This document shows positions 1 through 64,000 of a stretch of DNA of 64,000 nt, piece after piece. This stretch comes from Buxus sempervirens. Lineage: Eukaryota; Streptophyta; Magnoliopsida; Buxales; Buxaceae. How positions within the stretch are numbered: position 1 is the first letter of the stretch; each line of letters begins with the position of its first letter. The position numbers and the translations under genes are program-made. The notes below the pieces were generated by a model, which ran no database searches, was not told where the DNA came from, and worked only from the letters and a program-made list of their open reading frames with translations. The stretch spans positions 34,080,213 through 34,144,212 of the forward strand of contig OX387185.1 of NCBI GenBank assembly GCA_947561395.2, given 5' to 3'.

Positions 1-204
1 AACACCCTTAATAATGCGTCCCCTATGCTTTTCTGAATTTAGCAAAAGTCCCAGTATTGAAAGCTAGGTTGGGACCTTATTCAATTGTTCGACAATATCA
101 AATTCACTTTTCTTTATTATCTTGATAGGTCTGCTGCCTCATTTTCTGCTTCCTGGGGGGTGTCCTCCCCTATTTTTGTTTTTCCTTTCATTTTTTCTTT
201 TCTT

Positions 205-1873
205 CTATTTCTTTTCTTTCCTTCTCCACTTTTGGTATACCCTTAGTAGCACAATCATTCTTCTTGGAGATGACATTGACTTCCCCTCATCCTTATCTTG
301 GAAGAAATGAACCTTAACTGATGTCCCTACAGGAGCAATCATTTGAGAGGGGTCAAAGGTTCTTCTCATGGAAGAGATGGCCGTGATTGAGTTAGATGGG
401 CCTGCCCCATTGTGATAAGGCAGAGGGTTCTGTCCAATATCGCTACCCGACGGGGCAGGCGAAGCAGTATTGAAGATCAGGGTTTTCTGGTCCAACAAAT
501 CCTGAACCGCGTGCCCTGGTGCACCCATGTGAAAGTCACAAGTGACTAAATGATCAAAATTCCTCCCCTTCGATGCATTTGGGTTGGGATCCTTCAGGGT
601 CACATATTCACCTTTCAGTAAGTTTGGTAACAGCTGGGAAAGAGACACGGGAAGAGGAATAAAAACTCTGTTCGTCCTTGCTGCCATCCAGGCGTCTTTC
701 TCTTCCTTAGTAAAAGCCCTCCTCTGGTTTGCAGGTACGGAGGGGGAGAAATTGATGTTGAGCGGGGTCTGATATGACTGCTGGGCCTGCTAGGGTGTAA
801 AAATATTGACGTGGAGTGGTTTCTTGGGAGGAGAGGCTTGTACTAAGTTCACTTCTCCTTCTTTCCTCGCTCCATTCTTCTTAAACCCATTACCTTTCTT
901 CTGTCCCAGGGAAGTGGAGGAATCTGATTGTCCGGCTAGAGCAGAGTAATCAATGAGTTTTCCTGACTTGACCCCTTCCTCGATCCGGTCAGCCACTTGT
1001 ACCAAGGCTGCAAAATTGGTGGTAATCAGACCCACCAAGTGATTGTAGAAGGGCTGTCCCAGTGTACTTACGAACATTGAGATCATCTCAGGCTCCAACA
1101 TAGGCGGCCTGACTTGGGAGGCAGCCTCTCTCCACCTCTTGGCATATTGCCTTACAGATTTCTCCTTTCCCTTGCTCATTCTCATCATATCGTACCTGTC
1201 TGGCACGATCTCTGAGTTGAACTTATATTGGTCCAAAAAAGCATCGGCCAAGTCCTTCCACCTTCTGATCCTTCCATGGTCCACGGTGGCAAACCACCTC
1301 AGAGCCAATCCTGTCAAACTCCTCTGGAAGAGTTGGATCAGAATGCCATTATCCCGGCCAAACTGGCACAAAGCCCCATAGTATAACTTCAGGTGGCTAA
1401 TTGGGCAGCTCGTACCATCATATTTATCAAAGTTCGGGCACTCGAATTTTGCCGGTAGGCACACATCTGGGTATATGCATAGATTAGCGAAGGTGGTACC
1501 TCCATAACTGTTCCCCCCTTCACCTCTTTGAGTTCTTCTTGAATCCTCTCTATCTTGTGTAGCAGTTTCCTTTCCATCTCCTTCCTTGCTCTTTCCTTTT
1601 CCTTCTCTTTCTCAAATTCCACGGTATTTTCCCTGATCAGAATAGGTTCAGGGACTGGTTCAGAAACGGGTTCAGGTATAGGTTGAGCTGGAGGTGGAAT
1701 GTAGGTTTGAGGTGGCGGTGCTTGCTGAAAGTAGAAGCTTGGTTTTGGGCTTCGGCCTGTTGAGCCTGAGCCGCCAGTAAATCTCCTAGCATTTTGGCCA
1801 GTCCGGCCACTTGCTCTTGTAGTTGAGCAAAATCCTGAACAAGGACGGTGGCTTGGTTCTCTTCCGGATTCAT
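205..1873 (-). pseudogene. gag: gag region of element C (fossil)
   Basis: Encodes the structural capsid polyprotein of a Ty3/gypsy element. The best open block (790-1464) has the retrotransposon-gag core signature, including ALRWFATVDHGRI and VRQYAKRWREAASQV, and matches the gag of element A block for block. The start is taken at the methionine at 1871-1873 because both gags open with MNPEE or MNPIEE followed by the same QDFAQLQEQVAG-like coiled-coil stretch. The 3' portion (205-687) holds the HMGAPGH segment that follows the capsid core in A. The reading frame is broken in several places, so this copy is a fossil. Confidence 0.85.
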
Positions 1874-2084
1874 GGTGCGGGCTTTTGATCTGGTTACGGG
1901 AGCAATGGTTGCAAGTACTTTATACCTGGAAAAGGAAAAACAAAGAAACATGTCAGCTTCAATTAATCCTAGTCACACACCTATAAGTATAGATAAGTGA
2001 GTTAGGTGAACACAAGTCTGGATTTATTTGTTTTTTTTTCTATATATTTTTCTATATATATATATATATATTTTAGGATTGTTG

Positions 2085-2905
2085 GAATATTTTAGGGCTT
2101 CCAAAGGTCCCACAAGATTTCCATTGATTGGTACGAAAAGGACCAACCAAAGGTTTTTTTTTTTTGGAATATTTTAGGGCTTCCAAGGTCCCACAAAAAT
2201 TCAATTGATTGTACGAAAAAGACCGACCAAAGGTTTTTTTGGAATATTCTAGGGCTTCAAAGTGTCCCACAAAGTTTTGAGTTGATTGGTACGAAAAAGA
2301 CCAACCACAGGTTTTATGGAATATTCTAGGGCTTTCAAGTGTCCCACAAAGTTTTGAGTTGATTGGTACGAAAAAGACCAACAAAAGGTTTTATGGAATA
2401 TTCTAGGGCTTCCAAGTGTCCCACAAAGTTTTGAGTTGATTGGTACGAAAAAGACCAACCAAAGGTTTTATGGAATATTCTAGGGCTTCCAAAGGTCCCA
2501 CAAAGTTTTCAATTGATTGGTACGAAAAAGACCAACCAAAGGTTTTTTGGAATATTTTAGAGCTTCCAAGGTCCCACAAAAATTCAATTGATTGGTACGA
2601 AAAAGACCAACCAAAGGTTTTTTAGAATATTCTAGGGCTTCCAAGTGTCCCACAAAAATTCAATTGATTAGTATAAAAAAGACCAACCAAAGGTTTTTTG
2701 GAATATTTTAGGGCTTCCAAGGTCCCACTAAAATTTTGAGTTGATTGGTACGAAAAAGACCAGCCAAAGGTTTTTTGGAAAATTCTAGGGCTTCCAAGTG
2801 TCCTACAAAAAATTTGAGTTGATTGGTACGAAAAAGACCAACCAAAGGTTTTACGGAATATTCTAGGGCTTCCACAGGTCCCACAAAGTTTTTAATTGAT
2901 TTGCA
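2085..2905. repeat. Minisatellite, about 10.5 units of ~77 bp, in leader of element C
   Basis: The phrase GGTACGAAAAAGACCAACC recurs near 2130, 2210, 2288, 2365, 2442, 2519, 2594, 2670, 2747 and 2825, a spacing of 75-80 bp. Each unit also contains GGAATATTCTAGGGCTTCCA and TCCCACAAA. Small open frames across it are only the translation of the repeat. It sits about 200 bp upstream of gag on the element's strand. Element A has a ~78 bp array in the equivalent place. Confidence 0.95.
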
Positions 2906-4314
2906 AAATTTCTTCTATTTTCAAGTTCAAAAGTTTGATTGAAACTTGTTTGAGGTGAATTAGTATCAAGAAATATGGCACCTTGGTTCCCCTTTTATGT
3001 ATCTTCCTTAAACTTGAGGGAAAAATGGATTTGTGTTCCAAGATTAGGTTAAATCTTTGGTTAGATCTTTTGAACGCTTAAATTATCTTTTCATACTCCC
3101 CTTGGGATGCCCACAAATTATTCACAATGTTTTTGGCATTTTACATTCATGAAAGATTGGGATAAAAACCGATTTGTACATTTCCGGGCTGTATCCGACA
3201 TATCAGGTCGGCTAAAGGTATGTTTTACTGTATCCGATATAAATAATCGGATACAAACATAAAAGCTTCTTACAGATGAGAACTGTCGGATAAGAAGAAA
3301 ATATGGCTTAACCGACCTGAGTTGTCAGTTAATGCCGAAATAATCCTTTTTGACTCATTTTTTCACTAGATTAATGTTATCTTTATTCCCCCTCAATGTT
3401 CACCTTGACTTGGCCTCTAAATACAGTCCCAAATTGGATTTTGACACTATACTTGCCAAAGAATGCATGAATGTTCATGAAGGTACATGCTCCCTCAAAA
3501 TTGGACACCATATTCAAAGATTTTGTACATTTGGTTGACTCCTACATGGATTTTGGGTAGGATCACTTCTGAGAAGAGTAAAAAAACTCTTCATATGGGG
3601 TACACCAGTCTTAGGGTACAGGCTTCCTTGGGAATAATTTCATCCCAAGCATAAGGACACCATGGATCTTACTTTTCATGATATGAAGGTAATTAAAAAA
3701 ATGAGTTTACCTTGCCACTTTGTGTTACCCTCAATATGGTACTCATATTATACCTTGGCCTGTGAAACATGCAAATGGTCTTCCCTCAATTACACCCAAT
3801 CCCCCAAACTTAATTGTTTATTTTAGCTGAAAAAGTGTTTCTTCACCTTCAAGCGTATGGTTTTTGGGTTTTGGCTTATTGGCAACTTAGATCTCAAGTC
3901 TAGTGATACCCAGAATCGAATCACAGATCCCATTGTCATCACATCATTGATTCAAATTCTAAGGTGAATGTTTTCACTTTCGTTTTCCAAAGTATCGACT
4001 TCGTTGCGCCAAGCTACACACATTCGGGTTCAACTTCCTATAGGTAATGTGTAGGCTGTGCAAAAAGTTTAAAGTGCTCAAGTGCATTTGAAATTTAAGG
4101 TACACTCACAACGTCCCAGCCCCTTGCCACTCTTTTTCACAGCCATGCATACAATTTCAAGCCAAGGCGCATATGACATTATATTGACCGTAAAAACACA
4201 AGCAAGCAAGATAAAAACACCCAAACATGCTCATGACTATCATTTTCACAAAAGTAATACCCAAGCATGTTATCACATTGTACAAACAACAATTAGCCAT
4301 GAAAAGCATGCTTG
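2906..4314 (-). other. 5' leader of element C, non-coding
   Basis: Between the minisatellite and the S1 insertion I see no credible gene. Parts align by eye with the leader of element A (for example 3830-4100 with 38200-38470, sharing the phrase on CTTCAAGCGT and the TGCGCCAAGCTACACACATTC stretch). A palindrome cluster at 3189-3330 is listed separately. Confidence 0.7.
3189..3330. promoter_or_regulatory. Palindrome cluster of element C, word TATCCGA/TCGGATA
   Basis: Imperfect inverted repeats lie close together: GTATCCGA and TCGGATAC flank an AT spacer at 3229-3253, and TATCCGACA pairs loosely with GGTCGGC just before it; ACCGACC/GTCGG-like pieces follow to 3330. The cluster is GC-richer than its AT-rich surroundings. 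It lies about 1.3 kb upstream of gag, the same relative position as the ACCGCA-type cluster in element A. Function is unknown; see findings. Confidence 0.6.
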
Positions 4315-4319
4315 ATACC

Positions 4320-7164
4320 TGTGCGCATGGAAAAGGTGCGAGGGCGCACGAAAAAGCACGTGCGAGCCTCCTAAAACGGTAAAACAAGAAAAGAGAGTCG
4401 CCACTGCCTGATGGGGTGCAGGCAGACACCTGGATGCCCTAAGGATACCTACTTTGGTCTGCGGCTTGAGATTCTGAGAAAGGGCTCGATTATGGTCCAG
4501 GGAAGTCCGTAGACACCTTAATCCGCCCCGTCGAGTGACGGGTCCCATTGGCTTCCCTGGTTTGAGTCAACTTGGTTTTAAACTCACCCTGCTTCTATAC
4601 CAGCATACACACTTATTTCAAGTTTAGGTGGGGACTGCCAAAATGGTGTGGATTCCATTATTTTATTTGATTTTTATTTTTTTATCCAGATGATGTGGGT
4701 CTGATATGGGCCTCATTGGAGGGCCCGTTGGACCCACAGTCTCAAAATGGGTTAGATTGGGTCCAATCGGGTCCCAAAAATGGATTTTTAAGGGTTTCTA
4801 GGAACTGACCGAAGGCACAACCGCAGATTGTGAGCGGTTTCGCCTGAACAGCTCTGAGTATGTGGTTTGGGCCTGAAAAACCAAGAAAGACCAAAATGGC
4901 CTCGGGATTTAGCTTGGCTTCTCTCCAGGGTATTCCAATAGTCTTGTGGGCCCCTGTGTGGGCCCACAGTGGTTCAGGGAATGGGGGATCTCCCCACTTT
5001 GGTTTCTCTTGGGATTTCGCAGCAAGGAAATGAGGGGGAGCAGAGGAGATTGCCTCCTCCCCATTGAGCCACCTACAGTAGCTAAACAGGGACCAAGTAG
5101 TCCCTGTTTTTGTCGTTTAATCCACACAAACCAGCAAGCTTAAAAGTCAACGAGAATCCCTCAAATCAAGGCTTAACACCTACTTTAGTCCGAGACACGC
5201 ACACACATGCTTTCACACACACTATGCATGGGGCAGAAGTGTTATGAGGTTTGCTCATGTTAGGACAGCAAAGGGCATAGGGTAAGGGATCATGCTAACA
5301 CTATCAAAACAGCAAACAAATAGATACAAAAAGTAACATGTTACTAACCCTATGCAAAGGCATGCCAAAGGATGGAAATAACCCAAAAGGATGTAGGGAA
5401 ATGAGTCCTTCATGCATGGCTCTATTGGGTGTAAAGTGGTAAGAAAGGAGAACAAGACTGCTGTTGTCTCCTGCAGAAGCTATTGTAGGTCATCACCCGG
5501 GGGATTACGAGGTGAGGGGGCATGCTAAGACCTCAGCACAGTAAGCAAAGAGAGGGAAGGGAACATGTTAATGCACATTCAACAAAAGAGATGACACGCC
5601 GATGAATGAATCAACAGCATGTTAACGACTTGGACAGCAACCAAGTGATGGGGAAAGGGAGCATGCTATAAATTAAGACAATAAAATACAAAGAGGGGGG
5701 GTGCTGCTGTTGCCCACAGAAGCTCCAGATTTCATGTTGAAGGGAGGTACAGGGGAGATATACATCCCAAAAAAATAAAGGAAAGAAACCTCACCACAAC
5801 TCATGCATGCCTTGCCACACACCAAATACCCAAATTTGCACATCCAAGCATGCATCCACCATGGCACACAAAGGGAAGAGGACACGACCAGCAAAGGAAC
5901 ACTCAGAAAAATTACGAAAAAAGTTAAGAAAAGAGAAAAATCAAGAAGGGTAATGGGGGGTTATTTCAAGGGTACATTAGATGAGTTAACTTTGGGGAAC
6001 ATGCTCCCTCAATAATGAAGCCAACTATACACAAACTACAGCAGCCAAAGTTTAAAGATGTACATTAGAAACCTCTCACTCTCCCTTGAAAATAAGTGTG
6101 CTTCCTCTCTTACCTTTGGACTACTTCCAGGATATGAAATGGATAGTGAAGGCATGGAGATCCCATGGAAAAGTTGCTTAAAACCAGCTAGAGACTACAT
6201 CTTCAAACATCATGCAAAGAGACCCATTTTTATATATGTAGTGTAAAAGATGGTGAGGAACAATACCTGGGGGTTTTTAGGACCCTCTTGAGGTGTGTAG
6301 ACTCCCCTTTGAGGTAAAATAGTACCTGGACAGTCCTTCTCCAGCAGCAACAGCAGATATACCTCCTCTTGTTGGGGTAAAAATGAAGAGGAAGAGGGAA
6401 AGGAAGGGTTGGAACCACCTTAAGGTGTTGTAGGGGGGTTATGGAAGCAAAAGGAAGGTTTTCAGATTAGAGGCAATGGGGGAGAAGCAGTGGAGATCAG
6501 CCAAGAGAAGCCAACCCCCGTCCACTGTTTGGATTTTCCATTTATAGAACACAGGGACAAAACCGCATACTCAGTGCGGTTTGGTCAAAAATGAACAGTA
6601 ACCGCACATACTATGCGGTTTGGTCAAAACCGCAGGGTATGTGCGGTTTTGGCCCTGTCTTTTCAGTAATGATTAGGGGACAAACTCGTGTAGGCACAGA
6701 CTGACAAACCATGCAACCGCACTGTAAGTGCGGTTACTTTTCGAGCGCCGCTTACGCTGATTGGCTCGCGCAAGCGGCGGTCGAAAAATCGACCACACTT
6801 CAATTTCTTCCCCCTTTTTTGGTTGAGTTGATTTCTAAGGCAACTCAGCCGCCCACTCGGACGAATTAGACTTCCCCAATTTTTATTATTTCCCATTTAT
6901 CTTAATTGGTTTAATTAAGATATTTTAAACTTTGACTGATTTGCCCCTAAGACTGTTTTGTTCATATCTTTTCCATCTAGGCTCCAATTCCTGCAAACTT
7001 AATTGCGTTGGAACCGTATCAGGATTCTCTATCCACTGGGATAAAGCAAGGTGGCCAATTATCACTTGATCAAAGAGTCAACTTTTGCCCCCTTAGGGTT
7101 TGACTTTTCAGCTAGGGTTTTCATTTTCAGCATTTCTGGGGGGTGCAAAAATGAGGTGCTTACA
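4320..7164 (-). mobile_element. Solo LTR S1 (family S), inserted in element C leader
   Basis: A 2,845-bp unit bounded by TGTGCGC on the left and GCTTACA on the right, so on the minus strand it starts TGTAAGCACCTCATTTTTGC and ends GCGCACA. It is flanked by a perfect 5-bp duplication ATACC (4315-4319 and 7165-7169). The same ends mark S2 and S3. It contains no gag or pol, hence a solo LTR. A minus-strand TATA-like box TTCTATAAATGG lies at 6538-6549. Near its 3' end it has the PBS-like TGGCGACTCT (4395-4404). Confidence 0.93.
6538..6740 (-). promoter_or_regulatory. S1 promoter: TATA box plus ACCGCA/TGCGGT palindromes
   Basis: Minus-strand TATA-like sequence at 6538-6549 with, directly upstream on that strand, at least four palindromes built from ACCGCA, a 6-8 bp spacer and TGCGGT (6560-6740). 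The arms are the same word as in element A, although S1 is a different LTR family inserted in element C. A weaker isolated pair, AACCGCA and GAGCGGTT, lies near 4818-4840. Confidence 0.65.
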
Positions 7165-7169
7165 ATACC

Positions 7170-7779
7170 CAAAAGCATCCCATAAATTTCTAGATTTCAT
7201 GCTCTTCATTTTGATGCTCAAATTGCATTATTCATACCCAACTCAAAGCCTAAAAATCCAGCAACTAATAACATGGTACAAGAAGTGTTTTATTAGGGAA
7301 AACATGCTTGAAAACCCCCAAAAGTACCCACTGAATTCCTAGGTTTCATGCTCTTCATTTTCATGTTCAAAGTGCATTATTCCCATCCACATCAAAGCCT
7401 AAAAATCCAGCAACTAAAAATAGGGTACAAGAAGTGTTTTAATTGGGGAAAACATGCTTGGAAACCCCAAAAAATGCCCACTGAGTTTACTGAATTCATG
7501 CTCTTCATTTTCATGCTCAAAATGTATCATTATACCCCTAAAGCAAAGCATGTTATCAAAATTCAACAAATAAACATGTATGACAAGATAAAGACCCTAA
7601 ACATGATTCTAGGCATAATCAAATAATACACACGTGCCGTTATCCTTATGAACCTTCTAGTCATACAAATCAGATTTGAAATACAACAACATGCACCAAT
7701 AAAATAGGCAAAATAGCAAGCGTTCAAAAATAAAGAAAAAGCATGAACAAGTACATCAATCATGGCTTAAATCCACAAA
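7170..7779 (-). other. Remainder of element C leader
   Basis: Continues the leader after S1. It contains three loose ~150-bp direct repeats near 7170, 7320 and 7480 around the phrase TTTCATGCTCTTCATTTT. No gene is recognised. The end near 7740-7779 aligns with the leader of element A at about 39000-39048. Confidence 0.6.
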
Positions 7780-7797
7780 TCCCCAGCAGAGTTGCCA
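7780..7797 (-). other. Primer-binding site of element C
   Basis: Minus strand reads TGGCAACTCTGCTGGGGA, beginning with TGG two bases inside the 3' end of the 5' LTR, as expected for a tRNA primer-binding site. Element A has TGGTGACTCTGCTGGGGA in the same place. I have not assigned the tRNA with certainty. Confidence 0.85.
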
Positions 7798-7799
7798 GT

Positions 7800-7866
7800 T
7801 GTGAGACATGGAAAAAATCAATCTCGTGACTTTCTAGTCATCACACGGGATTTGTAAAAAAGGGAA
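7800..7866 (-). mobile_element. First fragment of element C 5' LTR
   Basis: These 67 bp begin TGTGAGACATGG next to the primer site and end GGGAA, where element A is inserted. The sequence aligns with the start of element B's LTR at 52444 (shared CATCACACGGGAT). The rest of this LTR is at 41413-43155. Confidence 0.9.
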
Positions 7867-10218
7867 TGTGAGACATGGAAAAATGTCACCTAGGATGACT
7901 TCCGATATCGTCACGCGGGGATCAATAAAAATAAAGAGTCGCCACCATCCAATGTTAAGGTGTGAATGGACACCAAAGGGTTCATAAGAGCCAAATAGAG
8001 CCCAAGTAGCTCTGATATAAGGAAAAATCCAGAGATCAGGTAAGGGGAATTATTTATGAGCGGGAGAAGGTGTTAGGCACCCCCACTCATCCGTCTAAGA
8101 TGGTTGCCACATGCTTGCTTATGCTAAGGATTTTTTGCTAATCAAAATAGACAAAGGTTGCTTAAAAGTAAGCAAAATGTAAGTGATTATTCCACATGAG
8201 TAGTCCAATGAGTTTAGACTCTCCTTATGGATATATTACTTTAGAACTTCATGAGTGAAGGAAAATCCAAGTAAAATTTGAAGCAAGACCAATTCAAGGT
8301 AAATCTGGAAAAATCAGATTATGAGAACTTGAAAGCTTCGATTAACCATAACTCACTCAATTTAAATCCAAATCCATTGAAACCAAAGACATTTGAAAAC
8401 TGGTATATAGTAGGGTATACAGTAAAAAATTCAGCTCAATCCAATTTAAAACGAAAGAGAAATCCACATCTGAAATCTGCTGTTATAACTCGGAAAAAGT
8501 GGTGAGTAGGCATTTTCAAAGTCTTATTCGTGGAGTTTGGCTCAATAAAAATCCATGAAAATTTTCATGGAAAAAGTATGTGGTGCCATCTTTCCAAATA
8601 AAAAAACCTCACACCAAACTCTATCCAGATGTGGCTTGTGTGCTCTCTTGAACAGGCCTAGAAGACCATAGATTAGCTCTGGACTATGCCAGCGAGCAGC
8701 TCTGAGTCAATCTAGTACACAAGGCACAAAACGGATCAAAATCTGCTGAAACTAGTTGGAAATGAAAATAGACTTCTCAAGGAAGACTCAGAAACTGAAA
8801 TCACTCGAAACGGATTAAAACTGAGCAAATAGTACACCATCAAAGCGGCAAGTTCAGCAATCTGGGCTGAACTGACTTACAGACTTTGAACAGATGGTGT
8901 CAAAAATTGGCTTCATAAAAGTAAACAAAATTTTCCAGATATGAACTAGACATGCTCATCTATCACATGTCTTTGGAATCACTCAAAAATTCATCCCGAG
9001 GATGAAGTTATGAGCATTCTAAGACAGGCCACAGATGCTGCCCTGTTTTGAAGTTTTTTGAAGAGAAAACCAAAACTAGTGCATGTGTGCAAGTGAATTC
9101 GACCAAAACACTTGAAAATCAACAAAAACAATCTCAGGAAGTTCTAGAATTCATTCTGAAGCCAATAACCTCAGATTTCCCGTATTAAACATGGAAATCC
9201 AAGATCTAGCTTATTGGACGAAAATAGTGAAAAGTGTGTGAATAGGTGGAAATCCATTCTCTAGGAGAAGGCTGGAATCCTTTGCTATTGAGAGCAAGGA
9301 TTCACACAATTTCTCCAGAAGCAAATGCAAAAACTTCAGAAAAATCATCCATAGGCTCAAAATAACCAAATAGCATGCTTTTCATCACTTGTAGGTTCTA
9401 AGCCTAGAGGATCCATTCCTACTTCTGTTTCCTAAGGCTCTCTCTTCACGTTTTACGGCTAGAGAGGATTCCCAGGTACTTTGGAAGAGGTTTGAGGTTG
9501 CAAAAATGCACACAAGGCCTTACACTACAGAAAGGTAGAAGATGAGAGTGCTGGAAATGTAAAGAGGAAGCTGGAAATGTAAATAGAGCTTTACCTTGGT
9601 AGCTTGAGCTTTGAGTAGACAATCCAGCAGAGTTCCTCTTCTTCTTGCAGAGCTTCTATGCTTCAAATTGCCAGCCATTTGCAAGAGGAGGACCCCTCTA
9701 TTTATAGGCCAAGCCAAGGGTAGAAAGGTCCCAAGGGTAGGCCTAAAAACTCTTCTAGATTATTCCAATTCTCCTTAAAGGCTTGAATTGGAGTAATTTA
9801 GCAAGTTTCGGAGAGTGAAATAGGGAGTTCAAGTCCCTGAGAGAGAGGTAATATGCGTAAATAAGGCTAAGAGATCGAGCCATTTCGCAAATCCCCGAAA
9901 CAACCAAAACCGCATACACAATGCGATTTCCACAGAACCGTCACTATATGTGCGGTTTCTACGCAAATTCACCTCAACCGCACATACAGGGCGGTTCCAA
10001 TTCAGTTACGCTCGTCATGATTGCTGTCGACGTGGCTCAACGGCCGAAGCTTCCGGAAGCTATCTGGCAGCTTACGCGAGAAGCATGAACATCAACCGTG
10101 CTGTGTGTGCGGTCGCACAGAGCGGTTGAGACCAAATTCTCAGAAACCGTATATTCAGTACGGTTAGCACCACTTTTGAGTGTTTTCTTATGTTGAAGTG
10201 CAGTTTGGGGTGTCTACA
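7867..10218 (-). repeat. 3' LTR of element A
   Basis: Starts TGTGAGACATGG and ends GTGTCTACA on the plus strand, so on the element's strand it runs TGTAGACACC to GTCTCACA. Near-identical to 39069-41412. It contains a minus-strand TATA box near 9698-9708, the AAGGTGTTAGGCACCCCC motif near 8070 that is common near plant Tat LTR ends, and a PBS-like TGGCGACTCT at 7935-7944. Confidence 0.97.
9698..10166 (-). promoter_or_regulatory. U3 promoter of element A 3' LTR: TATA box and upstream ACCGCA palindromes
   Basis: CCTATAAATAG on the minus strand at about 9698-9708 is a good TATA box. About 200 bp upstream on that strand, from 9906 to 10166, lie four to five palindromes of the form AACCGCA, short AT-rich spacer, TGCGGTT (for example 9906-9929, 9935-9959, 9975-9997, 10144-10166). 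The same array is in the other LTR at 41099-41360. Confidence 0.75.
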
Positions 10219-10233
10219 ACTGCCCCCTCTTCG
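10219..10233 (-). other. Polypurine tract of element A
   Basis: Directly next to the 3' LTR the minus strand reads CGAAGAGGGGGCAGT. Purine-rich sequence abutting the TG of the 3' LTR is the usual plus-strand primer site. Element B has AGCAAAGAGGGGGCAGT in the same place. Confidence 0.85.
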
Positions 10234-10562
10234 TTGGAATTGGAATCAATTAACAGCGGAGAGCAAAAAGACCCGCAAATTGCGCTTCCCAAGATCACGT
10301 CCATTCAATCATGAGTTGCAAGAACTCCAAAACATGATTTTTGAAAACGAATTTGTTTAGAAGATCTGATGAAAAGTCCCTAACTTTAAGGGGCAGATCC
10401 TCTTTTCGCGTCCCACAGAGCACTCGTGGCTATGAAGTGAGATTTGAGCAAATTTTTAAAACAAAAGTTGATAGGGTGGTGTTTCTTGCAATTCATGACT
10501 ATCTTGGACACAAATCTTCTGAAAGAGAACGGAAAAAGTTTTGAAATTTCATTTTTTGGTGC

Positions 10563-10643
10563 CAACCGTACTGAATAAGCAGTTTTTGACAATTTTAATA
10601 CCAACCGTTCTGTATGTGCGGTTTTCTAGGTTGCATATAATTG
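10563..10643 (+). promoter_or_regulatory. Putative promoter of antisense gene 1 in element A
   Basis: Two imperfect palindromes (ACCGTACTGAATAAGCAGTT-like at 10564, and AACCGTTCTGTATGTGCGGTT at about 10603-10623) are followed at once by a TATA-like GCATATAATTG on the plus strand. The same order, palindromes then TATA, is seen ahead of gene 1 in element B at 54573-54660. Confidence 0.6.
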
Positions 10644-11877
10644 CGACTGCGACCGCGACTTCTCACTTTACCTGTGCAAAACCTTGGAAGTCTTGAGCTT
10701 GTTATTTCCTCTCGCGACCGTAGTCTTCCTCCGGTCTTCGATCTCCTCTTCTCCGGCGAAGTCACTCCCTTTCCGGCGACTTCATCTCCTCCGGCGGTTC
10801 TTCCACTCTCCGACATCTGCTAACTCTGTGGAAGGGGCTTTCGGCAAGTGACCTACTCTTACCTCGTCGACTATTCCATTGTGGCCAAGAATCCTTCTCT
10901 TCTTTAATTTCAATCAATTGTTTTCGAAGTTCCGGTGAGGTCAAGCCCATTTTTCTTGCTAGAAATTTATCTTTCGGCTGATACAAGTAAGTGGCTGAAC
11001 CCTTGTCATTCTTGTAAGCATTCAATCCGAAAATTGGTAATTTGTCTCCATGATCAAACTATCTTGTTTGTATGATTCTTATTATGACCTTGATCATTTG
11101 TTCCTGTTTGAACGAAATCCCCCAATTTTTGTTTTCGCTCCATGCTTGTATCAACTTGATTTCTGCTACAGCAATTTTTGAATACCTTGAATGCTAATGG
11201 AACTCTGATTTTTACATATGTGGCTTGCAATTTTTTGATTTTTGTTTCCATAGTGCCTTATGACTGCATGGATGCTTGGTTTTTGCAAGATGCCCTACCA
11301 TGGTTTTGTGCTCTGATAATTTGTAGGGATAGCTCCTAAACTTGTCCGCTTACAGAGCCTTCGATTTGTTTTGTCAACCTTATGATCCCGGAGCAACCTA
11401 ATATATGTTGAAACATTTTGCCCTTGAATAGACAATTACTGAGCAGCCCATATCATGCCTTGATTGCCCTTTGGTTGACACCCTAAAATAAAATAAATTT
11501 AGGGATTTTAGACAATTTGCCAACGCATCAAAATTCTAAAATTTTATAAACGACTTAGGAATTTTGAAGCTTCTTTCAGCATATATGTATATTTTCACTT
11601 TTTTGACATACAAGAAAGATATATAGGAATTTTATTTCCTGTATATAATTCTTATAGCCAAACTAATAGTAAAAGACTAATAAAGATTTCTAAAAGAAAT
11701 CAAATCTTGACTCAGCTAGACACTTGTCGAAGTGTTTCTTCCGATTTCCATTTTTCTGCAAACCAAACAAACTTGATTAATCCATAGCAATACTTAAATA
11801 AATCATGGATAAAAATCTAATGACTTTAAGTGTAAAAAAAACAATAATGAATTTCTTCCTGTACTCTGATCCTGTAG
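10644..11877 (+). other. Presumed leader and leader intron of antisense gene 1, element A
   Basis: No protein-coding signal is convincing here. The first 200 bp are CT-rich and align with 54660-54980 of element B. The block ends CTGTAG immediately before the first ATG at 11878, just as element B has CCACAG before its ATG, so a leader intron ending in AG is likely. The middle is AT-rich and featureless. Confidence 0.5.
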
Positions 11878-14668
11878 ATGGCCCGTACACGTCGCGCTTC
11901 TCGGGGTCCCGCAGATGAGCCTTCATCTTCGAGGGTTTGGAGGGATCCGGCCAATGTGGCTTCTTCTTCTAGGGCCGAGCAGGATCCTGATCCTTCTTCT
12001 TCCAGCAGTTTGGAGGTTTCAGATTCAGATTCTGAAGCGTCTGGGGGTTCGCAGGAGTCGATCCCAGAGGTATTTTCCTTTCTTTTCAAAAACCAGGTCT
12101 CTCTTTTACCACATTCAACCTAAACCCCTCCTATTTGCATTTCTAGCCTGCTGCCGAGGTTCAAGATCGCAGGGGATCCTGCTGTAGAGATAGGGCAGGG
12201 GCCCGGGCGACTCGCGTTGCCGTTCCTGCGGGGATAGCGGATCAGATCCGAGACACCCCTCTTCTTCATGATTTGAGGACGCACCCTTCAGCGGGCGTCA
12301 GGGCTGACATCCCCCTTGTCTACCCATCCTCTCATTTTTGCGGGAGCTGTGCTCTTTTTGCGGAGATAGTGGCTGCCTGTTCGACTCCATTGCGTCGAGA
12401 GATGGGCCGTTTCGGGTTCGGCCCCTTCATCACCATCACCGGCGTTCGTCAGGATCGTCCTCTGATAGCGGCTATGATGGAGCGATTTTTTTCAGAGACC
12501 CTGAGCTTCCACTCGCCTGATGTAGAGATTGGGATCTGTCCCTCTGACTTCGCTCTCATTACCGGGATCAGGATGACTGGAGATGTCATCACTGAGATGG
12601 ATAGGCCGGCCGATTTGGAGATTGCCGAGCTTTTGGGATACGAGGAGATGCCAATGGAGGCATGGGACAGGAGCCGGATCACACGCATTTCTCGGACCTG
12701 GTTGAGGAAGACTTTCCTGGAGAGGAGATATAGTACCCTGGCCACGGAGCATCCTAGTTTTCCAGTGGCCTTTCGATTCCTTTTCCTCTTGATGATGTGG
12801 TCGTGCTTCTGCTTGGAGGACACTACCTCGGTCAGCCCCCATTTCTTGAGCCTTCTCCGGGACTTGCCTCGAGCGAGGGACTATGCCTGGGGCCAGCTTG
12901 TCTATGGCACCCTATTGGCGGGCCTGCGGCGAGTGGTTTCCGGCTTGTCCTCTCCCAGAGGGGCTGGAGTTGGTTGCAGGTTTTTCTGGCCTTTTCTGCA
13001 AGTATGAATTCATTTCCTCTTCTTCTTTTTTTTTTCTTTTTCTTTTTTCTTTCTCTCTTCTTTTTTTTTTTCTTCTTTTCCTTTTTGCTTATCTCTTTTT
13101 CTTCTTTTTCAGTTCTTTGCTCGGGTCTATGTGGCCCATTTTCACCCGACCTATACATTGCCTGAGGGGACATTCCCTGTGGCTCGTAGATGGAGTCAGA
13201 TTAGGCGCGACTTAGAAAAGAGTCACCCTAGGTCGGCCAGGGCTCACCTGGACAGGAGTTTTAGGAGAGAGGTAAACACTTTCCCCTTTTCTTATTTTTT
13301 TCCTTTTTCTCTTTTTGCAAGAACCTGACATTTATCCTTGTTTATTTTCAGCTATCTGTCCCTCGTCTAGATGGCCTGCACGATGAGTTGGCTTTTCAGC
13401 CATTCGTGGATGAGGCGTTCGCTCCAGATCAGCGGCGTCAGAGGTATCCATTTTTTATCGGGCAGTTGGGTAGTATATGGTACCTCGGCGAGCGCTTCTT
13501 CTTCCAGCATACTGGCGAGCTCCGGATCCCTGTGGCTCCTCTAGATACAGCACCTTTCACCCCTCTTGGTCCATTTGACCCTGCTCATTTCAGCGATTGG
13601 GAGGCTGGAGATGCCCTTTTAGCCGAGGGTGACTATGATAGCTGGTTCGGGCAGGTCTCAGTGGGTTGTCTTATGCAGCCCATGCCCGTTCGAGGTGGAG
13701 TTACCGAGATCGGAGGGGTGGTGATCCGCCTATATGACACCACGGTATAAATCTCTTCCTAACCCGCTCCTTTTATCCTCTTTTGAAGTTACTGATATCT
13801 TTCCTTCTTATTTTATTTCAGGAGGCACAGTTAGGGGAGGTCCGAGCTAGATATGCGGATCTTGAGCGTTAGCTAGTTGAGAGGGATGCTGCCATAGCTG
13901 AGAGCGACGTCATCATTACTGGGCAGGCCGCTCTTATTGCTGACTTGCGGGCTCAGTTGGCCCGAGCTCAGGGCCAGGCGGGGCCTTCAGGAGTTTAGGT
14001 CATTCTTCTATCATTCAATTTCTGCATTTTATCTTTTATATTCTCTGCTTCTGATCAACCTTTTTTGCTTTCAGGAGGACGTGGCTGCTTCACCATCTAG
14101 CTCCCGCACCTTGTCCTTTTCCTTAGGGGCTGCAGAGATCCCAGAGAGAGATACTGAGATGGCGGCCGAGGCCACCTCTGCTGCTGCCGTTCATGAGCCA
14201 GCTGGGTTGCCAGAGGTTGCGTCCTTGCCTGATACTGCTCCTGAGCCTGAGACTGCTCCAGAGGAGGATCCTGTGATTGTCACGGAGCCAGTGGAGGGTG
14301 ACTTAGAGGTTCCTGCTATTCCTGAGGTAGCCGAGCCCACGAGGGAGGAGGGTGTGCCTGATGTAGCCGAGCCTAAGGTGGCAGAGGTGCACGAGGCAGC
14401 GGATCCTGTAGGCATCGATTCATCTCCTCCTGCCAAGGATTCTAGATCTGGTCCCCTTGGCGACAGATACTTCAGTTTCCTGCTTCATGGACCTCTCCCA
14501 TGACGATCCAGGCGACCCAGCTCCAGCCTCTTCAGTTGAGCCCGCGCCTCCTGCAGATCCAGTGCCTCCTGTTGGTCCATCTACTCTTGATGAGCCGTCT
14601 TCTCCTGCTAGCCCACGCTTCTCAAATCATTACTTCATCCGACGGTGCCTCCTGTTAGGATTTATCTG
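11878..14668 (+). pseudogene. Antisense gene 1 of element A, plant mobile domain (PMD)-like
   Basis: A multi-exon-looking gene on the strand opposite to gag-pol. The first block (from the ATG at 11878, MARTRRAS) is Ser-rich and acidic. The second (about 12170-13006) carries the PMD-like core: GRFGFGPFITITGVRQDRPL, ETLSFHSPDVEIGI, ALITGIRMTGDVI, YAWGQLVYGTLLAGL and FFWPFLQV. Shorter blocks follow near 13110-13270, 13350-13750 and 13820-14000, then a Pro/Glu/Ala-rich acidic tail. Blocks are separated by pyrimidine-rich gaps with GT and AG at their ends, at the same places as in element B. PMD proteins (the MAIN/MAIL1 group in plants) act in silencing and genome stability, and extra ORFs of this kind are known in Tat elements. 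The tail looks broken. Confidence 0.75.
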
Positions 14669-14862
14669 ATACTTGTATATAAAACATGATGTATTCATTT
14701 GCATTTGTATGAAAAGAGACAGTAATTCCTTTTTGCTCCTTTTCTCTTGTTTTTTTGTTTTTTTTATTTATGTTTATCATGTTGTGATTGTCATACAGGT
14801 AACAGGTACCCTTGGGAAACATGACTTATTAAAAGAAAGAAGAAAAGCTGTTTTTGTGCAAA
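14669..14862 (+). other. 3' flank of antisense gene 1
   Basis: T-rich sequence following gene 1, probably its 3' untranslated region. No gene is seen. Confidence 0.4.
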
Positions 14863-14995
14863 AACCGCACATACAAGGCGGTTGTGCAAGAACCGCACTT
14901 GTCCCACGGTTATTAAACTTCGTGGAAATGCAACCGCACATTGGGTGCGGTTCAGGCACAACTATTCTAAGTATGCGGTTTTTGCCCTTCTGTAA
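14863..14995 (+). promoter_or_regulatory. ACCGCA palindrome cluster between antisense genes 1 and 2, element A
   Basis: Palindromes such as AACCGCACATACAAGGCGGTT (about 14863-14883) and AACCGCACATTGGGTGCGGTT (about 14932-14952), with weaker half sites to 14995. In element B the equivalent cluster (59242-59346) is followed within 25 bp by a TATA box for gene 2. In A that promoter is now separated from gene 2 by solo LTR S2. Confidence 0.65.
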
Positions 14996-15185
14996 TTTTA
15001 AAGCCGCGAATCGTGGGCAGAACGTCACTTTGACGTCTTGCTTAGGTCAGAAACCCCCTTGTAAGCACCTCATTTTTGCGCTCCCAGAAAAACTAGAAAA
15101 TACAAACCTTGGACAGAAAGTCAAACCTTAAGGGGTGAAAAGTTGACTTTTTGATCAAGTGAAAATTGGCCACCTCGCTTTATGC

Positions 15186-15740
15186 CATTGGATAGAGAAT
15201 CTCGACACGGTTCCAACGCAACTGAGTTTGCAGGAATCGGGGTCCGGATGAAGGTTCTGCGGGCGGTCAAACTTGAGTAGAGCCAAAAGTTGACTTTCTG
15301 CTAAAATCCGATCCGGAGGCCTACCCCTAGGTCATTGGATAGAGAATCTCGACACGGTTCCAACGCAACTGAATTTGCAGGAATCGGGGTCCGGATGAAG
15401 GTTCTGCGGGCGGTCAAACTTGAGCATAGCCAAAAGTTGACTTTCTGCTAAATTCCGATCCAGAGGCCTACCCCTAGGTCATTGGATAGAGAATCTCGAC
15501 ACGGTTCCAACGCAACTGAGTTTGCAGGAATCGGGGTCCGGATGAAGGTTCCGCGGGCGGTCAAACTTGAGCAGAGCCAAAAGTTGACTTTCTGCTAAAA
15601 TCCGATCCAGAGGCCTACCCCTAGGTCATGGGATGGAGGGCTCCGATACGATTCTAACGCAACTAAGTTTGCCCAGATCGGAACCCAGATGAAGAAAATA
15701 TGAGCTGACGAAATTCCCGAGTAGCAAAACCGGCAATCTG
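15186..15740. repeat. Tandem array, four units of exactly 147 bp, inside S2
   Basis: The phrase CATTGGATAGAGAATCTCGA starts at 15186, 15333 and 15480, with a diverged fourth copy at 15627, each step being 147 bp. Units contain GACACGGTTCCAACGCAACT and GTCCGGATGAAGGTTC. S3 has two such units and S1 one, so copy number varies between family members. Confidence 0.93.
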
Positions 15741-15919
15741 CGCACGTGGCAAAAAGCTGCATACGTGGTGAGTTGCGCAGGAAAATATATCGGGGATCAA
15801 ATCCGTAAATATCTAAATGTACAAAATATCCCAGGGACTAAATCTGTAAAAATCCGAGAATATCGGATTAAATTGAAATTGGCCAAGGACTAAATCTGAA
15901 TTTTTTAGATTTTCATGAC

Positions 15920-16015
15920 CGGCAAGCGGCAGCATTAAATGATTTTTCATCATTATGCCGCTCGCGCGGACGTGGTAAGCGAGTGAGCGCCCCCCCTTTT
16001 TTTGCTTATATAAGC
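15920..16015 (+). promoter_or_regulatory. S2 promoter: palindrome and TATA box
   Basis: A long-arm palindrome with AAGCGGCAGCATTAAATGAT on the left and ATCATTATGCCGCTCG on the right (15920-15966) is followed about 40 bp later by TTATATAAGCC (about 16004-16014). It occupies the same promoter-proximal place as the differently worded palindromes in S1 and S3. Confidence 0.6.
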
Positions 16016-19000
16016 CGCGCGACTTTTCGCGCAAAGGGTTGGAAGATTTTTGAAAAAAAGTTTAAGGTTCGGATTTTGGAGGGTTCGAAGAGTTTTTGGG
16101 TTGTTCTTCGTCGGGTTTTGGGTTTTCCTCAGTTGACTCCCTTCTCCTTCTTCTTCCCTCACCTGAAGCCCCCTCTCTTCATCCCTGCTTGCCTCCCAAA
16201 AAACCCCAAGCGCCTCACCCTTCTTTGGTTCTCCTCCGTTTCAACCTAAGCAAGTGGAAGCTTGCTACCGTCGGTGCAGTAAAGTGAAGGCTCCAGCTGC
16301 TGTCCGGCTTCGAGGAGGCTCCCCCACTCAGCTCCAGAACTCAAGAACCACCAGGTAAGGACCCCTGTTACTTTGGGTTACACATATATGAATATGCGAT
16401 GTTTTTTTTGTAAGCCGGTCTTCTTCGGTGGTATAAGACCATTGCCATGAAAGCTTGCCATGCTTTTTCTTGTTCACTTCTATCCGGTGAAGACCACCTA
16501 GCGAGGAAGAGGAAGAGGCATGCATTGTTTGCATCGAAAAGGGAGCATGTTCCCCAAGTTCCCGTCATCTAATGTACCCCTGTAAACCCCCCTCCTCCTT
16601 CCCTTCTCCGGATGTCTGCATGCATGCGCAGAGTTTAGGTACATGCATAGGTGCAAAAAATTAGGTTTCCATGTTGCGTAGACAATCTCTGTTTATTAGT
16701 GTTTTTTTGTTGTTTTATTGCTTGCTATACTTGCTAACATGCTCCCCCAACCCGCTGCCGTATGCTGTTTGCTCCTTGTTGTGTCCCTGTAGGCATGTTC
16801 CCATCACCCCCATTAACTGTCTGTAGTTAGGCCTGTGTTGTTTTGTGATAATCGGGTTTGGTTTTCTTTTTTAAGTGATATGGAGTTGTGTCTTTAAGCA
16901 GGTTAGATTAATTCCAATACAAGTTTAAGTGTCTTCTGGGGAGTTGTCGAAGCCCTGGGAGGGCTTACAGAGCTTTAAAGACCAGTTATAGAGCTTCAAA
17001 ACCTTAAAAATGGAGTTTAAAAATCAAACAGTGAGCATCGGGTGTCCGCCGAGTTCGCGCGAAGCTCGCGCGAGCGCTTTTCGGGCTCCGCGGGTTTTCA
17101 GTCCGCCCAGCCCGCGCCGACCTCGCGCCTAGTGCCCGAGGTCGGCGCATACCCCTAAAACATGCCGAATTGCTATAATGTTGAATGTTGATTTTGGTAT
17201 GTTTCTGTGACGTATATGCTGTAACTTTTGCTAGATATGTGTGGCATTACGAACTGAACCGAATAAACCAACAGGGTTTCCGGGTCACCCGGAAACCCAA
17301 CATGGGACTTGGACCCCCGGTCCAACTTGATTTCCCGTGGGCCTTCCAACGGGGCCCACCAAGCCCAATAAGCACAAATGAAATGAATGCATCTAACTTA
17401 ATCAAGATAAGTGAAATTAACCGATTAAACCGGGCAGGCCAAACCTAATGCGGCCCACCCGGACCTATTAGTGAATTGATGCATGAAATGCGTGGTTTGG
17501 CTGAGACCAAGGGTAAAGGGCCTACCGGGCCCGCCAAAGCCCACCAACCGAACCAAGGAAGGGTGCAAACCCTAACTTCTGGTAACTTGGGCTTACAAGC
17601 CCAGATTTGGACTATGGGCCCCAAGCCCAATGTCCAACTCACTTTGGCAAATTAAAAAGATAAATCCAATAAAAAACTTGGCCACCATGTGGGCCCACCT
17701 TAGGGGCCCACAAACCAACCCGGCCCACCTTTTCATGGAAAACACTTAAACTTCAAATCGGAACCTAAAGTAAAATCAATGCACTTAACCAAAACCCAAA
17801 GGGCCTTCTAGGATAGACCGAGGCCCACAAGGGTACATGGGCTTGCCTAAGCCCACCAAGGACACCGTGGGCCTTCCAACGGGGCCCACCCAACCAGACT
17901 CAGATTACCTAATTAATCAAGATGAAAGCAATTAAAGGGACCCACACCACTCAGGTGGTCCCGCCAAACTTAACCAAACTGCATATCGGATTAGGAATCG
18001 GGTGAGACCAAAATGAGCTGACTCAAACCAAGGAACCCACGGGACCCGTCATCCGACGGGACGGACTAGGGTGTCTACGGACTTCCCTAGACCGCAACCG
18101 AGACCCTACTTAGAATCTCAAAGCCGCAGACCAAAAGCCCTAATAGACAAGATTAGGCACCCATGTGTCCGCCTGCACCCCATCAGGCGGTGGCGACTCC
18201 GAATTCCCCCGTACCGCGTTTCCGACGCGCGCACACCCCTTTTCAGTGATTTTCTCTCTCCTAGCTGCCTTTAATCCACTTTTGACCACTAATGGCCTCC
18301 GATTCAGCTTCTGCGCCTTCTTCATCCTCTGTACCTAAAACATCAGCACCTAGAGCAAATATTAGATCCAAAGGTCCAAATTTGACTAGATACGCCATTG
18401 TAGATGCTTGCTATGAGAGATGGGTTGACTCAATGACCCAACAAGACGAAATAGATTGGGACTCTACCAATCTAGGCCATGTCTTCTCACTCCCAAAGGT
18501 TCCCTTAAAATGGGAAATCATAGAGGCACTAATTGGGCACTGGGAACCCCAATTGAACCTTTTTAGGTTGGAGATGACCCCTACAGTCGAGGAGGTTGAA
18601 ACCATCCTCAACCTTAGGTTCTCCAAGAAAGTAGTGTAAAACCCCGAATTTTCCTTAAATAATAAATTAAATTAGTAAATAATATTACCGAGAGTTATGA
18701 TTGATAGAAACATTTTAATATTGTAGGGGGTGATCAACTTAGCGGAGATCCAGAATTAGACGCAGATCTGACCGTCCGATCGTGAGATATCGAGGTATGT
18801 ATTCTAATTGGGCAAGGTGTATAGAAGAGTTGCATGGGAGATGCATAGGATCAGGGGGTATATATATGTATAAAGAAATAACCTAATTTTATACTTGTAT
18901 TCTCGCTCGTATTGAAGCCGCAAGCGACGAACCTGTTTGAACGACCAAAGAGAAGAGAAGAAGGAGAAGAAGAAGGAAGGGCTGGGCGTGTGTTCATCGT

Positions 19001-20495
19001 CCAGAGAGTTTCTCAGTGCTAGAGGTTCGCCATTGTTCTGAATAGAGAAGGAAAAATCAGCATATAGAGGTAGGTGACATCGTTTTGGTTTTAAAATTGG
19101 ATTTACCTCTGTTTAATCGCAAACGCATGTTTCTATGATATGTAATGTTGTATTTAGTTAGCTAAGCATGTTATAAATACATTAGAATGAGTTTAGACGA
19201 GAAAAATCATGATTTAGAACTGTTTCTGCTCGATTTTGTATGACCGGCAACCTCGACTGTACTCGGCGCTCATCGGCGATCCTAGGCGCTGGTTATAAAA
19301 TTTAGGACGCCGTGGACCGCGGGACGATGGATCGTTGGCGCTCGAAATTGAACTACCGCCGACTGGAGACTGCCCGGAGCGATCCTGAGCGATCCCAGGC
19401 GCTCTAAGCAGAAATTCCAATTTTTCATAATTTCGAACCTAATTCAACTCTAAACTATTTTTAGACAATTTTAATGATTAACTAAGGTCTTTTAAGACCA
19501 AAATAAACTATCTAATTCCCTGTTTTACAGAAAAACAAATTAGGGAGATATTTAGGACATTAGTTGCCAAGTTTTGAAGGTAAATGAGAAATGTGATTTT
19601 GGAAAAGCCTAACTACCATTTGATTATCTAAACACTTCTAAATGGCATTATAAATCAGAAGACATTATAAAGAGAATTCAGAATTCGAATGACTGAATAA
19701 CGAAGTAAATGTACAGATATAACCATTATATGCCGCTAGGCACCAACCCTTATAGAATTATGATACTTTAGGGAATTTTGGAGTCTAGTGGGCATAGCTG
19801 GTTATGGATCCATAATCGTAGCTAGATAGCTGAGGGATATGTCATTTGGGTTGAGTTACTCCTATATGCGACGCGCTTCCTTTGCAAGTTAGTTTGTCTG
19901 TGAAGGTCCTATGTCTGGAGGGACACCCCGGTGAGCCACTGGTGATTCCCTGTACATGTGGATAAGCGACCATCTCCATGTATTGATTCTGGTGCTGCAT
20001 GCTGGTGGTACATGCCAACTCTGATGGGTACGTGTGCAATAAGTCGGTGACTACGGCTCTTGTCTAAGCTGCGCTGCATGGGGCTTGAGTATCATTAGTA
20101 GCATCGCTCCTAAGTCGCACGGTGGTATAGCAATTGGTTGAGAATCATCTCAAAAGGTTTATCTATCTTTGTGAGTCCTACAATGACACTGAAAACACAA
20201 CACTTGATATGATTATTATTATTATTGTGTACGTGCGGGATGCATGTGATTGGGATATTGGTTGGATGTGACTGCTTAGTACATCCTGGCAATGTGTGGA
20301 TTATGCTATTGATTTGGCTATTGAGTTCTTATATTAAAACTTGCTGAAAATCATTTCTAGAACTGTTTATCAAACTGTTTTGTGTTCATGAATGGTATAA
20401 ATGATTATACGAGCCTGATTTATCGATGTTGCTTAATCGTGCATGAAATGTTACTTTGCTTATATTAACTGTTTAGTCATGCATGTGTTACCTAC

Positions 20496-20628
20496 TGAGA
20501 TATTCGTATCTCACCCTACTTCTATTCCATTTTTTTCAGCTGATACGCGAGAGGGGGATCTCTTAGACTTCCAGGGAGAGATAGCCGAGTATTCACCGGA
20601 GGATTATTATTATCCAGATCTTGTCTGA
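20496..20628 (+). other. R1 UUCG-loop hairpin, acceptor-like site and short acidic exon-like block
   Basis: TGAGATATTCGTATCTCA (20496-20513) folds as a 7-bp stem with a TTCG loop. Ten bases on, a pyrimidine tract ends in CAG at 20539, and an open block follows to a stop at 20628, giving the acidic peptide end GEIAEYSPEDYYYPDLV. R2 has the same hairpin and an analogous block ending EEDYYYLP; R4 has one ending RPEEYY. Whether it is translated is unknown. Confidence 0.6.
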
Positions 20629-20700
20629 GGTGGATTGATGTTATAGACTTAGCATTTTTGTAAGTGTGAAAACTCACACTCCTGTTATGGCAAATGATTG

Positions 20701-21877
20701 ACAAATTATGTCTTCTAATGAAGCTTCAAGATGTGCAGATTAAACAATGAAAATTCAGTGAATTTAGTAAAGAAGAAGAAGTTGATGCCACCACACTGCT
20801 ACCACGCCGCTGCCACCCCGCTGGCAGCGCATAAGGGAATTCGTGTTTTGAAAGAAAGGTTCGTGCACCTGCCGCGTACTCTCCCGCTAGCAGCTCGCTA
20901 GCAGCGCGCTTTTAACTGATTCAACTTACTCTGAGCGGGACTTGAGTTCACCACCAGCCGTCTACATCGATCGCTTCACGACGCTACCAGCGCTCGACGC
21001 GATCCGTGTTTTATTCTTTAAATAGACGAGTTGTAATTTTTAATCGAGACTTTTTTCTTGGGATCATTTGTTTTTCGAATCTTGAGGTGTTTGAGATTCG
21101 ATCAAATCTTCTTTAGAGAGTCAGCGATCGAGTGAGGGGGAGATCTGAGATAGATCGCCTGGAATTGAAGACAGAGGATTCTTCTTCAATTCGGAACTTC
21201 ATCTGATCGTGTGATCGCCTGGACTGGTGATCGGCCTTGATTGATGCGTAGGTGGATTCCTACTACATTGGATCGTCTCAGTGGATTCTGAGAGGATTGC
21301 TGCGATCTGGATTGATCGTGTCCTGCAGCTTGTGGATTCAAGCTGTGTTGTAGTTCGTGGATTCGAACTGTGGATCACTGGTGAGTGATTGTTTGCGATC
21401 TGGACTGATCGTGTTCTGCAGCTTGTGGATTCAAGCTGTGTAGCAGTTCGTGGATTCGAACTGTGGATTGCTGTTGAGTGAGTCAAATTGTAAAGGTTAA
21501 GTATGTACTCCTTTGTAATTGTCTTCTCATTCAATAGTGGATTTTGAAGGGTTAGTCGCCTCATATAGACTCGAGGTTTTTTCCTGGATCTGGATCCAGG
21601 TTTCCTCGTATAATTCTTTGTGTACTGTTTCCGCATTGTTCAATTCTGAATTGTTATAGATCGTGGACCTTAAGAGTAGTCCTCTACTCTTTCAATTTTG
21701 ATTGGTTTATTATCATTTTTTTGGATTTGATGTATGAGAGAGATAAGAGAGAGATAGTAACCAGTTCATTTTACCATACTTTGATATTACTGACTGATGG
21801 TCAAGCTTTATGCTTAGTTGAGGATTTTGATCTACACTTCCGCACATACTTGTTTCCGCAACTCTGATAGTTTAATA
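20701..21877. mobile_element. Probable nested insertion within R1, Copia-LTR-like in part
   Basis: R1 exceeds R2 by roughly this length. A 9-bp direct repeat AAATGATTG lies at 20692-20700 and 21878-21886 and could be a target duplication. The stretch 21480-21660 (TCCTTTGTAATTGTCTTCTC, ATTCTTTGTGTACTGTTTCC) resembles the downstream end of plant Ty1/copia LTRs. A ~95-bp unit around GCGATCTGGA is duplicated at 21303 and 21398. The ends are not a clean TG and CA, so the class is uncertain. Confidence 0.4.
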
Positions 21878-23312
21878 AAATGATTGGATTTTGCTTTCTT
21901 TGGTCTGGTATGTTATTGATGTTGTAATTGATATGGGCCAGTAACACCTCGGATTTGGTTGTTGAACTAAATTCGGGTTGTTACAGTAGCGAACCGGGTT
22001 CGGGGCGTTACAAGTAGTCAACCCACCTCTCAAACCAAGCTTCAAAAAGGAAGCCTCCACTTTTTTAGGAATTGACAAGAAAGAGCTAGGGGAAACTGAC
22101 GCCTTATTCACCCTATCAAGGTCATTTTTGACTGAGAAGCTATTGAATAGCTCGAACCAGCCGGCTCAGTTCAATGCTTTGACCTTGATAGTGGTCAATA
22201 AACTTTTATTTCCCCGAGATGATAGCGAGGTTGATTTATCCCTCATTTCAGTCATCTGCCAAGTTAGGGAGCGCGAAAGGCTTGCCCCTATGATCCTGGC
22301 TAAAATATACCAGGCCTTGACTGATTGCTATCATCGGAAGAAGAAAAGTTTCCTCGCTTGCGCCCCTATCCTTCAGGTAAAATCTAAACTTCTTTCTTGA
22401 ATTATAGTTTTTATTGAGGTTTTTCCATATTGAAAATGCTTCCCTTTTCTTTGCAGCTCTGGCTACTTGACCACCTGAGTCAAGTTGAAGAGATAACTCA
22501 CCACTTCTTTCCCAAATTGAACGTTCCTGTTTTGATGAGCAACAGGGGGTGTCCCAACATCCAAGGTGGCAAGCAGGGATGGTTCACTTTCTTGGGGATG
22601 CTTCAGGATGACCAGGTGAGATGGCCTGGTGCTTATCAGCCTTCCGCCGAGACGGTGATCAGCTTCCTTGATCGGAATTTTGCTGTGCTTATAGGCTTGA
22701 GGTCCGCCTTGCTCTATTTGCCCTTGAGAGTCATCCGGCAGTTCAGAGAGGAGGCTCAGGGGATTTTGGTACCTCAGGGGTACGAGGAGTTCATTGGTCC
22801 TCTCACACCGGCCACCATGGGTCTATGCTTTCGCCTGGTGAAGGACTGGTCTCAGGCTTGTTTCTTGAGTGGTCCTGTCTTTCTCCAAATTGCATGAGAA
22901 GGACTACCTCTTTTGGATTAGGGAGCAGGTGCAGAGCTATGCTTCTATACTGGTGGATCCTCCTGCAATCCCATGTCCTACCTATGAGGATCTCCTGGAG
23001 ATTGAGAGAGCTTCTCATAGGAGGCTCCAGCATATATGGGTGGAGGAAGCCCGAGCCAAGATATTGGAGAAGGAAGACTTGGAGAGACGACTCGCAGAGC
23101 AGATACGGGCCTGTCGCTTTGAGGTTAGAGCCGCATGGCGTAGGCATGATGAGACCATGGCCAGGCTCAGAGACATGAGGACCAGACAAACCCTCTCTGA
23201 TGATGTCATTTCTTTCCTTAGCGACCCAGATGCAGAGGGGGTTGAAAGGCTTGTTGCGGTTCAGGCGGCTCGGATCAGAGAGCTCGAGGAGAGGCTAGGG
23301 GATAGAGATTAG

Positions 23313-24391
23313 CCCCTTTATTGTATTTATTTATTTTTTAATTTTTTCTTTTTTACACTTTTTTACAAAGAGAAACTCCATTAGTGGAAAGATAAAGAAT
23401 ACAAAATAGGTTTTTATAGTATTGGCCTCAGAACTCTCATATGCTTGTAAAAACTGACAGTTTAATGAAAAGTCACTGATTTCTCATCATCGACCAAAAT
23501 ATAATTTTCATTTTTGTGTGTTTTTGTTTTAAGTCAGTCCATGATGCTTTATTCCCATATAGTTTGATGAATTGAAGTAAGTTGGGCAAAAAGGGTAGTT
23601 TAACTAATGAGGAAGAAGCCATTCTGTCAACCTTGGAACCTTTAGACTCATCCCCATCTTTCATTCCCGACTCCAGGGGTCATACCAATGCTTACTGGTT
23701 CAGTCCTGTGTTGAAAATTTGCTCAACTCAATTTTGCTGCTCAAAACCGTGCATTCAGACCGGTTTGGTGAAAACCATCTTTGATGTGCGGTTGCCTGAC
23801 CTTTCTGCCAAAACCGTATTCACAGGGCTGTTTGGCCCAGTCTGTACCCATAGTGCGGTTGTGACCCCTTTTTTCTGTTTCTTCTTTTTCTCCTTTTGTT
23901 CTTTCTTTCCTTGCCTTTTCCTGGCCAATATTGCCCCTAGTGCCTGTTATGGTTCACTAGGGCCGGCTTATTTGCTTCATCATTGCCAATCCAACACCGC
24001 GAGTTGAAGGAATACACCAAGATCATCGAGGACTTGATCAATAGGACGAAACGAAGGCTGGGTAAAGTTTATGAAAGAAAGTTATTATAGACTCAAAATT
24101 TTGACATTTTTGAAATAGGACAACTGGGCTTACAGTCATGATGGATGTGACCCCAATTTCCAACATTGGCCCTTTTTCCTCTTCTTCTGTATTTGGCTTT
24201 CCTCTGCCACCTTATTACTTTTTACTTTTTCTTTATTTTTGCCTCTATTGGCTTTGCCCTAGTTGCAACTGTAAGCCCCAGTTTGGGTTCTTTAAAACAC
24301 GAACAGGCTCAACTTGGTTTAGACTAGGGGTGTTAAAAATCTTGAGGGGTAAAGAAAAGATGGCCTCAGATCATTTCTTTGTGATATTCCT
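23313..24391. other. Spacer between antisense gene 2 and the end of pol, element A
   Basis: Convergent spacer: gene 2 ends from the left and pol ends from the right. It holds no gene I recognise. It aligns with 61135-62122 of element B (shared AACTCCA-TTAGTGGAAAG, and GCCGGCTT stretches). A further ACCGCA-type palindrome cluster lies at 23742-23866, for example AAACCGTGCATTCAGACCGG. Confidence 0.6.
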
Positions 24392-26114
24392 TCAAGGGAA
24401 ATATTGCTTGACCGCGTCAGAGTTGATTGGCTCAGGAAAGTCCTTCCCATCCATTTCTGATAAGATGAGAGCGCCTCCTGACAGAACCTTTTTCACCATA
24501 TAAGGTCCTTCCCAATTTGGCTTAAAATTTCCTCGAGGGTCCTCCAAAAATGGCAATATTTTCTTTAAAACTAAATTACCCACCTGGAAAGCTCTGGGCT
24601 TCACCTTCTTATTGTAGGCTCTGGCCATTCTCTTCTGATACAGTTGGCCGTGACAAAGCGCATTTAGACGCTTTTCCTCTATCAAGTTGAGTTACTCATA
24701 TCTAGACTAAACCCATTCAGCTTCTTCAAGTTCTGTTTCCATGAGCACTCTCAGTGAGGGGATTTCTATTTCAACAGGTAAGACTGCCTCCGTTCCATAA
24801 ACCAAGGAATACGGCGTTGCCCCAGTAGAAGTTCGGATTGAAGTTCTGTAAGCATGGAGAGCAAATGGTAGCATTTCGTACCAATCTCTATAACTCACCA
24901 CCATTTTCTGAATTATTTTCTTTATGTTCTTGTTCGCCGCCTCTACTGCTCCATTCATCTTTGGCCTGTATGGGGCTGACTTGTGATGAGTTATCTGAAA
25001 CTACTCACACATCATCTTCATATCCTTGTTCTTAATATTTGAAGCATTGTCTGAAACTATGGCTTTTGGTAATCCATAGCGACAAATTATGTTGTGCTTC
25101 AGAAACTTAAGAACATGGTTCCCTGTAATATTCTCATATGAAGCAGCTTCAACCCACTTCGTGAAATAATCGATCGCCACGAGGATGAACCGGTGTCCAT
25201 TAGACGCTTTTGGAGAAATCATCCCAATGACATCAATACCCCACATAGAGAAGGCCATGGCGAGGTCATGCTATGCAGCTCACTTGGCGGTGCATGCTTA
25301 TTATCAGCATATATTGGCACAAATGGCACCTCTTAACATGTATGCAACAATCGTGTTCCATTGTAGACCAATAATATCCCAATCGCAGTATTTTCCTTGC
25401 GAGCATGTGTCCATTCATATGCGGCCCACAAACTCCTCCATGCACTGTTTCTATCAGTCTTTCTGCTTCGACCTTGGTGACACATCTAAGTAGAACATTG
25501 TTGTAAGATCTTTTGTACAACTGCCCACCACTTAGGAGGAACTGCCCCGCTAACCTCTGTATCGTTCTTTTTTCAGTAGAATTAGCACCTTCCGGAAAAC
25601 CCCGATTATTCAAGAAATTCTTGATATCTTGAAACCATGGTATTTCAGCTTCTTGCGCTCCTTCTAAAACAAGACAGTAAGCTGGCTCGTCTCTGACTTC
25701 AATTTCAAGTGGTTGTATGTCTACCCCTTCTGGAATACTAACCATCGAAGCCAATGTTGCCAAGGCATCCGCAAACTGATTCTTAGACCTTGGCATAGAG
25801 CTAAAAGAAATTCGAGTAAATTTGGTACTTATTTCTTCCAAATACTGGTGATATGGGATCAACTTGTGATCTTTGGTTTTCCATTCACCAGTTGTTTGGA
25901 AGATGATAAGACTCGAATCCCCATATACGTCAAGTTCTTGAACATCATGATCTAGAGCAGCTTGTAATCCGATTATACACGCTTCATACTCGGCGATGTT
26001 GTTTGTGCACTGAAACCTCAACTTCACTGCGATTGGGATATGTGAACCATCCGACTTTGATATTACTGCACCGATTCCATTTCCATTCATATTTGCAGCC
26101 CCATCAAAGAACAT
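24392..26114 (-). pseudogene. pol: pol of element A: second RNase H-like domain and integrase (fossil)
   Basis: On the minus strand the block opens (26114) with FFDGAANMNGNGIGAV, CTNNIAEYEACIIGLQAAL and DVYGDSSLIIFQTTGEW, an RNase H-like fold additional to the one following RT, which is a hallmark of the Tat lineage. Next come the integrase zinc-binding part (GGVCGPHMNGH, HVKRCHLCQ), the integrase core (FILVAIDYFTKWVEAASY, YGLPKAIVSDNASN, MNGAVEAANKNIKK, ALHAYRTSIRTSTGATPYSL) and a C-terminal segment with NWEGPYMVKKVLSGGALIL. All match element B closely. The frame is broken in a few places. Confidence 0.92.
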
Positions 26115-26249
26115 CTGCCAGGAGTCTTCACATTCTTCTTCTTCAGCAAATAAGATAGCCTCGTCAGGGAAATTTGTCTTAAGAGGCTGATAATCTGGTA
26201 ACGGATGCTCAGCTAGATGATCAGCGATTGCCTGACCTTTGATTGCTTT

Positions 26250-27602
26250 CTAAGTGATGTATGTTAGGTAGAATTCTGAAAGCAAAAGCTGCCATTTCGC
26301 CGTTCTACCAGTTAAAGCCGGCTTTTCAAACAAATACTTTAAAGGATCCATCCTTGAAATCATCAAAGTTGAATAGCTTAAGAAATAATGCCTAAGCCTC
26401 TGAGTTGCCCAGACCAAAGTGCAACAAGTCTTTTCCAAAGGCGAATATCTTGTCTCATAATCTATGAACTTCTTGCTCAAATAGTAGATAGCCTTTTCTT
26501 TTCTGCCTGTTTCATCATGCTGCCCCAATACACATCCCATTGATGTTTCTAAGACCGATAGATACAGAATCAATGGTTTTCTTGGAGTTGGCGGCACTAG
26601 AACAGGTGGATTTAACAGATAATCCTTTATTTTATCGAATGCTTGCTGGCAATCCTCATTCCATGTAGTTGGGTTGTTCTTCCTTAGAAGCTTAAAGATC
26701 GGCTCGCAGATAGCAGTGAGCTGTGCTACAAACCGGCTAATGTATTGAATTCTCCCCAGAAAACCCCCAACTTCTCTTTCTGTTTTAGGAGGTGGCATCT
26801 CAATGATTGCCTTTGCCTTAGACGGGTCTATCTCAATCCCTCTTCTGCTTACAATGAATCCCAATAATTTCCCTGACGTGGCTCCAAAAACACACTTTGC
26901 TGGATTAAGTCTTAGGCTATATTTCCTTAAACGGTCAAATACCCTCTTTAGATTGATCAAGTGGTCATCCTCTTCGCAGGACTTGGCGATAATGTCATCT
27001 ACATAGACTTCCATTTCTTTGTGGATCATGTCATGGAAAAGGGCTGTCATGGCTCGTTGATATGTTGCACCGGCATTCTTCAGTCCAAAAGGCATGACTG
27101 TGTAGTGAAAGGTTCCCCAAGGAGTGATAAAAGCGGTTTTCTCTTGATCTTCCTTTGCCATCTCGATTTGGTTATACCCAGAAAAGCCGTCCATAAAGGA
27201 GAACAAGCTGTGTACTGCCGTGTTATCAACCAAGATGTCGATGTGTGGCAAGGGAAAATCATCCTTCAGGCTCGCCTTGTTCAAGTCTCTGTAATCTACA
27301 CACATCCTGACTTTTCCATCCTTCTTTGGAACAGGGACTATATTAGCTAGCCAATCAGGGTATGTGGAAATCGCCAAAAATCCGGCTTGAAACTGCTTCA
27401 CCACTTCATCCTTGACTTTTAGAGTCCACTCAAGCTTCAACCTTCTCAATTTCTGCTTAATGGGTTTCACTCCTGGCAAGATTGGCAGCCTGTGTACAAC
27501 CATATCTGTATCCAACCCTGGCATATCTTGATAAGACCATGCGAACACGTCCTTGTAATCGGCTAAGAATTGGGACATTTCCTTCTGCTGCATATCAGAC
27601 AA
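26250..27602 (-). CDS. pol: pol of element A: reverse transcriptase and RNase H
   Basis: A 450-residue open block. RT motifs run in order: KDGKVRMCVDYRDLNKASLK, FSFMDGFSGYNQIEMA, TPWGTFHYTVMPFGLKNAGA, the catalytic box VYVDDIIAKS, and LNPAKCVFGATSGKLLGF. The following RNase H includes LYLSVLETSMGCVLGQHDE, KAIYYLSKKF and RYSPLEKTCCTLVWATQRLR. It copies element RNA into DNA inside the capsid particle. Order and motifs are those of plant Ty3/gypsy Tat elements. It is part of a larger polyprotein, so the methionine at its start is not a real initiation site. Expression is doubtful because the element as a whole is broken. Confidence 0.95.
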   Translation of the reverse strand: MSDMQQKEMSQFLADYKDVFAWSYQDMPGLDTDMVVHRLPILPGVKPIKQKLRRLKLEWTLKVKDEVVKQFQAGFLAISTYPDWLANIVPVPKKDGKVRMCVDYRDLNKASLKDDFPLPHIDILVDNTAVHSLFSFMDGFSGYNQIEMAKEDQEKTAFITPWGTFHYTVMPFGLKNAGATYQRAMTALFHDMIHKEMEVYVDDIIAKSCEEDDHLINLKRVFDRLRKYSLRLNPAKCVFGATSGKLLGFIVSRRGIEIDPSKAKAIIEMPPPKTEREVGGFLGRIQYISRFVAQLTAICEPIFKLLRKNNPTTWNEDCQQAFDKIKDYLLNPPVLVPPTPRKPLILYLSVLETSMGCVLGQHDETGRKEKAIYYLSKKFIDYETRYSPLEKTCCTLVWATQRLRHYFLSYSTLMISRMDPLKYLFEKPALTGRTAKWQLLLSEFYLTYIT

Positions 27603-27649
27603 GCATGCACCAATCTTTAGAATTTTTGGGTCCTCTTCGGTTCCCAGGT

Positions 27650-28270
27650 TTATGGAAATGGTTTCTCCAATATTAGGTTGAATACCTTTTCGTGACGTTC
27701 CAATTGATATGATATTTCTCTTGGAAGGTCATCGTCTTCGGCCTCGGTTTCCTCTTCGATCCCCATTAGGTCGAAGTCGAGCTCGAGGTCGAAGTCATAT
27801 TCAATTTGCTTTAATTCAGTCTGCAGATATGGTTCATAAGCAGTCTGGACCATTTTGAAAGTTTTAGGTTTTCTAAAAAAAAGTTGAAAAATCTTTTTGG
27901 GTTTTTTGAGAACCTTCTAAAGAGGTTTTTCCTGAAGATGAAGGTTCATTAAAACCTTCAGGAAAAGGGCAATCCACTAATGGAGTTTTTTTTTGGAGGC
28001 CGCAGCTGATTGCCAACCATATGCGGCCTCAAATGTCAAAGGGATTTCTTCCCAATTTTTTAAGACAAAGCCCTCTGGAGCAGGTGGTATAGTGCAAACT
28101 TGCTCCTCCTCAAGCTCTTGATCCGATACCATCATTACCGGATTTGAAGAACTGCCCTTTTCTGCTTCGGGGCTGAGTTCATATGTGACCCCATCTAGGA
28201 TCTTGATCGAGGCCCAGTCAATAAAAGGAATCTCCTTCTCTGCTTTCTCTCTTCCTTCATCCTTTGTCAT
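27650..28270 (-). pseudogene. pol: Linker between protease and reverse transcriptase, element A
   Basis: Two open blocks (27977-28270 and 27650-27853) lie between protease and RT. The first has the tyrosine- and acid-rich WASIKILDGVTYELSPEAEK; the second is strongly acidic (DFDLELDFDLMG, EEETEAEDDD). Such acidic linkers are usual here in Tat elements, and in Ogre elements an intron is known to be spliced from the region between protease and RT. I cannot tell whether that applies here. Confidence 0.6.
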
Positions 28271-28306
28271 TGCAAAGAATGCCCCAGCTTCTTCTGTGAA
28301 GTCCCT

Positions 28307-29320
28307 CTACTCTCGTGGCAATGGCTCAGGCTCATCCACGGCTTTAGGTGCCGAAGTGGGTGAAAGTGGGATGAAAGGTTGAAGGGTTGAGGAAAAAGGT
28401 TTTTTGAAGGGATTATCATTGATGTATGGTGGTTTGGAGGAATCCGCCGGAGGAGACGGTTGAATAGTATGAGAAGGCTTCGGAAAAGTTTCCCTTAAAT
28501 GAGGGAATTTTTCTTGACTCTTTTCCTTTTCATTGTCATTCTCTTTCTGTTGTCCCCTTTTCCATCTCCTTATCTTCATTCCTAGTCCTGCTCGTGGGAC
28601 CAGTTTCTGTGCCTTTATAGGCTCCACCCTTCCTTGCAGATTAATTCCCAACCCCTTTCCTGGGTGGAAATCCCATTCTTTCAAAACCTTTTCCACCATC
28701 TTTTCGGCGCATGTCAACTTCTCCTTCTTTTTCAAACACCCCCTAGGTATGAAGTTGACTGTTTCAAACTGAAAAGAATGAAACGCAATTTTGTCAGCCG
28801 TTAATTCTACATTAATGAATGGTACATCAGGTGTTATGACGGGAGGGACTAAACTCTCAGCTAGGACTGTTATCACCCTCTGACCCATTATATATTTCAC
28901 TCTTTGATGAAGGGTAGATGGTATCGCCCTAGCTGAGTGGATCCACGGCCTTCCTAGGAGAAGATTGAATGCTGCAGGAATATCTATCACTTCGAATGTG
29001 ATATTGAAGATATTCGGTCCGATAGTAATTGGCAATTCAATCTCCCCTAGGGAGTGTGTTTTGGAGCTGTCAAAAGCTCTCACTATCCTTCCGTTTTGTT
29101 TGATTCTGGATTGATCCAGACCAAGCCTAACAAACGTTACCAGGGGACAGACGTTTAAGGCTGGCCCGTTGTCTATTAGGACTCGGGCTATAATGTGTAA
29201 AGGGTCTACATGATAACATCCGCCAGGGCTTATCTCGCTTTCAGAAAAGCTTATCACATTATGAGATAAGATCTGGCCGATCATCATTCCGAGCTGGTCT
29301 GGCTCAATCGTTTTTGGCAC
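28307..29320 (-). CDS. pol: Aspartic protease with G-patch-like segment, element A
   Basis: A 337-residue open block. The retropepsin-like part has ARVLIDNGPALNVCPL around the usual active-site position, GEIELPITIGPNIFNITFEV and FNLLLGRPWIHSA. About 100 residues later comes a G-patch-like stretch, WDFHPGKGLGINLQGRVEPI, then a Pro/Ser-rich tail. The protease cuts the gag-pol polyprotein. A G-patch after the protease is seen in several plant Ty3/gypsy elements. The 5' end of this block adjoins solo LTR S3, which now separates it from gag. Confidence 0.88.
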   Translation of the reverse strand: MPKTIEPDQLGMMIGQILSHNVISFSESEISPGGCYHVDPLHIIARVLIDNGPALNVCPLVTFVRLGLDQSRIKQNGRIVRAFDSSKTHSLGEIELPITIGPNIFNITFEVIDIPAAFNLLLGRPWIHSARAIPSTLHQRVKYIMGQRVITVLAESLVPPVITPDVPFINVELTADKIAFHSFQFETVNFIPRGCLKKKEKLTCAEKMVEKVLKEWDFHPGKGLGINLQGRVEPIKAQKLVPRAGLGMKIRRWKRGQQKENDNEKEKSQEKFPHLRETFPKPSHTIQPSPPADSSKPPYINDNPFKKPFSSTLQPFIPLSPTSAPKAVDEPEPLPRE

Positions 29321-29388
29321 ATGAGCACTCTAAAGTACCTTCATTAATGAGTTCCTATGCTTTTCTGAATTAAGCAACAATCCCAGTT

Positions 29389-32300
29389 GTAAGCACCTAT
29401 TTTTGCGCTCCCAGAAGAGCCGGAAATGCAAACCTTGGACAGAAAGTCAAACCTGAGGGGTCGAAATTTGACCTTTTGATCAAGTGATAATTGGCCACCT
29501 TGCTTTATCTCAATGGATAGAGGATCCCGACACGGTTCCAACGCAACCGAGTTTGTTGGAATCGGAGTCCGGATGAAGGTTCGGTGGGCCGGTCAAACTT
29601 AAAAGAGAGCCGAAAGTTGATTTTTCCTCGAACCCCGTGCCAAGTGCCTAGCCCTATGTCATTGAATAGAGGGCTCCGATATGAGTCTAACGCAATTGAG
29701 TTTGCTCAAATCGGAGTTCGGCCGAAGGAGATATAAGCTGTCGAAGTTTCCGCGCAGCAAAACCGGAAACTGCACACGTGGCGAAGAAACTGCGCACGTA
29801 GCGATGAATGCAGCGAAATATCTCAGGGACTAAACCAAAATTCGCAGGGGGCAATCCGTAGATATCCAAAAGTGTCAAATCGGTCGAATCGGTCAAGTCG
29901 AGGGGCAAATCCGTAATTTTTCGATTTGTATCCGGCATTTAATGCCGAATACACTTTCCCCTCTTCATATCCGGACTCAAATGTTGGATACAAAGATTTG
30001 CTCGGCGAGATTCGCGCCGATTCCCCGACAAATTCGCGGCCGCATTAAATTTTTGAAATAATGTTGTTTGTATCCGGCATTTTATGCCAGGTACAAAGGA
30101 GGTTCAGTGTATCCGGCATTAAATGCCGGATACAAAGGACATGTAGTGTATCCGGCATTTAATGCCGGATACATTAAAATTGCCTATAAAAGCACAGTAG
30201 CAACCTCTGGCCGAGGGTTGGCTTTTCTTGCTGGTTTTCTACCTTCTTCCCCCACTTTTTCCCACCTGAGTCCTTTCTTCTTCAACCCTCTTTGCCCTCC
30301 ATAACCCCATATACCATTACAAGACCACTCAATCTCTTGGATTCTTCTTCTTCACCACCTCTTTACTAACACAAAAAGTGGTTATTTGCTGCTGGTGCTG
30401 CAAAGGGGGAGCCTCCAGCTGCTATTCAAGCTACAAGGAAGTGCCTACACCCTCCAAGGAGGCTTCACCACTCCCAGGTATTGTTCCCCATGACCATTTA
30501 CATTATATATGTAAAAATGAACTCTTTTGCATGATTTGTTCTCTCTTTTATGAGAATGTGGCCTTGAGCCTGTTTCGAGTTGCTTCCATGGGAGTTCCTT
30601 ACCTTGATGGCTTATCTTGGCATGAAAAAATCCACAAGGAAGAGGTGAGTTGTCATGTGGCTCCAAGAGGGCATGAGGGAAGAGGTCACAAGTCCTTTGA
30701 AGGAGCCCATAAGTGCAGGTCCAGCATGCTGTTTTTTTTGTGGTTTTAGCAGTAGTTTGTTCCATTTAAGGAGGGGAATGCTCCTCTCTCAATCAATCCA
30801 ATGTATCCCAACATAAGCCCCATTTCCCTTCTTGATTTTCTCTTCTTTCTCTCTTCCCAACTTTCTTCTTTTGTTTTCTTTTTCTTGCTGGCCGTACCCT
30901 CCTCCTGTGGTTGTCTCTTCTTTGCTATGGTTGCCACATGCATGCCGCACATGTCCTTTGCTTTGGGGGTGGGTTTGGTTGCTAATTTGAGGATATGTTT
31001 AGATGCATGTTAGGCTCTATACCCTTGTATGCAATGATTGCTGTTTGGTGCTTTTCTTTTCTCATTTTGCTGTTGTTGAATGACCCCAAGCATGTGTTTC
31101 CTCCCCCCCTTTAACCCCCTTTGTGCAAGATGTCTATGGGTTGCTGCTGGGGAACAGCAGTAGGCCTTGGCACCATAGCTGTCCCCAACAGGTGTTCCAA
31201 TACCATGCAAACCCCATGCTACACCCACCCCAGCCCCATGCACCATTGCTGCATTTTTTTTTCTAAGTCATGCATGCTACTGATTAGATGTGTTGACTTG
31301 GTTTTGATTACCTGTTTTGGCTTTACATGAATGTAAGCATGCTCCCTCCACCCCCCCTCACCCCACCTGTATTTTGCACTCTTTAGTGTACCCCTTCCCC
31401 CACCATGCCCATGCATTGGGGCAGCACAGGTTTGCTGCTGGGCAGCAGCAAACCTCCGCTGTGGGTTGCTGTACCATAGCCTCCAGCTGGTCTCCCAAAG
31501 CCCATATGACCTCCCCCCCCCCCCCCCAAACCCAGCATACCCACTCATGCAAGCATGCTTCCTCATCCCTAGACCACCATTGCAAGCCTTGATGGCATGC
31601 TTAAACCCCTTCCCTTTTGGACTGTTGTTCTGTGCATTTGCAGCAGACTTTATGTGCTATTTATCCATGTTCATATGGCATGTTTAGTAGCTTGGTTGTT
31701 CCCAGTATGTGCATACCTGTGGGTCATCTCCCCATGCACTACTTACCCCCATGTGCATGTTGAAATCAGACTAAAGCCTTGGTTGTAAGTTGCTATTTGG
31801 AGTCTCATTATATTGTGGGTTTGGTAATTAATTTGTTTAGTTTGAGATGCATGTTTGCTAGGCTTTGATGGTTGGCGGATTGATGCTGTGAAATCATGAA
31901 ATGTGGGGTGCTAAGACCCCATCTCATTGCTGCTGGTTGCTGGAAATGGAGGGCAGCAACCCCATGCCCTCCCCTCTCTCCCTTGTCTAGCTAAGAAACC
32001 AAGAAAAGAAGCCAAATGAGGCTTCTCCCTTGAACCTGAACCAATGTGGGCCCATCCAGGGGCCCACACAGCTTATAGAAGGCCCTAAGAAGTCCCTGGA
32101 AGCCATCCCAATGGCCAAAGCCCGAAAAGGCCATTTTTGAGATGATCCGGCAACTCAGGCCGGATCACCTATGGCCTGTGTGTATCCGGCAACTAAGGCC
32201 GGATACACTTAGAAATATAATTTTTGTGTCTTTTTTTATCTTTGCCAAATTTTGTGATGATTTGAACCAAACCAAGTGAACCAATAGGGTTTCTGGGTCA

Positions 32301-33233
32301 CCCGGAAACCCCACGTGGGACTTGGACCACCGGTCCGACTCGGAACATTTGTGGGCCTTCCAACGAGGCCCACCAAGCCCGATAAACCCTAAAGCATGCC
32401 ACCCAAGCAAGTTAAGTAAAATTAACTAATCAAACCAGGCAAGCCAAACCCAATGCGGCTCACCCGGACCTTGTCTGTATGGAATGATGTTTGGATTGCG
32501 TGGTTTGGCCGAGACCCAGGGCAAGGGCCTATCGGGCCCGCCAAAGCCCACTAACCAAACCAAGTGAGGGTTTAACCCTAACTTCATAGAATTTGGGTTT
32601 TCAAGCCCAAAGCTGGACTATGGGCCCCAAGCCCAATGTCCAACTCACCTTGGTCAATTTAAACAAGATAATATAAAAGTACTTTGGCAACCGTCATGGG
32701 GGCCCGCCAACCAATACAGACCAACCCCTTGCATGAAAATCACTAAAGTCTCCAACTTGAATAAATTAAGTAAAATCAATTCATCACACCAAGGCCCAAA
32801 GGGCCTCCTAGGCTTAGGTAGAGGCCCACCAGAGGCACATGGGCTTAACCAAGCCTACCAAGGACACCGTGGGCCTTCCAACGGTGCCCACCCAATCTGA
32901 CTCAGATCATTTAAATAAACAAAGATAAAAGCAATTAAATGGACCCACACCACTCAAGTGGTCCCGCCAGACTTAACCAAATTGCCTATCGGATTAGGAA
33001 TCGGGTGAGACCAAAGTAATCTAACTCATACCAGGGAACCCACGGGACCCGTCATCCGACAGGGTGGACTGGGGTGTCTACGGACTTCCCCAGACCGCAA
33101 CCGAGAACCGACTTAGGATCTCAAGCCGCAGACCAGACTAATAAACAAACTTAGGCACCCCGGTGTCCGCCTGCACCCCATCAGGCGGTGGCGACTTCGA
33201 ATTTCCCCGTGCCGCGTTTCCGACGCGCGCACA
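29389..33233 (+). mobile_element. Solo LTR S3 (family S), inserted between gag and protease of element A
   Basis: A 3,845-bp unit from TGTAAGCACCTATTTTTGCG to CCGACGCGCGCACA, flanked by the perfect duplication CCAGT (29384-29388, 33234-33238). No retroviral genes are inside. It has two ~148-bp repeat units near 29510-29700, a TATA box CCTATAAAAGC near 30182, a CT/GT-rich middle with a poly-C run at about 31513-31528, a GGCCCACC-rich 3' third and a PBS-like TGGCGACTT at 33189-33197. Confidence 0.95.
29926..30192 (+). promoter_or_regulatory. S3 promoter: TATCCGGCA/TGCCGGATA palindromes and TATA box
   Basis: Near-perfect palindromes with arms TATCCGGCA and TGCCGGATA and a short TTTAA- or TTAAA-type centre recur near 29927, 30069, 30110 and 30149, the last ending about 10 bp before CCTATAAAAG. 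Two further copies with another centre (AACTCAGG, AACTAAGG) lie in the 3' part at 32144-32210. Confidence 0.75.
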
Positions 33234-33305
33234 CCAGTATTGATATCTGGGCAGGGACTTTAATTAGTTGGTCAACAATATTGAATTTGCTCTTCTTCAA
33301 TATTT

Positions 33306-34349
33306 TTAGGAGGTCCGCTGCCTCATCATTGGCGACCTGGGGGTGTCTTCACCTATCTTGGCCTTCCCCTTCTGATTCTGTTCTACCTCTTTCTTTTCTT
33401 TCTCTAATTCTTGCTCTTTTATTTCTACACACCTTCCTAATCTCATCATGAGATTCACTTCCTCTTGACTCTGATCCCTGGCCACTGGGATAGTGGTTGT
33501 AAAACCCTCGCTGTAGTTCCAAGGTACAGCAGTTTCCGAGTAGGAGGGTTTAGGAACATTGAATACCAGAGGCTGGAGATGAGATCTCGGTGCAGGAGTT
33601 GATGTGGGAGTAGAGTTAGATGGAGGCACTCCAATGACTAGAGGCGAGGATTGCCTGGGTTCCTTTGGTTGAGAGGATTTTAAGGTCTGAGAAGAAACAG
33701 AAGTGATTGATGCTGTGGTGGGATCATAATTAATGACCAAAGGTGGTTTAGGTGATGGAGTGGATGGAGGAACAACAGTTTGGTTGCAATTAATGATGAG
33801 AGGGGGTATGGATACATTAAGCTGGGCCATGAGAGAAGCGGCCCAGTTCAAAGAGGCATTAATGTCCTCTGCCGTCTTGCCATTTCCTTTATTTCCTGAA
33901 ATGACATTGATTTGTTCCCCTATCTCTTCTTGCTCAAAATAGACCTTAACGGACGCCCCTATCGGCGCAATTAACTGCGAGGGATCAAATGTCCTAGGTC
34001 TAGAAGAGACGGCCCCTACACAATTGGAAGGACCTACCCCATTATGCTGGGGCAGAGGATTCTGACCAATGTCAGTCATAGCGGGAGAGGGCGCAGCCGT
34101 GTTAAACAACAGGGTTTTCTGATCGATCAAATCTTGAATGGCATGCTTTAATGGCCAGCACCTGTCTGTAGGGTGTCCTGGTGCACCCATATGGTATTCA
34201 CAGGTGGTGGAGGGATCAAAATTCTTTCCCTTTGAAGCATTCGAATTTGGTTCTTTCAGAGTAACATACCCTGCGTTTAACAGGGTTGGCAAAAGCTGGG
34301 ATGGAGTCACGGGAAGAGGGGAAAAGACCCGATTCCTTCTAGACGCCAT
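33306..34349 (-). CDS. gag: gag of element A, C-terminal part with zinc-knuckle-like segment
   Basis: A 347-residue open block following the capsid core. CEYHMGAPGHPTDRCWPLKH is a C-x-H-x-x-H-x-C-like metal-binding segment in the place where a nucleocapsid zinc knuckle would be, followed by AIQDLIDQKTLLFN. The rest is Pro/Ser/Thr-rich and ends in a Lys/Glu-rich stretch. It corresponds to 205-687 of element C. It runs up to the S3 insertion site on its downstream side. Confidence 0.8.
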   Translation of the reverse strand: MASRRNRVFSPLPVTPSQLLPTLLNAGYVTLKEPNSNASKGKNFDPSTTCEYHMGAPGHPTDRCWPLKHAIQDLIDQKTLLFNTAAPSPAMTDIGQNPLPQHNGVGPSNCVGAVSSRPRTFDPSQLIAPIGASVKVYFEQEEIGEQINVISGNKGNGKTAEDINASLNWAASLMAQLNVSIPPLIINCNQTVVPPSTPSPKPPLVINYDPTTASITSVSSQTLKSSQPKEPRQSSPLVIGVPPSNSTPTSTPAPRSHLQPLVFNVPKPSYSETAVPWNYSEGFTTTIPVARDQSQEEVNLMMRLGRCVEIKEQELEKEKKEVEQNQKGKAKIGEDTPRSPMMRQRTS

Positions 34350-35594
34350 CTAAGCGTCCCTCTCCTCTTTTGAGAATACCATTTTTTGGTTGGGCATTGC
34401 TGCTTGAGGAACATTAATATTGAGAGGGTTTTGATAGGTCGATTGTGGTTGCACTGACATGGATGGAGGTGCAGAAATGTTGACTTGGAGAGGTTTCTTG
34501 GAGGGTTGGGGTTGCACCATATTTACTTCCCCTTCTTTCTTCCCTCCATTCTTTCTTGCCCCATTTCTTTGCTTCTGGGCAGAAGAATCAGATGTGGGCT
34601 CCTGCTGACGAGCCATGGCAGAGTGGTCATAGATTCTCCCGGATCTGATTCCATCTTCAATTCGGTCCGCGACTTGCACTAAGGCAGCAAAATTGGTGGT
34701 AATCTGTCCCACCAAGTGATTGTAAAATGGCTGCCCCAGTGTGCCAATAAAGGTGGTTACCATCTCGGGCTCCATCATGGGCGGCCTGACTTGGGAGGCG
34801 GCCTCTCTCCACCTTTTGGCATATTGCCTTACTGATTCATCTCTTCCCTTGCTCATCTTCATTATATCGTACCTGTCTGGCACGATATCAGCGTTGAATC
34901 GATATTGAGCTAGGAAAGCATCCGCTAGATCTTTCCATCTTTTGATTCTGCCATGGTCCACTGTTGCGAACCACCTTAAAGCTGCCCCAGTCAGGATCCT
35001 CTGGAATAGTTGGATCAGAATGCCGTCATCCCGGCCAAATTGGCACAATGCCCCACAGTAAAGCTTCAGATGGCTCATTGGGCAGCCTGTGCCGTCGTAC
35101 TTCTCGAAGTCCGGGCACTTAAATTTGGCCAGTAGGCATGCGTCGGGGTACATACATAGATCCTTGAAGTTGGTACCGCCCAACGTGTTGATCCCCCTTA
35201 CTTCTTTCAGTTCTTTTTGGATTGATTCCAGCTTGTCCAAGAATTTTTTCTCCATTTCTACCCTCAGTCTTTTCTTCTCCTTCTCCTTCTCCCTTTCATA
35301 TTCGGATTCCTCCTCCCGTATCAAAATGGGTTCGGGGGTTGGTTGGTAGAGTTCAGGTTGAGGTGGGATAGGTTGGACTGGTGGTGGAAGTTTAGCCTGG
35401 GGTGGAGCTGGCGGTGCATTGTGGGATGATGAAGCCTGGTGAACCTGAGCCTGCGCCTGTTGCGCCTGCATCTGGGCCTGAGCCGCTTGGTTGGCCAGCA
35501 GATTTTCCAGCAGTTTTATCATCCCTGCCACTTGCTCTTGTAGTTGAGCAAAGGCTTCAGCAAAAACAGTGGACTGTTCTTCAATAGGGTTCAT
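34350..35594 (-). CDS. gag: gag of element A, N-terminal coiled coil and capsid core
   Basis: A 414-residue open block starting MNPIEEQSTVFAEAF. The N-terminus is a Gln/Ala-rich coiled coil with a heptad pattern, then a Pro-rich spacer, a Glu/Lys-rich helix, and the retrotransposon gag core (YDGTGCPMSHLKLYCGAL, GAALRWFATVDHGRIKRW, DRYDIMKMSKGRDESVRQYA, MEPEMVTTFIGTLGQPFY, NFAALVQVADRIEDGI). The start is chosen because element C shares it and nothing gag-like lies upstream. This builds the particle that packages element RNA. Confidence 0.9.
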   Translation of the reverse strand: MNPIEEQSTVFAEAFAQLQEQVAGMIKLLENLLANQAAQAQMQAQQAQAQVHQASSSHNAPPAPPQAKLPPPVQPIPPQPELYQPTPEPILIREEESEYEREKEKEKKRLRVEMEKKFLDKLESIQKELKEVRGINTLGGTNFKDLCMYPDACLLAKFKCPDFEKYDGTGCPMSHLKLYCGALCQFGRDDGILIQLFQRILTGAALRWFATVDHGRIKRWKDLADAFLAQYRFNADIVPDRYDIMKMSKGRDESVRQYAKRWREAASQVRPPMMEPEMVTTFIGTLGQPFYNHLVGQITTNFAALVQVADRIEDGIRSGRIYDHSAMARQQEPTSDSSAQKQRNGARKNGGKKEGEVNMVQPQPSKKPLQVNISAPPSMSVQPQSTYQNPLNINVPQAAMPNQKMVFSKEERDA

Positions 35595-38500
35595 GGTTGC
35601 AGATCTGAGTCTTTGAGAACGTCAGGGAGCAATGATTGCAGTAGGGACCGAAGAGCTTGATTAAAAGAAAAAAGAAAACAAAGAAAACTATTAGTATCCC
35701 ATTAAATCATGTTTACACACCCATGAATGCGTGCATGCAGGCTTGGTGAACATGAGTTTGGAACTTTCCTTGTGTTCATATTTTTTCCTTTTTTGGATTT
35801 ATGGTTAAAATAACCTTATTAAAAAGAGGTGATTGATATGAAAAAGATCAATCGACAGAATTTTGTTGGAGTATTCTAGGGCCTCCAACATGTCCCACAA
35901 AGAGGTGATGTGGCTATAGTAAAAGCCTATAGTCAAATCAAGAATTGGAATTACACAAGCTTCCAAGGGCTTATGCTTTGGTTGGTACGAAAAAGACCTA
36001 CCAATGTTGGAATATTCTAGGGCTTCCAACATATCCCCCAAAAAGAATGAGATGCCTAAAATAAAGCTTTTGGGCAAATCAAGGCTTGGAATTACGCAAG
36101 CTTCTAAGGGCTTATGCTTTGGAATTAAGGCTTCCACAGCCTCTTGAAATTACGCAGGCTTTCAAGGGCCTATGAATTTCTAAATTAAGGCTTTAGAAGG
36201 CCTATGAAGATAAAAATCTGGAATTTCAGGCTTCCAGGGTCTTATGAGTTTCTAAATTAAGGCTTTAGAAGGCCTATGAATATTTTGATAAAAATCTGGA
36301 ATTTCATGCTTCCAGGGTCCTATGAGTTTCTAAATTAAGGCTTTAGAATGCCTATGAAGATTTTGATAAAAATATGGAATTTCAAGCTTCCAGGGTCCTA
36401 TGAGTTTCTAAATTAAGGCTTTAGAAGGCCTACGAAGATTTTGATAAAAATCTGGAATTTCAGGCTTCTAGGGTCCTATGAGTTTCTAAATTAAGGCTTT
36501 AGAAGGCCTACGAAGATTTTGATAAAAGTCTGGAATTTCAGGCTTCCAGGGTCCTATGAGTTTCTAAATTAAGGCTTTAGAATGCCTATGAAGATTTTGA
36601 TAAAAATCTGGAATTTCAGGCTTCCAGGGTCCTATGAGTTGATTTTCTGAAATTCCAAGGCTTTCAGGTGCCTACAATATTTCTGATTTCCCCTTAAGTG
36701 CTCTTGAGTTAAAAAGAGACTCAAACCGCTCTTAAGGAGATGATTTATTTGAAATTTTCCTTTCACTTGATTTTTAAATGATTATTTGCTTGGAATTCAA
36801 AGGTTTCCAAGTGACCCCATTACTCTTTGGAAGAAATCTAAAAAGTTTGAATACTTTATGATTAAAGACTTCTTATTTAAAGATTGATTGGATTTTGCTC
36901 CATTTTAGGAATGAATTGAGCCTCCTCCTTATTCTTGTATTGGATTGAATTTTAAGCTTGAAATATATTTTTAAAGCTTATGGTCATTTCCAAATTCAAT
37001 TCTTAAGGTTGAAGTAAGATTGGGTTGGTTATTTGAACCAATTTTCTTTTGATCATTTACTTCACTTAAAATGGGTTAAGCGGTCAAATTGGATGAAAAG
37101 AGCCCAATATGGACTTAACCCCCGAATTGAGGTGCTTGACCTGTTTTTTGGTTTGAACCAACTTTTATTTTGTCATTTTCACCTTTGAGTTGAGTTAATT
37201 TGTTCAATTTAGGTGAATATATTCAAAATGATCTTAATCCTTTGATTTGGGTGCATTTGGAATGGTTTAAATGCCATTTATCTTATTTGGAACCCCTGCC
37301 CATTTGCTTGTATGACTTAGGGATGAAAGGACCCAGAAATGTTTGATAAGCAAGGCTGAAACAGAATTTCGGCTTAAAACCGTGTATTCAGAACGGTTTG
37401 GCTGAAATCCTATCCAAACTGCGGTTGCAGCAAAAATGCAGGCAACCGCATACTCAGGACGGTTTTAAGCCAGAAATCAGATTTTCGAATTGTTTCTTTT
37501 CCCAATTGATTTCATTAACTTGATTACTTGCCCAAACTCATTGTTCACCATTGGGTGGCTTCCAGATTGCCCCAAATTGGGCATTTGACACATCAAATGG
37601 TACTAAAAACCCACATATACCATGAACTGTATGAGATTGCATAATGGCATTACAAACATGCATGAAAAGATCCCTTACAATAAAGGAAATGAATTATAAT
37701 ACAAATTGGCCTTCAAGGGCATGAATCAAAAATAAAAATACAATTTAGCCTTCTTGGGCTTGAGAAAGAGAATTTCTAAACTAAAAAAAAAGGACCCTTT
37801 GCACCAGCAGCTTCTGGGTGGCCTTCCCACACAAACTTCCTGCAAAAAAGAGGATTAGCTATATTTAAACAAAGGAGGGCCTAGGCTCCCTCTCAAAAAT
37901 GGACACCCAATGCATGAATCTTGGACTTTGGGTTGCCTCCTATGGGCATTTGGGGCGAATGACACCTAAGAAGAGTAAAAACTCTCCCTATGGGCTACAC
38001 CAATCCTAGGATACAGTAGCTTTTTGGGAAAGAACAAAATCCCATCAAATGGACACCATGAGCTTGATTCTTACAAAGCATAGAGGTCATCACAAGAAAT
38101 AAACTGAAAATACCTTGTTACCTTATGTTTACCTTCAAAATGGTGTCCATATCATACCTTGGGTCACCTGAGCCATGCAAAACGGCCTTCCCTCAATTAC
38201 AAACCCTTTTCCCATCGCATTTGGTTTACTTTGGCCAAAATCGTGTTTCTCCACCTTCAAGCGTGGGGGTTTTGGGTTTTGGCTTATTGGCAACTTAGAG
38301 CTCAAGCCTAGTGTATGACCAGAATTCTAGATCCACCATGTAATCACATCATTGGCTCAAAGCTTCTAAGGTGAATGTTTTCACTTTCGCTTTCCGAAGT
38401 AACGACCTCGGTGCGCCAAGCTACACACATTCTTTGTTCAACTTCCTATAGGTTATAGGTAGGCTGTGTAAAAAAGAAAAAGGTGCACAAGTGCATTTGA

Positions 38501-39048
38501 AAAAGTGGGTCACATTCATCACAACGTCCCACCCTTGCCACTCTTTTTTTCGTAGCCATGCAAGCATAACCAAAATCACCAAGGCATGATATAGAGATCA
38601 TTTTTGAAGCAAACAAACATGAGTAAAACAAGGCAATTTAAAAACACCTAGCATGCTCATACTAAACATGTATTCACACAAGCATCATGCAAGCATGTTA
38701 TCATGTTGTACAAAAAACAAATAAATCATGGTGAACATGCTTGATACAAAGTAAACATCTCTCAAAAAATCTGATCTCATGATCATCACATTAAAGTTCT
38801 AATCAAAGCATGCTTATCATAAAAATATGGCAACCTAGCATTGTAAGACTATTTAGGTCCCCTAACATGGTTTTGAGCATAACCAAAGCATACACACATC
38901 ACATGCCCTATTTTCATGGGTCTCATGTATTCAAAAAACAGAAACACTCAGATCAAACATGCTTATCACAAATGGGCAAAACAGCAAACAATTCATGAAA
39001 ATCAATCAATCATGCACAAGCAATCAAAACATGGCTCAATTCCACTAG
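35595..39048 (-). other. 5' leader of element A, non-coding
   Basis: About 3.4 kb between PBS and gag without any convincing gene. It contains two ~140-bp repeats near 35870-36070 sharing GGAATATTCTAGGGCTTCCA with the minisatellite of element C, a 78-bp array (listed separately), and an ACCGCA-type palindrome cluster at 37376-37466 (AACCGTGTATTCAGAACGGTT; AACCGCATACTCAGGACGGTT). Long leaders are typical of Ogre-type elements. Confidence 0.75.
36168..36650. repeat. Minisatellite of 78-bp units in leader of element A
   Basis: The phrase GAGTTTCTAAATTAAGGCTT begins at 36246, 36324, 36402, 36480 and 36558, with diverged end units at 36168 and 36636, an exact 78-bp step. Units also contain TTTTGATAAAAATCTGGAAT and GGCTTCCAGGGTCCTATGAG. 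It lies about 600 bp upstream of gag, like the 77-bp array in element C, but its sequence is mostly different. Confidence 0.95.
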
Positions 39049-39066
39049 TCCCCAGCAGAGTCACCA
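39049..39066 (-). other. Primer-binding site of element A
   Basis: Minus strand TGGTGACTCTGCTGGGGA, two bases inside the 3' end of the 5' LTR. It matches that of element C except at one or two positions. Confidence 0.88.
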
Positions 39067-39068
39067 AT

Positions 39069-41412
39069 TGTGAGACATGGAAAAATGTCACCTAGGATGA
39101 CTTCCGATATCGTCACGTGGGGATCAATAAAAATAAAGAGTCGCCACCATCCAATGTTAAGGTGTGAATGGACACCAAAGGGTTCATAAGAGCCAAATAG
39201 AGCCCAAGTAGCTCTAATATAAGGAAAAATCTAGAGATCAGGTAAGGGGAATTATTTATGAGCGGGGGAAGGTGTTAGGCACCCCCACTCATTCGTCTAA
39301 GACGGTTGCCACATGCTTGCTTATGCTAAGGATGGTTTGCTAATCAAAAGAGACAAAGGTTGCTTAAAAGTAAGCAAAATGTAAGTGATTATTCCACATG
39401 AGTAGTCCAATGAGTTTAGACTCTCCTCATGGATATATCACTTTAGAACTTCATGAGTGAAGTAAAATCCAAGTAAAATTTGAAGCAAGACCAATTCAAG
39501 GTAAATTTGGAAAAATCAGATTATGAGAACTTGAAAGCTTCGATTAACCATAACTCACTCAATTTAAATCCAAATCCATTGAAACCAAAGCCATTTGAAA
39601 ACTGGTATATAGTAGGGTATACGGTAAAAAATTTAACTCAATCCGATTTAAAACGAGAGAGAAATCCACATCTGAAATCTGCTGTTATAACTCGGAAAAA
39701 GTGGTGAGTAGGCATTTTCAAAGTCTTATTCGTGGAGTTTGGCTCAATAAAAATCCATGAAAATTTTCATGGAAGAAGTATGTGGTGCCATCTTTCCAAA
39801 GAAAAAAACCTCACACCAAACTATATCCAGATGTGGCTTGTGCGCTCTCTTGAACAGGCCTAGAAGACCATAGATTAGCTCTGGACTATGCCAGTGAACA
39901 GCTCTGAGTCAATCTAGCACACAAGGCACAAAACGGATCAAAATCTGCTGAAACCAGTTGGAAATGAAAATAGACTTCTCAAGGAAGACTCAGAAACTAA
40001 AATCACTCGAAACGGATTAAAACTAAGCAAATAGTGCACCATCAAAGCGGCAAGTTCAGCAATCTGGGCTGAACTGACTTACAGACTTTGAACAGATGGT
40101 GTTAAAAATTGGCTCCATAAAAGTAAACGAAATTTTCCAGATATGAACTAGACATGCTCATCTATCACATGTCTTTAGAATCACTCAAAAATTCATCCCG
40201 AGGATGAAGTTATGAGCATTCTAAGAGAGGCCACAAATGCTACCCTGTTTTGAAGTTTTTTGAAAAGAAAACCAAAACTAGTGCAAGTGAATTTGACCAA
40301 AAAACTTGAAAATCAACAAAAACAATCTCATGAAGTTCTAGAATTCATTCTGAAGCCAATAACCTCAGATTTCCCATATTAAACATAGAAATCCAAGATC
40401 TAGCTTATTGGACGAAAATAGTGAAAAGTGTGTGAATAGGTGAAAATCCATTCTCTAGGAGAAGGCTGGAATCCTTTGCTATTGAGAGCAAGGATTCATA
40501 CAATTTCTCCTGAAGCAAATGCAAAAACTTCAGAAAAATCATCCATAGGCTCAAAATAACCAAATAGCATGCTCTTCATCACTTGTAGGTTCTAAGCCTA
40601 GAGGATCCATTCCTACTTCTTTTTCCCAAGGCTCTTTCTTCACGTTTTATGGCTAGAGAGGATTCCCAGGTACTTTGGAAGAAGTTTGGGGTTGCAAAAA
40701 TGCACACAAGGCCTTACACTACAGAAAGGTAGAAGATGAGAGTGCTGGAAATGTAAAGAGGAAGCTGGAAATGTAAATAGAGCTTTACCTTGGTAGCTTG
40801 AGCTTTGAGTAGACAATCCAGCAGAGTTCCTCTTCTTCTTGCAGAGCTTCTATGCTTCAAATTGCCAACCATTTGCAAGAGGAGGACCCCTCTATTTATA
40901 GGCCAAGCCAAGGGTAGAAAGGTCCCAAGGGTAGGCCTAAAAACTCTTCTAGATTATTCCAATTCTCCTTAAAGGCTTGAATTGGAGTAATTTAGAAAGT
41001 TTCGGAGGCTGAAATAGGGAGTTCAAGTCCCTGAGAGAGAGGTAATATGCGTAAATAAGGCTAAGAGATCGAGCCATTTCGCAAATCCCCGAAACAACCA
41101 AAACCGCATACACAGTGCGGTTTCCACAGAACCGTCACTATATGTGCGGTTTCTATGCAAATTCACCTCAACCGCACATACAGGGCGGTTCCAATTCAGT
41201 TACACTCGTCATGATTGCTGTCGACGTGGCTCAACGGTCGAAGCTTCCGGAAGCCACGTGGCAGCTTACGCGAGAAGCATGAACATCAACCGTGCTGTGT
41301 GTGCAGTCGCACAGAGCGGTTGAGACCAAATTCTCAGAAACCGTATATTCAATACAGTTAGCACCACTTTTGAGTGTTTTCTTATGTTGAAGTGCAATTT
41401 GGGGTATCTACA
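39069..41412 (-). repeat. 5' LTR of element A
   Basis: A 2,344-bp direct copy of 7867-10218, bounded by TGTGAGACATGG and GTATCTACA, and followed by the GGGAA duplication. It holds the minus-strand TATA box (about 40892-40902), the PBS-like TGGCGACTCT (39137-39146) and the palindrome array at 41099-41360. The promoter here would drive gag-pol. Confidence 0.97.
41099..41360 (-). promoter_or_regulatory. U3 palindrome array of element A 5' LTR
   Basis: Same ACCGCA/TGCGGT palindromes as in the 3' LTR (for example AACCGCATACACAGTGCGGT from 41102), lying about 200 bp upstream of the TATA box on the element's strand. The two LTR copies differ at several CpG-containing positions, as expected from methylated-C decay. 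Confidence 0.7.
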
Positions 41413-43155
41413 GGGAAAAGTCGCCACCATTCTTTTTAGGTGTGAATGGACACCAAAATCATCAAAACAAGCACAAAGGCAAAACTAGAGTAAAATTAAT
41501 TCCACTTTAAAATAAAAAATCCAGAGATGGGTAAGGGGATTAAATTATGAACAGGGGAAGGTGTTAGGCACCCCCATTTACCTACACAGGTGGTTGCCAA
41601 GTGTTGTTAATGCTCAAAATAAAGAAAGCTTGCTAATTAAAATAATCAAAAAGGCTTGAAAAGGATTAAACACATGTATGATCCCTCCACATGAGAAGTC
41701 CAATGAATCTTAGACTTTCTTTTATGAAAGTATCACTTCTAGGACATCCCCATTAATTGTAAATCAAAATAAAACTTGAATACAAGCAAGTGGAGGCAAA
41801 TCCGGAAAACTCGGTAAAGGATGGAGCCACTTGACCATAGATCATTCAAATCAAATTCAAATTGAATCAAACCAAATCCATTTGAAAGATTATGATAAAT
41901 AAAAGATTCAAGAAAATTTTCAAGTAGATCCGATTAAAATCCTAAGAGTTATGCTTGTTTGAAATTCACTGTTATAAGTTGATAAAAGTGGTAAGTGGGC
42001 AACTTTGAAAACCTATTTGTGAAAATTTGCTCCATATAAATCTTTGAAAATTTGCAAGAATGAAGTACATGGTGCCATCTTTCAAATGAAATAAGCCTTA
42101 CATGAAACTTCATTCGGATGTGACTTGTGTGACCTCACGAACATGCCCAGAGGATCACAGATCAGCACATAATTGTGCTATGGGACAGTTCTGAGTAAAT
42201 CAGACACACAAGACACAAATGAAAGAAAAAAATTTTGAAACCAATTCGATTTGAAAGCATACTCATAAAGGAAAACACACAAATCAAAATCACTTAAATT
42301 GGACTTAAATCGAGCAAGTGGTGCTCAGTCAAAGTGACAGGTTTAGCAATCTGGCCTGAACTGACCTATCGACTTTGATCGAATGGTGTCAAAAAAACCA
42401 CTCCATAAAAATTGCTGAATTTTTGCAGACACAAACTAGACAATCCCACCTTTCACATGTCTTTAGAATCACCCCAAAATTCATCCGGATGATGAAGTTA
42501 TGGGTGTTCTAAGATAGGGTACAGGTGCTGTCCATATTTGGGACTTTTAAGCAAAATCAAGTCAAAATAGTGGGCAAGTGTATGTGATCTGTGTGATCTG
42601 AACGAAAATCATCTGGAAAAATATTGAAAAACCTCCAAAAGGATATAGGACAAGAATTTGGCTCACCATTCTCTTTGATTGGAGAGAATATACCTAAACC
42701 CCCAAAATGGAGCAAAAATGCCCAAAACAGAGAGATTAGACCGAGAGGTCTTCTATATCCAAAGAAAAACTTGCTCGTATTCTTTTAAAAACCATTCAAA
42801 AATGTCCAAGAAATGCTTGGGGCCATTCATTTTAGATCTACCATAATGAATACGATGGATCCAAAATATAAGCCTATTTCGACAAAACGAGTGCGATGTG
42901 TGCATGTGTAAAAATCATCTCTTTAAATTAATCAACACATCACAACATATAACATTCAAAACATATCAATCAAATGGGGGTTCTAATCACTAAGGTTCCA
43001 TTCCCATTCTCGTTTCCCCTAGTTCTCTCTTCACCTTTTACGGTTAGAAATAATCTTGAGGTACTTTGAGTAGGGTATGGGGTTTCACACAACAGTAGGC
43101 TATTAAGAGGGTTTTATAACTAAGGTTCCATTCCCATTCTCGTTTCCCCTAGCTT
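41413..43155 (-). mobile_element. Remainder of element C 5' LTR, truncated
   Basis: Starts with the GGGAA duplication left by element A and continues the LTR begun at 7800. It aligns by eye with element B's LTR (52505 onward) and more loosely with A's. It ends near CCCCTAGC at about 43155, some 640 bp short of the end seen in B, so its U3 promoter part is missing. A ~115-bp phrase around TTCCATTCCCATTCTCGTTT is repeated at 42998 and 43129. Confidence 0.8.
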
Positions 43156-43170
43156 CCACTATATAGTTCT

Positions 43171-43420
43171 ATTGTTCTTCCTGAATATAGATATTAGAGC
43201 TAGCATGAGTAAAAACAATCACAAAAGACTTGCCCTGGTATAAAACATTCAAAATGATCCTCCAGTCTGTAGTATTAAGAATTGAAATATTTACATCCTA
43301 CTTCCACAAATTAATAAATCCTTCATGACAATCCACTTCAAGTTGAGTGAAGAAATTAGGAAATTTAACTTTTCTAGCTAATCTAGAAGCTAATTTCTCC
43401 TTTGCTAATGTGAAATCTTG
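43171..43420 (-). pseudogene. L1-type LINE fragment, ORF2 endonuclease-like
   Basis: Minus-strand translation gives KLASRLARKVKFPNFFTQLE, then GFINLWK and DVNISILNTTDWRIILNV and GKSFVIVFTHASSNIYIQEE, which follows the pattern of the middle of plant L1 apurinic endonuclease domains (the GG-LLW-stretch, then a beta strand ending in a Tyr/His-containing loop). There is one stop codon within it (TAG after INLWK) and no flanking catalytic residues are visible, so it is a dead fragment. It probably belongs with the zinc-knuckle fragment at 47960-48160, which lies upstream on the same strand, split by later insertions. Confidence 0.5.
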
Positions 43421-43583
43421 TTTTTATAATGGATTCACTAACTATTGACCTTTGATATATAGGAGAGGAGGTCTAGTGAATGGCAGAGGGCAGTCTAGTT
43501 GGTGAAGTGGTAAGCCAACAGTCTTATTTATGTCATTGTTGTATGGTAAGAAATTTATGTATTTGAAATTAATCGAGTGATAA
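43421..43583. other. Unassigned sequence left of R2
   Basis: Nothing recognised. It is probably continuous with 46085-47950, since R2 sits between them with a clean target duplication. Confidence 0.4.
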
Positions 43584-43829
43584 TGTAACGCCCCGGATCC
43601 GTGTTGTTCATTAAAGATATAACACGTCTCACGGAGGTTAGGCAAGGATCGTTAATCAATTTATGATCGCTGGATAATCATACATCTATAACCTGACAGA
43701 GTGCACATTTCCATTTATGCAAAATTGTAACATTTAAACTGAACTGGAATCATATGGTTCATCCCCAATTAACTTTAGTACATCTCAATTAATTCAAGTT
43801 CTCAAATTCAGAACAGATAACCTACAAGT

Positions 43830-43948
43830 CTAAGGAAGGTAATAGTAGTCTTCCTCCCTATATGCCTCAGCAGGATCTACCCCAGTAATCGCCTCACCAC
43901 GAGTATCTGAAAAACAGAACAACAACAGAGTGAGATACGAATATCTCA
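43830..43948 (-). other. R2 hairpin and acidic exon-like block
   Basis: TGAGATATTCGTATCTCA on the minus strand (43931-43948) is identical to R1. After a pyrimidine tract ending in CAG comes an open block whose peptide ends EAYREEDYYYLP (stop at 43830-43832). Confidence 0.6.
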
Positions 43949-44894
43949 GCGAGTAGCACATGCATGCAGAAATAGTTGATCACATTTAAAACTATGCATC
44001 GACAACACTACAATACGTTTAAACAACCAACATCAATTTCCCAAGTTCAAATCAAACAAATCACATCTCAGTTAAGTACGATAACACATCTATTGGTCAA
44101 TGTCATGACTATCGTTTAGTTGATAAATTAAGCATGCCAAGTAGACACTCCACACCTCCATGTACACAGTTCCGGCCTACTCAGGGTTTCGGATACTCTG
44201 AAATGACGGCCTACTCAGGGTTTCGTCATCCAATGCAGGCCTACTCCCCGGGTTTCTGCATTGACAACCAGGCCTACTCAGGGTTTCTGGCTGCTCTACA
44301 CCGGTCGTGGCAACACACAAGGCCATGCAATTCCAACAACCAACAATAACATCACATTACTAAGCTTAAACATCTGGATCCAGGACAAGCTAGACCAAAA
44401 CAGTAAACATCGTATAATCTCAATTTCAATATCAAAATAAAACCATTCAGTCCACATCATGTAAAAACTCATCACAATTCATCACCTGTCCCTCTGGACC
44501 AAGCAGTACTTCAAGTACTTCAGTATTTTTCTCATTTCCGTAACACATGTCATTTGGAAATAAAACTCAAGCATTCATACCAAAGAATTCCTTTCAATAC
44601 ATTTAAAGTTTCCAACAAGTGAAACCAGAAATACAATAACTTCTCAATCAAAACAGTGTATAGAACAAGGAAAAGTAACTGGTAAGTGTTACTAGTTTGG
44701 TGTCCGGCACAATACTCATAAGTAACCTAAACTCAACTTAAAAACTCTTAAGAGGTTCACTAAATTTTCCTCTAATAATTTCATAGGCAAAATGGTTTCC
44801 CAGGTTCCTAACCAAGTGAATAGTGAAGTGGTTTAACCCCTAAGTAATGCAAATACTCTTGGTCAAATCAGAACTTCCATTTCAGTAAGCAAAA

Positions 44895-45165
44895 TAGGGT
44901 GTGCGCTCACTTCCTGAGGTGGGCGCGAGGTGAGCGCCGGTCGGCGGTGAAGAAACAGTCAAAAATGGACCTACCGCTCACTCGACGTTAGGTGAGCGTG
45001 AGGTGAGCGCGAGACGAGCGTGAGGTGGGCGCGAGATTCGCGCGAGATGGGCGCAAGGTTTTCTACTTCGCGCGAGATGAGCGCCAGCCGGGCGTGAGCT
45101 CGGCGGTAGGTAGTGTTAAACAGGGCGCCTACCTCTGAGGTGAGCGCCGGTGAGCGCGAGGTGAG
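44895..45165. repeat. GC-rich degenerate tandem repeat inside R2
   Basis: Short units close to GAGGTGAGCGCGAGGTGAGC, with GGTGGGCGCGAG and GATGAGCGCCAG variants, repeat about fifteen times in an otherwise AT-rich LTR. R1 (19235-19405) and R3 (50285-50395) have islands in the equivalent place with different words. Confidence 0.8.
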
Positions 45166-46084
45166 CGGATACCCCCTGTGATTTTCATTTCTCTGTTATT
45201 TCGAGATCTACATGACTGGCCGGTTTGTGTAACTCTGTAATTGTTCTACTACACTCCTAATACTCCCAGAAGACTTCCCAACCATATTTGGAATTAATCT
45301 AAACACTTTCATTTTTAAATATAAAACTCAATCCGGAGACTCTGTTCAAGTAATTTCCCGAAACCCAGAAAAACCAGCAAACTCATACCATCACTTAATA
45401 TATAAACCATGCATCAGAATAAGCTCGAGAGAAACATAAAACACAAAACCCAGTTGTAAAACCGTGCTACTCACCTGAAATCGCTTATTCCGGAATACCC
45501 AAAACCTCGGCCGATCACCACTTCGGCCACGCACGCGAAGGAAAATCTCTCCAAACCAAACTTCTCAAGCAGTGAGAGTTAATCCACTGAAATTCAACTC
45601 CGAACTCCTTCTTTTAGCCCTTGCGATTTCTGGTCCTTCACGAACAGAAACCCTAGTCGCCACTCCAGCCGATTCTCCCGAGCTCCAAGTATCAGACTAA
45701 CAAATAAATGTTTCCGTAAATATGATAAGCGCATTCTCATAACCCCGAAACCCTACTTACCATTTTTAGTACACTTACTTGATACATACGCCGCTCGAAT
45801 ACTCTCCCATTTCCTTGATCCTATGCATGCTCGCCCACCGGAGATACTACATGTTCCGCATCCATTTACGTTAATAATCACATAACTATACTTTAATAGT
45901 AACAATGATAATACTACAATTTTTCGGAAAAATGGCTATATAACGCCTGTACATACGAGTATGGGCTAAGCCCTCAAACCACAAAATAACCTGATAAACA
46001 CAGTTTATACATCAGAATAAATAACTAAATAAATAACTAAATAAATAAATAAATAACTCACAAAAATCAGGGCCTTACAGATAA

Positions 46085-47950
46085 TTGTAAATAAATAAAT
46101 AAATAAACCAGATTTGATGAGGTGAGCTCATGAGAAATTATCATCATTTATTATGGTTCAATTATAACTTTTCCTGAACCAGTTTAATTAAAAGGGGACA
46201 ACATTATGGGTTGATTATATTAAAATTGTAGAAGTACTGTTTAGGGGCTTTATACAATGATAAAATTTGAGTTTGATGGGTTAATTATGGATTAAGTGGT
46301 GTTGGTTTAGAAGGTTGGAGGTGATTAGTGAATTATAATTCTTATGGTTCAGTTAAGGCAAGCCTATGAACCGGGTTTCATTTTGTAGGCTAAGTGTATA
46401 AAACTTGCACTATTTAATTGGGAAAGGATATACTATTAAGGATGGATGTTTAGAGGGCTAATAAAAGGTTTAATGAGGTTTTAATTAAGGCTAATGAAGT
46501 GGGTTAAATGCTGGTTGTAATAATAACCCAAAGGTTTATGGTCTGGTTCAAGTTGACCCATGGTTCACTTGGTTTTGGTTCACTATATATAATTGGAACC
46601 CTTAGTCTCTCTTCATTCTTGCTCCATACGTATGAGAAGGGTTTCACGGCTGATGGCTAAAGTGAGTCAAGGTGGAAAGGGAAGAAATTGAAGGGTAATT
46701 GAAGCCTAAGGTGAGGGCTTTTGTAGTTCATGGTTAGGAGAGGCTAAAGGGCATAGTTTGGTGAGTTGGGGTGTTGAAATTGGTGGAGGCTGAAGCTGTT
46801 AGGTGATCTCCAAGCCAAAATCTTGCTGAGCTTAAGAGTTTTCTTGCTTATTGAGTTTCAAACAAAGTGATTCAGATAGGTAGTAACCTTGGTAAAGATT
46901 TTTATCGAAAATACTTTGGTTTTGTCAAGATTTAGTGCTGTTTTGGCTAAATATTCCCTTGTATTCGAATTTCTGTTTATGTCTTGGTTGCACGGTTTTA
47001 TTTAGCATCTGAGATGCTAGTTTTTAGAACCAAGAATGTTGGGTTGTGAATTATTTAAAGCATGTTTCAAGCATGGTGATGTTCAACCATGCTTTAGTTG
47101 TAAAATTGTTCTGTTTCATTGTTTTCGGTACATTGATGTTAAAAGTTTATATTAGTATGATTTGGCTTTGTGTATGAAGCAATTTAGTTAATGTATAAAG
47201 CAATTTAGTCTTCTGGGTTGTTAAGAAACATTAGTGTTGATTGTGCTTTAAAATATACATCTCATGTTATAACTGTTAATCACACAGATCCGATTTTTGA
47301 CCCTCCAAAAACAAGGTAAACCTGATCCAAAATGTATAAAATTAGCCTACATGCTATATAACTTTGGAAAGCTATAAGAATCTAGTTTCCAACGCATCAA
47401 ACGATTTTGAGTTTTCTGGAAAAAGTTATGACAATTTTACTAAAGGTGGTTTAACATTACTGTTTGTGAACGAATTTCATGTTTTTGAACAAAATATTCT
47501 TTTCATATCATGGTTCATTACTATTTGAGTTAAAATATATAAAAATTGATTTTTGGGATTGATATATCATGTCTTAAGAAACTTAAAAATGTTATCTTAA
47601 ATTTTACAAGTGGTTTAAGATTCTTGAAATTGAATTTAAAGTGTTTGGAGCTATGTTTTATTTAAATCAATTTCAAATGGTTGTAGTAAATTATACTTTT
47701 GGTTTACCAAATGAATTGGATTTCTTGTAAATATTTCAAGTGGATTTTTCTGGTTTTGTGCTATAGAAAATCATCATTTAATATAAAAAAGTTGATTTTC
47801 ATTAGTTTGACATCATTTTCAACAAATGTAAATTTGATTTAGTATAGCTTGGTTTTGTTTTATTTTAACCAAATAAAAGAATTGCTTTGTTTTCTACATT
47901 GCATATAAAATTGGTATTCCGAAATTGCATATAAAGGGCTTCAAATCTAG
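46085..47950. other. AT-rich LTR-like remnant, unassigned
   Basis: No protein signal. A plus-strand TATA-like ACTATATATAATTGG lies near 46585, followed by a leader-like stretch, and at about 47370 by TTTCCAACGCATCAAACGAT, a phrase often seen in plant gypsy LTRs. It may be an old LTR of another family, interrupted by R2. I could not find its ends or a target duplication. An AAAT-type simple repeat lies at 46016-46105, partly within R2. Confidence 0.4.
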
Positions 47951-47959
47951 AGAAGGCAT

Positions 47960-48160
47960 GCTGAAATCCTTTCCAGGAGTAAGCTCAGAACAAATATTAA
48001 GATCATGACCAATAAATCCACAATTAAAACATAATTCAGGAATTCCTTCAAATGCAAAGGCTACCCATATTCTTTTCTATTCCAAGTCTTTAACATAAGT
48101 ACTAGCTAGGGTAGGCTTCAACAAGGAAATTTCCCATTTGATGTAGACAGTTTGGAAATT
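47960..48160 (-). pseudogene. L1-type LINE fragment, ORF1 zinc knuckle
   Basis: Minus-strand translation gives YIKWEISLLKPTLASTYVKD, a TAG stop shortly after, then RIWVAFAFEGIPELCFNCGF and IGHDLNICSEL. The CxxCGxxGHxxxxC knuckle after a VAFAFEGIPELCF-type strand is typical of the DUF4283/zf-CCHC_4 ORF1 proteins of plant L1 elements, which bind RNA. It is a short dead fragment that ends where R4 begins. Confidence 0.65.
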
Positions 48161-48181
48161 TGGATCTTTCGAAAGCTCAAC

Positions 48182-48287
48182 TTAGCGCCCCGGAACCGGG
48201 TTTACACATCCAGGGCACAAACCCATACCCGAGCCCTACTTTTGGGCCCGAAATAACTTGATTAGCATAATCCTGACAATATATAAC
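48182..48287 (-). mobile_element. R4, first fragment of a family R LTR
   Basis: Begins TTAGCGCCCCGGAACCGGG, similar to the TGTAACGCCCC end of other R LTRs, and ends at the ATAAC target of R3. It continues after R3 at 51338. Confidence 0.6.
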
Positions 48288-51200
48288 TGTAACGCCCCAG
48301 ATCCGAGTTATGTAGAAAAACCATAACTCATCTCCAGAGGTTAATATGTAACGCAGGATCGCAATATCAGAGTGAAGGAAAAACATGAATACAACAATAA
48401 CTATATAACAGAGTGCGCTAAAATATTCCCAAACTAAAATAAAACTCACATGTCCAAGTAACTACCCGCAAGTATCGCCCTCTCCAAAAGCAACTGAAAA
48501 CAAAACAAAAACAAACGGGATGAGATACGAATATCCCAGTGAACAGCACATGCATGCACAAATATATTTAGTTCAGTTCTAAAAACATGCCATAGTGCAA
48601 CACATATACGATGATGATAACACGCATATTCCGAATAATCCGACTAAACTTCAATAATCCAATTTATATCAGTGCGGAAAACCATCAGGTAAATCAAGCA
48701 ATAACAATCCGTCTCCAATCCCGAAGATAGCGATAAAATAATGATTAACTGACAACAACATAGCGAATAATCATAATTTCGTATCTCAAGATATAATTCC
48801 AGATATACCAATGTCATATAACACAAATTCTTCTCATAACCATGCCTACTCCTCCAAATGTATATTCGGCCTACTCAGGGTTTCGGCATTGACAACACCG
48901 AACCACTCAGGGTCACAATGCTGCTCTACATCGGCGGGAGATACAAATACCCAATAACCGGTAAACAATATTCCATGAACCATAAATACCAACAAACCAG
49001 CGAATAAAACATATCACGTCAAACAAAATCAAATACCAACATTGGTCAATGTCATGTAGTTGTTTACATTGGTTAATTGACATGCCAAGGCGACATCCAC
49101 CCCTCCATGTACACAGTTCCGGCCTACTCAGGGTTTCGGACACTCTGAAATGATGGCCTACTCAAGGTTTCATCATCCAATGCCGGCCTACTCCCCGGGT
49201 TTCGGCATTGACAACAAGGCCTACTCAGGGTTTCTGGCTGCTCTACACCTTCAGTGGCAACACTCAAGGCCATGCAATTACACCAACGAAGCAATAACAT
49301 CACATTACTAAGTTTAGACTCTAGATCCAGGACAAGCTAAACAAGTAGTAAGTATAAAACTAGCAAATCAACCCAATGTATTTTCCATCATGTAAAACTG
49401 ACATATAGATCAACATGTTCAAGTGCATAACATAGGTCACTCAGGACCAGCTTACTCCCTCATGGAGTCCTCAAAGTAAATTCTCAATATTTTTTTTCCC
49501 AGAATAGAATAAGATAAGATATGATTCTAAACCGGCCACCGATATAAAACAATATTCAAGTAAATCATTCCTGAAGTGCGCCATGCATTCAAAGATGAAC
49601 TAGCATAATAGTGTAGATGTATTTCAGCAAAACAAATATGGTTTCAAAACTAACTTTTTAGAAGAAAGCACATTATACAAAAACGATTGCAGCATCCAAA
49701 CTTCGATTAAACATAAATCAGCAAAATAGTTCCTAGATTCTCAATTTCGCTTTCATAATCCAAATCAATCAAAGCGAATATTATAAAATCCTTAAAAACA
49801 TTTTGGATGAGTGGAATAGTCTTAGGATCCCCTATAAGGTCACCATACCAAAAAGCAATCAATTCCGAGACAAAAAGTTCTGGGGCCTCAGAATATTCTA
49901 AGTTTGGTTAAAAACGTTGACTTTTGGTATATAATTTTTCTAGACAAATCTACAAGGAGTTTTTGGCTCAAATTTTGGTTGTAGTCTATTGAAGGGTAAA
50001 CACATCTCCTAGAATTTTATGGGCTTCTGAATCACTCATCTGGGTATCAAACCCAAAACGGGCTTTTGATAAAAACCGAGAAAACTGGAAATTTAGGCAT
50101 GAACTGGAAAGTTGACTTTTTATTGGCTGGGAATTGGACCTTGGAAGTATTTTTATTGGTTCCAAATGGGGGTAAAACCTTATTTACATGTAAAGACTTA
50201 AGTAAATGGAGCAATAAATACACAGGACATTTACTTAAATATTGTCTTTCATGTAATTAAGGGGCTGTTTTCAACAATTCAAACTCATTCTCGCGCGAGA
50301 TGAGCGTGAGCTCGACAAGAACAAAACTTATTCTCGCACTGACTAAAATCGTTGGCGCTAGGTAGGCGCCAAGTCGGCGGACACCACCTACGAGTTATGA
50401 CTCTCTGTTAACTCTACATCTCCAAGACTGACCCAGTTTCTCACCTCTGTAATGACTTTTCTACACCCCTACCATCTTCCATAGACTATTAGACAAGATT
50501 CGGAATTAATCTAACAATCTGTATTTTTCGCTCTAAAATTTTACCAAGAACATACGCTAAATCAATATTCTCCTAAAATATGCATAAGGCTAAACCCAAT
50601 AAACAAAACCCAAAAACCTCTGATTAAAACGATGCTACTCACTTGATCTGCAAATCCCCTGGCTCAACAACTCTAAATTCTCCGCTGATCCCCAACGGCA
50701 GCAGCTCCGAGTTACCATTTGTCTGTGGATCCCTTGATCTGCTGCTAATCTAGACAAGCTCTTCACAGCAGCCCAGCCGCTTATTTCACCGACCTCCTCC
50801 GGACACCTCCGAGCAACACTTCTGCAACTCCGTTTTAGGTTTTTGCGATTTGGAGAACTCTCCTTCTTCTATTTATAAGTTTCGATGCCCTAAAAAAAAC
50901 ACCCCACCTCATGATCTGTTGCGTGCTCATCCACCGCAACATCCTACCTAGGCAACCACCTACTCTCTAATTTAATTTTGCCACTCCACCAAGACCCTAC
51001 ATTAGCACCTTCCAATTTATAATAAATTTCAAACACACTATTATCAATTTATTTAAACCAATATTTGATGCCTATTTAACGTAATTTAAAATCTTCATAA
51101 TTTAGGCTTGGGAAATTCCGAGATTACCCTCACTCGTTCCAACACCGAACTGCCAAAATCCAAATCCATGGAAGTCCAATAACCAAATTTTCCCATTTTA

Positions 51201-51337
51201 ATAATTCATCCTATTTAAAATTTTGAAATTTAACTCTAATTAATTTCCCTTTCTCTGTTTCTAAAGTTCTCCACTAATTAAATAAATTTTAAAAATAAAA
51301 TCTAATTTTTAATGTTATTAAAATTCAGGATTTTACA
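48288..51337 (-). mobile_element. Solo LTR R3 (family R), inserted in R4
   Basis: A 3,050-bp unit from TGTAACGCCCCAGATCC to CAGGATTTTACA on the plus strand, flanked by the perfect duplication ATAAC (48283-48287, 51338-51342). A minus-strand TATA (ACTTATAAATAG) lies near 50870-50880 and a GC-rich island at 50285-50395. The hairpin at 48521-48538 reads TGGGATATTCGTATCTCA on the minus strand. Repeats of GGCCTACTCAGGGTTTCGG occur at 48860-49240. Confidence 0.92.
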
Positions 51338-52095
51338 ATAACAATTTATCAGAGTGTATTAGACAAGGAATAGTGGTTGTGTGCATGATATAGATCATCC
51401 AATCCAAAAACATCACCTATATAGATAACCTCAAGGATGTGATACATTGGGTGAATACAAAAAGGTAACTAAAGTGATCACACATCCTCTCTCTCTTATG
51501 CACAATCATATATAAAAGTAACTCTCAAGTTTATAATCCAGAAAGGAATAAGTACATATCCAAATAAAAGAACCATACAATGGCTAATAATACTCCTCAG
51601 GCCTATAATCAGGCTCTCCCTCAACCCTTGCCCTAAGACGTAGCTCTCCAAGAGGATCTAAAAGCAAAACAGTTGAAAACGAAACAACACGTGAGTCTAA
51701 CATCCCAGCAAGTAACAGCATGCATGGTACAAATCAATTTATGCAACTTTCAATAATAAAAGATACATGCTCGTATTTTATGCTCCAAGAAAAAATTAAA
51801 ACTATATAAGGATTGCAATTCAATATCACAAACAAAACTCAATATAAAGTGTCTGTGCACGACTCATGGATCAGTGTATCTGTAAATCGAGATAACCACC
51901 CTTAACCAATTTGCCACTTGATGACTGGTAGGTAGAAACCGAACACGGTCATCACGCCAAGTGGATCACCAACGCATGGACTGGCAAGAAACAACCCAGT
52001 GAACTGCGACCATCCAACCATAACACATACACAAGGAGACCTCACCGATCACACATGACGGAACGGGTTGAGACAACCTAGTCAATTGCGGCCAT

Positions 52096-52135
<40 letters not shown>

Positions 52136-52443
52136 GAGACCTTGCCAACCCCACAGGGCGGAACGGGTTGCCATAACTCAACTATCCCACAAGAAGGCCT
52201 CACCGATCCCATATGGTGGAACGTGAATGTGGCTCGAGTGTTAACTCGACAAGCCATCACTAATACATTGACTCTATTGACCATGGATCCATAACCATCT
52301 CTATGCCCACTAGACTCAATACAAGGTCATGGTAAACTAGTCAAAACTTTTTTACTAACAAATCTCATAAAGGCACCACTTGCCCAAAGTAGAAAACCAT
52401 TCCAAGTGAACCTCGTGTTCACTTTCCTTTAAATCCTTAGACC
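51338..52443 (-). mobile_element. R4, second fragment, cut by element B
   Basis: Continues R4: a degenerate version of the hairpin near 51690-51710, and an acidic exon-like block at 51584-51658 whose peptide ends EGEPDYRPEEYY. It then carries repeats around CTCACCGATC and CGGAACGGGTTG (51950-52220) where R2 and R3 have their GGCCTACTCAGGG repeats. It ends at the start of element B's LTR and presumably resumes beyond the right edge. Confidence 0.6.
52098..52133. repeat. (CA)18 microsatellite
   Basis: An uninterrupted run of 18 CA dinucleotides inside R4. Cysteine-valine open frames over it are artefacts. Confidence 0.97.
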
Positions 52444-54223
52444 TGTGAGACACGGAAAATCAATTTAATGACTTCCTAATCATCACACGGGATTCATTAA
52501 AAACAAAGAGTCGCCACCATTCTGTTTAGGTGTGAATGGACACCAAAATCATCAAATAAGCACAAAAAGGCAAAATTAGAGTAAAAATAACTCTATAAAA
52601 AAAACAACCAGAGATGGGTAAGGGGATTAGGTTATGAACAGAGGAAGGTGTTAGGCACCCCTATTCATCCACACAAGGTGGTTGCCAGGTATTATTCATG
52701 TTAAAATAAAGAATGCTTGCTTAAAAAGGAAAAAAAACATAAAAATAACAAAAGTGTATGGTTTTTCATATGAATATCCCGATTAATTCAGAATCTTCAA
52801 TATGATCATACCATTCTAAGGGTTTCATGATTAAAATAAAATTGAGATAAAAATCAGATAAAACCAATCTAAAGAGAAACCTGAAAAACTAGCTTTAGGC
52901 TAAACCATTAAAGGTTGAAAAACTAGATTGAAATCTTTTGATTAAATCATTGAAAAATAAAGTTACTTGGAATACTGATCTGATCTAGATCTCTCAATAG
53001 TGGGGAAATAGAACCCCCATTCAACCCATATTGATGAAAAAAAATCAAAAGGGAGAGTTTAGACCATAGGATCCTTTCTCCAAGATCAAAAACAATTTTA
53101 AAATCATATCATGAAACCCTATAGGTTACTTTCAGGCTTTTGGTTTTAGATCTACCATATAGATCATGGTAGATCCAAAATCCTAGCCAAATATCACCAA
53201 AATTAAGAAAACAGTGCTATAGGTGCAAAGGTGTGAAAAATCCAAATTTTAGTAAAAAATGGGGATCTCATGCTATAAACATCCTGGATTCATAGAATTT
53301 CTCCAGATTCAAAATAAAATCAGTAAAACATTAGCTGGATAGTAAAAGCAACCACATCTCACAGACTATAGCACATGGGGGTCTACCCTACGGATCCACC
53401 TGTTCTCTTTTCCCCTAGCTCTCTCTTCATGTTTTATGGCTAGAGAGGAGTCTTGAGGTACTTGGAGATAGGTTTGGGGATACAAACACAATCAATGGCT
53501 TTATTCTATAAAAAAAGGAAAAGAATAGATTATAGGGTTCTATTCTAGGGATCCACCTGTTCCCCTTTCCCCTAGCTCTCTCTTCACGTTTTACGACTAG
53601 AGAGGAGTCTTGAGGTACTTGGAGGCAGGTTTGGGAATATAGTTATAAACTAGGCCTTATTCTACAGCAATGGAGAAAATTAGATTATTTCTAGAATTGA
53701 AGACAGAAAATAAAAGGGAAAAGGGACTTACCTGGATTAAGGAAGCAGAGCAGCAGGGATTCCTTTCTTCACTTGGAGCTCTTCAGACTTCAAATTAATG
53801 GCCATTTGCTTGAGGATCTGCCCTCTATTTATAGGCAAACCCAGGGGTATGGTTGGTCCAAAGGGATATACCAAGATCTTCCAGATTGAATTGAAAACAG
53901 GGATAATGCCAATCCATTGCCAAATAGGATAAATAAGAGAATTCGAATGGATAAATAAGAGGATTCGCATCTCCCAGAGAGATATTTGGGTGCAGATAAG
54001 GCTCAAAAATCGAGAAAGGATAAATTCACACAAAACTCCCGTGCCCGTATATACATTACGAGCATATGTTGCCCGTAGATAAATTGCGGGTGCGACCAGC
54101 CCGTAAACAAAGTACGGGAAATGCATGCTTGATGAGATTTTATGCATTTTTTACCTGTTTCAAATCCCAATTACATATTTTCAATTATTTTATCATTTTG
54201 TAGTGCAATTTGGGGTGTCTACA
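52444..54223 (-). repeat. 3' LTR of element B
   Basis: Starts TGTGAGACACGG and ends GTGTCTACA on the plus strand, 1,780 bp. It has a minus-strand TATA box (CTATAAATAG, 53825-53834), the AAGGTGTTAGGCACCCC motif near 52647 and a PBS-like TGGCGACTCT at 52507-52516. A ~140-bp phrase around CCCCTAGCTCTCTCTTCA is repeated at 53412 and 53570. Confidence 0.92.
53825..54120 (-). promoter_or_regulatory. U3 promoter of element B: TATA box and GCCCGTA palindromes
   Basis: The TATA box at 53825-53834 lies about 210 bp from a cluster of palindromes at 54045-54120 with arms like GCCCGTA and TGCGGGC or TACGGG (for example CCCGTAAACAAAGTACGGG at about 54101-54119). The position matches element A; the word does not. 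Confidence 0.72.
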
Positions 54224-54240
54224 ACTGCCCCCTCTTTGCT
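54224..54240 (-). other. Polypurine tract of element B
   Basis: Minus strand AGCAAAGAGGGGGCAGT abuts the 3' LTR, as in element A. Confidence 0.85.
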
Positions 54241-54572
54241 GATAATTGGAACCAATTACCAACAAAGAGCAAAAAGACCCACAAATTGCACTTTTTGAGA
54301 TTTTGTCTAACTAATTGCAATTTGCAAGGATTAAAAAGATGATTTTGGAAAAAGAATTTGTGTAGAGGATTTGCTGAAAAGTCCCTAACCTAAAGGGGCA
54401 AATCCTCCTCTCTAGTCTCACTGAGCACTCGTGGCTATGAAGTGAGATTTGAGACAAATTTTAAAACAAAAGTGGATAGAGTGGCAATCCTTGCAATTTA
54501 AAATCAATATAGACATTAATCTTCTGAAAGTGTGGAGAAAATGATAAAATATGCAATTTTCTGGTTTGCCCA

Positions 54573-54660
54573 TATTTGTATTGCGGGCAAGTGATGACCG
54601 CAATCTGAACACGGGCGTGCATGACGGTATTACCTTTGCGGGCATCTATTGCCTATATAT
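54573..54660 (+). promoter_or_regulatory. Putative promoter of antisense gene 1 in element B
   Basis: GCCCATATTTGTATTGCGGGC (54568-54588), then CGCAATCTGAACACGGGC and ACGGTATTACCTTTGCGGGC-like pairs, are followed directly by TTGCCTATATATC, a TATA-like box on the plus strand at about 54650. Confidence 0.62.
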
Positions 54661-56082
54661 CTTCTATGGGTTTTAGGGCTTTCTTATTCGAGACCGCGAA
54701 TGCCTTTTCATTTCTTCTGCTCGTATTTCTCTTCCAAACCCTTGAGACCACACCTTCTCTTACGGTTTTTCCCTTCTCAGGCGACAACTTCATCTTTTCT
54801 GGTGACTCTCATTCTTCTCCGGCAACCTTCACCATCTCCGGCAGCTGTTCTAAACTCTTCGGTGCTTGTTGTGGTTGTTGCTTTTAGTGGGCATGCTCCA
54901 TTTCTCTCACTGTTATGGTAGCATTCCTTTATTGCCATCGAAGCTTTTGCTGATTGATTTCCTTCTCCAGTAAGTGGACTTCTTCAAATTTTCTTTGCAC
55001 ATTTGAATTTGGCTGAAACAGGTATGCCGACTCCTAAAGTTTTATGTTGATGCCTCATCCATGAATGTCTGATTGCTATTGATCGAACCACATCCCCAAA
55101 TTTCATGCTTGCTTATCCTGATTCCTTATCTGTTCTTGATTGACACGAATCCTCAATTTTTGAAGCTTGCTTAGACTGATTTTGATGCTTTGTATCTATG
55201 AGAATGAATTATCAATTCATGTTTAGCCCATGCCCAAATTTCTACATTTTACGGTTATTGAGCTGGCTAATCCTTAGTCTATTGTGTTTACTGAACTGTT
55301 GACTTGCTGTCTTCAAACATCCTTGCTTTTATTGAAGAAAATCCTTGAATTACTGTATCTGTTTTGACAATTGTTCTATGGATGCCCTGAATACCTGTAT
55401 GATCCTCAATTTCTGTGTTTGACCCATGATTTTTATTCTTGACCTAATAGATTAGATCTTTGGCTTTTGAGTGAGCAGATTCCCAAATTGATATACCCTA
55501 CTGATTTTTCCTGCCAATTGCCCATGCATGAACTATATTTGCTTAAGATGAACTTGCTTTTCCCAAGAGTTTTTCTGCAAATTTCCCATGCATGAACTAT
55601 AATCTTCTGGAACCACATTCATGATTGACACATGGTTGACTTTCTTGTTTATGCCATCACTGTTCAAAAATCTGAATTCTTCAATCACTTGAACGCTCCG
55701 AGCTTTTTGCTAACTCCCTGAAATTACACAAAATTAGTAGTTAGGGAGTTAAGGCATTCTACACACAAATTAGAGTTCTTCTAATTTAGAAATAAACCCA
55801 TAACTTTTAAGCATAAAAATTTTCCTTTCTTTTTTTTGGTCATATAGAGAGAATATGTGAGAATTCTGCACTTCCCACATATAATTTTTATATATTTTCT
55901 TGATTAAATCAAAGACAAATAATAAAAGGTAAACTCCTTCAGTTGGCTCTTGATTTGATTGGGAATTTCTGAAACATTTCTTTTCCTTTTTCCTGCAAAC
56001 GATTAAGCTTAGTTAAAATGAAAATCCAGCAATAAAGATTTTTAACAAGAATAATGAAACATCTCCCTGATTTGAACCACAG
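54661..56082 (+). other. Presumed leader and leader intron of antisense gene 1, element B
   Basis: The first 300 bp are CT-rich like 5' untranslated sequence and end near a good donor, CCAGTAAGTGG (about 54965). AT-rich, T-rich sequence follows up to CCACAG immediately before the ATG at 56083. No coding signal is seen. The equivalent layout is present in element A. Confidence 0.5.
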
Positions 56083-59031
56083 ATGGCCCGCATTCGATCA
56101 GCTCCTAAGGATCCTGCTGATGAGCCCTCTTCCTCTAGGGTTTGGAGGGATCCCACTGATGTGGCATCTTCTTTGGGAGTAGCGAGGGACTCTGATTCTG
56201 ATGTCCCTGATCTTCCTTCTGAGGGCTCGCATGAGGCGACCCCAGTGGTATATCTTCACCTTTCTGAAATTCAATTTCTCTCTCAAAATCCTTCACCCTG
56301 ATTATTTCTTCTTTCCAATTGTTTCCTTAGCCGGTAGTTGAGGCTCCAGGCAGAGGCAGGGGCCGTGGCGAGCGACGAGCTAGAGGCAGAGATGGAGGCC
56401 GTGATGGGGGCCGTGGAGGAGGCCGTAGGGGAGGTCGTGGCAGGGAGGAGGCTCAGACTAGGGTTGAGGTCTCTGAGGCGATCGCGGCACAGATTAGGGA
56501 TACCGACCTATTACACGGCCTGAAGACTCATCCCTCAGCCTGTATTAGGGCGGATATCCCTTTGGTGTATCCTATGTCCCATTACCAAGGGATCTGGGCC
56601 AACTTCATTAGGTTTCTTGGAGGTTGCAGTTCATCCTTCTGCCGGGAGTTGGGCTTGTTTGGTTTCGGCCTCTTCATCACCATCCCGGATGTGCGCTTGG
56701 ATCGAGCTCTTATTGTGGCGATGCTTGAGAGGTTCTTCCCAGAGACACTGAGCTTCCATTTTCCAGATATTGGATCAGGATCCGGCCGTCCGACTTCACG
56801 CTCATCATCGTGATTAGGATGACTGGAGATATTATCCCTGAGATGGTGATGCCAGATGCTGCGGAGATTGCGGTCCTTCTTGGATATGCGGCGGTGCCCC
56901 CGGAGGCCTGGGATAGAGGGAGACCTAGATTGTCTCTTACTTGGCTGAGAGAGACCTTCCGAGGGAGACAGCTCAGCCAGCTTGCTGCCAGCCATGCAGA
57001 CTTCCCCTTTGCTTTTCGCTTTGTCTTCCTCTACATGATGGGCTCTTGCTTTTTCCCAAAGAATACGACCTCCGTCAGCCCGCATTTTTTGAGTTTATTG
57101 GGAGATCTACAGCGGGTGAGGAGGTATGCTTGGGGGCCGCTTATTCTTGGCACCATTTTGGCTGGCCTGAGCCGAGCCGTTAGCGGCCTTTTTACTTCCC
57201 GAGGAGCCGGAGTTGGGTGCAGATTCTTCTGGCCCTTCTTGCAGGTGAAATACCTATTTCTCTATTCTTTCTTTGTCTTCTTCTCCTTTTTTATTCTTCT
57301 GACCCTTTTTTCTTCTTTTGTAGTTTTTTGCTAGGGTTTATATACCCTACTTCTGCCCTACCTCTACGATGCAAGAGGAGACGTATTCTATGGCTCGTAG
57401 ATGGTACCATGTGGAGCATGACTCTGAAAAGAGTCGGCCTAGGTCTGCCCGAGCTTATCTGGACCGGTTGTATCGGACTAAGGTAAGCTTCTTTATTTCT
57501 TCCTTTTTCCCTTTCCTGAATCACATGCCTAATATTCCTTTTTTGTTTCTCAGCTGTTCGTTCCTCGGTTGGAGGACATTCATGAGGTGCTGGCCTTGCA
57601 TGCTACTAGGGATGATGCATTTGCCTCTGACCAGAGGCGTCAGCGCTACCAGTTCTTTATCGGTCAGATGGGCAGCATCTGATATTGCAACGAGCACTTC
57701 TTTTATCAGCACACCGGAGAGCCCCGGATTCCTATCATCCCTCCAGATACTACCCCTTCTTTTCCTCCCACGCCTGTCGAGCCTACTCAGTTCTTAGATT
57801 GGACAGAGGCAGAGACTTTGTTGGAGGAGGGTGACTATGATGCCTAGTTTAGGCAGGCTTCAGTTGGGTGCCTCATGCCACCCATGCCTATTCGTGGCGG
57901 AGTCACTGAGATAGGAGGGGTAGTGATCAGGGCCTACGATACCACGGTATGCCTTTCCCTCTTTGATCTTCCATTCTTATATTCTATTTGACTTGACATT
58001 TCTGAAACCCTTTCTTCTATTTTAGGAGGCTCAGTTGGCAGAGATTCAAGCTCGGTATGCTGATATAGAGCGCCAGCAAGATGCCGCTATTACTGAGCGG
58101 GACACCCTCCTTATCACCATTGCCGACCTCAAGGGACAGCTTGCTAGGGCACAGGACCAGGCGGGTCCATCTCATACTCAGGTTAATTCTTTCACCCTTT
58201 TCAATTTCTGCTTCTTATTTGTGCTTATCCTGTTTTGATTAGAATTCTTCTTCTTATTTTCAGGATAACACAGCCGGTCCTTCTTCACCTTATTATACAC
58301 ATCCCCGCGGCGAGGTCTTTTCCATGTCACTGATGCAGCTCGTGACTCCTCCTGGATCAGTAAAGGTGCCTACAGCAGAGCCCGAGATAGAGACCGAGGT
58401 TGCACCTACCGCTGCTCCTACTACTGAGGACGTGCCAGAGTCTGCTCCAGCACTAGAGACAGCTCTAAATATAGCCACTAGTGTAGATATCGAGATGGAG
58501 CCTGCCGAGGGGGTTGCTGTGACCAAGGAGGTGCCTGAGGCAGATCCTGCTACTGTCGAGCCTGCAGTGGACCTGATACCTGCTGCTGGTGAGAGTGCTG
58601 AGCTTGCTGTCGAGCCTGTTCCTGCTGATCCTGCCATGGAGCCTGCTATGATAGAGGAGGTGCCTGATGTGACAGAGGAGGTGTCTGAGGCTGATCTTGC
58701 TACTGCCGAGCCTGCAGTGGAGCCTATTCCTGCTGCTGGTGATATGGAGCCTGCCAGAGATACAGATGTCCCAGAGTCTGCCCCTGCCGTCCCTGATGCG
58801 GGGCCTGTCGGAGATGTAGATACCTGGGGGTACGTTCCTCCTGATCATCCAACTGCCAGCCTTGTGCCTTTATATATGATGTATGATATTCAGTGTATTT
58901 TGGGCAAGATGACCCGTAGTACCGCTCGTCGTCTTGTGGCGCATGTTTTCGAGCGCCGACGACCTTCAGGCAGCGGTCGAGGCAGAGGACGTGGTCGTGG
59001 CCGTGGGGGTGGACCTGGGGAGATAGATTAG
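56083..59031 (+). pseudogene. Antisense gene 1 of element B, PMD-like with RGG boxes
   Basis: Starts MARIRSAPKDPADEPSSS, parallel to element A. The second block (about 56332 on) begins with an RG-rich box (GRGRGRGERRARGRDGGRDG and more), then the PMD-like core (ELGLFGFGLFITIPDVRLDR, ETLSFHFPD, RMTGDIIPEM, YAWGPLILGTILAGLSRAV, FFWPFLQV). Shorter blocks follow at intron-like positions matching A, including a coiled-coil stretch (ARYADIERQQDAAITERD). The last block (58262-59031) is an acidic Pro/Ala/Glu repeat tail that ends in a second RG run, GRGRGRGRGRGGG. RG boxes usually bind RNA. The protein is probably nuclear, but that is inference. The copy has a few breaks. Confidence 0.75.
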
Positions 59032-59241
59032 ATTAGGATATCACATGTATATTTGTATTTGACAAATGATGTACACTTCCATATATATATATAAAGAAAT
59101 TTGATTCATTTTTCTTCATTTATGCTCTTTTCTACTTTATTTCTTCCTTGAATTGCATGATATATGTTTAAGCAGGGACAGGTGAAGCCTGGGAAAGCAT
59201 TAAAATTGAAATTTCCCATTTTTTGCATTTCTTTTCCAAAC
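59032..59241 (+). other. 3' flank of antisense gene 1, element B
   Basis: AT-rich, with a TATATATATATAAAG run near 59080 just after the stop. Probably the 3' untranslated region. No gene is seen. Confidence 0.4.
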
Positions 59242-59380
59242 AACCGTATTTATATTGCGAACAAGCAATGCCCGTAATGTAAATGCGGGCACGCGGTGCC
59301 CGTATTGTCCATGCGGGCACATGGTGCCTGTAATGTAAATACAGGTTTTATCGTATTTCTGCTTTTTCTATATAAACACA
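59242..59380 (+). promoter_or_regulatory. Putative promoter of antisense gene 2 in element B
   Basis: Three to four palindromes in tandem (GCCCGTAATGTAAATGCGGG at 59270, TGCCCGTATTGTCCATGCGG at 59297, CCTGTAATGTAAATACAGG at 59327) are followed 20 bp later by TCTATATAAACA (59367-59378). The first ATG of gene 2 is about 90 bp on. This is the clearest example of the palindrome-TATA-gene order. Confidence 0.72.
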
Positions 59381-59467
59381 TGGGGGACATCATTGTGACG
59401 TTTTTAATAGTTTGAAAACTCCTTGGGCCCTCCGTTTTTTGCTTTTCTTGGCTTCTTTGGTGATTCC

Positions 59468-61134
59468 ATGGCTTCCTTCGCACCGTTCCCTTCTGCCGAT
59501 GAAGCTCCTCCTGCAAGACAACCTGTTAGATCAAAACCTCATAATCTCACTAGGTACAATGTTGTGGATTCCTTCTATGATAGGTGGGTTAACTCTATGA
59601 CCCTTGATGAGGAAATTCGTTGGGATTTCATCCACTTAGGTCACATCCTACATATCCCTAAAATTCCCTTTAAGTGGGAAATCATTGAGGCTTTAATTGG
59701 GCACTGGGTACCTGAATTGAATCTCTTCCGCTTTGATGACAAAGAGATGACTCCTACCATTGAAGAAATTGAAACAATCCTTGGCCTAAGGTTTTCTGAA
59801 AAAGTAATGAACCCGCCCCTTAAGCCTAGCTACAAAAAGGAGGCATCCACTTTCTTGGGTATAGAGAAGAAGGATTTAGGGGGTTCTGATACATTGTTGA
59901 CTTTGTCCAAGACCTTTCTGACTGAAAAACTTCTAAGGGGTGAGGACAAGGATGCCCGGTTTAATGCTTTGACTTTGATAGTGGTCAACCAATTGCTTTT
60001 TCCACGCGGTGATGATCAGGTTGACTTGGCTCTCATCTCAGTTGTCTGCCAGGTTAGGGAACGTGAGAGATTGGCCCCTATGATTTTGGCAGAGATATAC
60101 CAAGCCTTAACTGACTGTTATTTCAAGAAGAAGAAGCGTTTCCTTGCATGTGCCCCTATCCTACAGGTAAAATTTTTTTTTCTTTATTCTTTTTTTTTCT
60201 TTTCTTTTGAAATAAATTAAAATACTTCCCTTTTCTGCAGCTTTGGTTACTTGACCACCTGAGTCAGGTTGAAGAGATAACTCGCTGCTTTTTTCCAAGA
60301 TTTAAAGTTCCTGTTTTGATGAGCAACAGGGGGTGTCCTAACATCCAAGGCAGCAAGCAGGGCTAGTTCACTTTCTTGGGTACTCTCTAGGATGATCAGG
60401 TGAGATAGCTTAGCGCTTATCAGCCCAATCCAGAAACAGTGATCAGCTTCAGAGATAGGAACTTTCTGGTTCTAGCAGGCTTGAAATCTGATGTTCTCTA
60501 TCTTCCTTTAAGGGTTTTTCGGCAGTTTGGAGTGACCCAGGGGATCACGATCCCAACTGGATATGAGAACTTCCTTGGGCCACTTACATCAGCCACCATG
60601 GGGCTAAATGCTCAGTTAATGAATGAGTGGTCCTATGCTCGTTTTCTGCGGGGTCCGGTCTTTTCTGAGTCACATGTGAAGGACTATCATTTCTGGATCA
60701 AAGAGCAAGTGTAGAGTCATGCCCCAGTACCGGAGGATCCTCTTGCAATTCTTCCCCCTACTTATGAAGATGTCTTGGAGTCTGAAAGGGCAACCCACAA
60801 GCGCCTTCAACAAATATGGGTACGAGAAGCCGAAGAACTCAAGATAAAAGGTATTGATCTGGAGAGGCAACTTGAAGAGTAGGTGTCTTGCCGCATTGCT
60901 ATGGAGAAGAAACTGGAGGAACAAAGATAAGCTCGTCGCTTTGAAGTCCGAGCGATGCAGAAGAAATATCAGGATTCCCTAGCTGACCTTAGGGCTTTGA
61001 AGATCAAGCAATCACGTTCAGATAAGGTCATCTCCTTTTTTAACGATCCGGATGCAGAGGGAACTTCTGGAATCATTGCAACTCAGGCGGCTCTGATTCG
61101 GGAGCTTAAGGAGCAGTTAGGGGATAGGGATTAG
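59468..61134 (+). pseudogene. Antisense gene 2 of element B, DUF7745-like
   Basis: Start chosen at MASFAPFPSADEAP because element A's copy also starts MAS; an in-frame ATG at 59423 is possible. The DUF7745-type region runs LTRYNVVDSFYDRWVNS, WEIIEALIGHWVPELNLFRF, MTPTIEEIETILGLRF, NALTLIVVNQLLFPRGDD and ISVVCQVRERERLAPMIL, ending CAPILQ at an intron-like gap (about 72 bp, GT/AG) that is conserved in A. LWLLDHLSQVEEIT opens the next block. The end is a Lys/Glu/Arg-rich coiled coil finishing LKEQLGDRD. It converges on pol. The first block is fully open; the rest has a few breaks. Confidence 0.78.
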
Positions 61135-62122
61135 ATCTTTTTTTATTGCATTTTTTTTCCTCTTTTTTTTTTTCTTTTTTTTTCTTTATTTTCTTTTTTT
61201 TCATACCTTTATACAAAAGCAAACTCCAATAGTGGAAAGACAAAGGATTTAATTCAAAAATAGGTTTTATATTATTGACCTCAGAATTCTCAGATGCTTG
61301 TAAAAACAAAAGTTTTATGAAAAGTATTTGATTTCTCATCACTGGCCAAAGTATAGTTTTTTTTTTAAATTTGATCCAAAACATTTAATCACATATAATT
61401 AAAGGAATTAAAATCAGGTTGAATAATGAAAAGGGTAATCCAAGCAATAGGGATCGATCAAATCCGTCTATCCTGTGACCTTTAGAATCATCCCTAAATG
61501 ACTTTTCCTCCATGACTGACCCTGCTGTTCCCAATCTACTCAGTTTCTAGTGCTCATGCTAATTTCAAACTTGGACCACATGATCAACTCAACCTTTGAT
61601 TCTTCTCTTCTTCTTTTATTCTTTTGCCACTATTGCCCGTAGCGCCAGTTACGGTTTTCACTAAGGCCGGCTTCTGTATTCCGTCATCACCAATCTTACT
61701 CTGGAAGTTGAATGAATATACTAAAATCACCGAGAGCTTGAGAATAGGACGAAACAAAAGCTAAGCTCGGTTTATGAAAGAAAAGGTATTAAAGGCTCAA
61801 AATTTTCCAAATGTGAAAATAGGTCAACCGGACTTACAGTCGTGATGAATTTGATCCCATTCCCCAAAGTGTATTCTTTTCTTTCCTTTTTGTATTTGGC
61901 TTTCATTTGCCACTATTTTTTCTTTTCTTTTTTTTTTCTTTTTTTTCCCCAATTGGCTTTGCCCCTATTGGCTTTGCCCCAGTTTGTTCTGCCCCAGTAT
62001 AAGACTGTAAGTCCAGTTTAGGTTTATCAAAAAGATGAACAGGCTCAAATTGGCTTGACTAGGGATGAAAATTTTGGGAAATAAAGAAAAATGGCCTTGG
62101 ATCATTTCCTAGTAATATTCAA
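61135..62122. other. Spacer between antisense gene 2 and the end of pol, element B
   Basis: Starts with a long T-rich tract (61137-61200) and has another at 61915-61945. No gene. It aligns with 23313-24391 of A. I see no clear GCCCGTA palindrome cluster here, in contrast to the cluster in A's spacer. Confidence 0.6.
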
Positions 62123-64000
62123 TCAATGAAAATACCTCTTTACTGCATCAGAGTTAATTGGCTCAGGAAAATTTTTCCCATCTATTTCTGTTAAGATGAG
62201 AGCACCCCCTGATAGGACCTTCTTGACAACATAAGGCCCTTCCCAATTTGGTTTGAATTTTCCACGAGGATCTTCCAAAAAGGGTAGGATTTTGTTTAAT
62301 ACTAAATTTCCTTCTTGGAAAGTTCTAGGCTTCACCTTCTTATTGTAAGCCCTGGCCATTCTCTTCTGGTACAATTGGCCATGACAAATCGCTTTCAAAC
62401 GCTTTTCCTCTAATAGATTGAGTTGATCATGTCTTGACTGTATCCATTCAACTTCTTCTAATTCAACTTCCATCAGCACTCTCAGTGAAGGGATTTCCAC
62501 TTCCACTGGTAAAACTACTTACATCCCATAGACTAAGGAATACGGGGTTGCCCCAGTAGAAGTCCGGATCGAGGTTCTGTAGGCATGTAGAGCAAGCGGT
62601 AGCATTTCATGCCAATATCTAAAACTCACTACCATCTTTTGAATGATTTTCTTTATATTTTTATTCACTGCTTCTATGGCCCCATTCATCTTTGGTCTGT
62701 ACGGAGCTGACTTGTGATGGGTAATCTGAAACTGCTCACACATCTTCCTCATATCTTTGTTCTTAATATTCAAAGCATTGTCTGATACTATGGCACTTGG
62801 CAAACCATAGCGACAAATGATGTTGTGCTTCAAAAACTTAAGAACGTGGATACTTGTGATGTTTGCATATGAAGCTGCTTCTACCCACTTGGTGAAATAG
62901 TCGATTGCTACCAAAATGAATTGGTGCTCGTTTGATGCCTTTGGAGAGATCATACCAATGACGGCTATGCCCCACATGGAGAAGGGCCACGGTGATGTCA
63001 TATTGTGCAACTCATTTGGGGGTGCATTCTTGTTATCAGCATATACTTGGCAAAGATGACACCTTTTGACATGTGTATAGCAATCGTGCTCCATCGTCAA
63101 CCAATAGTATCCCAATCGCAGAATCTTCTTGGCAAGCATGTGCCCGTTCATGTGGGGTCCACAAACTCCTCCATGTACAGTCTCAATTAACCTTTCTGAC
63201 TCAGTCTTGGCGACACATCTGAGTAGGATATTGTTGTGTGATCTCCTGTACAACTGTCCAACACTTAGTAAGAACTGACCTTCCAACCTCTGTATTGTTC
63301 TTTTCTCAGTAGAAGTGACGTTTTCTGGCGAACTTCGATCATTTAGGAAGTTTTTGATGTCTTGAAACCATGGTACTTCCTCCTCTGGTGCCCCTTCTAG
63401 AACAATACAATATGCAGGCTCATCTCTGACTTCAATTTCCAATGGTTTGATATTAACACCTTCTAGCATGTTGACCATTGAAGCCAATGTTGCTAGAGCA
63501 TCTAAGAATTGGTTCTTAGCCCTTGGCATATAGTTGAAGGAAATTCGAGTGAATTTGGTGCTTATTTCTTCCAAATATTGGTGATAGGGGATCAATTTGT
63601 GATCCTTAGTTTTCCATTCACCAGTTGTTTGGAAGATGATAAGATTCGAATCTCCATATACGTCAAGTTCCTCCACTTTATGGTCTAAGGCTGCTTGTAA
63701 CCCAATTATGCATGCTTCATACTCCGCAATATTATTTGTGCACTGGAATCTCAACTTTACTGCGATTGGGATGTGTAACCCATCTGGCTTGACAAAAACT
63801 GCCCCTATTCCATTTCCATTCATGTTGGCGGCCCCATCAAAGAACATTTGCCAAGAGCATTCACTTTCCTCTTCTTCAGTAAATAGTATTGCCTCATCAG
63901 GGAAATTTGTCTTAAGAGGTTGGTATTCTGGTCAATGATGTGCAGCTAGGTGATCTGCAATGGCTTGACCTTTAATCGCCTTTTGAGTGATGTATGTGAG
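62123..64000 (-). pseudogene. pol: pol of element B: RNase H-like domain, integrase and C-terminus (fossil, cut by window edge)
   Basis: On the minus strand, 62519-63847 is one open block: FFDGAANMNGNGIGAV, CTNNIAEYEACIIGLQAAL, DVYGDSNLIIFQTTGEW (RNase H-like), GGVCGPHMNGH and HVKRCHLCQVYAD (integrase zinc region), FILVAIDYFTKWVEAASYAN, RYGLPSAIVSDN and YRPKMNGAIEAVNKNIKKI (integrase core) and ALHAYRTSIRTSTGATPYSL. The C-terminal part (62123-62506) has RMARAYNKKVKPRTFQEGNL and NWEGPYVVKKVLSGGALIL. Integrase inserts the DNA copy into the host chromosome. Sequence continues to the right edge toward RT. Few breaks are visible. Confidence 0.92.

Follow-up and report, generated by a model that had tools for sequence, protein, structure and literature searches.

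Arrays of palindromic sites on a common frame in nested LTR retrotransposon-like elements with antisense Plant Mobile Domain genes

The repeated motif (RM) boxes of Sireviruses are element-specific, CpG-rich CGG/CCG palindromes that occur in many copies before the LTR TATA box and before an extra gene; in the excerpts consulted, no element-encoded reader of these boxes is named (PMC2829016). For VANDAL transposons, binding of VANC to its motif has been demonstrated and co-evolution of motif and protein has been proposed (PMC5735166). The Arabidopsis Plant Mobile Domain proteins MAIN/MAIL1 have been tied to the DOWN promoter motif, direct binding being untested in the part of that study drawn on here (PMC7156037). 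Extra genes are known from retrotransposons as well: the Retand TRP28 antisense ORFs carry a Transposase_28 domain (PMC11963269), and Grande gene23 is driven by a promoter of its own and encodes a nuclear protein (PMC7264820). The Ogre/Retand branch of Tat (Ty3/gypsy) is defined by an additional RNase H between RH and integrase, and 57% of Ogre elements have a Plant Mobile Domain extra ORF (PMC6317226). The function of Plant Mobile Domain proteins in retrotransposons has been called unknown (PMC9289625).

We analysed a window of 64,000 nucleotides in which palindromic arrays accompany elements with antisense Plant Mobile Domain genes. Among the literature matches listed, there were no palindromic arrays in Ty3/gypsy elements carrying a Plant Mobile Domain; nor did these matches include a fixed frame of this kind, its pair of spacings, words that agree at three or more places of one element, or an association with antisense Plant Mobile Domain genes.

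Nested elements and their antisense genes

The window looks like plant DNA in which LTR retrotransposons are nested in one another. Element A (7867-41412, minus strand) has LTRs at 7867-10218 and 39069-41412 that are 96.7% identical, is flanked on both sides by a GGGAA duplication and is inserted in the 5' LTR of another element, D. Each of three related solo LTRs lies within a larger element and is bordered by a 5-base target duplication: X1 (about 15058-18235, CCCCT duplication) and X2 (about 29387-33233, CCAGT duplication) lie inside A, and X3 (about 4320-7165, minus strand, GGTAT duplication) inside D, their ends and duplications being assigned by eye. The likeness of the X2 and X3 LTRs is found mainly near the LTR ends. 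The 3' LTR of element B lies at about 52446-54222, and the element runs off the right edge of the window. Tandem repeats with dyads every 72-78 bases adjoin gag at like places in D (2075-2901) and A (35864-36664), and two related stretches with a repeated GGCCTACTCAGGGTTTC word (43888-44395 and 48474-49342) are located between the D LTR remnant and B.

Pfam domain matches place RVT_1 and RT_RNaseH at 26250-27728 of A. The sequence that follows this ORF is 78.9% identical to the ORF region of B, where an ORF at 62519-63931 contains RVT_3 and then integrase. We read the RVT_3 of B as the extra RNase H. A and B, taken together, would then have an additional RNase H between RH and integrase, and their domain content fits the Ogre/Retand branch. 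The Plant Mobile Domain extra ORF of Ogre elements is likewise present (above the Pfam cut-off in A gene 1 and in B gene 2). In copia elements integrase precedes reverse transcriptase; the reverse transcriptase ORF of A and the extra RNase H before integrase in B fit Ty3/gypsy Tat, and we rejected a Ty1/copia Sirevirus identity. VANDAL elements are Mutator-like DNA transposons, a class that was also rejected as LTRs, 5-base target duplications and reverse transcriptase are present. A G-patch domain is encoded in a minus-strand ORF of A (28307-29329) between gag and reverse transcriptase. A search of the B gene 2 exon and an A pol ORF against viral contigs gave no relative; a B pol ORF had one 22% match among genome contigs, and this match, to a contig whose title names a Rhodospirillales bin, was set aside.

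In both A and B, the interval from pol to the 3' LTR contains two genes in antisense orientation (Pfam cut-offs: 34.9 bits for Plant Mobile Domain, 26 for DUF7745). The exon of A gene 1 (11880-14660, plus strand, ends approximate) matches Plant Mobile Domain at 50.5 bits, above the cut-off. A gene 2 (18292-23330, plus strand, ends approximate) is broken into pieces, two of which were scanned; one matches DUF7745 above the cut-off (41) and Plant Mobile Domain below it (20.7), and the other gave no Pfam match. B gene 1 (56083-59031, plus strand) has a broken frame, and its two pieces, which share 58 and 65% identity with the exon of A gene 1, match Plant Mobile Domain below the cut-off (17.9 and 30.9 bits). 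The first exon of B gene 2 (59468-61200, plus strand, end approximate) matches both DUF7745 (75) and Plant Mobile Domain (42.9 bits) above the cut-offs; stops occur further on, and gene 2 is broken in B as it is in A. Compared by sequence with solved structures, the A gene 1 exon gave seven matches, none credible (best E 0.44, ribosomal proteins), and the B gene 2 exon gave none. Given this lack of a solved relative and a mean pLDDT of 37.2 for the predicted structure of the A gene 1 exon, a DNA-binding surface of the antisense proteins cannot be argued.

Positions, frame and spacing of the palindromes

The preliminary description reported palindromes in the U3 of the LTR and before both antisense genes, in A and in B, and arrays are indeed found at all these places. 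Shuffle counts below are the number of 500 shuffles that reached the palindromy of the region, the regions having been picked post hoc with the words already seen (as were those used for word grouping and arm identity). In B, the 3' LTR U3 array (54043-54119, minus strand) has three GCCCGTA-type sites in 28-base steps (region 54030-54130, 0/500). The array before gene 1 (54568-54643, plus strand) has TATATA just downstream (30/500), and that before gene 2 (59242-59346, plus strand) consists of four sites in 28-base steps, also with TATATA downstream (1/500). The U3 array in the 3' LTR of A (9908-10165, minus strand, AACCGYA word) and its counterpart in the 5' LTR (41102-41359, minus strand) both gave 0/500. 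The sites before A gene 1 (10564-10623, plus strand) gave 375/500, and the array before A gene 2 (14863-14980, plus strand), whose last site (14960-14980) is degenerate by eye, 0/500.

Both X2 and X3 have an array ahead of a TATA box and a second array near the LTR end in which the same word is repeated. In X2 these are located at 30072-30170 (plus strand, ATCCGGC word; region 29900-30190, 0/500), with one further site at 29930, and at 32145-32204 (plus strand, ATCCGGC word, 0/500); in X3 at 6561-6735 (minus strand, AACCGCA word, 0/500) and at 4819-4853 (minus strand, AACCGCA word, 3/500). X1 has no clear word. Its U3 gave 88/500, and its end region passes the palindromy test (0/500) with other, CGCG-rich words. 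The U3 part of the D LTR, in which the D word had been expected, was not located in 42500-44500.

Sites also occur where no promoter is seen: in A between gene 2 and pol (23745-23860, 306/500) and between the 5' LTR and gag (37378-37464, 9/500), and in D between the 5' LTR remnant and gag (3193-3291, minus strand, ATCCGA word; region 3160-3310, 0/500). The claimed closeness to a TATA box is borne out for B gene 1, B gene 2, X2 (by eye) and X3. It does not extend to the LTRs of A and B, where a TATA-like word starts about 200-210 bases from the outermost palindrome site (183-196 bases past the limit of the region scanned). Downstream of the arrays that precede A gene 1 and gene 2, the TATA pattern used gave no match. 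Taken singly, the A gene 1, A mid (23745-23860), B gene 1 and X1 U3 regions do not reach the 5% level; the first three are recognisable through word and spacing instead.

The palindromes are real and well above chance. Most are built on a common frame, CCG-N11-CGG, which was itself drawn from words already observed and occurs 37 times in exact form in the whole window (100 shuffles: mean 3.23, maximum 8). By hand count, 28 of these 37 lie inside the described arrays and nine outside. Ten neighbouring exact frames are at most 60 bases apart, at distances of 28 (n = 4), 39 (n = 4), 41 (n = 1) and 51 (n = 1), so that eight of ten fall at 27-29 or 38-40. When one mismatch is allowed, 142 sites are found versus a shuffle mean of 96, and 21 of 55 neighbour distances fall at 27-29 or 38-40 (shuffles: average 1.09, at most 4). 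The two spacings, 28 and 39, differ by 11 bases, about one helical turn, which suggests that adjacent dimers would touch. Same-word dyad pairs number 31 in the window. By hand count, 14 of them fall in tandem repeats (three at 2527-2755, five at 36178-36562) or in AT-rich sequence (six). The first arm contains CG in 17 of the 31 pairs (60 shuffles: mean 0.017, maximum 1), and of these 17 the pairs at 15850 and 50290 are outside the described arrays.

Agreement of the words within elements

The words are AACCGYA in A, mostly GCCCGTA in B, ATCCGGC in X2, AACCGCA in X3 and ATCCGA in D. B also has off-word half-sites, namely AACCGTA at 59242 and GACCGCA and GACGGTA before gene 1. The words of A and B had been regarded as different. 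This is true mainly of the outer two bases (AA in A, GC in B), but both words contain CCGYA. Nor is the word specific to a family, since A shares AACCGCA with the solo LTR X3, which belongs to a different family. The variable bases are alike within and unlike between elements. Two of the three solo LTRs, X2 and X3, have a clear word, and although their LTRs are related these two words are not the same. The 7-base spacer of AACCGCA sites (6561-6735 and the A arrays) often resembles YATWCAG by eye, with similar spacers in D and X2, which amounts to a weak further consensus.

Word similarity is explained by the element to which a site belongs (permutation with post hoc regions, p = 1e-4) but not by its promoter position (p = 0.90). 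A permutation free of chosen regions, which keeps the word-derived frame, tests only bases outside it and allots sites to elements by coordinates, gave p = 0.0012 for word by element (21 clusters; two A 5' LTR sites omitted as duplicates of the 3' LTR), p = 0.00065 for the ten clusters of at least two sites and p = 0.025 for A and B alone.

Identities of the variable arm, spacer and flank bases, which include off-word sites admitted by the one-mismatch frame, are 0.52, 0.37 and 0.26 in A, 0.60, 0.35 and 0.31 in B, 0.63, 0.49 and 0.41 in X2 and 0.95, 0.36 and 0.31 in X3. The picture is mixed in D, which has three sites (0.58, 0.24 and 0.45), and the order is reversed in X1 (0.26, 0.31 and 0.31). 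The surrounding sequence of A and B had been said to align. It does so upstream of gene 1 (79% over 344 bases), but poorly around gene 2 and over most of U3.

A possible reader and comparison with known systems

From the sites, their frame, spacing and agreement within elements, and the presence of the antisense genes, we tentatively favour a reading in which the arrays are binding sites of a dimeric, sequence-specific DNA-binding protein of a single family, most likely encoded by the elements. Each site would be a 21-base dyad in which constant CCG and CGG contacts lie 14 bases apart and specificity is set by the outer and inner bases. Dimers at 28 or 39 bases would have near-equal helical phase and would probably be in mutual contact, binding cooperatively. 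By binding close to the LTR promoter and to both antisense promoters, the protein could switch the element genes together, with an autoregulatory or anti-silencing effect. The reader would most likely be encoded by one or the other of the antisense Plant Mobile Domain genes. We name their proteins as candidates because no other extra genes were seen in A and B and because these genes follow arrays.

The earlier proposal of operator-like sites for one kind of factor is supported by the shared frame, the two spacings, the within-element agreement and the greater likeness of arm bases that A, B, X2 and X3 show; D is mixed and X1 shows the reverse. That words follow the element and not the promoter position counts for such a reader, as does the tie of host Plant Mobile Domain proteins to a promoter motif (PMC7156037). 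The word shared by A and X3 across LTR families counts against this reading, as does X1, which has no clear word and arms no more alike than its spacers. The word evidence comes from five elements with a word in one window, and several arrays, each judged by its palindromy, do not exceed chance. A reader encoded by the element may co-evolve with its sites. We are more doubtful of the general form of the idea, in which giant Ty3/gypsy elements would encode, as Plant Mobile Domain proteins, a fast-diverging family of dimeric DNA readers whose specificity tracks operator arrays at all promoters of the element, a self-recognition code sometimes shared between lineages. If Plant Mobile Domain proteins do read the arrays, they would have a defined DNA target and their function would be directly testable; it would also mean that retrotransposons have element-encoded regulation evolving together with its sites.

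Host transcription factors might read the sites instead, each element lineage using one of several host specificities, a situation that may also apply to Sirevirus boxes. A fixed frame and spacing with diverging outer bases would be easier to obtain from one diverging reader family, and no plant factor that binds a CCG-N11-CGG dyad is known to us, which counts against this explanation. On the other hand, one word is common to A and X3 although they belong to different families. Sirevirus boxes, moreover, are element-specific CGG-CCG palindromes upstream of TATA and before ENV, the Citrus sequence AATCCGGCTWRCCGGATT resembles the X2 word by eye, and the database matches of Sirevirus boxes are mainly sites of stress-related factors (PMC2829016). 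As these boxes are alike in anatomy and no reader is named for them in the excerpts of that source, we consider host factors a nearly equal rival to an element-encoded reader.

It is unlikely that the palindromes act instead as RNA hairpins, either as small-RNA sources or as structural signals. Six of seven folded arrays (seven of the 16 regions were folded) are more stable than shuffles, with z from -3.73 to -12.08, the exception being B gene 1 (z -0.42), and Sirevirus palindromes have been described as small-RNA hotspots (PMC5311732, PMC10760457). Fold stability, however, follows from palindromy and is not independent evidence; hairpins require neither a shared word, a 28/39 spacing nor a common CCG, and arrays upstream of TATA would often stay untranscribed. 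Low-specificity reading of CpG-rich patches that maintain an unmethylated promoter state is less probable again. It would accommodate the observed/expected CpG of seven arrays (0.89-1.41, where the window as a whole has 0.54 and two stretches of B have 0.18 and 0.32) but leaves the dyads, words and spacing unexplained. We give least weight, and very little, to neutral segment copying or gene conversion inside each element. Such copying would yield agreement within elements, yet in A, B, X2 and X3 the likeness of the arms does not extend to spacers and flanks, a pattern that favours selected binding sites over copied segments; D is mixed and X1 shows the reverse.

Among described systems, Retand TRP28 and Grande gene23 come without mention of palindromic promoter sites in the excerpts consulted (PMC11963269, PMC7264820). 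MAIN/MAIL1 are host genes, and the likeness consists of the Plant Mobile Domain and a promoter motif (PMC7156037). The preliminary description had named VANC as the closest analogy. For the proposed way of working this is a fair comparison and the nearest one, as VANDAL elements also have repeated, short, family-specific motifs in non-coding regions; their motifs, however, measure 8-9 bases, stand in tandem repeats and are not described as palindromic in the available text (PMC5735166). Sirevirus boxes are closer in anatomy. Palindromic CGG-CCG boxes upstream of TATA or of an extra gene have their like in B, X2 and X3, but the Sirevirus halves run CGG-CCG and those described here CCG then CGG, and the short gap between halves in the Sirevirus consensus contrasts with the fixed N11 frame and the 28/39 spacing. 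Sireviruses are Ty1/copia elements with ENV as the extra gene, whereas the arrays described here accompany Ty3/gypsy-like elements with antisense Plant Mobile Domain genes (PMC2829016).
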